Part shown: positions 1 through 64,000 of the stretch, piece after piece
Layout of the letters: each line of letters opens with the position of its first letter
Numbering within the stretch: position 1 is the first letter of the stretch
From: Siphonodentalium dalli
Taxonomy: Eukaryota > Mollusca > Scaphopoda > Gadilida > Siphonodentaliidae
Length of the DNA stretch: 64,000 nucleotides
Assembly (NCBI GenBank): GCA_032622095.1
Contig: CP136061.1
Span: forward strand, 190,348,369-190,412,368
Reading direction: 5' to 3'
The notes under the pieces: generated by a model
What the model was told of the DNA's origin: nothing
Databases searched by the model: none
Seen by the model: the letters and a program-made list of their open reading frames with translations, nothing else
Translations under genes and position numbers: made by a program

Positions 1-997
1 TATAGACTTAAAAACTTATGTGTCCGCCGGTCATACGCGGTGGAGGTTCTCATATTATCTGCCGGTCATACGCGGGGGAGGTTCTCACATTCTGAACATA
101 TTATCTGCCGGTCATACGCAGGGGAGGTTCTCATATGAACATATTATCCGCCGGTCATACGCGGTGGGGGTTCTCATATTATCCGCGGTCATCTGCGGGG
201 GAGGTTCTCATATTATCCTCCGGTCATACGGGGGAGGTTCTCATATAAACATATTATCCGCTGGTCATACGCGGTGGAGGTTCATATTATTCATGCGAGG
301 GAGGTTCTCATATTATACGCCAGTCAAACACGGGTGAGGTTCTCATATGAGAACCTCCCCCGCGTATGACTGGTGGATAATATGAGAACCTCCCTTGCGT
401 ATGACTGGCGGATAATATGAACCTCCACCGCGTATGACCGGCGGATAATATGTTCATATGAGAACCCCCCCCCCCCCGCGTATGACCGGCAGATAATATG
501 AGAACCTCCACCGCGTTCATATTATTCACCGGTCATACGCGAGGGAGATTCTCATATGTGGGGGAGGTTCTCATATTATCCGCCGGTCATACGCGGTGGA
601 GGTTCATATTATCCGCCGGTCATACGTGAGGGAGGTTCTCATATTATCCGCCGGTCATACGCGGGGGTGCTGCTCATATGAGAACCTCACCCGCGTATGA
701 CCGGCAAATAATATGAACCTCCACCGCATATATGACCAGCGGATAATATGTTCATATGAGAACCTCACCTGTATGACCGGAGGATAATATTAGAACCTCC
801 CCCCGCAGATGACCGCGGATAATATGAGAACCTCCACCGCGTATGACCGGCGGATAATATGTTCATATGAGAACCTCCCCTGCGTATGCCCGGCAGATAA
901 TATGTTCATATGAGAACCTCCCCCGCGTATGACCGGCAAATAATATGAGAACCTCCACCGCGTATGACCGGCGGACACATAAGTTTTTAAGTCTATA
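1..997. repeat. Satellite of ~35-45 bp units folded into a ~1-kb inverted repeat
   Basis: The stretch is built of units containing ccggtcatacgcgg followed by ggaggttctcatattat. Orientation switches at about 346, 518 and 678, where units meet head-to-head around catatg, so blocks run plus, minus, plus, minus. The first ~40 bases (tatagacttaaaaacttatg onward) return as a reverse complement at 958-997, so the whole block is one large foldback with smaller foldbacks inside. Open frames here are only repeat translations. The block may continue to the left of the window. Confidence 0.9.
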
Positions 998-2102
998 AAC
1001 ACTATTTGATTTGAATATTCTTTCAAACAGTCTCACCATTGACATATTCATGCGTTCAACCCAGTTAATCTATTTTGTAACTTGGCTTGTAATCGCCGGA
1101 CACCGGCTTCCGGCATCTGGGCTTTTAGTCACAACTGAAATAAAAAATAAGTGCGAATTATAACAAATGAAGAGCGCAAAGCCCTTAAAAAATCACATTT
1201 GATAAGTCTTCTGATACATGGTGTATATTCGTATTTTGTTGACGAAGTGCTGCTAAGAACAGGCTTATAGTTGGAACGATAAAACGGCTTCAGTCGGCCA
1301 TTCTATTTTTTACGAGAAAAAGTAGCGCTCTTTCTTGGAGCGAATTTCTGCAACAATTTCACTGCGTGTTGGACCCATTTGGACAAAATTACATTCCCTG
1401 TGTCTACATTTTGATATACTATACGCCCCATTATATGGAATATATCAGCTGAAATCGATCCTGTTATTGTAAACATTGAGTCTATTTTAGCTGTTTTCAT
1501 CGGCGCGTGTTTGCGATTTCGCCATTACATTATTCGTACTAAAACAGCCATATTGTAGCTAAAAACGAATGCGCAGTATTCCACTGTGTCATTTGGTACT
1601 TAACACTTGTTGTTTGCTAGCGTATTCATCGAGAAATCTAAATTCTAAACATTGACGTCGAACGCAGTTTTTCGTGTTTCATGGCACCTTCGCATGTGTG
1701 GGTTAATCGGTCTCTTGCTGATAAACTTCGTTTTAATACCAAGTCTGCTTGTGTGCATAGCGTTATCGCTGTAAAAATACATTTCTACAGCTGTTCCACG
1801 GCCTTGATTTCAACAACTTTCATGTTAGGTCAGTTGTCGACCAAATAATGCAACTTCTGGTGTCAGGTCAGTGGCGGGGTTAATATGTGTGGATAGGGCG
1901 AATGTGGGCCTTTCGTTAATCACAAAAAGGAGCCCTCTATGTGTTGTATTACTCGAGATATCGGCCGTTACACGCAATTTGAAGTTCGGTTCCGGAGATT
2001 GTCGTTCTATTCCATATTCCATCCCATCCCGCAGATTGTCATGTCACGCCGTCCGATCGCAGCGACCCCTTTCGTTATAATTGTTACAGAAGTGCAGGCG
2101 CG
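998..2102. other. No recognisable feature
   Basis: Mixed-composition sequence with only short frames on both strands, none with recognisable domains, and no clear tandem or inverted repeat. I see nothing that can be annotated. Confidence 0.4.
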
Positions 2103-2706
2103 TTATTAGGGTCACAATTACAACTTCTAGAATACATTTTATGTTTGTTTTAATTTTTGCCTTTCAATTCTGAGATCCGTTTTATGCTCATTTCAATTTC
2201 AACAATTATAGAATTAAAATATAAGAATTAAAATATAAGAATTAAAATGTTAAGTTAGAATTAAAATATTAAGTAAGAATTAAAAGATTAAGTTAGAGTT
2301 AATAGAATGTTTATGTAATGTTTCTAGAATGTTCTGTAATGTTTCTAGAATGTAAATAGAATGTAAATAGAATGTAAATAGAATGTAAATAGAATGTAAA
2401 TAGAATGTAAATAGAATTAAAATATAAGAATTAAAATATTAAGTAAGAATTAAAAGATTAAGTTAGAGTTAATAGAATGTTTCTAGAATGTTTCTAGAAT
2501 GTTTCTAGAATGTTTCTGTAATGTTTCTAGAATGTAAATAGAATGTAAATAGAATGTAAATAGAATGTAAATAGAATGTAAATAGAATTAAAATATAAGA
2601 ATTAAAATGTTAAGTTAGAATTAAAATGTTAAGTTAGAATTAAAATATAAGAATTAAAATGTTAAGTTAGAATTAAAATGTGAAGTTAGGATTGTGACCC
2701 TAATAA
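2103..2706. mobile_element. Non-autonomous TIR element with minisatellite core
   Basis: The outermost 16 bases, ttattagggtcacaat at 2103-2118, are matched exactly in reverse complement at 2691-2706. A TA at 2104-2105 and 2704-2705 could be a Tc1/mariner-type TA target duplication, but TA lies inside the symmetric end, so this is tentative. The core (about 2200-2690) is an AT-rich tandem array of gaattaaaatataa, tagaatgtaaa and tagaatgtttc units. There is no coding capacity. Confidence 0.75.
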
Positions 2707-2814
2707 CCCTCCATACTTCAGTGTCCTTCAAATTCGAAATAGATGTACTAAAATTTGAAGAAAAATCAATTATTATTTTAATGCCCAGAATAACTGCAAA
2801 TCAAACATACCAGC

Positions 2815-2929
2815 GTACAGCACAAGTCCCCAGAAAAAAATTGACCCCACCCCCAATAGTACTTAATCCTATAGGATTAAGTACTATTGGGGTGGGTCCA
2901 TTTTTGTTCTGGGGACCTGTGACGTACAG
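2815..2929. repeat. Near-perfect palindrome
   Basis: Arms of about 55 bp meet at cctatagg (centre near 2871/2872). The inner arm contains cccccaatagtacttaatcc and its reverse complement; the outer parts (tacagcacaagtcccc / ggggacctgtgacgta) match imperfectly. It looks like a small foldback MITE. The open frame crossing it is not evidence of a gene. Confidence 0.8.
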
Positions 2930-3601
2930 CGGATGTTAGCGGATTTTGGATATGTTGTTCCCCAGATTCTGCCCGAAAAAATTACTTCAAAATAGCTTGT
3001 CAACAATTTGTTCTAGGTCCAATGCTTCAACGACCAAACTATCAAACGTGATCATAGCATGCATGGAACACCTTCGCGAACAACATATACACCAAGCCAG
3101 AGAAATGATTAATCATATCCGACTTGCCTGTCGCATTGCCCCCGGCGTTGACCGTGCATTTTAACGGATATGATTTTTGCTCACACGAACTTTTACAGTT
3201 TTCACACAAATGGGTGTGTAGAAATGTACACAGATCTATATCAATGTAAACACACCCTCAGGCTGAAGTACAGTTATTCAGTGCAAGTCATCTGATAACT
3301 AAATGTATTCAGTTTTTGTATTTTCGATGAAGTTTGGAAAGAGAAACGAAATAAAACTGCCAACAGATATTTAAGTGAGCGCACCTTTCGGCTTATGTCA
3401 GCTGTCACCATTCTTTATTTGGATTTGTAAATATATCGCCATCACAAAATGATGAAATCTTTTAAACACTGCATGGTATTTTGTTTACAAACTCATTTTT
3501 CTGGATGCCACGTTTTCTCGGAAGCGGGGACTGTCGGGTGATATGATTGAGCTTATATTCCACTTTCAATATTATTATATACATTTACTTCAGGCAAGGT
3601 C
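2930..3601. other. No recognisable feature
   Basis: AT-rich unique-looking sequence with no long frame, no palindrome and no obvious repeat. Confidence 0.4.
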
Positions 3602-3608
3602 TTATTCT

Positions 3609-4610
3609 ATGGGCAGCCATTCGGTCGGAAATTACATGAAATAAAAGTTAATGGTGGTTTGTAAAAACAATAGTCTCCATTTTTAAACCAATTGTCGTTC
3701 TTTGATTCTATAAGAGACAATTCCGTTTCAATAGATATAGATTCAAACCAAATTTAATAGTCTCCATTTTCAAACCAATGGTCGTTCTTGTATTCTATAA
3801 GAGACAATTCCGTTTCAATAGATATATATTCAAACCAAATAGTCTCCATTTTCAAACCAATATTGGTCGTTCTTGGATTCTATAAGAGACAATTCCGTTT
3901 CAATAGATATAGATTCAAACCAAATAGTCTCCATTTTCAAACCAATGGTCGTTCTTGGATTCTATAAGAGACAATTCCGTTTCAATAGATATAGATTCAA
4001 ACCAAATAGTCTCTATTTTCAAACCAATACTCGTTCTTGGATTCAATAAGAGACAGTTCCGTTTTAATAGATAAAGATTCATAATCAATGTTGACCGATG
4101 CAAAATTAATGTTCTATTTTAATTTAATAGCGTTCACTGTTCAACTAGCTAATATCTAATAACACACACTTAGTAAGATTCGCGCATATTCAATAAACGT
4201 ACATCCGTTTCAATGGCCATATTTTCTTAATCAATAAAGATATTTCAATATCCAATAGTCTCCATTTTCAAACTAATAGTCGTTCTTGGATTCAATAAGA
4301 GACAATTCCGTTTTAATAGATATATTTTCTTAATCAATAGAATCTATTTCAAAACCAATAGCCGTTCCTGGATTCAATAAGAGACAAATCTACTATTTCC
4401 GGTCAAACCAATGAATAATAATTGAAGATTATTAACATCCGCCTACAAACCGATGATCATTTCTCGAATTAATAACTTCCGTTTACAAACCAATGATCAA
4501 TTCTTAAACCAACGCTAGGGTCGCGACCAATCTCAAATTAACGCTAGGAGCGCCACCATGAATCTTGTTGGAGTCACCAAACTGGAAATTCCGTGACGTC
4601 AACATGGGAT
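3609..4610 (+). repeat. Left long terminal inverted repeat with internal tandem array
   Basis: After about 70 bp of unique terminus comes an array (about 3670-4400) of ~75-90 bp units built from tagtctccattttcaaacca, gtcgttcttggattc and aagagacaattccgtttcaa. Units near the outer end are most alike and the inner ones decay. The same motifs appear in reverse complement in the right terminus, where they are more degraded. Confidence 0.85.
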
Positions 4611-4859
4611 ACCCCCCTGCCAAAAAAAAAATGCATGTTCTCGAACATTTTCGCGTCAGAAAGTGACCCTGAACATGAAAACTGCGATGATATACGGACT
4701 GTGGACTATATCCTGTACCTGTAGCAGATACCGAAGATCCAATTGAGAGCTTAAGTAATTGTTTTTAATAGTGTGATGTTGATCACTTGGTGTATCACTT
4801 ATTCACTGTCAGTATCTGAAATCACTGTCAGTATTACTGTGATTATCACTGTTCCCAAC

Positions 4860-5545
4860 TGACCTACATGTACCAGCTCAGAAACCAGATCATACAAAGC
4901 GTCACTCAATCACCATATCTTGGAGTCATGCTCTCAAACGATATGAAATGGTTGCCACAGATAGACAAGATCACGAAGAAGGCTAACAGCACGCTCGGAT
5001 TCATCAGAAGAAACCTTAGGAAGGCACCATTCAAGAGTAATTTATGCGTAGCGTATGAGACACTCGTAAGATCGTCGCTGGAATACGCAGCCATCATGTG
5101 GGATCCTCACCAGCAGCAGAACATCGACGCCCTGGAGAGAATAGAGAGAGGAGCTGTACGGCTCATGACCGGCAATTATACCAATCGAAGGACATGGCCA
5201 AACTGATGAATGACTGCGAGATAAGACCACTCGAAGAAAGAAGGAAAGACCAGAGGCTGGGGCTCTTTCACAAGATGGATAAGGGGCAGGTGTCGGCTGT
5301 AAACACTCAGTGCTTAATTAAACCAAAAAAGGTGGGCAGAAAAATCCGAGCCAAGAAATTTGAAGATTTCAGTGCCACAAATATAGTCTCAAAACAGGAA
5401 TGTAATAATTCACTGTCCTACCGGTAAGAGCCACTGGTGACAAACTCTGCTCAATACTCAAATTCATTCTTCCCACGGACAATTATTCAGTGGAACACTC
5501 TAAACGAGATGGACGCATGCGAAATTCAAAATAGAACAGCAGCGG
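4860..5545 (+). pseudogene. Non-LTR retrotransposon reverse transcriptase, 3' fragment
   Basis: A frame from 4868 encodes the conserved end of a CR1/Jockey-type reverse transcriptase: a YLGVMLSNDMKW motif, a KANSTLGFIRRNL motif, then LEYAAIMWDP and IDALERIERGAVRLM. These motifs mark the palm/thumb end of non-LTR retrotransposon ORF2. The reading shifts frame near 5180; the second frame (to 5427) carries the LEERRKDQRLGLFHKM-like segment, and a third short stretch near 5460-5510 resembles the usual FFPRTI..WN end. Endonuclease and N-terminal RT domains are absent, so this is a 5'-truncated, frameshifted relic. It sits just inside the left terminus of the 7.9-kb element, so it is cargo rather than that element's own enzyme. 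Confidence 0.8.
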
Positions 5546-6296
5546 ACAACTCAACAGTCCCGCAAAGAACATAATTCTCTCTCTCCCGGTGTTCTACACA
5601 TCCGCGAGGATCATACGCCGTACGCCATCCAGATCCAGATGCAGGGATTGTCTGTCAAAATCCGGTTGAGAACTTAGGATGTGTTCGACAAGTACTAACA
5701 ACAGCAGTACATGTATGAATATGATTATGTCAACAATAACAACAACAACATCTCTAACACCGTAAGATAATCGTTCGATCTACTGTGTAGTGCGTACTAG
5801 CACTGTACATTGCGGCGACTTCTTCTGAAAACAACCATTGAGTGGAACCGCTTCAAACAGTCAGATGTTGATTCAGGCGATCGGTAATATTGAATGTCTG
5901 AAGGATTTATTAAATATGGATTCTATTTTCTAGACGTTTCATACGAGCGTCGTGGAATCGGATTCTGAACATTTCTGGAGTATTGATCAAGTAAACCTGA
6001 CAGTGCGAAGAGCACTTCAGAACTCAATCATAAGCCAACTAGAACAGAGGTCATGTCAACTTACAGGTTGCATTATACATGCATATATTGTGACCACATA
6101 AATGATATATACAACTGCAGTGACTTCTTCATTATTTCAGTATTTGATACCATAACCATGGTCGTTCCATAGTAATCCATACCATCATTTTTGGTTTTAC
6201 ATAACGGTAGGGTACCGGATTGTTTGGTAACTTTTTTTATTTCGTACTTTGTAGAAAATCATTTATTTGTTTCCATATGGTGTGACATACATGTAG

Positions 6297-6420
6297 TAAC
6301 ATGGTACGAAATGACCAATTGATTTCCTACATGGTACGAAACGACCAAACAATAAGGTACCGGTATGAAACTACCAAAAATATGGTACGAAACTACCAAA
6401 AATATGGTCTGAAATGACTT
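6297..6420. repeat. Short tandem repeat, atggtacgaaacgaccaaa type
   Basis: Five or six degenerate ~20-bp copies of atggtacgaaacgaccaaa. Related pieces occur at 7900-7960 in the same orientation and at about 7140-7230 in the opposite orientation, all inside the 7.9-kb element. The antisense frame at 6259-6555 merely translates it. Confidence 0.65.
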
Positions 6421-6512
6421 AAGATGATACAAAACGTCCTGTACCCATTTATATCTCATCGGCAAGGGGAACAACGAGACAGTGACCCTGTAGACTAGCA
6501 GCGCCAACATCG

Positions 6513-6631
6513 TTGGTTTGATATTAGGCCCTATATCACCCTGAGGTAACCTCATATCACAATCAGCCTGACGACGAAGGCTGATATGAGGCTACTGAGG
6601 ACTGAAATCAGGCCTATAATATCAAACCAAC
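6513..6631. repeat. Imperfect hairpin
   Basis: Outer arms ttggtttgatattaggcc (left) and ggcctataatatcaaacca (right) enclose inner arms built on cctcatatcacaatcagcct / aggctgatatgagg. Probably a small foldback insertion. Confidence 0.75.
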
Positions 6632-8343
6632 CAAGTAATACCCTACATGTATCTATTAATTACGGTAGTTCGCCTCTTAGTAACAGTGTAATATTGACAA
6701 CTTTTTCTAATGAGTGACATCACAAAAAATTGGTATCTATGCCTATTCTAATAGTGAAATAGAATTACACCATGTCAAAGCCATACCGTGTATTACTCAG
6801 ATCGTGATGTCATAAAATCATACATGTATTACTCTTAATTAGTGATGTCGTAAAATGATATTACTCGATTTAGGGCAAATTGAAGTGATATTCAGCTAAG
6901 TACAAATGGAGTTTGATAACAAGCCATATCGTGCAAAAATGTCATATCTAATTAATAATTTTCGAAAAAATTTTGGACCGATATACATTTACCCTGTACT
7001 AGTAGCCATCTGTAGGAAACTTCCTTCCAAGGGGGTGCTGTCGGAACATACATGTATCAAGGTGGACCCCCTCCCCAATGGGAGACTCGTATCCATGCCC
7101 ATTGGAAATAAATGATAATGTGCAATGGATGAATAGGTTGGTGGCATTTCATACCATGGAAGTTTGACATGGAGATGTTTCGCACCAGGGTTCTGGACAT
7201 TTCATACCAGTTCCTGTATAATCATTTCGACAATTCGTACCTTTGAGTATACCGGTATTATTTTTTTTTTAAATGACATTAAAGGTACTCAGTCCGATTT
7301 GATGGTTCCCATATCATCATATTTCAACAACAACAACAACACCATTTTTTTAAATGCCACTTCGTTTACCAGAATCGATTAATGCCCCAAAAATAATGCT
7401 AACCAGTCAAATATAGTATACAATTGCCCAAAACCTGTTATTTATCAATATTTTGTTCAATGAAATTTTGCGGGTTTGTCAAATATCTGACACAACAAAA
7501 GCCACTTGCTTTTTGAGTTATCCATCTTCATCCGTCCTCTTTCGACTTTTTATTGGGCTACTAAAAATTATCGATGGTAAAAAATAATAGATTTCATAAA
7601 TCAATATCTGATCATTCTCAGCTTTGATGGGTGGGTTCCTCAACTCAAATCACATATGTTTTACCCGAAGCCAAGGAAATAGTAATATTCAAGCGTTAAT
7701 TCGGATTATGCATCTTTAACTTTGTCGCGACAATTTCGATTGGTTCATTTTGTTTCGAAAAAAAAAGAAAGAAATATGTTAACATGTAAATGTTGGGTTG
7801 TCATCATCACGAACGTTAAATCATGATCATGTTCACTCTCATTAAGTTAACACGATTAATATAATTTTTCACATGTACGAATGACCATTCATCATTTTTG
7901 GGAATCAATGAAACATACCAATATATGGTGTGAAATGACCAAAAACATGGTACGAAACAATTAAATGTGTCATTCAAATCAAGGGTACAAACTGGCCATA
8001 GTAGGAAAAGTCGTTTGAGCCATCCAACAGACCTGGGTGAATCGCTTGGGCGATCGGTTTTCCACAGTAATGATGCATCTTGGAAGAGGGGAGTCAATCT
8101 AATTAACTGTTATCTATAACCGATACTTAAAAACAATAACAATTTATTCTGATTTCTTTTGAAACACACAGAATAATTATTTACTGAGAATATTCAATAT
8201 AAACATATACAAATTCTCAAACAAAGGGAATTTCAATGTTCAAGAAATTTAGAGTCCCCTCTTACTTATGGGAGGCCCTTTTCACATTTATTATTTATTT
8301 GCGCTCAAGCACAAATATTAAGCTTAAACATAAATCATTTGGG

Positions 8344-8945
8344 CTTAAAGGGGTACTGTACCCAAGATGTTGTTGTTGGTTTCCATAATCCCCGAGTCGG
8401 AGAATAAGGTAACAACTTTTCCATTTTTTGAAAGTCTGTTGAGTACGAAGTATTGTTACGGATGGCAAATTTACCGGAATGCAAAAATACAAATTGTCGT
8501 TGTCGAGTAATTTGTGTACAGTTTTCAACCAAATGAATCAAATAAACATTATATTATATGCTTAGCAGTCCCATATACTCATTTAAGTTAGTGTATGGTC
8601 ACTAGTCAATGAGTGGCTTGGGTTTTCTCCCCGTATAAGCATAATGTTTCAAACGATCGTGTGTGCAATTGTTTTATTAATCCAGTATCCCTCAATTATA
8701 ATTTGATTACGTTTTGTACACGGAAATTCCAATTTTAAGAGACGCCATTTTATGGCTGGAGCCATAAAATCAATTTATATTAAATTATTAACTTTTAAAT
8801 TATTAAATTTTAAGATAGCCTATTAACCTGAGCGTTTACAGAATACATCTTCGACTCAAATTACTTATATTTCTATATAGTATCGATAATAGATCGTTGT
8901 TATCACCGGGAATTTATTGAAAATGGCGTACAGTACCCCTTTAAG
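8344..8945. mobile_element. piggyBac-like MITE (TTAA ends)
   Basis: Both ends carry TTAA (8345-8348, 8941-8944) followed inward by the inverted repeat aggggtactgtac / gtacagtacccct. TTAA target duplication with short TIRs is the hallmark of piggyBac elements. No transposase is present. The element interrupts a host repeat containing gcgcttaagcgcaaat motifs on both sides. Confidence 0.7.
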
Positions 8946-9154
8946 CGAATGTCATTTGCGCTTGAGCACAAATATGTGTCTATCAATTTGTTTGCGCTTA
9001 AGTGAAAATCATTTGCGCTTAAGTGTAAATGATTTGCGCTTAAGCGCAAATACCTAACACTCCTTTACTTCCCTCTGATTGTGAATGATGGAGTCCATCT
9101 CATAGTATATTATTATGGGCCCATGGTAGTAGCCCATACAGACTCGAAAGTTGA

Positions 9155-9525
9155 AAAGTCAAAAGCATCTCTGTCTCTGGTGTCCCAAAAATTGGTGCCT
9201 CATTCCCAAAGCTCTAGTATATTTTATTAAAGGGACATCTCCTGCAAAAATATATACCATTTCCATGGTCATAGAAGGGGAATTAGGGGTTACTTGTGGC
9301 TTGCTTCCCTTGTGGTGTACATGTACTTATTGAATAGAAATAGGGGAAAAACATATTTTCATATTATCAGCATCCCTGTCCCTAAGAATTTGTGCCTCCA
9401 TCCCAGAGATCTATTACATTTTATAAAAGAGACATGTCCTGTACAGATATATACCATTTCCATGGTCATAAAAGGTACTGGTATCTAGGGATCACTGGGG
9501 ATTGCTTCCCTTGTATGATGGGCCT
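9155..9525. repeat. Diverged ~200-bp tandem duplication
   Basis: Two copies, starting near 9165 and 9368, share agcatc.ctgtc, attttat.aaag.gacat and the exact block ataccatttccatggtcata. Frames at 9151-9622 are parallel translations of the two copies and not a gene. Confidence 0.65.
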
Positions 9526-9547
9526 ACAGGTATATAGACTTGAGTGC

Positions 9548-9990
9548 AAGCCTGCAAATAGCGTGTCTGTCATTTGTAGAATGAGGTCCACAGAGGGTGA
9601 ATTTAGTGACTACACCGCATAGTGGGCTAGCATCACTAAATTTACCCTCTGGGGGCCTCATTCTGCTTAGGGCCCTCAACTGCTATGGCAGTCCAAGGAT
9701 AAGATTGAAGTTCCCCAGTTGAAGTTGGTGATGTTCACCCATTTGGAGCCTCGATTATGGATTTTATCTTCTGCAAATTAGGGGATATAGAAACTTCCCA
9801 GATGGGAAAACGTAACTAAAAACAATGTTAATTTGATACCATAGTTACTTCTCAGAAAATGAGGCCTAAACAGAATGAGGTCCCCAGAGTGTGAATTTAG
9901 TTATGCTAGCCCGCTATGCAGGGTAGCATCACTAAATTCACCCTCTGTGGACCTCATTCTGCAAATGACAGACACGCTATTTGCAGGCTT
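9548..9990. mobile_element. MITE of the aagcctg...gaatgaggtcccc family, copy 1
   Basis: Ends are inverted repeats: aagcctgcaaatagcgtgtc at the left and its reverse complement at the right. They are followed by gaatgaggtccacagagggt and by a small internal hairpin around gctagcatcactaaattyac. At least four more copies lie in the window (27800-28154, 41236-41627, 43472-43923, 43950-44312). No coding capacity. The superfamily is not assigned because target duplications are not clear. Confidence 0.8.
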
Positions 9991-10739
9991 AAGCGCAAAT
10001 GATTTGTGATTAAACGTAAAATATTTGCACTTAAGCGCAAAAATTCATAAGTAATTGTATGTCATAATTTGCAAAGTTCTGTCCAATTCTTGTTAAAATA
10101 TGACTAGATTCATAACGGTGATATTTGGTTAAATTTCATACCGAGTTATGTATAATCGAATTATTGAGGGATCGCGGGAGGGACTTGGATCATACGAATG
10201 ACATATATTCATTGCTCCAATTATCTCTTAACATGAGCAATACAAAATGAAGTCACATTTCCGAACCAGTTCCATACAGCAGAACCTGATCTAGAAGATA
10301 TTAGCGAAAAAACGTCAAATTCCCTCTTTCAGCTGTCATTTTAACGACCATCTTGGGCGGGCAGTTCCAATTTTACCCTTAAAATGTGGCATTATATCTC
10401 TCAGAGTCATACGAACTGAATATGCCTAATTTTAAATCGTATATTTCATGGTGAGATTAATTGCGACATTTATTAAATAATATAATCACGAAACGCTCTA
10501 TAAATTTGGAAAACCCCTTAAAAAGAGAGGTTAAAGTGAAATTTCAGCGTGGCTCCATATCTAATATTAAAGAAGATGTACATATGTGCAAAGTTTCATG
10601 CTTTAGTAACAATTTGAACAACTGCCTTGAAAATTTGACTTAATCTACTCCACTATATGTCCTATATATTATAGTGAATATTTATCGTCGTTTGATTTGC
10701 ACCGAGTGAACTCATATTCCAAATCGTCACATCGACATG

Positions 10740-11543
10740 ACATTGGGAACTCCCATGTTTATTTCTATATTTCTGACGTCACGGATTTTGCGAACAAAAT
10801 TGGTGGCCAGCGCCCCTAGCGTTAATTTACGAATTGCTTATAGGTTTGTGTTTTAATCATTAATTTCAAATGAGCTCATTGGTTTGACCTGAAATAGTTG
10901 ATTCCGCTATTAGATATTAGTTTGATAACGATAATCATTGATCGTGGGAAATAGTATATTGGTTTAAAATATGTCTATTGATTATTAGTTTTACAATAAG
11001 GTCTATTAATTTTACAATAAGTTATTAGTTTTACAATAAGTTAATGACGGTTTTAGATATAGGTTTTACTATAAGTTATTAGTTTTACAATAAGGTCTAT
11101 TAATTTTACAATAGGTTATTAGTTTTACAATAAGTTAATTACGGTTTTATTTATTAGTTTTACAATGAGTTATTAGTTTTACAATAAGGTCTATTAGTTT
11201 GATAATGATAATCACTGATCGTGAGAAATCGTCTATTGGTTTGAAATATGGCTATTGAAACGGAATGTACGTTTACTGAATATGAGCAAAGCTGTATTAA
11301 TTGTTTGTTATTAGATATTAGTTGAACAATGAATACTATTAAATTAAAATAGAACATTAATTTTGCATCGGTCAACGTTGATTGTGAATCTATATCTGTT
11401 AACACGTAATTGTCTCTTATTGAATCAAAGAACGACCATTGGTTTGAAAATGGAGACCATTGTTTTGAAATAGATTGTAGTTGTTTTTACAAACCACCAT
11501 TAACTTTTATTTCGTGTAATTTCCGACCGAATGGCTGCCCATA
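10740..11543 (-). repeat. Right long terminal inverted repeat
   Basis: Reverse-complement partner of 3609-4610. It holds degenerate tandem motifs (ttattagttttacaataagg about ten times, 10980-11190), then tgtctcttattgaatcaaag and ttggtttgaaaatggagacc (11410-11460), and the terminal gaccgaatggctgcccat. The ttttacaataag sub-array is expanded only on this side. Confidence 0.8.
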
Positions 11544-11550
11544 TTATTCT

Positions 11551-12539
11551 TTCTCAGTATTTATGCTAGTCGATATTCAAGTCAATAAGCATACATGTAC
11601 CAGTTGTTCTTTTCATGGCAAGTTACATATAGCACAAAGCCATTTTGAATGACAACATATGACATCCGCATGTCAACAAGACAGTGTCAACAGTATACAA
11701 CTATAGCAAACATATTTTCAGAAATCATGGTGCCGTCTGAGCCTTTTACTGCACTCACTGGTTACATAAACCATTTTATTTTCTATATTATTGTAGACCA
11801 CACATAGGCAATCAAACAACCACCAACATACTATGCAGAACATTAGGATGCAACATGGAGTGCTTCGGCCAACAAACTTGAACATTGTATATGCACATGC
11901 ACTAAACCCAGAAGAAATTGGTAAAGAAGCGATTTTGGTGTCTTTTGAATATGTTGTATAACATATCCAAAATCCGATAAAATCCACTTTAGGGAAATCC
12001 AGAATTCAAGATGGCATCCAACATGGCCGCAGATAATAATGAAAATCACAAATAGGTAGTTATTCATGAAAACCCACCAAACAAAAACGCGAATTCGGCA
12101 CCAACTATACATCACTGAATGCAACGAGTATGTTTTGGAAGGTGTGTGTAGCCGAGCACGATTAGACATTTGAAGATGCCTACCAAAATGGCCACCGAAA
12201 ACAGTCATATTTTGTCAAAGGTCTGCTCAGAGGAACGCCGAAACAACTCTTCTTTAAAACGATTTTTTGAAGGACCGGAGTAAACTGAGACCGAAAGGAT
12301 GACACATTTCATTAGTAGAATGCTCAGTTAACACGACAAATGAACAAAATATACCCAATTTCTCCAGTTCCAAACAGCAAGAACTGCAAAATTTGTCAAT
12401 TTTGTTCTTTTCACCGATTGTAACCAATTTACTGCCATGTATCTATAGGACGTAGTGATGATCGTCCTGAAAGAATTTGGAAATCGGGTGAGAAATGTCC
12501 ATGTTATAGCACATCAAAATTTTTGACTAATGAAGGAAC
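11551..12539. other. No recognisable feature
   Basis: Two overlapping antisense frames (11718-12208) have no recognisable domain and low-complexity composition. I see no support for a gene. Confidence 0.35.
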
Positions 12540-13500
12540 ATGGCTAATGGAGGAGCTGGGCTAATGAAGGAGCGCTGGCGGGGGTGAGACCAGGCAAGGG
12601 GATGTGACTACAAGTCGGGTGGTGAGACCAGGTCGGGTGGTGAGACCAGGCAGACCGGTGGCGGATATAGACATCAGATTTAGCAGATAAAACAAACAAA
12701 AAACAACAAAACAAAAAAACGAGTTCAGCGATAGAACAGTTTTCTTGCATTGTCTGAATGGGAAGTGTGATTAGGAACGGATTGGATAATTTAAACGTTT
12801 TTGTCCTTGGGACCATTGATATATGGCGAATTTTCACACAAAAAATCAAAACGGGCTATTGAAGGAGCCCGGTTAATGCTGGAGCAGGTCCATGTGCAAG
12901 GTGCACCGGTATACCTTAGGTAAACTTCCAAAGTTTGATCGCTCTACTATAAGAGCAACCAGCTGCCAAACTGAGAGCGCGCGTCGGGGTGGGCCGATGC
13001 TTATGGCAAATTCCACTGAAACTCGTAACAGGGAAAATATTGATAAAAAATCGCGAATCGAGATTTTTTTATTTTGACGAGTGGATGTGATTGGTAAAAT
13101 GCACGCGCAACTTTAGTGTATTTTCTAAGTTTTTAGATTGGACGGGTTTCTCCTGATAACAGGTGATATGTATTGCTCTAACTAAACCGTCTATTTTTCC
13201 CGCCAAATCCAAACGGACTAACGAAGGAGCAAGGCTAATGCATGTGTAGGTACATCGACATTTGACCGCTCTACTATATAAGAGCAATCTGTCCAACGGG
13301 GAGTGCGCGTCGACCACGGTCCACGGGGGATCGGGTGTAGGTCGAGGCTTTTGGCAAATTCCACCGAAACACGTAAAGGGAAAATATTGGACAAATCGCA
13401 AATAGAGTTTTTTTTATTTTGACCCGTGCATTTGTTTGGTAGTATATACTGGCAACATTTGTGCGATTTTCCAAGTTTTAGAGCGGACAAGTAAGCGCTT
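12540..13500. repeat. Diverged ~360-bp tandem duplication
   Basis: 12850-13140 and 13213-13500 share an ordered set of blocks: a gaaggagc...ggctaatgc start, gctctactata(ta)agagcaa, ggcaaattccaccgaaac, gggaaaatattg and a tttttttattttgac tract. The copies are clearly related but old. Just upstream are short repeats gtcgggtggtgagaccag (12616-12650) and ctaatggaggagctggg. The frames here are repeat translations. Confidence 0.6.
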
Positions 13501-14738
13501 AGGTAGCGTTATCGGGTGTGATTGAGTTTTCTAATCGCTCTAGAAAAGTTATCGCTATATCATTTGTCATATAATAGTCACTATTTACCTTTACACAGCA
13601 GTATTCGGATCTCATTAGGTCTATATTCTACAACATTTCGCAATTTACTACTACTAGGATATTATTAGGAAATCATAGCATTTCTAGATTTCGTGAATCA
13701 GTTGAAATTAACTTAGTTACCGAAACCAACATCGGCAATCCAGGTTTTGTTTATTCAGACTCTCTCTGAAGGCTTATGCTTTCGGAACAGCTTGCATCTT
13801 ACTCAACACCAAAAGTAAAATTAAGAAAATGTGTGGTCTTTCCTCCACCATTAAAACTATTGAAAGATGCTGAATCCTAAACTGAAAGAATTGTCAAAAT
13901 CCGTTGAGTAATACCATGGTCCCTTAATATGCTTTGTACCATTTTTCTCTAGATTACGAGATAATCAGACACGCCAAAAAGTGCTGGAAATTATTTTTTT
14001 CAACCCTGTGTGTAAACATTTATTCAAGATCTCTCCCTGATAAGCGCAGCTTTTTTAATCACAGAAAGGAAAGCATTCTCACATAGGCTGATTCACGTGT
14101 CAGTTTGTCAGTTGCTCTGCAGTCAGGTTATAGCTTACATGGGCGGGTGGCTGTTTTTTTTCGTACGGTGATTTCCCAGTGAAAATTATCCTCTTCGAAG
14201 TCTTCAGTGAAGTTGCAACCTGCTATGCATGGGTTACTCTTGGGGATGGGATCCAACCTCGATTTTCCAACAACACCGACACGACGACACTAAATATAAT
14301 GCCACGCACAGAGCCGCTGAACATAGCCCCAACTATATATGTGCACTAGATAGTTCAAGTAATAGAGATAATAATTTCACGCTGGTGTAAAATAATATAT
14401 TTCAAGTCATTGGATCAACATCGCGCCACTATAGCTGCATGCATTAGGCCAAACAATTTATACAAAGTATTTTCTCACCCAACCACGACCCATCCATGGA
14501 GTTATTCTCAATTCACCATTCAGATAAACAATGCATGCTACGCCTTTGCTATAATATGAAAATAAATGTATATCTTATATCAGTATAGTTTAAATTGTAT
14601 AGAACAAGGGTCCGAATGAGTGCATTGGACTATTGACTAAATATATATAAGCGGGTGAATTCACATCAGACATGGGTGGGTATGCAACATGTACACAAGA
14701 AACTAACATAAAACACTAATTATACATTTCAGCTTGAC
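13501..14738. other. 5' flank or intron ahead of the 522-codon frame
   Basis: No frame of note. The tail ends in a convincing 3' splice site: a pyrimidine-containing stretch then tttcag at 14727-14732, six bases before the ATG at 14739. A TATA-like tatatataag lies at 14643-14652, but because a splice acceptor follows, the true promoter may lie further upstream. Confidence 0.4.
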
Positions 14739-16307
14739 ATGAGCTTCAACGCATACATTCAGCGATGGGTGAAAACCAGATCTGCCCGGAAGCGTGAGGG
14801 TCAATCGAATGACAAATCAAGCGAAGTTTTTTCTAAGAGAGATAGTGAAATCGAAGTTGAAGAGAAGGATGTCCAAGTATCAATTGGAAATGAGAAAAGA
14901 CAGCTAAATTGGACAAACATAGATAGCTACCCCGAGAACAACGCGACGAAAGCCTCTGGAAGTGACGCAACGAGAGACACAATGGGTAACGTACATGTAC
15001 CCAATTGGTTTTATGTTAGTAAACCAACTTCAGGAGAAAAGTTTAGCTACACGAGAACAGAAGTTAAAGAGCCGATATCCTCAGTTGTAAGTGGTACCAG
15101 CACTTTTGGCGTTAGTGCAGCCACGAGCCGCGTTGATAAGTCACCTGTTGTTGATCCGAAAACTGATTTGAAAATAAGCGTCGAATGTGATGAAACTGGA
15201 GTCGAGGGTCTGCCAAGAAATCTCCAGCATATAACAGGTGAAGGTGTCGCAGAAGAAATAAATTTCATGCAAGACACGAAGCGTGACACCCGTCCACCTG
15301 AAAATTTGAATCCATGTATAGGTTTGGCAGAATTGTCCACCAAAACGGAGCAATGGTGCCACTCTTCTCCACAATGTGCTGCTCCACTACAACTCAATGC
15401 AGTTGAACAAACGGTAGCAAAACATTCCGAACATTTGACTCTAAATGTAAATGTGAACCGCAAGTTCGATTCTTTATCTGTGCAACTCAGTGATGCCCCA
15501 GTCACCGAAACTATAAATTATGCAGAAGTAGGCGAACATAGCAAAGACAATTACATCACCAATCCGACTGCAGAACAAAACGCATATTTAAAATCAGAGA
15601 CAGCATGTCTTTCGACTGCGTACGAGGCAGAAGACAATGTACGTTCGTGCAAAATTAACGATACGGCAAAACTAGATGCAGAGACATTCAAAGATAAGAC
15701 CAGAATTCGAAACACAGAACAACGGAATACATTTAATACAGATAGAAGTACCTCTAATGCAAGAGAGAACTCGACTGTCGCTCTTGTGGGCCAAGATGTC
15801 AGAGCAAAGGAGAGAGAAAATAAATCATACGATCAAAGTTTTGAGAATGAAAGAACGAGTCGCAATCCAATTTGTCAGCCAGAATCTGACGATGAAGGCG
15901 TACTCAGATCATTCAACAGATCGCAGAGCAACCTTCTTCGCCGGAGTCTTCAATCGAAATATATCCATAGAGAAAATTCAAATTTGTCACCCACCGACAA
16001 GGAACGTATACTTCGCAGCATGGAGCTCCGGCAGAGTTTACTTCACAGAGTACCGTGGGCGGAGCGGGAACGCATCCATGTGGACCACCGACGGAGACAT
16101 GAAAGGTTCAACAGCATCACCAGTGATGTTTCGTCCGAATGTTCGAGCAGCGTGAGCGTCTCGTCAGAGTTTCTGACGCAGTTGGTCGTCGATAAACATG
16201 AGCTTCAAAAGACGATTATGGAAAAAGATCAGATTATAAACGAGTTACTCGAGCTTATCCATACACACGGACTCGTCGACAATACTTCTGGGGAAATGTT
16301 CCTGTAG
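14739..16307 (+). CDS. Uncharacterised 522-residue disordered/coiled-coil protein
   Basis: An uninterrupted frame of 522 codons, by far the longest in the window, with higher G+C than its surroundings. The ATG (MSFNAYIQRWVK) lies six bases after a tttcag acceptor, so a 5' noncoding exon is likely upstream. Residues 1-60 are basic then acidic; about 60-390 are rich in S, T, E, N and D without domain signatures, as in disordered proteins. Residues ~395-450 are strongly basic and helical (LLRRSLQSKY, ERILRSMELRQSLLHR, ERERIHVDHRRRHER), followed by a serine-rich patch (SSECSSSVSVSS) and a short predicted coiled coil (LTQLVVDKHELQKTIMEKDQ, then IINELLELIHTHG) before the stop. No signal peptide or membrane segment. 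No AATAAA is seen within 230 bases downstream. Family unknown. A cytoskeletal or scaffolding role would fit the architecture, but that is a guess. Confidence 0.7.
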   Translation: MSFNAYIQRWVKTRSARKREGQSNDKSSEVFSKRDSEIEVEEKDVQVSIGNEKRQLNWTNIDSYPENNATKASGSDATRDTMGNVHVPNWFYVSKPTSGEKFSYTRTEVKEPISSVVSGTSTFGVSAATSRVDKSPVVDPKTDLKISVECDETGVEGLPRNLQHITGEGVAEEINFMQDTKRDTRPPENLNPCIGLAELSTKTEQWCHSSPQCAAPLQLNAVEQTVAKHSEHLTLNVNVNRKFDSLSVQLSDAPVTETINYAEVGEHSKDNYITNPTAEQNAYLKSETACLSTAYEAEDNVRSCKINDTAKLDAETFKDKTRIRNTEQRNTFNTDRSTSNARENSTVALVGQDVRAKERENKSYDQSFENERTSRNPICQPESDDEGVLRSFNRSQSNLLRRSLQSKYIHRENSNLSPTDKERILRSMELRQSLLHRVPWAERERIHVDHRRRHERFNSITSDVSSECSSSVSVSSEFLTQLVVDKHELQKTIMEKDQIINELLELIHTHGLVDNTSGEMFL

Positions 16308-16537
16308 AAAAGATGCTTACTGGGTTCCATTGAAGAACATCAGGGTTATAATGGACAAGCTCGAATGGCGAGACAATGTAGTATCGAATGTCCAGTCACG
16401 AGCCATTAACCGACTTACACTACAGTGTTACAGTGTTATGGTATACAAGGAGAAATGACTTTAATACAGATGAGAAATTCCGACAATTCGTCCCGATAAA
16501 TGAGATGTATACGAACGTATTTCTGTATAAAAATAGT

Positions 16538-16707
16538 CATGGGCTGACAACACCACTCCCTTAACATGGTTCATGGGCTGACAACACCACTCCCTTAACA
16601 TGGTTCATGGGCTGACAACACCACTCCCTTAACATGGTTCATGGGCTGACAACACCACTCCCTTAACATGGTTCATGGGCTGACAACACCACTCCCTTGA
16701 CAAGGTT
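16538..16707. repeat. 34-bp minisatellite, 5 copies
   Basis: Units starting at 16538, 16572, 16606, 16640 and 16674, each beginning catgggctgacaacaccact. The first four are identical; the last has two changes. It begins about 230 bp after the stop of the 522-codon frame, possibly in its 3' UTR. Confidence 0.95.
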
Positions 16708-17109
16708 CGTGTTAGTGGTTTTTGAATGTGGACTTTGCCGTGATCACAATTGTATTAGCTATCGTGTGTCCAGTCATGGTTATTCGGATCATAACTTTGA
16801 CAATATTAATAAGAATTCCATGGGTTTGGCATGTTGATAATCAGACTGAAAATTCGAAGTGCAATGCGGTTGGATTTTCCAGATGTTGGAAATGTCCAAC
16901 CGAACGTCCAATATGGTTGGATATGTTCCAACTGTAATGACCGATTCAGTCCAAAACACTAGTTATACTTGTTGGAAAATCAAACTATCAGAACAATTTC
17001 AACTTATCTTGTCTGAAATTTCCAACAGTCATGAGATTTCCAACTGCCCTAGTCGTCATATCTCTTATGTCCAGGGGTAGCGCGAGTACTTATTCCTTAT
17101 ATTAATGGG

Positions 17110-17660
17110 CATTCGAAAACATTTCTTGTCAGATTTTCACGGAATAAACGGCTTTGTAGGGTGGCCGTTGACGAATAATGAAGATTCCACCGAAAAACTT
17201 TACCACCCAACCCACTAAGATTCCATACACAACCACCCAAAAATGGCAAAATGACCAATCGCATTTCTGTTCCAATTTTCACGGAATAAACGGCATTTAG
17301 AGTGGCGATTTACGAATAATTAAGATTCCATCCAAAAAAAAAACCCACCAAACCCACTTGGTTTCCATACAATACGACCCAAAATGGTAAAATACCCAAA
17401 ATCCCATTTCTGGTGCGATTTTCACGGAATAAACGGCATTGTAATGTGGCCGTTGGTGAATAATTAAAATTCCACCCAAAATCAACTGGGTTTCCATATC
17501 CTACCAACCAAAATGGCAAAGAGGCATTTCTGGTCCGATTTCCACGGAATGAACGGCATTGTGTGGTGGCCGTTGACGAATAATTAAGAATTCACCAATC
17601 GACCCATTAGATTTCCATACTATATCAGCCAAAATAACAAACTGCTATTTACCACCAAAC
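17110..17660. repeat. Degenerate ~125-143-bp tandem repeat
   Basis: Four copies marked by cacggaat(a/g)aacggcattg and gtggccgttgacgaataatt at about 17139, 17282, 17417 and 17543, with ggtttccatac and acccaaaatggcaaaatg blocks between. Antisense frames at 17097-17519 are repeat translations. Confidence 0.8.
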
Positions 17661-18086
17661 CACTGGGTTTCCATACATCAACACCCAAAATGGCAAAATG
17701 CCCAAAAACAACTCTGCAAATTGATGGTACAAGGGCTCCCATGTTGGTTAATGTTTTGTATGTTATGGTAATACACCCGGATCAGGGATGTGGCGACAGG
17801 GGGTTTGTGGGTGTCTCACCCAAATTTTCAAGTTGGAAATTTCATACCTGACACAACATTAGTTGGAAATTTCACACCAACAATAGGTTGAAAATGTTCT
17901 TGTAGTTTGATTTTCAAACAATTTATTTGGGGGGGGGGGGGGGGTGTTTTTGGACCAATATATGCACATTTTCCTACCTTTTGTCAAAAATTTTGACTGA
18001 AATGTTCAACCTTAGGGGGGGGTGTCAGGTTAGAAATTTTCCATCACTTGGAAAGCTTGTGTCCTGGTCCCCCCCCCCCCCGTGGC

Positions 18087-18240
18087 CAGTCATATCCTGG
18101 CTTCTCAACTAGTTGACCCAATGACCTCATTTGAACAATTCTGAATGCGACTCACCTAGGGAACATCCACACCAAATATGAACCAAATCGGTCTTATGGT
18201 TCAGGAGAAGATGTTTAAAGAATTGTTGACAGGCGGGCCG
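18087..18240 (+). repeat. Dispersed repeat, related to 26147-26272
   Basis: Shares ordered blocks with 26147-26272: tcctggcttc, ttgaccca, tcatttgaacaa, gggaacatccaca and ggagaagatgttta. Preceded by homopolymer tracts (a G run near 17930-17942 and a C run near 18070-18081). Confidence 0.65.
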
Positions 18241-18561
18241 ACTTTTATAAACATTTTCAACAGCTCGAATCACAAAACTCAAATAAAAAATCGCACGCAT
18301 TCACATATAAAATCAAATACAGATTGCAGTGGTCATTGCACATTTGTGCATGTGTATATACGAACAGTGTGTCTGACATTTCAAACTTTTAAAACATATT
18401 GCTTTCTAATGGCAACTGGTGATGCAACGAGTGACCACGTTCCAATACGCCGCCAGCGTTCTTGTTCCATTGTTAACACTTACATGACTGGAGTTTCCTG
18501 ACATTTTGCGGAAACACTGTGCCAATACATTGGAATAATAATATTCACATTGACATTGTAA

Positions 18562-18645
18562 GCCATGCATTGCATTCTCTTGTATATGTGAGGCGCCATA
18601 TGGTTCCATATGCGAGACTCACATATATAAGATCATGCATTGCAC
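18562..18645. repeat. Hairpin related to the 42-kb palindromes
   Basis: Arms with gcattgcattctcttgtata and its approximate reverse complement, meeting at gccatatggttccatatgcg. The stem sequence resembles the 69-bp palindromes at 41981-42049 and 42128-42196, so this is probably a degraded single relative. Confidence 0.65.
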
Positions 18646-18879
18646 AGGATCTTTAATGCTGCTCCAGCGCAGCTCCCGTCATGAAAGGGTTCAACTCGCG
18701 TTTCAGGTGGTTTATTCTTGCTAAATTTCGCGCGAAATGAAATCATCGAATGAGGAAGCAGAGGCATTTCACATATTATCAACTTCATGTTTACTCCCTT
18801 GTCAAATATAATTGGAAAAGCTTGTCGACTTTTAACAGGCAATCCCAAATAATTGCACGTTGTGGCCTATTATGTGTAT

Positions 18880-18955
18880 GACCGACTATCGAACCCTCGA
18901 ACTATCGAACCCTCGGACTATTGAACTCACGGACTATCGAACCCTCGGACTAACG
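18880..18955. repeat. Short tandem repeat, ggactatcgaaccctc
   Basis: Four to five near copies of a 16-18 bp unit ggactatcgaaccctc. Confidence 0.8.
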
Positions 18956-18959
18956 TACT

Positions 18960-20494
18960 GTACCCATAACCAGCATATGGCATGATGCTATTAAACGGTC
19001 CCGAATAAATACCGCAGTGTATGTATTCTATTAGTACAGGTGAAACCGATGGCCAGACTGGGTACAAAGAATATTAATTTGTGAGCCATATTTAGAGTTT
19101 AAAACTTCTTCAAAACAGGATGTTTAGTGACTGGGTCGTGTCATCTGTCACTGTATTTCATTTTATTTTTGTTCCCATCAATAAATTTTGAAATATTGTA
19201 GTAACTTTTCAGATTTTCAGTGTCATTAACAATGTCAATATATAAGAGAGTGAATGGGTTTAATGGACAGGGGAAGGTATGATATGAAAGTATGAAAAAT
19301 GATAGTGCTATACACCATTGTAAACTATAATTTGGAGTAAAATCCACATGATCTAGCAATCTAGCCTTTGTACGTGTATTTTGTAAAACATCTCATGCAA
19401 TTTTTTTTCATTTCAATTGTCACACACCCATCACAGAAAAGCTGTTTGAATGGCCAAACCACCCACCCAAAATAGTGTCAATTATATTAAAATATATATC
19501 AGAAGTAAGGCACGTATTGATCCAGATCAACCCTGGAAATAGTTCTCAAATTTAATAGCTTTTAAATGGTGTATGATAATAATATTGACATTTTCTTGTC
19601 ACTCATTAAAATCTGTTATAATTTTCCTAAAATCAGATACATGTACAGAACATTTTTCTCAAATACAATTACCCTTGCAAAGCTGAGGTGTTTGGATGTC
19701 AATACAGAAATATGCGTTTAATAAATGCTTTATTTTAGTGAGTGGTTAGATCAATAAAACAACAACAAAATCTATAAATTAACAATCAAAACAATATACA
19801 TTAAAAATATAGAGTTATCCTCAACCTGGAAATGTACTTAATATATAGAGCTAAATATAAAACTGAAAGCCAGCCAACAAAAGAAAATGCAATAGCTATG
19901 TATTGCAAAAAACAAGACCTAACTGTGATGTATATTTTAGAGAATAAGCCAAATTAATACCAATAGATAAGATCGGGATAGACAATGTTCTAACACAACA
20001 ATCATGATTTTTTTTCTCAATTTCACCTACATACTATTAAAGCTGTACTAAGATGAATTTTACCAAATTGTTAAACATCATGAAGACAGGGATGAGGTGG
20101 GGGGGGGGGGGACTTCCAACATTGTCTTCTGAATGGAAAATAGTCTAGAAAGTCTGCCAGTTGTATATGAGTTAATAAGCATGAAATTACCAATCTGTTT
20201 CATGCTGATAAGAATTGTTAAATTGGACAGATTGGATAGTTTTCATAACAAATAATTACTGCTCGCAAGTGGAGATCCGAAGCTAGTAATCTAGGGGGAA
20301 CCAGCCCACTGTAAAATATACCACAAAATGTTGAAGCTATAGGATCTGAGAAAATGAGAATATATATATGTCTCATATATAGTATAAAATTAAATTAGCA
20401 ATATACAAAGTTGATGAATGCTGATTATGACAATAATCTGATCACAGTATAATGACAGCATTAACATGATTTTCATATCAGCTAAGATTAATCA
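18960..20494. other. No recognisable feature
   Basis: AT-rich unique-looking DNA leading into the 55-bp satellite. It contains a G run near 20100-20111 and no supportable frame. Confidence 0.4.
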
Positions 20495-23400
20495 GGGCGG
20501 GATGTCCCCAGGGCAGGTTATAACATACTCATCAAAAGAATGGACAGGAGGGCGGGATGTCCCCAGGGCAGGTTATAACATACTCATCAAAAGAATGGAC
20601 AGGAGGGCGGGATGTCCCCAGGGCAGGTTATAACATACTCATCAAAAGAATGGACAGGAGGGCGGGATGTCCCCAGGGCAGGTTATAACATACTCATCAA
20701 AAGAATGGACAGGAGGGCGGGATGTCCCCAGGGCAGGTTATAACATACTCATCAAAAGAATGGACAGGAGGGCGGGATGTCCCCAGGGCAGGTTATAACA
20801 TACTCATCAAAAGAATGGACAGGAGGGCGGGATGTCCCCAGGGCAGGTTATAACATACTCATCAAAAGAATGGACAGGAGGGCGGGATGTCCCCAGGGCA
20901 GGTTATAACATACTCATCAAAAGAATGGACAGGAGGGCGGGATGTCCCCAGGGCAGGTTATAACATACTCATCAAAAGAATGGACAGGAGGGCGGGATGT
21001 CCCCAGGGCAGGTTATAACATACTCATCAAAAGAATGGACAGGAGGGCGGGATGTCCCCAGGGCAGGTTATAACATACTCATCAAAAGAATGGACAGGAG
21101 GGCGGGATGTCCCCAGGGCAGGTTATAACATACTCATCAAAAGAATGGACAGGAGGGCGGGATGTCCCCAGGGCAGGTTATAACATACTCATCAAAAGAA
21201 TGGACAGGAGGGCGGGATGTCCCCAGGGCAGGTTATAACATACTCATCAAAAGAATGGACAGGAGGGCGGGATGTTCCCAGGGCAGGTTATAACATACTC
21301 ATCAAAAGAATGGACAGGAGGGCGGGATGTCCCCAGGGCAGGTTATAACATACTCATCAAAAAGAATGGACAGGAGGGCGGGATGTCCCCAGGGCAGGTT
21401 ATAACATACTCATCAAAAGAATGGACAGGAGGGCGGGATGTCCCCAGGGCAGGTTATAACATACTCATCAAAAGAATGGACAGGAGGGCGGGATGTCCCC
21501 AGGGCAGGTTATAACATACTCATCAAAAGAATGGACAGGAGGGCGGGATGTCCCCAGGGCAGGTTATAACATACTCATCAAAAGAATGGACAGGAGGGCG
21601 GGATGTCCCCAGGGCAGGTTATAACATACTCATCAAAAGAATGGACAGGAGGGCGGGATGTTCCCAGGGCAGGTTATAACATACTCATCAAAAGAATGGA
21701 CAGGAGGGCGGGATGTCCCCAGGGCAGGTTATAACATACTCATCAAAAGAATGGACAGGAGGGCGGGATGTCCCCAGGGCAGGTTATAACATACTCATCA
21801 AAAGAATGGACAGGAGGGCGGGATGTCCCCAGGGCAGGTTATAACATACTCATCAAAAGAATGGACAGGAGGGCGGGATGTCCCCAGGGCAGGTTATAAC
21901 ATACTCATCAAAAGAATGGACAGGAGGGCGGGATGTCCCCAGGGCAGGTTATAACATACTCATCAAAAGAATGGACAGGAGGGCGGGATGTCCCCAGGGC
22001 AGGTTATAACATACTCATCAAAAGAATGGACAGGAGGGCGGGATGTCCCCAGGGCAGGTTATAACATACTCATCAAAAGAATGGACAGGAGGGCGGGATG
22101 TCCCCAGGGCAGGTTATAACATACTCATCAAAAGAATGGACAGGAGGGCGGGATGTCCCCAGGGCAGGTTATAACATACTCATCAAAAGAATGGACAGGA
22201 GGGCGGGATGTCCCCAGGGCAGGTTATAACATACTCATCAAAAGAATGGACAGGAGGGCGGGATGTCCCCAGGGCAGGTTATAACATACTCATCAAAAGA
22301 ATGGACAGGAGGGCGGGATGTCCCCAGGGCAGGTTATAACATACTCATCAAAAGAATGGACAGGAGGGCGGGATGTCCCCAGGGCAGGTTATAACATACT
22401 CATCAAAAGAATGGACAGGAGGGCGGGATGTCCCCAGGGCAGGTTATAACATACTCATCAAAAGAATGGACAGGAGGGCGGGATGTCCCCAGGGCAGGTT
22501 ATAACATACTCATCAAAAGAATGGACAGGAGGGCGGGATGTCCCCAGGGCAGGTTATAACATACTCATCAAAAGAATGGACAGGAGGGCGGGATGTCCCC
22601 AGGGCAGGTTATAACATACTCATCAAAAGAATGGACAGGAGGGCGGGATGTCCCCAGGGCAGGTTATAACATACTCATCAAAAGAATGGACAGGAGGGCG
22701 GGATGTTCCCAGGGCAGGTTATAACATACTCATCAAAAGAATGGACAGGAGGGCGGGATGTCCCCAGGGCAGGTTATAACATACTCATCAAAAGAATGGA
22801 CAGGAGGGCGGGATGTCCCCAGGGCAGGTTATAACATACTCATCAAAAGAATGGACAGGAGGGCGGGATGTCCCCAGGGCAGGTTATAACATACTCATCA
22901 AAAGAATGGACAGGAGGGCGGGATGTCCCCAGGGCAGGTTATAACATACTCATCAAAAGAATGGACAGGAGGGCGGGATGTCCCCAGGGCAGGTTATAAC
23001 ATACTCATCAAAAGAATGGACAGGAGGGCGGGATGTCCCCAGGGCAGGTTATAACATACTCATCAAAAGAATGGACAGGAGGGCGGGATGTTCCCAGGGC
23101 AGGTTATAACATACTCATCAAAAGAATGGACAGGAGGGCGGGATGTCCCCAGGGCAGGTTATAACATACTCATCAAAAGAATGGACAGGAGGGCGGGATG
23201 TCCCCAGGGCAGGTTATAACATACTCATCAAAAGAATGGACAGGAGGGCGGGATGTCCCCAGGGCAGGTTATAACATACTCATCAAAAGAATGGACAGGA
23301 GGGCGGGATGTCCCCAGGGCAGGTTATAACATACTCATCAAAAGAATGGACAGGAGGGCGGGATGTCCCCAGGGCAGGTTATAACATACTCATCAAAAGA

Positions 23401-23745
23401 ATGGACAGGAGGGCGGGATGTCCCCAGGGCAGGTTATAACATACTCATCAAAAGAATGGACAGGAGGGCGGGATGTCCCCAGGGCAGGTTATAACATACT
23501 CATCAAAAGAATGGACAGGAGGGCGGGATGTCCCCAGGGCAGGTTATAACATACTCATCAAAAGAATGGACAGGAGGGCGGGATGTCCCCAGGGCAGGTT
23601 ATAACATACTCATCAAAAGAATGGACAGGAGGGCGGGATGTCCCCAGGGCAGGTTATAACATACTCATCAAAAGAATGGACAGGAGGGCGGGATGTCCCA
23701 TGGGCAGGTTACCACAACCCATCAAAAACATGGGCAGGTTTAAAT
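20495..23745. repeat. 55-bp satellite, 58 full units plus a degenerate tail
   Basis: Perfectly regular 55-bp units starting gggcgggatgtccccagggc. Full units run from 20495 to 23685; a degraded partial unit (gatgtcccatgggcaggtt) continues to about 23745. Units are almost identical: one extra A in the unit at 21320 and a c-to-t change (gatgttcccag) in four units starting 21265, 21651, 22696 and 23081. Such homogeneity implies recent amplification or gene conversion. The frames within are satellite translations because 55 is not a multiple of 3. Confidence 0.98.
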
Positions 23746-23867
23746 TAGAGAATTTCAGATTTGAACTTCAAGTTTCAAGACACGATAGCATTCCATATAC
23801 GGTGGCAGGAAAATCAGCCCAATGATAGCTGAACTACAATCTGCTCATCTTAGTAACACGGTCATCC

Positions 23868-24286
23868 TAAAGCCCACTTAATTTTAGATTCACCCATTAT
23901 TTTTTTTATAGTGCCTTGATATAGGTTTTAATAACAATCTATGCCATAAAATATGATTAAAATGCTATAATTCATCACATGTGGATCGTCTGTGTCTCAG
24001 AAGGTGCACATAGAGTAATATAAATTAGCTGAAATCATAAAATCATTTCCCCCATTATGACTCCCAGAATGCAACATAATTCAAACTACAGTTTATTTTC
24101 AATGGAAGGGGAATAACACTATATCAAAATATATAGAGTTATTCCCTTCTACTGAAAATAGTATACTTTGTTCATTGAATAAGTTGAAAATACAATGTTT
24201 TGGAGCTTCCTCTTTAAATGGTATATAATATGGCATATATTTTATATAATGTGATCTGGGGGTTCAAAAATTAAGTGGGCCTTGAA
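23868..24286. mobile_element. MITE with agcccacttaatttt ends, copy 1
   Basis: Terminal inverted repeat agcccacttaatttt / aaaattaagtgggcct. The body is closely similar to 52248-52622 (shared blocks aataacaatctatgccataa, tgtgtctcagaaggtgc, caatggaaggggaataac, caatgttttggagctt). The TTAA seen at the ends of the other copy is mutated here. Confidence 0.75.
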
Positions 24287-24298
24287 CATTTTCTTTAC

Positions 24299-24520
24299 TA
24301 AATACTCATTGATGAGTAGTTCCATATGATAATAAGTTCAACAAATGACCAAAGGTCGTTTGTTGAACTTATTACCTAAACATTTCCCACTCAAAGAATA
24401 TGAAACCGTCTGCATTTGTATTATCTTTTCGTAAGACTGTCATTTGCTTTTATTAACACCCCTCCAAATGATTAATAGACCATTCCTATGTATACTTTTA
24501 TAACTGAGTGGGATTCAGTA
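24299..24520. repeat. Foldback repeat, ataagttcaacaaatg family, copy 1
   Basis: A strong hairpin aataagttcaacaaatgacc / ggtcgtttgttgaacttatt (about 24331-24373) lies between tactcattgatgagtagt on the left and ataactgagtggga on the right. Related copies: 34785-35010, 35196-35470, 39856-39960, 58931-59160. Confidence 0.75.
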
Positions 24521-24529
24521 TAGAAAGGG

Positions 24530-25929
24530 TGGTTACATATAATACATTTCTTATCCCACCATCGGGGGAAAGAAACCGGTGTGTTACACACAGCTTTCGT
24601 TTGGAAATGGGAGTCATATTGCCATACGCAGAATAAAGCCTAACATTGTACATTCCTATTCTCATATGACTTCAGATCCCTAGTTTTTCCATAGATAACA
24701 AGTTGCTTTTGGCATTTTTTCATTGATCATCAACTAAATTAGAGGTACAAAAGCATTTCAGCACGTCATATTAAATTTGTCGGTAGGTTTGAACCTGTGA
24801 ATGACCATGCATGACATGCCAGTTATTTTAAGACTTACATGTTAGTCTGTAGATGTTTGAAGTGACATTATCCAATATAAGACTGGATAATATGTTTTTG
24901 CATGAACAAATGCATTGAACATAATGTCCTGGTGACCATTCCATTATGATACGCCAATTGTTCCACACAGTCTATTGATATAGTTTAATTCTAGCCTTTC
25001 TGCAACAAGACATTCAATGACTGTAGGTCGCTCACCAAACTGTAAACAGGGACACAGGTACAGGGTCTTCTTTGAACGGTGGGAGGAGATATGGGGTGTC
25101 CACCTTGAAATTTATAACTGCACACCCCTCCCCTCCATTGCCCATTACCTCCCAACTGGACCAAACTTAATTACAACAGGTATCTCAACATTAATTACAA
25201 CAAGATCTCCAACTGTTGGAAATTTATCAAAGCCTTACTGACAATACTGATATATATCAAAATTATTACAAGTAATATAGGAATCTATATTCAAGTACCA
25301 AACATGATTCATAGCATAGATAGGCGGGTGTGCGAATGTTAAATCTCCTATCTCTGCCCCTATTTAAACCAAATGTAAATCCCAATCGATGAGACCAATA
25401 GATCTAGTAATTTCAAAGGATATATTTAAGAAGTTGAAGTGAGCTCATTTTCCTTAAAATATGTTAACATTTTTAGGGAAGGGTTATCAACATGGCACCT
25501 CTGATAATTGTTCCTTTTATTAAATCATCAGCATAATAAAAATGACACATCATTATCACAGATAAAAAGGAGTTAATAGCCTATACAAACATAATATTGT
25601 AACACCTGCCTGTCCAACTGCATAGAACACAGGACACAGAAATTTATCTGATTTAATTTGCAATGAATGAGACAGATAATCATTAATATCCAGCCATATC
25701 TGTTATTTGTTTATCAAACACTGTCAGATAAGATAAAATCTTATTTCAACATAAGAGACATTTGAGAGAATACCAGGCTTACAAGCTTTATATTGTCATA
25801 AGTGAAAGAGATGACCTCTCAAATAATATTGTGGCATTAGGAATGTAAAAGAATGACATTTGTAACAGGGGTACATGTACTTACTGCACTTGACCCTTCA
25901 ATTGGCAAGGTATAAACAATCTGTCTCTT
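24530..25929. other. No recognisable feature
   Basis: AT-rich sequence with short frames only; the frame at 25017-25241 has no recognisable domain. Confidence 0.35.
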
Positions 25930-26380
25930 CGTGATTATTCTCTCAGACCCCTGGACCGATTTCAACTAAATTTGGTGGGGTGAGTCGATGTACCCTGGCG
26001 GATGTTATAACATGGTTAGTTTCTTCAAAATTTAAATTTTAAAACTTAACAATTAAATTTTCATAAAAACAAAAACTATGAACCCAATCGGCCCGATTAT
26101 ACTTGAGAAGAAGTTGTTTTAAGAATTGCTATGGAGGAAAATAATTGTGGTCCTGGCTTCGCACCTATTTGACCCAGTTACTCATTTGAACAAATCTGAA
26201 TGTTAGTCACCTGGGGAACATCCACAACCCATTAGGTCTTACGGTTCTGGAGAAGATGTTTAAGAATTTTTGACAGACAGATGGATGGATGGACAGAAAG
26301 CTAGATGGACAGATGGATGGACGACGGACTGGGAGTGATGACTATAGCTCCACTGGAGACTTCGTCTCAGGTGAGCTAAA
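25930..26380 (+). repeat. Dispersed repeat ending in gacagacag/gatggatg tract and caggtgagctaaaaat
   Basis: Contains ccgatttcaactaaatttgg early, shares its middle with 18087-18240, and ends with simple sequence gacagacagatggatggatg followed by ctccactggagacttcgtct and caggtgagctaaaaat. The layout (conserved body, simple tract, short conserved tail) is typical of abundant mollusc interspersed repeats. The class is not proven. Confidence 0.6.
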
Positions 26381-26389
26381 AATCATATT

Positions 26390-27799
26390 AATTTTCATGC
26401 TAATATCAATATGTGGCAGTGCCCATCAAAACTTTACATGCACATTTTTCTGAACCTATCTAATATAGGGATCATTATTTAATATGACAACTATTAGAAA
26501 CTGGCTACATAAGGTTTACAACATTGAAAACCGATTATACTACATTTAATTCAGAGTATTAAGATCATTATAATATAAATGCACTCAGTGTTTATAGCTT
26601 CTAAAAGCATTCAGTAAGGGTAACACGAGCATGGCCATGTGTCGCATAATATGTGGCCCTTTGGCTTGTTTTCAATTGCATTTCAGAAAGATACCATAGC
26701 AGCTGAAGTTACTTTAACAAAAAAATCCAAGTAAAAAAAGGCCCACAACTCATTGGGCAAATCCCTGTTTGAAAACATCTCACATTCTCGGCCATTTCAG
26801 ACACATACCAAGTTTGGTGGTTATTATGCGATTTTAACTTGACCTGTAATTTATGTACGTAAAGCTGAAAGGCAAATTTCAATTCAATCAGTCAAGGTTA
26901 ACTGAAGTTATTATCCAGATAAACATCAAAAAAATAATTTTGAAATACATTACTACATTTAGCAGATTTTTGACACAAGTAGTTATGTTCGTTTGTGAAT
27001 TAACCGAACTGCTATAGTTTGCGAGTGTTTGCTCAAACTACATTGAATACAAGGGATCTGCAATTTACAGAAAGAGTAGTTTTGTTTACCTCCTTTATAT
27101 TCATTCTTTTTTCACAATATGGTCTGGATTTATAAATATTGCCCTGTACCAATCACAAGAGAAGTTTAGATTGCCAGCTACTAACTTGGTCTAAGAGCTC
27201 TTTCCATCAATGTATCACATTATTATAATCAATAAATTTGAAAAATGATCAAGGAAATATGGGTTGATGCAAAAATCGGACTTGGCACTGAAAGAGTTAA
27301 TATTGTCTTTAGTATGACAAGTTATGTTTTTCATTGACAATTGTTGTGTTATTTTGCACAGATTTTGTGGGAAATAGACCACAGCTGGCTGACTACTGGA
27401 TAATAATTTCTTGCCTCGGGCATAGATAATAATATAGTCTATTATGCTTCAAGAGCGAAGTCAGAAGTTTTGTCAATCGAAACCTCTCTACTAACACAAT
27501 TAGAAGCTTTTATCTGCTAAATGAGTTCAAATGGAAAATAAAGTTTGGTGTTTTGCAATGAAATTTGAGCTCTAAAAACAGAGTGGATAACTCTTAGTGG
27601 GGAATAATATCATTCACTGTGAAGGAAATATTAGAATGAAGACTATCATTTAGCAATCAACAGCATTCACTTTCAATAGAATACTAAACTTTTCATAGAA
27701 TTCATAGAATATTAAACTATTCAGATACTAAACTGCAGGGCTCGTATTCTTCAACTGGGTTTATTAGTTAATTTATTTTGTAAAGGCTGAATTCACAAG
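26390..27799. other. No recognisable feature
   Basis: AT-rich sequence without repeats or frames that I can support. Confidence 0.35.
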
Positions 27800-28154
27800 A
27801 AAGCCTGGTTATAGTGTGTCTGACATTTGAAGAATGAGGTCCCCAGCAGGCTAGCATCACCAAATTCACACTCAGGGGACCTCATTCTGCTTAGGCTTCA
27901 ACTGCTATGGACCACCTAGGATCAGATTGAAATTCCCCAGTTCACTCATTAGTCACCTCGATAATGCGATTTATTTTCTGCAAATTAGGTGATATAGAAA
28001 CTGAACAGAAGGGAAAAAGTAACAAAAAACAATTTTAATTTCACACTCTAGATACTTCCCAGAAGATGAGGCCTAAGCAGAATGAGATCCCCAGAAGTTG
28101 AATTTGATGATGCTAGCCCTGTCTGAAAATGTCAGACTCTCTATATCCAGGCTT
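27800..28154. mobile_element. MITE of the aagcctg family, copy 2
   Basis: Ends aagcctggttatagtgtgtc and tctctatatccaggctt are imperfect inverted repeats; gaatgaggtccccag follows inward. The middle (gcttaggc, aactgctatgg, gatatagaaactgaacagaa) matches the other copies. Confidence 0.75.
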
Positions 28155-28689
28155 GCGCACAAGGTGCCTTTGCTAGAGTTTACGACACACACTATCAATG
28201 GTATGATTGACTCAATCTATCAGTTTAGTCATTTGTCAATAGACACCATCACACGACTAAATAGCTAACAATCACCAGACACAATTTGCACGCATAGCGG
28301 TATAAGTATTGGTACAGAAACTCAGACTGAACCTTTTGCGGAATATGATTTGATGAGTTAATTGATATCTTTGAATTGTTCCTTTCGACAGTTTTTTATT
28401 TTGCGCCCGACATTTCCCGTTGTTGCTCATGATTGAAATGAACCAAAGGTGCACTGATATGCGAGGCATGTTTTATATAACAGGTGGTCAATCTACATAT
28501 GATCGCAGAAAAAACCCTTGTTTGGATAATCATATAGCATCTTCCCATTGATGACCACCGATAGATTTACATTGAGCCATGTCCAGTGTAAACCACCCAG
28601 ACTAAACAAAAACACAGTTGGTGAATATGAGCCCTGAATGAGGCACAAGTGATAATTATTCAGCTGAATCAGGCTTTGATGATATGGAA

Positions 28690-29030
28690 TGATACAGATT
28701 TTACCCTTCTACATGTACTATGTTCAAAATAATGGATCTCTTCCGGGCCACAATTACAATAACATAATTTTATAAAATCAGATTTCATGACTACAACTAG
28801 CTTTTATGGGAATATAGTAATTGTCTATAGAGGCAGATAAAGGCATAACAAATTTCTGATGCAGCCAAGCATAATTAGCTGTGAAATCTCTCAGTCGAAA
28901 TGATATTTGCAGAGTTCTCCCTCTTGATACATTCCAAACATTTCTGCCAGAATTCTAAAAATAATCTTATTTCCTGTCCCGCTAGAAGGTAGTATTATGT
29001 AAGAAAAATTCTGAATAAAATCAATATTAA
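28690..29030 (+). repeat. Dispersed repeat, pair of 52740-53090
   Basis: Ordered matches with 52740-53090 include gatctcttccgggccacaat, gcagccaag, gttctccctcttg and cagaaggtagtattat-like blocks, in the same orientation. Function unknown. Confidence 0.65.
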
Positions 29031-29067
29031 TTGATAGAAGTTTTTCCAGACAAGTATACTCCATTCA

Positions 29068-29686
29068 TCTTCTAATATATATTTGAGGAAAGTTTGTGTG
29101 TCTGTCTGTCTGGCTGCCATGGACTCCAAAACGGCTCGACTGATTTCGACGAAACTTGGTACGGGCACGTAATATCACCCGGGAACCAACATAGGCCCAT
29201 CCGTTTTGTTCGTGCAGCGTGACCTTGACCTTCAAACCGGTGACCTTCAGGGCCGATTTGGATCGAGTTTGGTATGTCGGGGCATTGTGAGGCGCCGAGC
29301 CATTTCGTCGCGGCGTGACCTTGACATTCGAGTGACCTTGAACTCATATCTCGGGATCCGCTGAGCTGATTTCCACCGAATTTGGTGGAAACCGGTAGTA
29401 TGAGGCGCTGAGCAATTTCGTCACACCCGGATGCGGCGTGACCTTGACCTTCGAGTGACCTCGACTCTCTATCTCAGGATCCGATGGGACGATCGGGATG
29501 AAATTTTGTAGGTAGGGATGGTTCGGGTAGTCAAACATTTTCAATGGGTAGCGGCGTGACCTTGACCTTTCAAATGACCTTGAACCTGTGTCTCGGTATC
29601 CGCTGGGCCGATTTCCACCATTTTCGGGGTGTTGGTGTAAAAAAAACAACACAACGACTCTACCCCGTCAGGACGGGTACCCAGCT
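29068..29686 (+). mobile_element. Helitron-like non-autonomous element 1
   Basis: Begins tcttctaatatatatttgag after an A, and ends with a small hairpin ccccgtcaggacggg followed by tacccagctag and then T. A 5' TC, a 3' hairpin and a CTAG end inserted at A|T without target duplication are the Helitron signature. The body has repeated modules gcgtgaccttgaccttcgag and gatttccaccga. No Rep/helicase frame. Confidence 0.55.
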
Positions 29687-29687
29687 A

Positions 29688-29957
29688 GTCTATTATATAT
29701 TTTGGAACTTCTGTCTGTGTGTGTGTTATAGACTCGGAAATTGCTTGACCATGCCAACTCAAATTTGGTATGTAGGACTACTGTGATCCCTGGAACAATA
29801 TGAGTGGGTCCAATTTCACATGCGACAGTGTTCTTGACCTTGACCTCGCTCATATACGCTTATATAGGCATGTTTCTGCTGTATATTCTGCCCAGACAGA
29901 GGCAATCACAATAGAAATCCTTTAATAACCCCGACGAAATTGGGCACATCAGCTAGT
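29688..29957 (+). mobile_element. Helitron-like non-autonomous element 2, abutting element 1
   Basis: Starts tctattatatattttggaac directly after the T that follows element 1, resembles the start of element 1 (then ctgtctgtgtgtg), and ends gggcacatcagctag before T. The 3' hairpin is weaker here. Contains the gaccttgacct module. Confidence 0.5.
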
Positions 29958-30235
29958 ATCTACTATTTTATAACCTGGAATATATATATAAATGCAGCTA
30001 GGAAGAGATACACTATCTTTAAAGCCACATATAATATTCAAACAATTTTTTGTAACATAATATTTTCTATGATTGTGTCAGATTACAGATCCAGTGATCA
30101 CGATTGGGACACATTGCTTTCACATGATGACTTTCTTTTAAATAGCTAATAAAAATGTTAAAAATATAAGCTTAAAAAAAAAAGGACTAAATTTTTCAAG
30201 GATGCTAAAAATAATCATTTCTAGTCTCCCGTGAT

Positions 30236-30241
30236 TTTATT
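30236..30241 (-). terminator. Candidate poly(A) signal for the IAP gene
   Basis: TTTATT on the + strand reads AATAAA on the - strand, 367 bases downstream of the IAP stop codon. It is the nearest canonical signal I noticed, but one hexamer in AT-rich DNA is weak evidence. Confidence 0.35.
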
Positions 30242-30607
30242 CATATTAATAGCTACAATAATTCAATGATTTCTCACTACTAGTATACTAAAGTCATGTA
30301 TTGAGCAAGATATGTGCATTCATTAGTCTTTAAATCGGGTTTTGTAAAATTTATGTTGTTGTAATTGTGGCCTGGAAGAGATACACTATCTTAAAAAACT
30401 AACAAAACTTTAAATCGCTGCATATTTCCTTCTGAAAACCATGGAAGTAATTTCTGTGAAGAATTTTGAATACTTTTTCTGCTGATTCATGTACATGTAT
30501 CTTCAATTTTTTAAATTGCAAGCACTATGTGTGGCTTTAAAAGACAATCTAACAGTGGATTGATAATGGTGATGGATCTGTAAATGTTGACCTGTCATGA
30601 CTGGTTC

Positions 30608-30804
30608 TCATGCTAGATAAGTCCGCACTGTTCCCTTGATGGTTTTCCGACACAATGGACAGTCTTTTAGTGATGCTGCACACACGCCGCATGCCACCAG
30701 ATGGCCGCATGGTAAGAACACTATATTAGCGTTCTCCTCGAGACAGATTTTACACAGTAGCTGCTCCTTCATTTCATTGTTTTCGGAAGCTATGTTCTTC
30801 ACTA
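30608..30804 (-). CDS. IAP exon 5: RING finger and stop
   Basis: Encodes MKEQLLCKICLEENANIVFL and PCGHLVACGVCAASLKDCPL then CRKTIKGTVRTYLA and stop. Pattern C-x2-C-x11-C-x-H-x3-C-x2-C-x6-C-x2-C, the C3HC4 RING of IAPs, with the usual KGTVRT end. The acceptor ttcttgtagtag is a tandem NAGNAG site; either choice keeps frame. The apparent Met start at 30844 is intronic. Confidence 0.95.
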
Positions 30805-33800
30805 CTACAAGAAATGAAAGAATGTAAAGTAATTGATAGATCATAGATTACCATAACACAAGTGATAAATTCTGTCCTGTTAGATATATATCCCCTTTTT
30901 TATCTTAAGCAGAGCCTCTAGTCAGTGACTCGAACATTTTTTTGGGGTTTTAAGCATCTTGATTTAAAAACAAGACTACGCCGTCGGGGAGTGGCATAAT
31001 ACGTCTTTTTCTGGAGTAGAGTGGGGCATGTAGACAGAACACATATTTGAACTTGATCTGTATACCAGATTTGGTTCAGTTCACTCGATTCAATCTAAAG
31101 TTATCATCTGGAAACCACATATTAGGTAAAATCTAAGTAAACGAGAGGCCGATCACGATCGGCAGATGTTTAACGAATACCTTGGCGATAGCGATCAGCT
31201 ATTTTTATAAATCCTTACATCAATCTTTTCATGAGTGCTAAAGTTTCAACAATACACACTTAATATAGTGATCGTGTGAAAAATATTTAGTTATCACATT
31301 GTGTCAACAGGATTGGTGGAGATTGTTAATATTTATAAGCAAATAAACCAAATGACCCTCACTATGCAGGGGTGTGTTCTCGTCAACTATGCCAAGAACT
31401 ACATGTATAAACAAAATCAATTGAAATATTTGAGTTATCAAATCATATAGAATGGGGTTAATCTTACCCAAACTAATGAACTGATAAACACAAAATAGTC
31501 TATACAAAGCATGTCATTGGATTTAAAAACCCATACAATAAGTCAGTCTCAAGAATACCAGCACCATTAATATTACCCTGGAGCCCAAATGCAATTGAGG
31601 GAATCTAAAAATAAGACATTTCCTCTAATGATGAATATTCAATTGGCGATTTATTGAAACCCTTACGGAACCTGGATCAAAGTGAAAGGGATAATATTAT
31701 ATCTGTCTATCGCATAATATGTGTCTATGGAATGGTTTAATTTTAATCCCAAATCCATGCAAATCAAAAGTGGATCACCATCAACCTGGACATAATATAG
31801 GAGAATGATCAAATGAAAAGCATCAAAACCATATGATGTGTGGAGAGGGTTAATCATTTTCAATGACATCATATCATGGAACTAAGGAATGTGTGGATTA
31901 ATTTTTGTCTAAGATAAGACAACAGTGTCTGTAAACAACAATGTCTGTAAAACATCCCTACAAAGTATCAATGGACTATTCCAATTTAATATTTTAGAAT
32001 AGGTGTCCTATAGTGTGTACATTAACTATTGTAATTCAATTGAGTATTTGTCACTAAAAACAAGCATTCTGATTGGTCGAGAGCGGCTAACTTTCGTTTT
32101 CGATTCACCGACATCGGCCGCTTCAGCGTGCATCAAATCTGAATGTAGCACGGTCAAATTTCATCGGTGCAGAACGAGTAGCGAAACGAGCACACCCGCG
32201 CGTTGTTGTCTATAGATACCGTTCATCGGTCGCTTCAGCGTGCATCAAATCTGAATGTGACACGGCACAATTTCGTCGGCGCAGAACGGAGTAGCGAAAC
32301 GAGCCAACCAGCCCCACAGGAAATGGTTGCGGAGCAGTGTTCCGAGTAACGCAATGAACAAACCCAATGATTTGTGCACGGTGACAACGGCGAAATGAAA
32401 GTCTCAGTTCGTGTCATGAAAATGACTAAATGATACTTTTTATACAGTTGTTTTGCAAATTCCTTGCTAGATTGAATTACAATGGAGATAAACGTACCCT
32501 GTTTCGTTGTACATTCTGGGATTCGAGCATGAAAACAGTTTGTGAACTCGCCGGCAAGCCGGCTCGTTCACAAACTGTTTTCATGCTCGAATCCCAGAAT
32601 GTACAACTCAACAGGGTATGTTTATCTCCTAAATGTAATGAACATGATGTTACAGCAAAGGGGTTAACTTAATATTTCACAGAAAACAGAACTCCACCTG
32701 ATAGTCATCAATCAATTTGACATTACGATTAACAAATCCTACCAGCCAGTGGTACCACTATCAGGCTTTATAGCATGTCATGATATCTAATGTCCATAGT
32801 GATAATTAACTCATTTCAATAACACACATGGTCTGTTAGATATGTTCTCTTAAAATTCCCAGCAGTAATTACTTGAATTATAAAGGGTCATAACTCTGTT
32901 AAAATATATCGGATCAAACCCATATTCGTACTCGATCTGTATTTAGGGGTGATAAATTCATATACCATTTTTGGTGTTGATCAGATGAAAAATGTTTTGA
33001 GTCATAGCAGCTTGGGTGAATTCTAAGTAAACATAAGAGTGAAAAGTGTTAATTAAACAATACCAAAAACCATACAGATGAAGAACGTGCTAAGAAAAAC
33101 CTAGGTAAGAAATATGAGGCAGATCAGAAGAAATATGTTCAACTTATTGCATTGGATAGCATGTGTGTAAAGGGTTAATTATTTTCTAAACCGATCAATC
33201 AATACCAAAAACTATACAGATGAGGGGCGTGTCATCATAAACCTACATATCAAATATGAACACAATCGAAGATAAAATACTTCGGTTATAGCATCGGATT
33301 TTTTTTTTGGATTTTTTTTTTTAAAAATGGGTCATAACTCCTTTAAAATAAATAGGATCAAACCCATATTGAACTCGATCTGTATTTTGGGCTCTGAAAC
33401 TCGCATACCAAATTTGGTTCCGATCAGATAAAAATTGTTTGAGTTATGACAGCATGCGTGAATTCGAAGTTGAAAAAGGGCCATAACTCCGTAAAAAAAA
33501 CCTCGGATCAAACCCATATTTGAACTTGATCTGTATTTTGGTCTGAGAAACTCATATTCAAAATTTGGTTCCGATCGAATAGAAAATATTTGAGTTATAG
33601 CACCATGCGTAAAGTGTCTACGGACAGACAGACAGACAGACGGACGCACGCACGACAAGTGGTCAATCCGGACGTCGACATTATGTTTACCATACTATGG
33701 TATGGGTACACATAATAAGGGGCATAACTCAGTCAATATCATGCAGACGAAACCAATATTCGAACTTGATCTGTATTTTGGGGTGGTAAACTAATATACC

Positions 33801-36800
33801 AAATTTGGTTCAGTTCACTAGATTCAATCTAAAGTTATCATCCGGAAACCGCAAATCAGATAAAATCTAAGTCGAAAAATGGGCATAACTCAGTCAAAAT
33901 AATGCGGGCGAAAACCCATATTCGAACTTGATCTGTATTTTGGAGTGGTAAACTAATATACCAAATTTGGTTCAGTTCACTTGATTCAATCTAAAGTTAT
34001 CATCCGGAAACCGTAATTAAGATAAAATCTAAGTCGAAAAAGGGGCATAACTCAGTCAAAATCATGCGGACGAAACCCTTGATCACCGGGTGTGATTTAT
34101 TTATCTCACCTGTATTATTTTACCTTCATGATGTTTAGGTTTGATCATCAGACATGATTTGTTTATCTCACCTGTATTATTTAATGTTGATGATGTTTGG
34201 GGTTGATCACCGGGTGTGATTTATTTATCTCACCTGTATTATTTAATGTCGATGATGTTTGGGGTTGATCATCAGGTGTAATTTATTTATCTCACCTGTA
34301 TTATTTTACCTTCATGATGTTTAGGTTTGATCATCAGACATGATTTATTTATCTCACCTGTATTATTTAATGTTGATGATGTTTGGGGTTGATCACCGGG
34401 TGTGATTTATTTATCTCACCTGTATTATTTGACCTTCATGATGTTTAGGTTTGATCATCAGACATGATTTATTTATCTCACCTGTATTATTTGACCTTCA
34501 TGATGTTTGGGGTTTATCATCGGGTGTGATTTTACTGATTTATTTATCTCACCTGCATTATTTGACCTTGATGTTTGGGGTTTATCATCAGGGGTATCTC
34601 TTCTGGTTTCAAGCGGCTCCTCAGCTTTCAGCATCGCAGTGATTTCATCCTCACTCATTCCATCCGGGACAAGACTAGCCTCAGCTTCGCTGCTGAGTAT
34701 GAACGACATAAGGTCTTCAGCCCTTGGGAAATCATTGATATCTAAGGGGAAATAGTTATAAATGTAGCATGTTAACCGTTTCTTTACTAAATGGATTCTC
34801 TCACCAATTATATAAATTTACATAGGAATGGTCTGTTATTCATCTGTGGGGATGTTAAGGAAATACAAGCAGACGACAGACAGACAAACAGAAAAATAAA
34901 AGTGTCCTATTCATTGGTGGGAAATGTTCAGATAATAAGTTCAACAAATGGTAGTCTATTTAACTATTATCTGAACATTTCCTAAGAATACTACTTGTCA
35001 ATGAGTATGTATTAAGATCTTTTTGATTAAACATCGGGATGTTATTGGAGTAATTGGATTTTTATCGGCAATTCCACTGTAACAATCATTTTTACTTAAC
35101 AATGGTTTTGATACGTGAAATTATTGGAGAGTTAGTAATAATGAAAATAAGAACAATGCCAATCTATTTTTCATGCACTTTGTTAGATCCATAAGGAATT
35201 GTTCAGATAATAAGTTCAACAAAGACAATAGAAACGAGCAGAGGTCGTTTATGGAACTTATAATCTAGCCATTTCCCTCCCATAAATAGCACTCCTTCTC
35301 TACCTGTATTATCAGTCTTCTTATATTTCCTGAAAACCCATCCAGATGAATAATAGAACATATAGAAGATGACTCGAACTATAGAATGTTTTATGAGATT
35401 CACTGCATTCTTTGGGAGGAAAAGATGAAAAAACAGTATGTTCAGTGATTCCAGCACATTCAACAAGCAGCTCCATACTCTCTCCTGCCAAATAAACGTG
35501 ACGTCACGTTTATTTATTTAAAGAAAAATACGACAGCATCACGATTATTAGGCGCCATCACGATTATTTAAAGTTCTTGCAAAGTCGCGGAATTTTCAGT
35601 CAAAAAGTTAGAAAAAACGTGCAGCTCACTAAAAAAAATAGAAGTGCACTTGACAAGTTGACAGGAATGTGGGAGAATCTCATTCCTAACAGGATTTAGG
35701 CCTCTAGATCATGATGTCCGTGTATAAACAGACGGATTATCGCAGTTAATTACAACTCATCAAAGCTTATAATCACACAGTGACAACTAATTATCGTTGG
35801 GACGGAACCGACTTCTACTATCAAAACGGGACTTAATGCTAAAATCACATCACCAGGCTTATATTATAAAATAATCAGTGAAACTAATCTGAGTGACAAC
35901 TGATGAACTAATTTAACTTGACGTGGCCGACTTCTCCAAACAATACTGTTATCGTGACCCAATTATGCGCTATCATGAAGACACAGAAGCTGTGAGTCGT
36001 GTGCACACATGCGTGACTGGTTTTGGCTATAAATGGAAAGTTACGACACCGCAGTAGCTTCTGTGTGTACACAGGAACATGTATTTAAATCTATGCAATA
36101 AAGCAATACAATAACATGTCCGTGTATTCAAAGCACAGTTTAATTATGAATGCGATGACTTGGCAACAGTTCCACATTATTAACCACAACTTACGTTTTA
36201 TGTCGGATTTAAGTTTTATGTCGGATTTTAAATAGCCGATGTGCGACATAAGAAAGATAACTCTAATTTACATCTCGAGCGAAATATTGATGGATGATGC
36301 AACCGATATGCCAACTAATTTCCCGCAAGTTCCACCTTTTACTCATTGTCACTGATCATTGTGCGCCATCACTATTATTTGGCACCATCACTATTATTAA
36401 TAACACCCGAAAATGTGCACCATCACTATTATTTGGCCATCACTATTATTAGGCAGGGGAGAGTGGTCGCTCAAACATTTTATCTCTGAAGTGAAAGTCC
36501 AGTTTCTCTTTGAAATGAAGCATGGTTATTGATTCAACAACATCATCTGGGAGGTAATTCCAGTTGTGACATACAGTAATGCTCTAAGTAATCGACTTCT
36601 TAACCACAGCAGAATTATGGATAACTTTTCAGGATTTAGTCGGAAATATCATGGATGATGGCTTGTTGCCATTCATCGGAAAGCTCTCACTGAGAGCTTT
36701 CCGATGAATGGCAACAAGCCATATTTCCGACTAAATCCTGAAAAGTTATCCATAATTCTGCTGTGGTTAAGAAGACGATTACTTAGAGCATTACTATACA

Positions 36801-38018
36801 CACTGTGAAAATGAGAATTTTCTAACATCTATGGATTTTCCAGTCGTGTCCGCAAGTAGCAGTGTAAGTGTTTCATTGGAAAAACGTAGTTGGTTCTGTA
36901 TCATATTCGCTGTGTAAGAGTTAAAATGTCTCAATTACATCTGACTGTAAAACAACCTATATTAAACTGATGGTAAGGTCAGAATAAGAAGTTGAGTTTT
37001 ACCACTGCATTTCCATAGACTTATCACCATACAGGTAACTCTTCTTTGCACTTTTTCGAGTTTATCTTTGTAGGTGGCTTCCAAACACTATTACAATGTG
37101 AATAAAAATCCAGGCGCCGAAAGGACAAACCAAAGGAAATATGAGACGATGAACAATTAATCATAAACTGAACATAACTTTCCTCAGTTCAAATGCGAAC
37201 TTGCAGAAACAATCAGCAGCCCAGTAAATAATACAAAATAAAATTCCAAACTGATCTCTGACAATAGTGCACAAAGTAAATTACGAAATAGTTTGTAGAT
37301 AATTAATGGTCAAGTTCTCAAATTTCTGTTGATTTGTGTACGTAGCATTTAGGCACACAGGATCTCTATAGCATTGATTAGGTATGGTACCCAAGATATC
37401 TAAATCTCGACCAGTAGATGGAAAACCTTATTCTTAGTTTAAGTCAGGTAAATAAACTATAAAGTAGAAGGAAATCACGGTCTTATAGAACAAGTACATG
37501 TATATATCATGGAATAAATTATTCGTAAGGCACTCAAGACCAGTTTTGTTGCTAAAATGCAACTCGCCAGCGAGATTCTGGTTTGAAGTGTGATGAGCAA
37601 ACAATAAGTATCCTTTATTTTGTGTTGCTATGTAGTTGGTCTCATAGTATGTTTTAGGCCGGTAACTGGTAACCAGTTTTTGTAGCGGGTTTTGTTGCCT
37701 GTTTTTATAAGTTTTGTGCCCTGTAGCTGGTTTTAGCTGGGATTATAGCTGGTTACTGCTTTTTAATTTTTGTGGTATGATAGTCGGTAAATTTGCCAGT
37801 TTGTTTCATATTTTTCTGGTTTTTAGCTCGTTTATTACATATTTTGTGATTTTTCAATTTGTTTGCTCTGTGCGTTTTTTGCCTGTTGTATATGTTCAAT
37901 ATTCTGGATTTGTGACTATTTTTGTCCTTTTTGATGCAGGTCACGAATACCTATTGGGCGACATCTAAAAAGACCCTAGGTACTCTAATCAAGTTCAGAA
38001 CTGGGTCCTCGGATCCTG

Positions 38019-38059
<41 letters not shown>

Positions 38060-41000
38060 ATATGGGCAGGTTTATTGTTATAGGGGGGATGAGTCTTTTT
38101 GTAAGATTTCTTAAACAGGAACATAATGCATAATATAACATGTAACATTGCTGCAGTATGTCTCAGTTGGAATGTAGACTAAAGTCGTATTGCGAAGTAT
38201 CAGAGGTGTATTTAATCGGATTAGTAGATTTTTGGCCCACCTTTAGACGCTTTCTAAAGTGGTGAATGAGAAACATCCAGTGATAAGCCAGTTAATATGG
38301 TCGCCATGGATTCTCTCCCGGTCGTCAGTCATAGTTGTTGTAATAATTTGAAGGATTAGTTGGTTTTAACGGAATTATGAGATGGTGCATTCATGAAACC
38401 TTGAGGGAGTTATGAATAATTAGTCTCCATAATCGGAAGCCATGGAATCTCTCAGCCATTTAGTTGTTTTAATAATTCGGTGGACTGATTAATTATTGAT
38501 TTTAACAGATTCCTGAGGTGGTGAATGAAACTTTGTTGGAAATTACTGATAAAAGCCTTGAGATATTGTTTGTAAATCACACAGTTTTTAGTTGCTGTAG
38601 ATTGGCTTCTGTCAGTAAATTTGTTTTTTTAATAATATGATCATCGGGAACCAGTATTTTTAAATTTACCTCCGAATGTCATGAATGAAGCAAACACTGG
38701 CTTAGTTTGATACTTCAGTAACTTCAGAGATCAGTTCACTGAAAAGAATTCAGAATGTTTATTTTCGATATGTACACAATGTCATATCAAACAAGTTTCT
38801 GTCAGCAAATCGGCGGCAGACTGATTGTAGGCGTGAATTGGGTGATATTTTGCTCAACTGAGATATGAAAGGTTGTTGTTCTAAGATATGTCACAAAGTA
38901 AGATGAAAAAGATTTATTTTATCATGCATGCATTTATTGAAATAAAAAATCAAACTAAATCAACTTTTATTTTATTATATGATGCACTGTGTTCCCTCAA
39001 AAGAATGGCCCAGCCATTGTTCACACATAAATACCACAAGCATTAACGCGGTCATAAATGTTATACTGCAACAATGAGACATCCGTGAATAAATACTTAC
39101 AGCAAAAGACTTACTCTTTATAACAATTCATGTTATTCAATTCAATTTGCTTTAACGTATGAATATGGTTGTGCGTATTGCAAGTGTGATATGTCACAAT
39201 CATGTTATCTAAAGGCATTATATTTTGCTAGTCACTTTCAAATATCAATTAGTTTGTTGGTTGGTTGTTTTCTTATATTCAATTGTTGCAATTGTCTATT
39301 TTTCATTTCAGGGTTGAAACATATCTGACAACAGTCACTTGTGAGTGTGCAAATGTGAGTGCAAGTACTTTCAATGTTTCAATGTAACTTTACTCCAATG
39401 TGTATCTTTGTCAAGTGAAAGTTTGCCTCATCTTCATTTGTTTTCTCAATAAAAATTAAAGAAATAAATACTAAAAAAAAAATTGCTTAGGGTCTAATTG
39501 TTCATTGGTTTCTATAACGAGCGAAACAATGGGTACCCTAATAAATGGAAACATGACTAATTCAGAGATAATAATATGGGGGAATACCTTTGCCTTTTTT
39601 TCTGAGTTCATGTTCGATATTCTGTCGGCTGTAACCCAGCTCCATGACAGCCTGCATTTTAATTGAAGGCACTTCACTGCTAGTGGATTCTGTAGGTACT
39701 AAAAAACACATAAACGAATATAACTCATCTTGCAGAAGACCAGATTAAATTTCCACAATGAAGTCCATTCTGGTCAGAAACGAATGAAACATGATATATT
39801 ATGAAATTTGTTCCTCAGATATGAATTATAGGTGTGTTCAACCCCTTTCAATACTAAATACTCTGACATTGACGAGTAGTTCACTTAGGAAATGTTCAGA
39901 TAATATATGGTCATATTTTGAACTTATTATCTGAACATTTTCCTCTAGAACATTTTCTCCTATTTCAAGTCTATCGAGGAATTTGTAATCAATCTGAGGC
40001 GAAATTGTGTTTTGACAATTATTTTAACATCATCATTCATCTACATTAAATTATAAGGGTGGAGAAAAGGTCAGCATCCAAATTTTGACACATGTTTATT
40101 ACATGTTTTGTTTAGCTACCATAACACAGTGAGGTGTTCAAATGAGCATAGCAGATAACCTTACTCAACGCAGGTTATTTTCATGAATAGTGTATCAAAA
40201 TTTGCAGCACAGAACATCATTCGTTTATATGAATAACTCTCGTTGGCGGAATCATTCCTCATTGTTTATCAGTGATTAATTCAGGACAAAAGAAACATTA
40301 AATGTTTACATTTTTTAGTAGTTCAGATGCCTTATTTTGTGAAAACAAGAAAAGGAACTATATATATACCCGGTAGTACAAACAATTTTATAATAGTTGA
40401 AGTTTTTGTAACTAAAATTTGAATGTTGTTTTCTTCGGGTGTAGTGTCTGAATGGTAAACTATCAGCTTAAAGTGGATGATGATTTATTCTCGAATTCAT
40501 AAGAACATATAGCAAATAAAAAGTTATTTACAGAAAATAATATCAATAGTTTGATAGGGTATATACATATTATATACATGTCTCCGGTGCAATGGGGAAA
40601 ATTTGAATGTTGTGTTCTTCGGGTGTAGTGGCTGAATGGTAAACTACATATATTAGCTTGAAGTTTTGAACAATGAACATAATGTGTTTTCAAGTTTTAA
40701 CGTTACATCAGCAGGAAATGAATAACACCTTTATAGACTCATTAGTCTATAAAGGTGTTACCATACAATTCCTGTCATCTTATAATTTGATCGAGACTCA
40801 TACATCTATACATATACAATAACATTACATTAGCTACAACAGTAACACAATAATCAACACATAGTACAAAATTGAAGTCACTTATAATATTTGAAGAGAT
40901 GAGATGTATTTCTGATCGATCTGCTATTTTCCTAAATTGGTAAACTAAACAATAAAACTTACAACTTATTCCAAAAGAGTTCTTCAGCCTGTCTTGTTGT

Positions 41001-44000
41001 TGTGTTAAAGCAGGATCAGATACACCTTTGATGAAGTCAGTTCCCTTTATGAGCCTCATGTATCCACATTGCGGAAACCATTTGGCATGTTCAACAAATG
41101 GGTCATCCTCTGCATCCCAGTTCATCAGGTTCCCATTGCAACAGAAACATTTCACCTTGTCACCAGAACCTGTAATATGTGAGCCAAAAAGGCAAAACAA
41201 AAATATATAAGTGTTTCTGGTAATAGATTAGAAACGAGATAGTTGTCTAACGTTTGCAGAACGAGGTCCCCAGCGGGTTAATTTAGTGTTAGACAGCACA
41301 TTCTGCTGAGGTATCAACTACTATGGGAGACCTAGGATAAAATTGAAGTACTCAGTTGAAGTTGGTGATATCCCCCATTAGTCACCTCGATTATTCATTT
41401 TATCTTCTGCTTATTAGGATATACAGAAACTGAACAGAAGGGAAAAAGTAACCAAAAACAATGTTAATTTGAGACTATAGACACTTCCTAGAAGATGAGG
41501 CCTATGCAGAATGAGGTCCCCAAAGGGTGAATTTGGTGATTCTCGCCCACTGTGCAGGATAGCATCACTAAATTCACTCTCTGGGACCTCAGTCTGCAAA
41601 TGTCAGACACACTATATTCAGACTTGAAATGACCGCTGAGACAACATCAGAATGAAGAGAAGGAGAGAAACTGGACCTTTACTATTAATTTTTGGATTCC
41701 ACTGATTGTATGGCTTATCAGTTAATAAATAAGGTCTTATTAAATTTGATCAATGCCAGTGGCCATGCTCGTCCAACATAATATGCATATGTTTTTTCTT
41801 AAAACCTGCCAAATATATACATCGAAATTAACCCTTTACCCAACAAAACGGCCAAAACCGGCCAAATAAAGCTTCAACAGCCTAAAATATCTTCGGTCTG
41901 TCTCAATAGAACCATACAAATATGGATATCATTGGAACCGGCTCCTTGACCACATTGTGATAGTTACAGTTATGCCCTGTGCCAATGCATTCTCTTATAT
42001 ATGCGAGTCGACCATAGGTCGCCTCGCATATATAAGAGAATGCATTGGCCTAAATAAAATCTTTTTTAACACTTTTTACCATTTTTTCTTACATTCTTTA
42101 ACAATTTTATAATTTTTAATGTGTTAAGCCAATGCATTCTCTTATATATGCGAGGCGACCTATGGTCGACTCGCATATATAAGAGAATGCATTGGCACAG
42201 GGCCCTTCTGTTGGGTAAAGGTTAAGAGGGTTAAAATTATTGAAAAATGCAAATCCTAACAATGTTGCAATGTTAAAGAGATGTGAAACACTCATGTTGG
42301 GTGATCAGATAGAAATAGAGAATAATCTTGTTCAAAGTAGTTATTTTTACAAATAATTATATCTAACTTGACAACACACTCTGTCATTCACATATATTAA
42401 TTAAATGCAGTGACCGCCGATGGCGAAATCATTTTCCTTAGTTTATTGCTGACAGAAGCGTCAACGATTCAAGTAGTAAATATTTACAATTTAGCATAGT
42501 TCAGGTGATGTTTTCTATGGAGTGGTACGGTCGATTTGCTTGAGATTTTCGGTGATGTTAGTGGAATGCTACATTCCTCCAGTTGGCATAGCACCTGAAT
42601 ACTAACTTATCAGTTCCACACACGGTGACACCCGAACAAGTACATAATATGTCTTTAATAGTAAATGTAAAATTCTTCCGTTTATTAGTATAAAAGTCTC
42701 ATTTTAATATTTTAATTAACCTAGTAAACTTCTCATAATTTCTATTTTGATTTCCATTTATGAAAGAAAAACTTAAAATCTGAAACCAAGTTCTATATTA
42801 CCGGCATACTAAAGTTAATATCAATTTGGCCAGTAGTTATGGAGAAGCAGATATGTCAATGCTAACATGGACTCAACCTAGCCAATACAGTAATGCTCTA
42901 ACTAATTGACTCCTTAAACACAGCAGAATTATGGGTCATTTTTCAGTGAGAGCTTTCCGATGAATGGCAACAAGCCATATTTCCGACTAAATCCTGAAAA
43001 ATTACCCATAATTCTACTGTGGTTAAGGAGTCGATTATTTAGAGCATTACTGTACTTCCAAGGGAAAGTTACCGATATATTTCAAAACTTATTGACACTT
43101 ACTAATGTTATAATGATTATGAATATTTTGCTTCAAACATAATTTTGGTACTTATACAGTAATGCTCTAATTAATCGACTACTTAACCACAGCAGAATTA
43201 TGGGTAACTTTTCATGATTTAGTCAGAAATATGGCTTGTTGCCATTCATCGGAAAGCTCTCGACGAGAACTTTCCGATGAATGGCAACAAGCCATATTTC
43301 CGACTAAATCCTGAAAAGTTACCCATAATTCTGCTGTGGTTAAGGAGTCGATTAATTAGAGCATTACTATATGTGGAACAAAATAGTATATTAGTTTGGC
43401 CTGAAGTTACTAATTGACAAGAGGTTATTGACCACCCCATCATGATTGCAATGACTTCCCCAGTACAACATGCCTGAGAATAAGGTGCCTGTCATTAGCA
43501 GTATGAGGTCCCCAGAGGGTGATTGTAGTGAGGCTATCCCACATAATGGCTAGCATTACTAAATTCACCCTCTGATGACCTCATTCTGCTTAGGCCTCAT
43601 CTTCTCTGGAAAGTTTATTTTTATCAAATTTCTATAGAAACTTCTTCACATAGATTCTATTTCTTTTTTAGTTTGGTTTCTCTATATCCCCAAATTGGCG
43701 GACAACACATTGCATAGTCAAGGTTCCAATGGGTTACATCACAATATTCACCATTTGGGAACTTCAATCTGAGTGTATGTCTCCCATAGCAGATGAAGCC
43801 ATGCATAATGAGGTCCCCAGAGGGTGAATTTAGTGATGCTAGCCTGCTGTGTGGGATAGCATTACTAAATTCACCCTCTGGGGACCTCATTCTGCAAATG
43901 ACAGGCATACTAATCTCAGGCTTGCAGTATAGTTAGATCACCATGCACAAGACTTGAAATAGTGTCTGTCATTTGCATAATGAGGTCCCCAGAGTGTTAA

Positions 44001-47000
44001 TTTAGTGATGCTACCTTGTACAGTGGGCTAGTATCACTAAATTCATCCGCTGGGGTCCTCATTCTGCTTAGGCCTCATCTTCTGGGAAGTATATATAGTC
44101 TCAAATTAACAATGTTTCAGAACATCACCAACTTCAACTGGAAAACTTAAATTTCATCCTAGGTCTCCCATAGCTAGCAGTTGAGGCCTAAGCAGAATGA
44201 GGTCCCCAGAGGGAGAATTTGGTGATGCTAGCTCACTGTACGGGATAGCATAACTAAATTCACCCTCTGGAGACCTCATTCTGCAAATGACATACACACT
44301 ATTTCAAGGCTTGTGGCTAATAACAAGTCAGTTAGTGTTATGTAATCAGCACTCAGCAGGTGATATAGAGTAGAAACATTTTATGACCACAATCCACTTG
44401 AGTCATCATAATTTAGAACTTATTTAGTTGCATCCAGTTGGCAAACATTACAAATAATGTTCTTAAGTGGTCCTTTATATAGATCAAGCTTCAACTTTTG
44501 CTTTTGTGCCAGAAATTTAATTGTGGTCAGTAAATTGGTATTTGCATCCTGTGATCATGGTGTTTATTATAGTCAAGCTATGATATACTCAGTGATGTAC
44601 ATGTAGCCATAAATTATTATAAAATTGATTCTCATGCTTTGGCGATGGCTATTAATAAATGGACTACCAGTTGCTGTGTAAACATTACCATCACACATAT
44701 TACTGCTTCACCACTCATAATAATGCAATAGATTATCTACATGTTAGCAGATCTAGAGCCTCAAGGAATCTAAACAAAAATAGGCAATTATATATTTGTT
44801 GAGTCGGGGTAAACACTTGATTTTCATCAAATTTCATTCTAGTAGTAATATTTAATTCACTTATGTTGTGCAATCTTCAGAAAATTAGCTAAATAAGCAT
44901 GACTGTGATTAAAATCAATATTAGTGTAAATATATAATAGTTAAAATAGCATTTCTGTATAGAATGTTGTATATACTCTGCCCATGCGCTCTAAAAAGGC
45001 TTATAATTATAAAATATATTTATAGTGTATTCAGACTTGAAATTTGACCTTTCATTATATTAATACTGAAATATGCAACTCAAAGAGTGGATCAGAGGAT
45101 GTACGAACTGTATAAAGCATGACATGGATATGATATGGTTTAAAATCACGAATCATATCAACATGCCATTTAGTACACTGATTTGAGAAAACCAAATTAA
45201 AAAATATGGAGTTTATTTTGCATATTCTTAACCCTTTGAACCCGAGAGACCGGAATACCGGTCCAATCCTTATATTCCTATATCCCGGGAGACCGGAATA
45301 CCGGTCCAGAAATCAGACGGTAATTGACACGAAATTACAGCTCAATAAACGCACCTATCAATGAAAGTGTCAATGACACTGTAGCTCAACTTGGAAATGG
45401 AATAATTTAATGTATTACAGTCAATGGAGCGACTAGGAATGTGGGAAGTTGAATGTCTATTACTAGTTTATGGACATGAAGAGAAAAGTAAAATCCAAGA
45501 TGGCTGCTGGCGGCCATGTTTTCGGCCGAATGACCCCAAAAAGAATCGTTCCCACCTACATGTCATCGTTAACAGCCATGACAAATTTTATGATGATCAG
45601 ACTAAAGGTACGACCTGTAGCCCGTGCTAAAGAATTTAGTCATACAAAGAGTAAAATCCAAGATGGCTGCTGGCGGCCATGTTTTTGGGCCAAATAACCC
45701 CAAAATTACTAGTTCCCATCTACATATCAATATTAACATCCATAACAAATTTTATGATGATCAGACTAAAGGTACGACCTGTAGCCCGTGCTAAAGGATT
45801 TAGTCATACAAAGAGTAAAATCAAAGATGCCTGCTGGCGGCCATGTTTTTTGACCGAATGACCCCAAAATGACTCGTTCCCATCTACATGTCATTATTAA
45901 CATTCATGACAAATTTTATGATGATCAGACTAAAGGTACGACCTATAGCCCGTGCTAAAGGATTTAGTCATACAAAGAGTAAAATCCAAGATGGCTGCTG
46001 GTGGCCATGTTTTTGGGCCAAATGACCCCAAAATTACTCGTTCCCATCTACATATCAATATTAACATCCATGACAAATTTGATGATGATCAGACTAAAGG
46101 TATGACCTGTAGCCCGTGCTAAAGAATTTAGTCATACAAAGAGTAAAATCCAAGATGGCTGCTGGCCGAATGACCCCAAAATTACTCGTTCCCATCTACA
46201 TGTCAATATTAACATCCATCACAAATTTCATGATGATCAGACGAACAGTACGACCTGTGGCCCGTGCTAATGGATTGAATTTTGAAATCCAAGATGGCCA
46301 CTGGCGGCCATTGTTTTTTGTCCGAATGACCCCAATATGACTCGTTCCCATCTACATTCCAATTTCAACAGCCATAACAAATTTTATGATGATCAGACTA
46401 AAGGTACGACCTGTAGCCCGTGCTAAAGGATTTAGTCATACAAAGAGTAAAATCAAAGATGCCTGCTGGCGGCCATGTTTTTTGACCGAATAACCCCAAA
46501 ATGACTCGTTCCCATCTACATGTCATTATTAACATTCATGACAAATTTTATGATGATCAGACTAAAGGTATGACCTGTAGCCCGTGCTAAAGGATTTAGT
46601 CATACAAAGAGTAAAATCCAAGATGGCTGCTGGCGGCCATGTTTTTGGGCCAAATGACCCCAAAATTACTCGTTCCCATCTACATATCAATATTAACATC
46701 CATGACAAATTTGATGATGATCAGACTAAAGGTATGACCTGTAGCCCGTGCTAAAGAATTTAGTCATACAAAGAGTAAAATCCAAGATGGCTGCTGGCTG
46801 CCATGTTTTTTGGCCGAATGACCCCAAAATTACTCGTTCCCATCTACATGTCAATATTAACATCCATGACAAATTTCATGATGATCAGCCGAACAGTACA
46901 ACCTGTGGCCCGTGCTAATGGATTGAATTTTGAAATCCAAGATGGCCACTGGCGGCCATTATTTTTTGTCCGAATGACCCCAAAATGACTCGTTCCCATC

Positions 47001-50000
47001 TACATTCCAATTTCAACAGCCATCACAAATTTTATGATGATCAGATTAAAGGTACGACCTGTAGCCCGTGCTAAAGGATTTAGTCATACAAAGAGTAAAA
47101 TCAAAGATGCCTGCTGGCGGCCATGTTTTTTGACCGAATGACCCCAAAATGACTCGTTCCCATCTACATGTCATTATTAACATTCATCACAAATTTCATG
47201 ATGATCAGACGAACAGTACAACCTGTGGCCCGTGCTAATGGATTGAATTTTGAAATCCAAGATGGCTGCTGGCGGCTATGTTTTTGGGCCAAATAACCCC
47301 AAAATTACTAGTTCCCATCTACATATCAAAATTAACATCCATGACAAATTTGATGATGATCAGACTAAAGGTATGACCTGTAGCCCGTGCTAAAGAATTT
47401 AGTCATACAAAGAGTAAAATCCAAGATGGCTGCTGGCTGCCATGTTTTTTGGCCGAATGACCCCAAAATTACTCGTTCCCATCTACATGTCAATATTAAC
47501 ATCCATCACAAATTTCATGATGATCAGACGAACAGTACAACCTGTGGCCCGTGCTAATGGATTGAATTTTGAAATCCAAGATGGCCACTGGCGGCCATTG
47601 TTTTTTGTCCGAATGACCCCAAAAGGTTACACTGGTGTAAATAAGGTTCGGAGAGACCTCTAGCGGATGCGGGAGGAATATATAGGAGAGAATAAAATAG
47701 ACACTGGGCCCTGATTGGTCAATAGCCTTGTGTGCTTTTTGCATAAAAAAATCATCACACCTCTTCCCTATGATTTCCCATAGGTAAGATAGCCATTGGC
47801 ACAGGAATTAACCCTTTGTAGTGAAGTTTGAATTTGTTGGTGTGGTCTAAAATATGACAGTATTTTTTTATGCGGATCTGACACTAGTTACGAAAACACA
47901 AGATTTAAAGGCGAATTCCCTGCTAGACAGATATGATTTTTTTGTGTAAAAAGTTTCCCGAAATGTCAATTTTTCAGATTTAAAAAAAAAATTGGACCCA
48001 TGGTTCATATAGCCAACAGCATACGCTAAAACGTTAGCACTGAGGCCTATGGAAAACATTTACACCAGTGTAACCTAAAGGGAAAAATGAACTTTTTGGC
48101 ATTTTTGATTCCTGGGAGTCACTTTAAAGTATTTTAATGCATTTTTCACAGCCTGGTCTTTCAGTCCAATGAATCTCCCATGCATGGTGTGGCTATTCTT
48201 GCTGCTGATGTCTTCTTTCACTTCCATCGGCCAAAAAAATGGTATGATTTTTCATAAAAAATGCCAATTTTTCAAGGTATTTTCAAAAAATTTCAAGGTG
48301 GTAATTGTCACATGATAATGCAAATTACCCATTACATGAGCATGTCAATGACACACATACCAATTGTTATAAGAAGCTAATCTAACAAGTATTTTGGATT
48401 TTATAGCCAGTGATATACAGATATATATAATAAAAGTGTCTCATTTTCACTGGTGGGTATGGCCATTTGAAGGTTAATAGCACTAAAACTTGGACACATT
48501 TAAGGAAATGCTTCAGCATTTCAAAGAGAGCATATCTTTGTTCAACTAATTCAATATACACCCACATCCAGTTATCTTGGATCACCCCTGCAGACCTGAA
48601 AATGTCATATTTTAGTCTTCCATGTGCTGATAAAGTCATGTGCTTGATGCTCAGCTGATCAGATCTGGACTCAATGACCTCACATCACCAGAAGTTCTCT
48701 CATGGAAAGGATCTTGTACAGTCTTCCATAGCTGATCCAAGTTTGCAACACCAGACCCCAAAAACTGTGTGAAAATGGGGCCTGAATATGACTTGTGGTG
48801 GAAAAATGTGCTTTTTTGATGAATAATGTGTTACAGAGAGTGGGGTTAAATTGTGTGTGATAAATAAAGAACCACAGAAGTGATATTATTTTTGAACACA
48901 TTTTTTTCATTCATGGGCAATTCTGAAAAAATGTAGGGTGTTACAATTATTCCGCGAAAAAGCGGGCTATCGCTTTAGGTTACACTGGTGTAAATAAGGT
49001 TCGGAGAGACCTCTAGCGGATGCGGGAGGAATATATAGGAGAGAATAAAATAGACACTGGGCCCTGATTGGTCAATAGCCTTGTGTGCTTTTTGCATAAA
49101 AAAATCATCACACCTCTTCCCTATGATTTCCCATAGGTAAGATAGCCATTGGCACAGGAATTAACCCTTTGTAGTGAAGTTTGAATTTGTTGGTGTGGTC
49201 TAAAATATGACAGTATTTTTTTATGCGGATCTGACACTAGTTACGAAAACACAAGATTTAAAGGCGAATTCCCTGCTAGACAGATATGATTTTTTTGTGT
49301 AAAAAGTTTCCCGAAATGTCAATTTTTCAGATTAAAAAAAAAAATTGGACCCATGGTTCATATAGCCAACAGCATACGCTAAAACGTTAGCACTGAGGCC
49401 TATGGAAAACATTTACACCAGTGTAACCAAAATGACTCGTTCCCATCTACATTCCAATTTCAACAGCCATAACAAATTTTATGATGATCAGACTAAAGGT
49501 ACGACCTGTAGCCCGTGCTAAAGGATTTAGTCATACAAAGAGTAAAATCAAAGATGCCTGCTGGCGGCCATGTTTTTTGACCGAATGACCCCAAAATGAC
49601 TCTTTCCCATCTACATGTCATTATTAACATTCATGACAAATTTTATGATGATCAGACTAAAGGTATGACCTGTAGCCCGTGCTAAAGGATTTAGTCATAC
49701 AAAGAGTAAAATCCAAGATGGCTGCTGGCGGCCATGTTTTTGGGCCAAATGACCCCAAAATTACTCGTTCCCATCTACATATCAATATTAACATCCATGA
49801 CAAATTTGATGATGATCAGACTAAAGGTATGGCCTGTAGCCCGTGCTAAAGAATTTAGTCATACAAAGAGTAAAATCCAAGATGGCTGCTGGCCGCCATG
49901 TTTTTTGGCCGAAAGACCCCAAAATTACTCGTTCCCATCTACATGTCAATACTAACATCCATGACAAATTTCATGATGATCAGCCGAACAGTACAACCTG

Positions 50001-53000
50001 TGGCCCCAAAATGACTCGTTCCCATCTACATTCCAATTTCAACAGCCATCACAAATTTTATGATGATCAGATTAAAGGTACGACCTGTAGCCCGTGCTAA
50101 AGGATTTAGTCATACAAAGAGTAAAATCAAAGATGGCTGCTGGCGGCCATGTTTTTTGACCGAACGACCCCAAAATGACTCGTTCCCATCTACATGTTAT
50201 TATCAAAATTCATGACATATTTTATGATGATCAGACTAAAGGTACGACCTGTAGCCCGTGCTAAAGGATTTAGTCATACAAAGAGTAAAATCCAAGATGG
50301 CTGCTGGCGGCCATGTTTTTTGGCCAAATGACCCCAAAATGACTCGTTCCCATCTACATGTCAATATTAACATCCATCACAAATTTCATGATGATCAGAC
50401 AAACAGTACGACCTGTGGCCCGTGCTAATGGATTGAATTATGAAATCCAAGATGGCCGCTGGCGGCCATGTTTTTTGTCCAAATGACCCCAAAATGACTC
50501 GTTCCCATCTACATTCCAATTTCAACAGCCATCACAAATTTTATGATGATCGGACTAAAGGTACAACCTGTAGCCCGTGCTAAAGGATTTAGTCATACAA
50601 AGAGTAAAATCAAAGATGCCTGCTGGCGGCCATGTTTTTTTGACCGAACGACCCCAAAATGACTCGTTCCCATCTACATGTTATTATCAACATTCATGAT
50701 AAATTTTATGATGATCAGACTAAAGGTACGACCTGTAGCCTGTGCTAAAGAATTTAGTCATACAAAGAGTAAAATCCAAGATGGCTGCTGGCCGCCATGT
50801 TATTTGGCCGAATGACCCCAAAATTACTCGTTTCCATCTACATGTCAATATTAACATCCATCACAAATTTCATGATGATCAGACGAACCGTACGACCTGT
50901 GGCCCGTGCTAATGGATTGAATTTTGAAATCCAAGATGGCCACTGGCAGCCATGTTTTTTGTCCGAATGACCCCAAAATGACTCGTTCCCATCTACATTC
51001 CAATTTCAACAGCCACGACAAATTTTATGATGATCGGACTAAAGGTACGACCTGTAGCCCGTGCTAAAGGATTTAGTCATACAAAGAGTGAAATCAAAGA
51101 TGCCTGCTGGCGGCCATGTTTTTTGGCCTAATGACCCCAAAATGACTCGTTCCCATCTACATGTCATTATTAACATTCTTGACAAATTTTATGATGATCA
51201 GACTAAAAGTACGACCTGTAGCCCGTGCTAAAGAATTTAGTCATACAAAGAGTAAAATCCAAGATGGCTGCTGGTGGCCATGTTTTTGGGCCAAATGACC
51301 CCAAAATTACTCGTTCCCATCTAAATGTCAATATTAACATCCATGACAAATTTCATGACGATCAGACAAATAGTACGCCCTGTAGCCCGTGCTAATGGAT
51401 TGAATTTTGAAATGCAAGATGGCCATGTTTTTTTACCGAATGACCCCAAAATTAATCATTCTGGTCTAAATGTTGATGTCAACAGCTATGACAAATTTCA
51501 TAATGATACGACCAAAGGTACGACCTGTAGACTGCATTTTTGACGCCTTACGTACACACGTACACACGGACGACGGATGACAAAGCCATGGCAATAGCTC
51601 AAACTTTACAAAGTAAAGTTGAGCTAACTAGAGGTGTACTTCTACTTTGCACACACGTGTCAAATGTTTACCCATGCGACTTTGATAGACAACCTGGTGA
51701 CAGAGGTTCTGTTTCTTCGCGTATGCGCAGAGGCCTATTTTGAGAAAAAATAGTTTTTTATCACCAGAAAAGGGGAAGTATTTCGTTAGAAATTTCGCGA
51801 TCAAAGCCCAAATTAACTAGAATTGTGCTTCTACTTTGCGCAAATGAGTCACATTCATGTTCACAGCTCTGACTTTAGCAGCCAAATTGGAAACGGGGGT
51901 CTGTTTCTTTGCACACGCACACAGGTGCATTTAGAGAAATGCGTTTTATCGGAGGCAAAGGATAAGAATTTCATTATAAATATATAGCGCGACCAAAGGA
52001 AGCCGCAATATAATATACATGTATATTGGACGTGGAATCGACTGTCTTGTTGAAATTAATACTGTGTGACATATTTCATCGCAAACTAGTTTAGTTAGCA
52101 TAGTATATTGCCGTTTAGTTGAGCATGTATACGTGTATATACGTCCCAGTTAAGAGCATTATGAGTTACGTCGTCGGAAACACTATATAACGTCAGGCGC
52201 CTCGGGTTGGGGGCCATTTAACGTTCAGGACGTCAGGGTTCAAAGGGTTAAAGGCCCACTTAATTTTCGAGTCACCGAATATTTTTTTATAGTGCCTCGA
52301 TATACGGTTTTAATAACAATCTATGCCATAAAATATGATAAAAATACTATAATTCATCATCATTTGGAGCGTCTGTGTCTCAGAAGGTGCCCATAGAGTA
52401 ATAGAAAATAGCTGAAATCATAAAATCATTTCCCCCGTTATGGCTCCCAGAATGCAGCAGAATTCAACCTCCAGTTTATTTTCAATGGAAGGGGAATAAC
52501 TCTATATCTAGTTTATTACATCAAATAATACAATGTTTTGGAGCTTAATCTTTCAAATGGTATATAATATGGCATATTTTATATAATGTGATCTGGAGAT
52601 TCAAAAATTAAGTGGCCTTTAATGTCATATTATAAATTATAACACCTATTTAATATTTAAAGTTAAAACTTGTTAAGAACTTAAGAGAACACCTATATAG
52701 ACTATAGAGTAGGGATAGGACAGAACGGAATGAATTAAGGCAGCGCATCTCTTCCAGGCCACAATTACAAATTAACTTCAAGACTGCAAATATCTGTTTC
52801 TGTGAATAAAATAGATACAATGTAAAACTGAATATTGGGTATATATTTGTCTATAAAGGCATAATAAAGTGGTTTATTTCTGAAGCAGCCAAGACACGTT
52901 CGTTGTGAAATCTCAGCTGAAATGGCATTTGCCTTGATCGATGGTGATAACAAGATAGAGTTCTCCCTCTTGGTATGCTCCGAACGTCTCTGTGAGAATT

Positions 53001-54452
53001 CTGTTCTAAAAATTGCCCCTTTTCCTGTCCTGCCAGAAGGTAGTATTATATGAGAAAAAATTCTAAATATAATTAATAATAATATATCAGATGTATGGAG
53101 ACACAGACTCAGTATGAGTGTTCATTACTTGATATGTGTTTTCTTCAGTGAGCATGAGTAAATTCTCATTTCTTATCTAAATGGTCATGTATCGATCGGA
53201 ATGGCATATTAAGATGTCGCTCAACTCAGAACAAGCTTGAAAATCGGTCCCAATTTTCAGCCACATCGGGGTTCAAACCCGTGCCAACTTCGTCAAGCCC
53301 AGACTGCAATGATCGTAGCCATGACCTATCCACCTTGGCTACAGGACAGCCTTAAAAGGAAGCCCTTTCACTGAGAGTTGAGAAGCGTGCATATCAGTCT
53401 GAACATGGGTTCAAATATTGACACAGAATGGATCTGCCATTATATTGATTGGCACAGCACATTGCACTTCCTCCGAAAATGCATCTGCGACCAGACAGGA
53501 GTCCTTGATTCATATATATTATTTTATCGCCCAGAATCCTGCGGAATCTAGATAAAACTTGCTGAGAAGAAATGCTCTATCTTTAATGGCATGGATGGCC
53601 TTCGCGGTGGGTATTGCTGTTAAAATAGTCACATCCCTTAAAACCGCCATAAACAGAGATTATTAAAATATAGACAGACTTATACCAATCATAAATATCG
53701 CGTAAATAGTATGTTATTGTCAAGTTCGTACACTGTGTTTTGTAAACAAAAGCCAAATTATGTTACAGTACAGGTCGTAAGGAGTATACGATAAGCAAAA
53801 CACTCAACACCGGGGAAACCCCTTTAAGTGAACTTTGGTTAAAACTGCCACCAAGTTGTTTAGAACATACCAATATAGCGCTCACTAATCATCGTCACTC
53901 AGATTTCAGTGTTGAATGGGTCACGGTGAATCACTCTCCTAAAAAAATTGCTATGGTGTTGAGTGTTTTGCAGATCGCTCACTCTTAACATGCTGTGTTT
54001 TGTGGATAATGTCACATTCATACTATTAGTATAATCTTGAGGAAATTTTCATAATTTTGGAACTGTAAATTCTAAATTATAACCTATAGGCTATAATGAA
54101 GGCCATTCCTGCCTTTATTGTTATAAAATATAACTCGGGTCAGTTTCTACTTTGCATGTTGTCTAGCAATGCTATTAGTTATTAGAATTGTCCCCTGTTA
54201 GGAATCATGTTGGTACTCACCTAAATAAATAAATCCTGCTTTTGCCAACTCTTCGGGTTTCTGTTCAGCTGAAGTCGGGTAGTTGTTGAAAGTTTCAAGA
54301 CGCGAAATCTCAAGCATATATTTCGGCATGACAGGCTTAAGAGGGGGGATAATCCCCAAGCTGTCATCTCTTTGTGATTGCAGATGATTAGTTGCATTAT
54401 CCTTCTGATATGTCGGTGAGTTGTCACAAGGAAAATGAGGTGGGATATCCAT
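30608..54452 (-). CDS. Inhibitor of apoptosis protein (BIR-UBA-RING), five coding exons
   Basis: IAPs bind caspases or upstream signalling proteins through BIR zinc folds and ubiquitinate them through a RING E3 domain, in the cytosol. Coding exons: 54221-54452, 40963-41169, 39588-39698, 34553-34741, 30608-30804, totalling 936 nt or 311 residues plus stop. All four introns (13.1, 1.3, 4.8 and 3.7 kb) have GT...AG ends and all junctions are phase 1, so the frame is continuous. Domain order: one BIR (about residues 40-125), a UBA (about 155-200) and a C-terminal RING (about 265-311). Zinc ligands of both BIR and RING are intact. One BIR plus UBA plus RING is shorter than XIAP/cIAP (three BIRs) and resembles the many single-BIR IAPs expanded in molluscs. 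The Met at 54452 has an in-frame TAG 12 bases upstream; a ttag acceptor just before it suggests a 5' UTR intron. Introns are heavily invaded by repeats. Confidence 0.9.
31030..31140. repeat. Dispersed repeat, outlying member of the 32.9-34.1 kb group
   Basis: Contains gaacttgatctgtat, atttggttcagttcactcga and aatctaaagttatcatctgg, the same blocks as at 33750-34060. Confidence 0.7.
31141..32080. other. IAP intron 4 sequence, no recognisable feature
   Basis: AT-rich, with only short antisense frames lacking domains. Confidence 0.35.
32085..32310. repeat. CpG-rich ~117-bp tandem duplication
   Basis: Two copies of gcttcagcgtgcatcaaatc (from about 32120 and 32230), each followed by a cacgg...tttc.tcgg.gcagaacg block and gtagcgaaacgag. 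Higher G+C than the surrounding intron. No gene. Confidence 0.75.
32475..32640. repeat. Near-perfect ~160-bp palindrome
   Basis: Arms of ~75 bp meet at gccggcaagccggc (about 32550-32563). The inner arm includes gattcgagcatgaaaacagt and its reverse complement; outer parts gataaacgtaccctg / cagggtatgtttatc differ slightly. A foldback MITE in the last IAP intron. Confidence 0.85.
32886..34075. repeat. Family of ~165-bp repeats: cataactc...gatctgtatttt
   Basis: Repeated blocks: gg.cataactc.gt.aaaat, gcggacgaaaccc, atattcgaacttgatctgta, ccaaatttggttc.g.tca and atctaaagttatcatccgga. The best copies are at about 33718, 33885 and 34045 (period ~165). A degenerate gacagacagacagacggacg tract sits at 33617-33650. 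The antisense frame at 33332-33658 is repeat translation. Confidence 0.75.
34078..34612 (-). repeat. 62-bp minisatellite made of a duplicated exon/intron boundary
   Basis: Read on the - strand each unit is gatgat(a/c)aaccccaaacatc, then a caaataatacag segment, then gtgagataaataaatca. Donor-like acag/gtgagat sites have their GT at 34480, 34418, 34356, 34294, 34232, 34170 and 34108 (exact 62-bp spacing) plus the real donor at 34551 (71 bp away because of an extra piece). Two unit types alternate, suggesting a 124-bp higher-order unit. It spans the last part of IAP exon 4 and the start of intron 4. Confidence 0.9.
34553..34741 (-). CDS. IAP exon 4: second half of UBA and linker
   Basis: Acceptor ttccccttag, donor aatgcag/gtgagat (GT at 34551-34552). 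189 nt, phase 1 both sides. Encodes FPRAEDLMSFILSSEAE, completing the UBA third helix, then an acidic linker (MSEDEITAMLKAEEP). Its last ~38 coding bases are the first unit of the intronic 62-bp minisatellite. Confidence 0.85.
34785..35010. repeat. Foldback repeat, ataagttcaac family, copy 2
   Basis: The hairpin gttcagataataagttcaac / attatctgaacattt is at 34928-34982, flanked on the left by aatggtctgttattcatctg and on the right by tgtcaatgagtatgt. It is in the opposite orientation to copy 1. Confidence 0.7.
35196..35470. repeat. Foldback repeat, ataagttcaac family, copy 3
   Basis: Starts gttcagataataagttcaac (35201), continues cagaggtcgtttatggaact, then ttcctgaaaacccatccaga as in the copy at 58931. 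Confidence 0.65.
35477..36464. mobile_element. ~1-kb MITE with actctctcctgcc ends
   Basis: Termini actctctcctgcc (35477) and ggcaggggagagt (to 36464) are inverted repeats with one difference. Subterminal repeats atca(c)(g/t)attatt(a/t)ggc occur near both ends (35535-35575 and 36365-36450). A 24-bp perfect palindrome centred on tgacgtca (35491-35514) lies next to the left end. No coding capacity. No clear target duplication. Confidence 0.65.
36574..36796. mobile_element. Tc1/mariner-type foldback MITE, copy 1
   Basis: Near-perfect palindrome: cagtaatgctctaagtaatc at the left and its complement at the right, arms of ~105 bp meeting near agctctcactgagagct. TA flanks both ends (36572-36573, 36797-36798). 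Copies 2 and 3 follow at 42888 and 43157. TIRs beginning CAGT with TA duplication fit pogo/mariner elements. Confidence 0.85.
36810..38020. other. IAP intron 3 sequence, T-rich, no gene
   Basis: No domain-bearing frame. 37670-37960 is a T-rich stretch with repeated tggttttagctgg-like words; the frames in it are low-complexity translations. Confidence 0.4.
38022..38058 (+). repeat. Poly-G tract of 37 G
   Basis: Uninterrupted G run after gggaggatcc-like sequence. It could form G-quadruplexes, and its exact length is likely to be an assembly estimate. Confidence 0.95.
38240..38680. repeat. Degenerate ~140-165-bp tandem repeat
   Basis: Two clear copies and one weak copy share gtggtgaatga(g)aaac, gccatggaatctctc, agttgttttaataatt and ggattagttggttttaac-like blocks. 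Confidence 0.5.
38690..39587. other. IAP intron 3 sequence, no recognisable feature
   Basis: AT-rich, no supportable frames or repeats. Confidence 0.35.
39588..39698 (-). CDS. IAP exon 3: first half of UBA domain
   Basis: Acceptor gttttttag, donor caaag/gtattc. 111 nt. In the frame set by exon 2 it reads PTESTSSEVPS then IKMQAVMELGYSRQNIEHEL, the first two helices of a UBA with the MGF/Y-S loop (here LGYS). A longer frame in a different phase (start at 39677) is a shadow. Confidence 0.85.
39856..39960. repeat. Foldback repeat, ataagttcaac family, copy 4
   Basis: aaatgttcagataatatatg / gaacttattatctgaacatt hairpin at 39893-39945, preceded by a tactctgacattgacgagtagt block as in copies 1 and 5. 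Confidence 0.7.
40432..40700. repeat. ~185-bp tandem duplication with tRNA-like A-box words
   Basis: gaatgttgt.ttcttcgggtg and tgaatggtaaacta occur at about 40422 and 40607. The second copy contains tggctgaatgg, which fits a Pol III A box, but no convincing B box follows. Confidence 0.5.
40723..40759. repeat. Perfect 16-bp-arm hairpin
   Basis: aacacctttatagact, five-base loop, agtctataaaggtgtt. It lies about 200 bp into the short intron between IAP exons 2 and 3. Confidence 0.9.
40963..41169 (-). CDS. IAP exon 2: zinc-binding half of BIR
   Basis: Acceptor attacag before 41169, donor agtt/gtaagt (GT at 40961-40962). It encodes GSGDKVKCFCCNGNLMNW and then DDPFVEHAKWFPQCGY, with the full BIR ligand pattern C-x2-C-x16-H-x6-C. 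207 nt, entering and leaving in phase 1, so it joins exon 1 exactly as AGFIYL-GSGD. Confidence 0.95.
41236..41627. mobile_element. MITE of the aagcctg family, copy 3
   Basis: Left arm partly deleted (gtttgcagaacgaggtcccc); right arm gacctcagtctgcaaatgtc then agacacactatattcagact. The middle is as in the other copies. Confidence 0.7.
41828..42225. mobile_element. piggyBac-like MITE carrying two 69-bp palindromes
   Basis: TTAA at both ends (41828-41831, 42222-42225) with TIR ccctttacccaaca / tgttgggtaaagg. Inside, 41981-42049 and 42128-42196 are 69-bp near-perfect palindromes (ccaatgcattctcttatata and complement around gtcgaccataggtcgcc) that are also inverted relative to each other, so the element can fold at two scales. 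No coding capacity. Confidence 0.85.
42236..42887. other. IAP intron 1 sequence, no recognisable feature
   Basis: AT-rich; nothing to annotate. Confidence 0.35.
42888..43052. mobile_element. Tc1/mariner-type foldback MITE, copy 2
   Basis: cagtaatgctctaactaatt start, agagcattactg end, TA on both sides. The left arm has lost about 50 bp, so the hairpin is asymmetric. Confidence 0.8.
43157..43369. mobile_element. Tc1/mariner-type foldback MITE, copy 3
   Basis: cagtaatgctctaattaatc start, gattaattagagcattacta end, TA on both sides (43155-43156, 43370-43371). The two arms are nearly perfect complements. Confidence 0.85.
43472..43923. mobile_element. MITE of the aagcctg family, copy 4
   Basis: gcctgagaataaggtgcctg and caggcatactaatctcaggc termini; internal gaatgaggtccccagagggt blocks at both ends with local hairpins. 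The antisense frame at 43657-43908 is element translation. Confidence 0.8.
43950..44312. mobile_element. MITE of the aagcctg family, copy 5
   Basis: agacttgaaatagtgtctgt and cacactatttcaaggctt termini; starts only 26 bp after copy 4 ends, in the same orientation. Confidence 0.8.
44313..45227. other. IAP intron 1 sequence, no recognisable feature
   Basis: AT-rich, no repeats or frames that can be supported. Confidence 0.35.
47625..49428. mobile_element. Composite element: two 451-bp direct copies flanking 902 bp
   Basis: 47625-48075 and 48978-49428 are almost identical, equal in length (451 bp) and in direct orientation. Each starts ggttacactggtgtaaat and ends with the exact reverse complement. 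The pair interrupts one satellite monomer: the left flank ends ccccaaaa, the right flank resumes aaaatgactcg, so AAAA is duplicated compared with intact monomers (ccccaaaatgactcg). The structure fits a small LTR-type element (TRIM) or two MITEs that moved together. There is no TG...CA end, and I see no primer-binding site or polypurine tract. Confidence 0.8.
48076..48977 (-). other. Centre of the composite element, coding-like fragments on - strand
   Basis: On the - strand, short stretches read like decayed exons: QLWKTVQDPFHERTSGDV, VIQDNWMWVYIELVEQRYAL (48382-48639) and HGRFIGLKDQAVKNALKYF (48079-48228), in different frames. I do not recognise a family. Possibly a captured host gene fragment or remnants of an element's own gene. 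Confidence 0.3.
52248..52622. mobile_element. MITE with aggcccacttaatttt ends, copy 2
   Basis: TTAA at both ends (52248-52251, 52619-52622) with TIR aggcccacttaatttt / aaaattaagtggcct. Related along its length to 23868-24286, though shorter. Its left TTAA is the same four bases as the right TTAA of the 7.0-kb element. Confidence 0.8.
52740..53090 (+). repeat. Dispersed repeat, pair of 28690-29030
   Basis: Matches gcatctcttccaggccacaa, gcagccaaga, gttctccctcttggtatgct and ccagaaggtagtattatatg-type blocks of the other copy. Confidence 0.65.
53205..53350 (-). mobile_element. tRNA-derived SINE candidate
   Basis: On the - strand, tagccaaggtgg (A box, complement of 53330-53341) is followed about 55 bases later by gggtttgaaccc (B box, complement of 53269-53280), the order and spacing of a tRNA-type Pol III promoter. 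The body continues gtggctgaaaattgggaccg. It does not fold as an intact tRNA as far as I can see, so a SINE head is more likely than a tRNA gene. Confidence 0.6.
53351..54220. other. Start of IAP intron 1, no recognisable feature
   Basis: No frame or repeat to report. Confidence 0.35.
54221..54452 (-). CDS. IAP exon 1: start and N-terminal half of BIR
   Basis: Begins MDIPPHFPCDNSPTYQ, followed by a polar linker and then the first helices of a BIR: LEISRLETFNNYP and PEELAKAGFIYL. The donor is atttag/gtgagt (intron GT at 54219-54220). Ends phase 1. The conserved R of the first BIR helix and the W/Y-P turn (NNYP) are visible. Confidence 0.9.
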
Positions 54453-54847
54453 TTCTGTGTACTAACCAGGTAACATTGACAACAGTCACATGTCTACAAA
54501 TCTTTACATTTATAGTCTCAAATTGTTTTGAAATAAGTGTTCTGAACATTTGCACCAGAAGCTAGGCAGGATGTAAATATTGTGGGTTTACTGGCCCTTC
54601 TCTCAGCTGGATACTTCTGTAATGAAGGATCTTAAGTTTATCTTTGTGTCAACAGCCCTATCTGGTAGTCAAACACCTTAATGCAGACACTGACAGTCTA
54701 CTTGGGACCGTTGTGTAATGATTATATACACTAGCCCTCCTGATAAGGTTCCATAGTGTTGTTCACATCATGCTTCTTCCTACCTGAAAGAAAGGATAAC
54801 ACCATAGGAGCTAAATATAATTAGTATGCTACACAGAGGCTACAGAG

Positions 54848-57206
54848 CCCTGCTGAATTGCTATGATTCTGGTTGGGCAAAATAATGCTGTTAAGAAAAA
54901 GTACCATTATTTCATCTAAAAAATTTCATATAGACACTGAGATTTTCTTAATTCGCTTGGATTAGCCAAACACCGCGAAAATGACAGCTTTAGAAATGAA
55001 AGTGTCAATGACACTGTAGCTCAACTTGGAAAGGGAATAATTTAATGTATTACAGTCAATGGAGCGATTAGGAATGTGGAAAGTTGAATGTCTAATACTA
55101 GTTTATAGACATGAAGAGAAAAGTAAAATCCAAGATGGCTGCTGGCGGCCATGTTTTCGGCCGAATGACCCCAAAATGAGTCGTTTCCCATCTAAATGTC
55201 ATCGTTAACATCCATGACAAATTTATGACGATCAGACTAAAGGTACGACCTGTAGCCCATGCTAAAGAATTTAGTCATACAAAGAGTAAAATCCAAGATG
55301 GCTGCAGGCGGCCATGTTTTTTGGCCAAATGACCCCAAAATTACTCGTTCCCATCTACATGTCAATATTAACATCCATGACAAATTTCATGATGATCAGA
55401 CGAACTGTACGACCTGTGGCCCGTGCTAATGGATTAAATTTTGAAATCCAAGATGGCCGCTGGCTGCCATGTTTTTTGTCCGAATGACCCCAAAATGACT
55501 CGTTCCCATCTACATTCCAATTTCAACAGCCATGACAAATTTTATGATGATCAGACTAAAAGTACGCCCTGTAGCCCGTGCTAAAGGATTTAGTCATACA
55601 AAGAGTAAAATACAAGATGGCTGCTGGCGGCCATGTTTTTTGGCCGAATGACCCCAAAATTACTCGTTCCCATCTACATGTCAATATTATCATCCATCAC
55701 AAATTTCATGATGATCAGACGAACAGTACAACCTGTGGCCCGTGCTAATGGATTAAATTTTGAAATCCAAGATGGCCGCTGGCTGCCATGTTTTTTGTCC
55801 GAATGACCCCAAAATGACTCGTTCCCATCTACATTCCAATTTCAACAGCCATGACAAATTTTATGATGATCAGACTAAAGGTACGACCTGTAGCCCGTGC
55901 TAAAGGATTTAGTCATACAAAGAGTAAAATCAAAGATGGCTGCTGGCAGCCATGTTTTTGGGCCGAATGATCCCAAAATGACTCGTTCCCATCTACATGT
56001 CATTATTAACATTCATGACAAATTTTATGATGATCAGACTAAAGGTACAACCTGTAGCCCGTGCTAAAAAATTTAGTCATACAAAGAGTAAAATCCAAGA
56101 TGGCTGCTGGCGACCATCATTTTTGGCCTAATGACCCCAAAATTACTCGTTCCCATCTACATGTCATTGTTAACATCCATGACAAATTGTATGATGATCA
56201 GACTAAAGGTACGACCTGCAGCCCGTGCTAAAGAATTTAGTCATACAAAGAGTAAAATCCAAGATGGCTGCTGGCGGCCATGTTTTTTGGACGAATGACC
56301 CCAAAATTACTCGTTCCCATCTATATGTCAATATTATCTTCCATGACAAATTTCATGATGATCAGACGAACAGTACGACATGTGGCCCGTGCTAATGAAT
56401 TAAATTTTGAAATCCAAGATGGCCACTGGCTGCCATGTTTTTTGTCCGAATGACCCCAAAATGACTCGTTCCCATCTACATTCCAATTTCAACAGCCATG
56501 ACAAATTTTATGATGATCAGACTAAAGGTACGCCATGTAGCCCGTGCTAAAGGATTTAGTCATACAAAGAGTAAAATACAAGATGGCTGCTGGCGGCCTT
56601 TTTTTTTGGCCGAATGACCCCAAAATGACTCGTTCCCATCTACATGTCATTATTAACATTCTTGACAAATTTTATGATGATCAGACTAAAAGTACGACCT
56701 GTAGCCCGTGCTAAAGAATTTAGTCATACAAAGAGTAAAATCCAAGATGGCTGCTGGCGGCCATGTTTTTGGGCCGAATGACCCCTAAATTACTCGTTCC
56801 CATCTACATGTCAATATTAACATCCATGACAACTTTCATGATGATCAGACAAACAGTACGACCTGTAACCCGTGCTAATGGATTGAATTTTGAAATCCAA
56901 GATGGCCACTGGCGGCCATGTTTTTTTTCCAAATGACCCCAAAATGACTCGTTCCCATCTACATGTCAATGTCAACATCCATGTGACAAATTTCATAATA
57001 ATCGGACCAAAGGTACGAACTGTAGCTCGTGCTAAAGGAAATTGTTGACGAATCACGCACACACACACACACCCTCACACGCACGACGGATACCAAGCCA
57101 TGGCAATAGCTCAAACTTTACAAAGTAAAGTTGAGCTAAAAATGATGGTACTTTTTCTTAACAGCATAAATTTTTCCTACCAATAGCAAAGCAATTCAGC
57201 AGGAAC
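54848..57206. mobile_element. TIR element interrupted by a second pearl-like array
   Basis: Inverted termini: ccctgctgaattgct / agcaattcagcagg, continuing to aatgctgttaagaaaaagta (54893-54912) and its complement (57149-57168), about 80 bp each with some differences. The arms enclose the tandem-repeat element at 54996-57139. Confidence 0.7.
54996..57139 (+). mobile_element. Pearl/HINE-like element, second copy
   Basis: Same 5' module (agtgtcaatgacact, gtagctcaacttgg, ggagcgattaggaatgtg), about 12 core units of ~163 bp, and the same 3' hairpin (tagctcaaactttac / gtaaagttgagcta), preceded by an acacacacacaccctcacac tract. Same orientation as the intronic copy. It begins about 540 bp upstream of the IAP start codon. 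Confidence 0.8.
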
Positions 57207-57304
57207 CACTAACATCAAAGGATATTTTAACATGACCGCTTTAATAACCAGGTGTTGATGTTACTAGTAGTAGTATGGACATTATTCACTCAAAGTAAAG
57301 TTGA

Positions 57305-58450
57305 GCTAATAAATGACAATGCACAATAAATATTGGCATTAATGTTGGACAAGGTTGTATTCCATGTTATTATTTTTTTGAAGGTAATAATCGTCTGAAA
57401 AAGTAGCCTATTTTCGTGCATAAAAAAGTTAAAGGAATCATCAGTAACTTCCAGTAACTCACGTGCCATGTTATTGGTAATCCAATTGGCTATGGAATGC
57501 ATATTTTTATTGTTTTTTTGGCTAGCATTTTCATTGTGTTTTGACTTAGTAAATACCACTACCCTACAAGAATCAACGTTATTTACATTGTGCGGCAATG
57601 GTATGGAGGGAATAGTATGAAAATTTCTGCCAGCATGACTATGAATTAAGTTCTCTAGCCACAGTAGTATTCTTCAATGTGCATTAACTGCCTAAATTAT
57701 CAATTTGATTGATTATAATGATCTGGCTCGCGCCTCTAGGGGAAGTTCTGCCCAAATTTTTAATTTGATTGGATACGGGTGGTGTTAAGGATCTGGCAAG
57801 CACCTCCAGCGGAAGTTCTGCCCAAATTCTCGGGAAACAACAATGCTAGTACATATAGTAGGCCTACACGGGTTGGTGACAACAGAAGTCTGGTCAGACC
57901 TGTCACTGAACAAACTTGTAATTTTTTACGATTTAAAGAGTATAAAAAAAAGTATTAAATAAAGCTTTGAACAAGCAACACACCGGGATGTGAACCAGAC
58001 AATTGTAATAAGTTTGAGGTGCAATTTTGTCAAAGATAATATATTGAAACAAATTTAGTTTAATTTAATAGTGTTGTGGTGGCTGTAATTTTGACGAATG
58101 ACCATACCAAATAATGATTTGATTATGTATATAACCATTTAGACATTAAATAATTAAAATGTTGGGGGAATAATAAGTAACAGTGCACAATGAACATTGA
58201 TATTAATCATATATGAGACATGGCCAAATTCCAAGTTTAAAATGTTTTGTATGTAATAATCATCTGAATAGATAGCCTATTTTCGTGCATAAAAAAATGA
58301 ACAAATATTCAATAACTTTCAAGCCTTGTAATCCAATTCGCTATGGAGTACATAACTTTATTTTTGTAGGCATTGTAATCGTGTTATGACTTAGTTAATG
58401 CCGATGTCCTTCAAAAATCAATGCTGTTGACATTCTGCTCATATCCCTCC
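57305..58450. repeat. Direct duplication of ~280 bp (57305-57600 and 58172-58450)
   Basis: Shared blocks: gtgcacaat, gtaataatc.tctgaa, agcctattttcgtgcataaa, aatccaatt.gctatggaat and gtgtt.tgacttagt. The antisense frame at 57290-57598 is open in one copy and broken in the other. Between them, 57690-57830 holds an ~80-bp tandem duplication (gcggaagttctgcccaaatt). Confidence 0.65.
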
Positions 58451-58930
58451 CAAAGACATTAACATTTGCCTCACACAAGAGAACAACAAGAATTTGAAGA
58501 AAATAATTGATTGTTGTGTTGATTTAATATGAAATCAATTCATTAATAATATATTGTGAACAACATTTTAGGCTAGACAACTTCCTGTTTACATTGTTTG
58601 AGCATGTTCATGTAAATCTGCGAGTCAAAGAAAGCCCAAGATTGAGGTACTACATGTATTCCATGATTTATGTACAACTGTCAACATACACATCAACTTT
58701 ATTTAGGTTAACTGTACCATGTGATTAGTTACCAGGACCCCCCCCCCCCCCCCCCCCACCACTTGCTACATGTTCCACATATACCAATATCAACATCAAA
58801 TTCAATGTTGATTGATCGACAGGAGTAGTCCCTTTTTTTTATCAAAACAAATAACAAATCTAACTCAAATGTTAGTCAATTTTCATTTATGAAAAGAAAG
58901 TATGTGGTATTTTCTTAAAACTATTCAAGC
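58451..58930. other. No gene; contains a run of 20 C
   Basis: AT-rich sequence with a poly-C tract at 58738-58757, otherwise featureless. Confidence 0.5.
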
Positions 58931-59160
58931 AAATACTCATTGATGAGTAGTGACCCATAAGGGAATGCTCAGATAATATTCAAGTTTAACAAATCAAATG
59001 AGAGGTTGTAATTGTTGAACTTATTATCTGAACATTTCACTAAAATGTACTTTTATTTGTGTTATACTTGCATCTGTCGTCTGCTTATTTTTTCCTGAAA
59101 ACCCACCAAATGATTATAGACCATTCCAATGCACTTTTTTTTATAACTGAGTGGGAACTT
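58931..59160. repeat. Foldback repeat, ataagttcaac family, copy 5
   Basis: aaatactcattgatgagtag start, gctcagataatattcaagtt / gttgaacttattatctgaac hairpin (58975-59035), then ccaaatgattatagaccatt and ataactgagtgggaac as in copy 1. Confidence 0.75.
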
Positions 59161-59167
59161 CCATTTA

Positions 59168-61471
59168 TAGTCCAGTGCATTTATGGTTTTACCCAGAACT
59201 AATTGCAACAGAATTTTTTTTTGCTGGAATTGGTACATATACCATCCGTAAACAACATACTAAAAATCGGCAAAAATCGGAAAAAGGGAAATTAGTGAAT
59301 TTCGTGGAAAATAAATTGGGAAAATTTGGTCAAATCATCAATATATGGATTTTCATGAATGTATATAAAAAATTCAAATTTACAAGTCCTACAAATATCA
59401 TGCCTATTTTGTCGACCACATTTTCCTGAATCCAGAACAGGAAACCATTCCCAGATTCCTTAAGTATTTTTCGAGTTGTGTGCTTTCGAAAACGCGAGTT
59501 TACCTGATTTTGGAGCCTTAATTTCGCAGAATGAGCCAAATGCCGTATTATATGTTTAATTATTAAAAAAACTAGTGCCAAATTAATGACTTTTTCACTG
59601 TTTTAGCAATTTCCTCACTAGATTAAACACAAAATATGATTAATATGTGCATCTATGAATAAGGAGAATAAAATATTCTCAAACAAAATGTGTGTTCCAT
59701 TGTATGGACTTAGCCAAATTTGCCTTGCCACAGAACTTGTGTGATGAAATGCCATATTTGAGGTCATGTAACTCAATAAATTAATATCCATATGCTCTGC
59801 TTTTCTCATAACATTTTGAGAATACTAGATTGAAGAAATTGTGAAGTAATTTCCAAATACATTGGTGAATAAAATAAAATTATGGTCCTATGCACTCTTA
59901 GTCTAGCCTCTTTTCCGAAAATGCTATTGTGGGGCGTTTTTGTCAATTTTAAAAGGATTTTAGGCATATTAAGAATAATTAACGAAAGTTTATTGTGTAA
60001 AATTATGTGATCTGTCCTCTTAAATCATTTTTTTGTTGAGAAAATAGCATTTCAATGGTTATACCAATGAATGTCACTGGATTTCACTCATCATTATGGA
60101 AACTTACTCCAAAATTGAACTGCAGAACAATGGGGTAGGGGAAAGCATATCAACAAAAACTTCAAAATTATGCATCTTGAAGCATAAAACTTTATATTAA
60201 CAGCTTCTGCTTACATTGTTCTTTCATGCATAATTTCATATTTCCTTTGTTTATGTTTATTGACAGAGCTATAATATTTGTTGTCATAATTTGGCAGTGA
60301 AATGTCAAATTGGCATTTTGAGATTGTTTTTATACAACATAACCATAAAGTTCTAAATCAACGTCCGATAACGTATTAAGCAGTTTTATAATGCAACAGG
60401 AATGTACACAAACTGGAAGAAAACAACATTGTGTCTGAAATGGCTGTAATTTGGTGATAAGATTGCATTTTGTGATTTTCCTACCCCTATACCAACGTTA
60501 AAATTTGGAGTCAGTTTCCTGAAAAATGAAAGAAATCTAGTGACATACTATGGCATAACCAATGTAAGGCTAATTTTTTATCGCTTAAGTGTTGTGGGAG
60601 GAAAGTTCAAATAATTTTACACATTAAAACACCCATTGTTTTTTGTTTTTATGGCCCAAATCCTTTTAGAATGGACAAAAATGCCTCAAACTGGCATCTT
60701 TGGAAACAAGCTAAGACTAAGTATTCAAAGGGCCATAAGTTGATTTTCTTAAATAATGTCCTGTTAATACCTTTACAATTTGTTCAATCCAACATACTTA
60801 AAAGGTTATAAGAAACGCATGGCATATGGGTATTAAATTATTGAGTTACATGACCTCAAATATTGCATTTCATCACACACGTTCAGTGTCAGAGGCAAAA
60901 TTGGCTAAGTCCATACAATGGAACACACATTTTGTTTGAGAATATAATCTTCTTCTTAATTATAGATGCACATATTAATCATATTTTGTGTTTAATCTAG
61001 TGAGGAAATTACTAAAACAGTGAAAAATCCCTTCAGTTTGCTCTAGTTTTTTTTAATAATTAATCATTAATAAGGCATTTTGGCTCATTCTTCGAAAGTG
61101 AGGCCCCGAAAATGGGCCGAAATTAGGTAAACTTGCATTTTTGAAGGCACACAACTCGAAAAATACGTAATGAATCTGGGATTGGTTTTCAGTACTGGGT
61201 TCAGGAAACTGAGGACGACACAATACACATCCTTTTTGTAGGATTTGTGAATTTTATTGTTTTTATAAACATCCATGAAAATCCATAAATTGATGATTTG
61301 ACCAAATTTCCCCAAATTTATTTCACGAAATTCACCAATTTCCCTTTTTCCGATTTTTGCCGATTTTAAGTATGTTGTTTATGGAGGGTTTATGTACTTA
61401 CTCCAGCAAAAAAAAATTCTGTTGCAATTAGTTCCGGGTTTGGCATTTTTTCTCATAAATGCACTGGACTA
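59168..61471. mobile_element. 2.3-kb element with ~0.8-0.9-kb inverted arms
   Basis: Termini tagtccagtgcatttatg and cataaatgcactggacta. The arms (59168 to ~60000 and ~60640 to 61471) are diverged but collinear reverse complements: ggtcaaatcatcaat, tcgagttgtgtgc, ctagattaaacacaaaatat, ggacttagccaa and tgaggtcatgtaact blocks appear in both. The unique loop is about 60070-60600. No transposase frame; small frames in the arms mirror each other. Confidence 0.85.
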
Positions 61472-61472
61472 T

Positions 61473-62030
61473 TAGTACATCATGTAAAAATGGTAATGCG
61501 ATAATAACTGGAGTCTATCATGTCCTTCTATACTACCGGTACTGTACAACTCAACTTCTCAAGATCACCTTATATGTATTCATCCGACGCCAGTTTTATT
61601 TATTGTAGTCTTGATGCTTGGGCACATGAAGTTGCATTACAGAATAGTTTTGTATTCTGTAATAAAAATTAACCCTTGGTCTTGCCCAAGATCTGCTACT
61701 TGTATACAGGTCTGTTGGTTGTCTTCGTTGTTGTCTAATGTCAATCAACCTCCGGGTTAAATTTAACCAAATGTGCTGATGATTTCTCAGGCATATACAA
61801 GTTTTCAACCAATCATTCTACATTTATTAGTGTTATTGCTGGAAACCAAATATATAACATACAATCTTGACATATCCTAACTGAAAATAGACAATTGATG
61901 TTACAAGCTTTTGTCCCTTAATACACCACCACGACCAACATACTAATGTAGGAGAGATATTACTACACTGAATTATGAGTGGAAAGCACATTAGCAGTGT
62001 CTACAGACATTATTTGGCAACTTCTGGGTG
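61473..62030. other. No recognisable feature
   Basis: The antisense frame at 61596-61808 has no recognisable domain. Confidence 0.35.
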
Positions 62031-62035
62031 ACATA

Positions 62036-62451
62036 CAGGTCAGGGAGAACCCAAAATCGATGTACTAAACCTCGATTTGTGTAAAAAACCTAGATCGAGG
62101 TTCTTCGAGACCATGTGACCACTGGTCAAAACATACACCCATGATATAAGGGGAAACACTCTAAACCAAATATGATACTAATGGCAGTATTATATTTATA
62201 GTGTAAGTCGTATAATGTGGACTATTTCATTTTACACCTATGGGAGGGCAAGTTCACATTTAATAATTAATTGTGCTTAAGCGCAATCAAGCACAATTAA
62301 TTATTAAATGTGAATTTCGCCTCCCATAAGTGTAAGATGAAATACTCCACACTATATCACCAGTGGTCATATATGGTCTTGAAAAACCTCGATCTAGGTT
62401 TTTTACACAAATCGAGGTTTAGTACATCAATTTTGGGTTCTCCCTGACCTG
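62036..62451. mobile_element. Foldback element with caggtcagggagaaccc ends
   Basis: Perfect 17-bp TIR caggtcagggagaaccc, with arms of ~66 bp or more matching closely (aatcgatgtactaaacctcg, gtaaaaaacctagatcgagg). ACATA occurs directly outside both ends (62031-62035, 62452-62456), a candidate 5-bp target duplication. The centre (62234-62335) is a second palindrome with cttatgggaggc arms around gtgcttaagcgcaatcaagcac. The left arm carries an extra ~90 bp. Confidence 0.85.
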
Positions 62452-62642
62452 ACATAATGAGTTGACAGAATTTTTTTCCCGAAGTCCGAATTAAAAAAAA
62501 TTGGCAAAAAAAAATATTCATAGGAATTTTTTTTTGCTTTCTATATGATGGTAGATGTCTCTGGCTTTGAAATACATTGAAAATTTGATCGCCACTTGAT
62601 TTTTTTCAAAAACTTGTGTTATCGCTACTGTTTAGTTCAGAC

Positions 62643-62790
62643 TAGTCCAACAAATTAGACTATTCGGATTAATACATATTTTAATATTTGGACATTTACG
62701 ATTGTATTACTCCTTATGAAGGATTAAATGGTCCATAAATGTCCAAATATTAAAATTCCAATTAATCCGAAAGTCTAATTTGTTGGACTA
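62643..62790. mobile_element. Mutator-like MITE, copy 1, with 9-bp target duplication
   Basis: TIR tagtccaacaaattagac and complement; arms continue attcggattaat and ttaatatttggacattta. AGTTCAGAC lies directly on both sides (62634-62642 and 62791-62799). A 9-bp duplication is typical of Mutator-like elements. No coding capacity. Confidence 0.85.
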
Positions 62791-63269
62791 AGTTCAGACA
62801 TGTCAGTTATTTAAAAATAAAACGGGCATCTGTATCTGTCGATATTGCAGTGCAGGAACCTTTTCGGTTTATAGACGCATCTTAGAGTTATCTCTCACTT
62901 TGAAAACATAAACATTATTCTACGAGATGTCTAATGTCATACTATGCCTACAAACATTTGAATGAGCACTACACAAATTCCATAATGGCGACCATCTTTG
63001 TTTATCTTTAAAATGTATAGCTTGTTTTACAAAACAATCAGAAGAGAACCATGCTATTTTTCTGATCTATTTTTATCTATTCTATTTACCAGTATTTACG
63101 GCCTATTTTTATATTTGGGAAATCCAGAAATACGTGTATTATTAGCCAACTCATAGAAATCCCATAATATGTATTCATGTACACATGTATAACCTGAACT
63201 AGCAAAATAAATTTAATCTAATCTAAAATCTGATATAAAAAGGTCTTTTTATATCCGATTTCTTAGTCC

Positions 63270-63590
63270 GTAAACCAGACTTTTATTATCAGAGCATAGC
63301 TCTATATTCGAGAGCGTCTAGCCAGGGAATGTTCCCTGGTCTAGCTCTGTTTGAATAGTTGGGTCCACCACAGCTAGGACCTTGGAATTTGGTCAAAACC
63401 CCTCTTTTATTGGCGGAACCACCACCCGGGACCCAACCACCACCCGGGACCCTTTGGTCCCGGGTGGTGGTTCCGCCAATAAAAGAGGGGTTTTGACCAA
63501 ATTCCAAGGTCACGGGTGGTGGTTCCGCCAATAAAAGAGGGGTTTTGACCAAATTCCAAGCTCCTGTGGGTCCACCAACTACCGATTTAT
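63270..63590. repeat. Hairpin plus duplicated arm, ggaccttggaatttggtcaa
   Basis: About 63379-63451 (ggaccttggaatttggtcaa through ggaaccaccacccgggacc) is reverse-complemented at about 63451-63513, and the complement is then repeated directly at 63514-63561. The antisense frame at 63289-63552 is a translation of this structure. Confidence 0.85.
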
Positions 63591-63718
63591 ATGAGCTAAC
63601 TTAATGATCAGATTAAATCTATTTTTATTCCTGGGAAATCCAGAAATATGACTCTCAGTGGAAAAACACAAACTTCGTGTCTGTTTCTAAATTCTATTTA
63701 AAGCAGCACATAATCTTC

Positions 63719-63869
63719 TAGTCCAACAAATTAGACGATTCGGATTAAGGCCTATTTTAATATTTGGACATTTATGTGGCCTATAATCCCTCACAGAAGG
63801 AGTAATACAATCGTAAATGTCCAAATATTAAAATATGTATTAATCCGAATAGTCTAATTTGTTGGACTA
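63719..63869. mobile_element. Mutator-like MITE, copy 2, with 9-bp target duplication
   Basis: Same family as 62643-62790 but in opposite orientation. ATAATCTTC lies directly outside both ends (63710-63718 and 63870-63878). Confidence 0.85.
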
Positions 63870-64000
63870 ATAATCTTCGTGACTCAAAATAAGCCCAACT
63901 AGAATGCACTCAGAGAGAAGCCAACTGTAATAAAAAAAAAAAATAAAAAAAAATTCACTGTATTTTACTTAATTTATTTAATTTAATTTAATTTAATGTT

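Follow-up and report, generated by a model that had tools for sequence, protein, structure and literature searches.

An inhibitor of apoptosis (IAP) gene on the minus strand of the window (the whole 64-kb stretch of DNA that we analysed) carries an intronic minisatellite directly behind its exon 4, in which the 5′ splice site of the exon is repeated. We think it probable that this array came from repeated tandem duplication across the splice site, that the exon-proximal donor at 34552 stays productive and that its seven downstream copies, of equal sequence strength, are tolerated as decoys. Exon-end donor arrays recur in this genome, and the IAP array is one instance of a recurrent class.

The gene is an IAP of the BIR and RING type. 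Its joined protein of 311 residues holds a complete BIR domain (PF00653, 1.2e-23, residues 51-115) and a C-terminal RING (PF13920, 1.5e-15), and the closest solved structure is BIRC2 (3t6p, 6.8e-46). The inner junctions are all in phase 1, and an additional exon may lie upstream of the ATG. The features of the gene and the array are as follows; a slash marks the exon end.
54221 to 54452, minus strand: exon with the first half of the BIR, placed by its match to paralogues; the ATG at 54452 is taken as the start.
40963 to 41169, minus strand: exon 2, second half of the BIR (Pfam BIR 3.7e-13, splice sites, paralogue matches).
39588 to 39698, minus strand: exon 3, start of the UBA-like region (match to paralogue L010, splice sites).
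34553 to 34741, minus strand: exon 4, 189 nt, coding for the last part of the UBA-like region and for the linker (acceptor ccccttag, donor GCAG/gtgaga).
34553 to 34590, minus strand: exonic portion of the unit, about 38 bp, without the extra triplet of the intronic copies (alignment).
34079 to 34552, minus strand: intronic minisatellite of one 71-bp unit, six 62-bp units and one truncated unit of 31 bp (TRF, unit alignments).
33717 to 34078, no strand assigned: dispersed repeat with a period of about 161 bp that bounds the array (TRF; many genome copies, most matches ending at window 34078).
30608 to 30804, minus strand: coding part of exon 5, with the RING finger and the stop codon (Pfam zf-C3HC4_3, E 8.6e-17).

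The position of exons 3 and 4 and the BIRC2 match suggest the label "UBA-like"; the Pfam UBA match on exon 3 is sub-threshold (0.11), and Pfam finds no UBA in exon 4. The acceptor of the RING exon is a tandem TAGTAG (window 30802-30807, minus strand), and the exon can start at 30804 or 30801, both in frame and one residue apart. Blocks of a 164-bp repeat (AAGATGGC..GGCCATGTTTTTTGG) occupy window 45487-47624, 49427-51425 and 55122-57039 (TRF), two of them in the long intron between the BIR exons and one upstream of the first BIR exon.

Searching the genome with exon 4, we found three paralogues on contig 1 (C1), at 243.05 Mb, 243.12 Mb and 190.43 Mb (E-values 8.6e-17, 2.4e-16 and 4.6e-8). The two closest (L005 and L006, at 243.05 and 243.12 Mb) are a recent duplicate pair about 68 kb apart, with a protein identity of 98% in exon 4 and 94% in the RING. 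Exon 4 of the window gene is in phase 1 at either end, and its start and phase agree with the paralogue loci L008, L010 and L012. A comparison with L010 (152 codons of exon 4, the RING and half of the BIR) gives pS 0.84 and pN 0.26, a figure that spans the whole paralogue divergence and not the time since the birth of the array. It suggests that the gene is constrained, with synonymous change saturated and amino acids kept. The best 150 BIR matches in the genome include about 30 inverted pairs (minus, then plus) spread across contigs, mostly 6.6-6.7 kb apart (about 5.7-7.1 kb), as at C1:144658022 and C1:144664659 or at C2:207431740 and C2:207438375, as if a mobile element carried BIR genes at both ends.

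The layout of the array bears out the original prediction of eight regularly spaced, near-identical donors. The GT dinucleotides follow each other in exact 62-bp steps from 34109/34108 to 34481/34480, and a step of 71 bp leads to the exon's own GT at 34552/34551. On the plus strand ATCTCACCTG (donor CAGGTGAGAT on the minus strand) starts at 34103, 34165, 34227, 34289, 34351, 34413, 34475 and 34546, and all eight donors read CAG/GTGAGA, without a single difference from -3 through +6. On its minus strand, the 64-kb window has 8 instances of the nonamer CAGGTGAGA, every one inside the array, and on its plus strand none; 50 first-order Markov simulations of 64 kb gave a mean of 0.12 and a maximum of 2 per strand. 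At 34093-34591, TRF reports a 62-bp period with 8.0 copies, along with a 186-bp (3 x 62) period with 92% matches; head-to-tail units of this size (62 bp x 8) lie within the range of about 10-100 bp that defines a minisatellite.

Each unit joins about 38 bp of exon end to about 24 bp of intron start, a make-up that supports the earlier proposal of an array built from an exon/intron boundary. The likeness to the end of exon 4, put at about 38 bases, also held: 42/45 of the last exon bases recur in unit 1 and 37-38/45 in units 2-7. Unit 1, which is nearest to the exon sequence, has 9 extra bases, and a triplet absent from exon 4 is present in 7/7 full intronic copies. There are two unit types, units 2, 4 and 7 (60-61/62 identical) and units 3, 5 and 6 (58-62/62, with units 3 and 6 identical at 62/62), and identity between the types is 50-51/62. 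An in-frame stop interrupts the exon-like stretch of units 1, 2, 4 and 7; that of units 3, 5 and 6 is open. At 34079, after 31 bp of another unit, the array breaks off against the dispersed repeat. Folding exon 4 and the array at 20 C, we saw no RNA structure that singles out donor 1; all donors were mostly paired (0.11-0.47 unpaired).

Is this array found elsewhere? With zero mismatch, AAATAATRCAGGTGAGATAAA matches only the 8 array sites genome-wide, with 15 more places at 2 mismatches; its reversed control has 7 matches. One case named beforehand as refuting was an unrelated IAP gene with the same array away from any exon. A 124-bp query of two units matches this array only, and no further copy turned up in the genome, whether close to an IAP or not; this absence is not absolute, since the genome pattern and DNA searches skip very common words. 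Remnants of the array elsewhere in the window were rejected: the best local scores of three units on two strands were 15-20, against shuffle means of 15.9-17.2 and maxima of 19-21 (30 shuffles each). One score of 20 (unit 3, minus strand, near window 5 kb) tops its own shuffle maximum of 19 by one, and we judged it unconvincing.

The array is also absent from all three paralogous exon 4 loci. Since the genome searches find the unit at this locus alone and the array is missing from three paralogues, serial duplication of the IAP exon 4 boundary is its most likely origin, short of proof. At L010 and L012, exon 4 ends in phase 1, 46 nt from the point where the conserved DTPD codons begin, as in the window gene, and ordinary introns follow; the L008 exon seems to end at a GTGAGT 30 nt later (all three paralogues' splice sites were read by eye from the sequence). 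Alignment of the exon 4 tail with the paralogue tails scored no better than shuffled sequence, as 155-483 of 2000 shuffles attained the same score. The ancestral position of the boundary is therefore only moderately supported, the exon tail being unalignable beyond chance and L008 appearing to end later. A tail that is not conserved among paralogues would also fit the reverse course of events, in which the end of exon 4 was recruited from a pre-existing repeat. We hold such exonisation to be very improbable: the two closest paralogues have the same exon length and phase and lack the repeat, which the genome searches found at this locus only. It is harder still to credit that the array is a collapse or an expansion made by the assembly. 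One assembly was examined, which leaves room for such an error, but the scattered substitutions between units 2-7 (50-62 of 62 identical) and the ordered pattern of two unit types speak against it.

Next to the origin of the array stands its effect on the message. We read the predicted messages for the 8 donors with each of 2 acceptors (30804 or 30801), plus intron retention. On the minus strand, the donors would give the following products.
34551 to 34552: donor 1, the exon's own GT; the only one of the eight predicted to give the full protein of 311 (or 310) residues.
34480 to 34481: donor 2, extension of 71 nt; predicted 270 residues, RING lost.
34418 to 34419: donor 3; predicted 272 residues, with the in-frame stop (TAA) 53 nt upstream of the last junction.
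34356 to 34357: donor 4; predicted same 272 residues as donor 3, stop 115 nt before the last junction.
34294 to 34295: donor 5; predicted same 272 residues as donor 3, stop 177 nt before the last junction.
34232 to 34233: donor 6; predicted same 272 residues as donor 3, stop 239 nt before the last junction.
34170 to 34171: donor 7; predicted same 272 residues as donor 3, stop 301 nt before the last junction.
34108 to 34109: donor 8; predicted same 272 residues as donor 3, stop 363 nt before the last junction.

Thus, any of donors 2-8, if used, would remove the RING, in line with the RING-less isoforms foreseen originally. The extension of donor 2 is open up to the RING junction itself, where the frame runs into a TAG (a TGA if the second acceptor is used), a stop that lies in the last exon. 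Intron retention would yield the same RING-less product of 272 residues as donors 3-8, ending just past donor 2. Two further expectations did not survive this reading. The frame had been expected to change unless units were combined in threes, but it closes just after donor 2 (GTG AGA TAA), and donors 3-8 give one protein whatever the spacing. Repeat number had been expected to alter the linker, but donors 3-8 all lie behind that one in-frame TAA and give identical 272 residues; therefore, adding units beyond the second cannot alter the protein. At most, repeat number would alter the share of productive message. Vertebrate messages follow a 50-55-nt rule for nonsense-mediated decay. By this rule, donors 4-8 would feed decay and donor 3 would be borderline, so that use of a decoy would give a RING-less message that, for donors 3-8, would be partly open to decay.

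We then scanned the genome for runs of three donors (CAGGTGAG or CAGGTAAG) spaced 48-77 bp apart, and the matches listed were all on contig 1. From these we fetched 25 further arrays on contig 1, and from a 10-mer search three on contigs 2 and 3, which makes a sample of 29 donor arrays (the window, L013-L037 and L050-L052); a contig-1 array near 232 Mb was also listed and lies outside this sample. The open frames of 16 arrays, some trimmed, were put to Pfam, and the exon in the window was placed by paralogy. The other 12 (L017, L021, L023, L025, L027, L028, L030, L032-L035 and L051) were too short, near-duplicates or omitted. Donor arrays at homology-backed exon ends number 5/29 including the window, with those 12 of the 29 outside the homology test. 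The four beyond the window are these.
L015, C1:44.956 Mb, plus strand: SEC13 exon (..WAPSIGLPRSMIASCSQ/gtaagc; PDB SEC13, E 5.4e-27), mostly 55-bp units, 15 donors with identical nonamers.
L022, C1:21.690 Mb: STRIP1 exon (E 9e-19), 35-bp units, 5 donors.
L013, C1:94.646 Mb: calcium-binding EGF exon (EGF_CA, E 2.3e-9), mostly 70-bp units, 16 donors.
L050, C2:13.170 Mb: permease/SLC23 exon (Pfam 2.6e-17; PDB SLC23A1 1.3e-4), 12 copies of CAGGTG spaced by 25, 50 or 75 bp, of which the first marks the end of the exon itself.

The SEC13 and the STRIP1 exon each have one match in the genome; the next SEC13 exon was not found by four short motifs, including in the 5.3 kb downstream of the array. Six more arrays (L014, L016, L018, L019, L036 and L052) look like exon ends, without convincing homology. 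Each has an open frame, and all except L016 have an acceptor-like site; the best Pfam match of L016 is Lectin_C at 0.19, and L014 has no match in Pfam or PDB. L017 looks like an in-frame coding repeat rather than a boundary array. Behind the open frame of L052 lies a far longer array on the plus strand of contig 3 (L055, G000:C3:2694083-2700978), with 118 copies of ACAGGTGAGT at 57-60 bp and 98/117 steps of 59 bp. Its modules (ACAG/GTGAGT) have a pyrimidine content of 0.65-0.76 before each AG, which makes them tandem acceptor-plus-donor modules.

Nine arrays were read through (the window, L013, L014, L015, L016, L018, L019, L022 and L036), taking the longest open frame into donor 1, except in the window, where the gene's own frame was used. 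There are 0 or 1 alternative donors before the first in-frame stop. The step to a single pre-stop alternative donor is 71 nt in the window, 70 in L013, 55 in L015 and 35 in L022, none a multiple of three, and in 8/8 arrays measured the most frequent unit length is likewise indivisible by three. In these nine arrays, as far as can be read from the DNA, stops and frame leave the first donor alone productive.

Are donor arrays more frequent than chance repeats? Counting by eye among the matches listed (about 100 for each search), we found, on contig 1 as far as about 190.4 Mb, 12 and 13 distinct arrays of the two donor octamers and 12 of a reversed octamer, which is no enrichment of donor octamers among arrays. 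The raw matches, which overlap and are inflated by long satellites, numbered 2,517 for the first octamer (29,688 in its reversed control) and 4,649 for the second (1,040 in the control). With the 10-mer there were 258 matches, and 12 in the control, and about 80 of about 100 matches listed belong to one array on contig 3. The 12 control arrays include the window's own 55-bp array; TRF finds 59 copies of a 55-bp unit with 99% matches at window 20494-23738. A homology-backed frame ran into 0/12 control arrays (6 frames tested, 6 too short, at under 20 residues). The difference between 5/29 and 0/12, with homology assessed for 17 of the 29 arrays and 6 of the 12 controls, is not significant (one-sided p 0.16). 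Because the array numbers match the reversed control and because of this p value, we make no claim of special targeting; what we claim is recurrence and tolerance, not a dedicated mechanism.

We infer that the exon's own donor is the one used at these arrays. On the simplest reading, a high rate of minisatellite birth in the genome would let some births straddle a donor, and such arrays would persist only if the exon-proximal donor still wins; they would be tolerated because exon definition would favour the copy nearest to the exon. SEC13 is essential, and its single-match exon gives the strongest hint for an exon-proximal choice, as a full product would need donor 1 among 15 identical nonamers. 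In classical duplicated-donor experiments, the intron-proximal site was often favoured. If that held here, most IAP message would be RING-less, which counts against our explanation. Donors 2-8 might, alternatively, act together as a regulated switch, a RING-off choice giving BIR-only proteins or decay, with repeat number setting the odds. The products of donors 2-8 are all predicted to lack the RING and to share almost the same tail, multi-donor use of a minisatellite is on record for human IFI6 (PMC4526556), and PMC8917759 describes oyster IAP transcripts as alternatively spliced with varied domains. However, the paralogues do without the array, and the same architecture stands at SEC13, STRIP1, EGF and permease exons, which have no RING to switch; we regard such a switch as unlikely.

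The units might also behave as GT...AG mini-introns (ACAG/GTGAGA), whose stepwise splicing would restore the same donor each time and leave the mRNA unchanged. The juxtaposed AG/GT at every boundary is the ratchet-point layout of recursive splicing as outlined in PMC8605326, fission-yeast introns spanning several AGGT duplicates are reported in PMC4974935, and the far larger L055 has 118 such modules with pyrimidine-rich acceptors. In the IAP array, however, the pyrimidine content before each AG is 24-41%, against 65-82% at the gene's own acceptors, and we find it quite improbable that this array erases itself. Judged by these tracts, stepwise removal of units seems weak for the IAP array and thinkable for L055. 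Unlikely, in our estimate, is the wider form of this idea: a genome-wide class of splice-neutral exon-end satellites in which removal of units would restore the donor, so that arrays of 5 to >100 donors would expand in core genes with the mRNA unchanged, the IAP array being a weak and L055 an extreme member.

To our knowledge, most work on how the spliceosome selects one of several identical 5′ splice sites has used artificial constructs. The arrays described here offer a natural test of donor choice, with 8 identical donors at the IAP exon, 15 at the only match of the SEC13 exon, 16 at the EGF exon and 118 at the contig 3 locus. Exon proximity, recursive splicing or a leaky choice would be the competing outcomes, and repeat number might lower gene output. 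In genomes of this kind, gene prediction and repeat masking may put exon ends in the wrong place.

Several known systems resemble the IAP array in part. The repeat unit of human IFI6 is about 12 bp, against 62 bp here. In IFI6 (6-16), two downstream minisatellite units serve as donors and give alternative transcripts and isoforms, according to PMC4526556, which cites Turri 1995. As in that description, a minisatellite stands at an exon end, its units offer donors (those of the IAP array keep the donor intact and stand beside a genuine exon end) and the gene is linked to inhibition of apoptosis. IFI6 gains isoforms, whereas every alternative in the window's IAP is predicted to lose the RING. 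Oyster IAPs are described as expanded and alternatively spliced (PMC8917759). The Rogers model of intron gain by tandem AGGT duplication is discussed for potato (a variant), fission yeast and vertebrates (PMC4974935). AGGT is likewise present in every unit of the IAP array. Unlike the introns of that model, the array splits no exon and lengthens an existing intron; it is not a new intron within a former exon, because it lies behind donor 1, inside an intron already present, and L010 and L012 share the exon length. The ratchet points of recursive splicing, as PMC8605326 presents them, share the juxtaposed AG/GT of all IAP unit boundaries; their pyrimidine tracts are missing from the IAP array (0.24-0.41 vs 0.65-0.82) and present in L055.

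In human segmental duplications, internal tandem repeats with average 30-bp units are reported at exon-intron boundaries, where they change splicing, with 27 intron modifications (PMC2812944). The likeness lies in minisatellites that straddle such boundaries and alter gene structure. The human repeats, as that source presents them, make new introns or exons between recent paralogues, whereas in the window one donor was copied seven times into its own intron, and arrays in this genome also stand at exons with a single genome match. We found no donor arrays as a recurrent class in one invertebrate genome among literature titles and abstract starts, a survey that lay mostly outside subscription journals. 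The kind is already known from the IFI6 minisatellite and the human exon-boundary repeats, and its recurrence within one genome is the interesting part.
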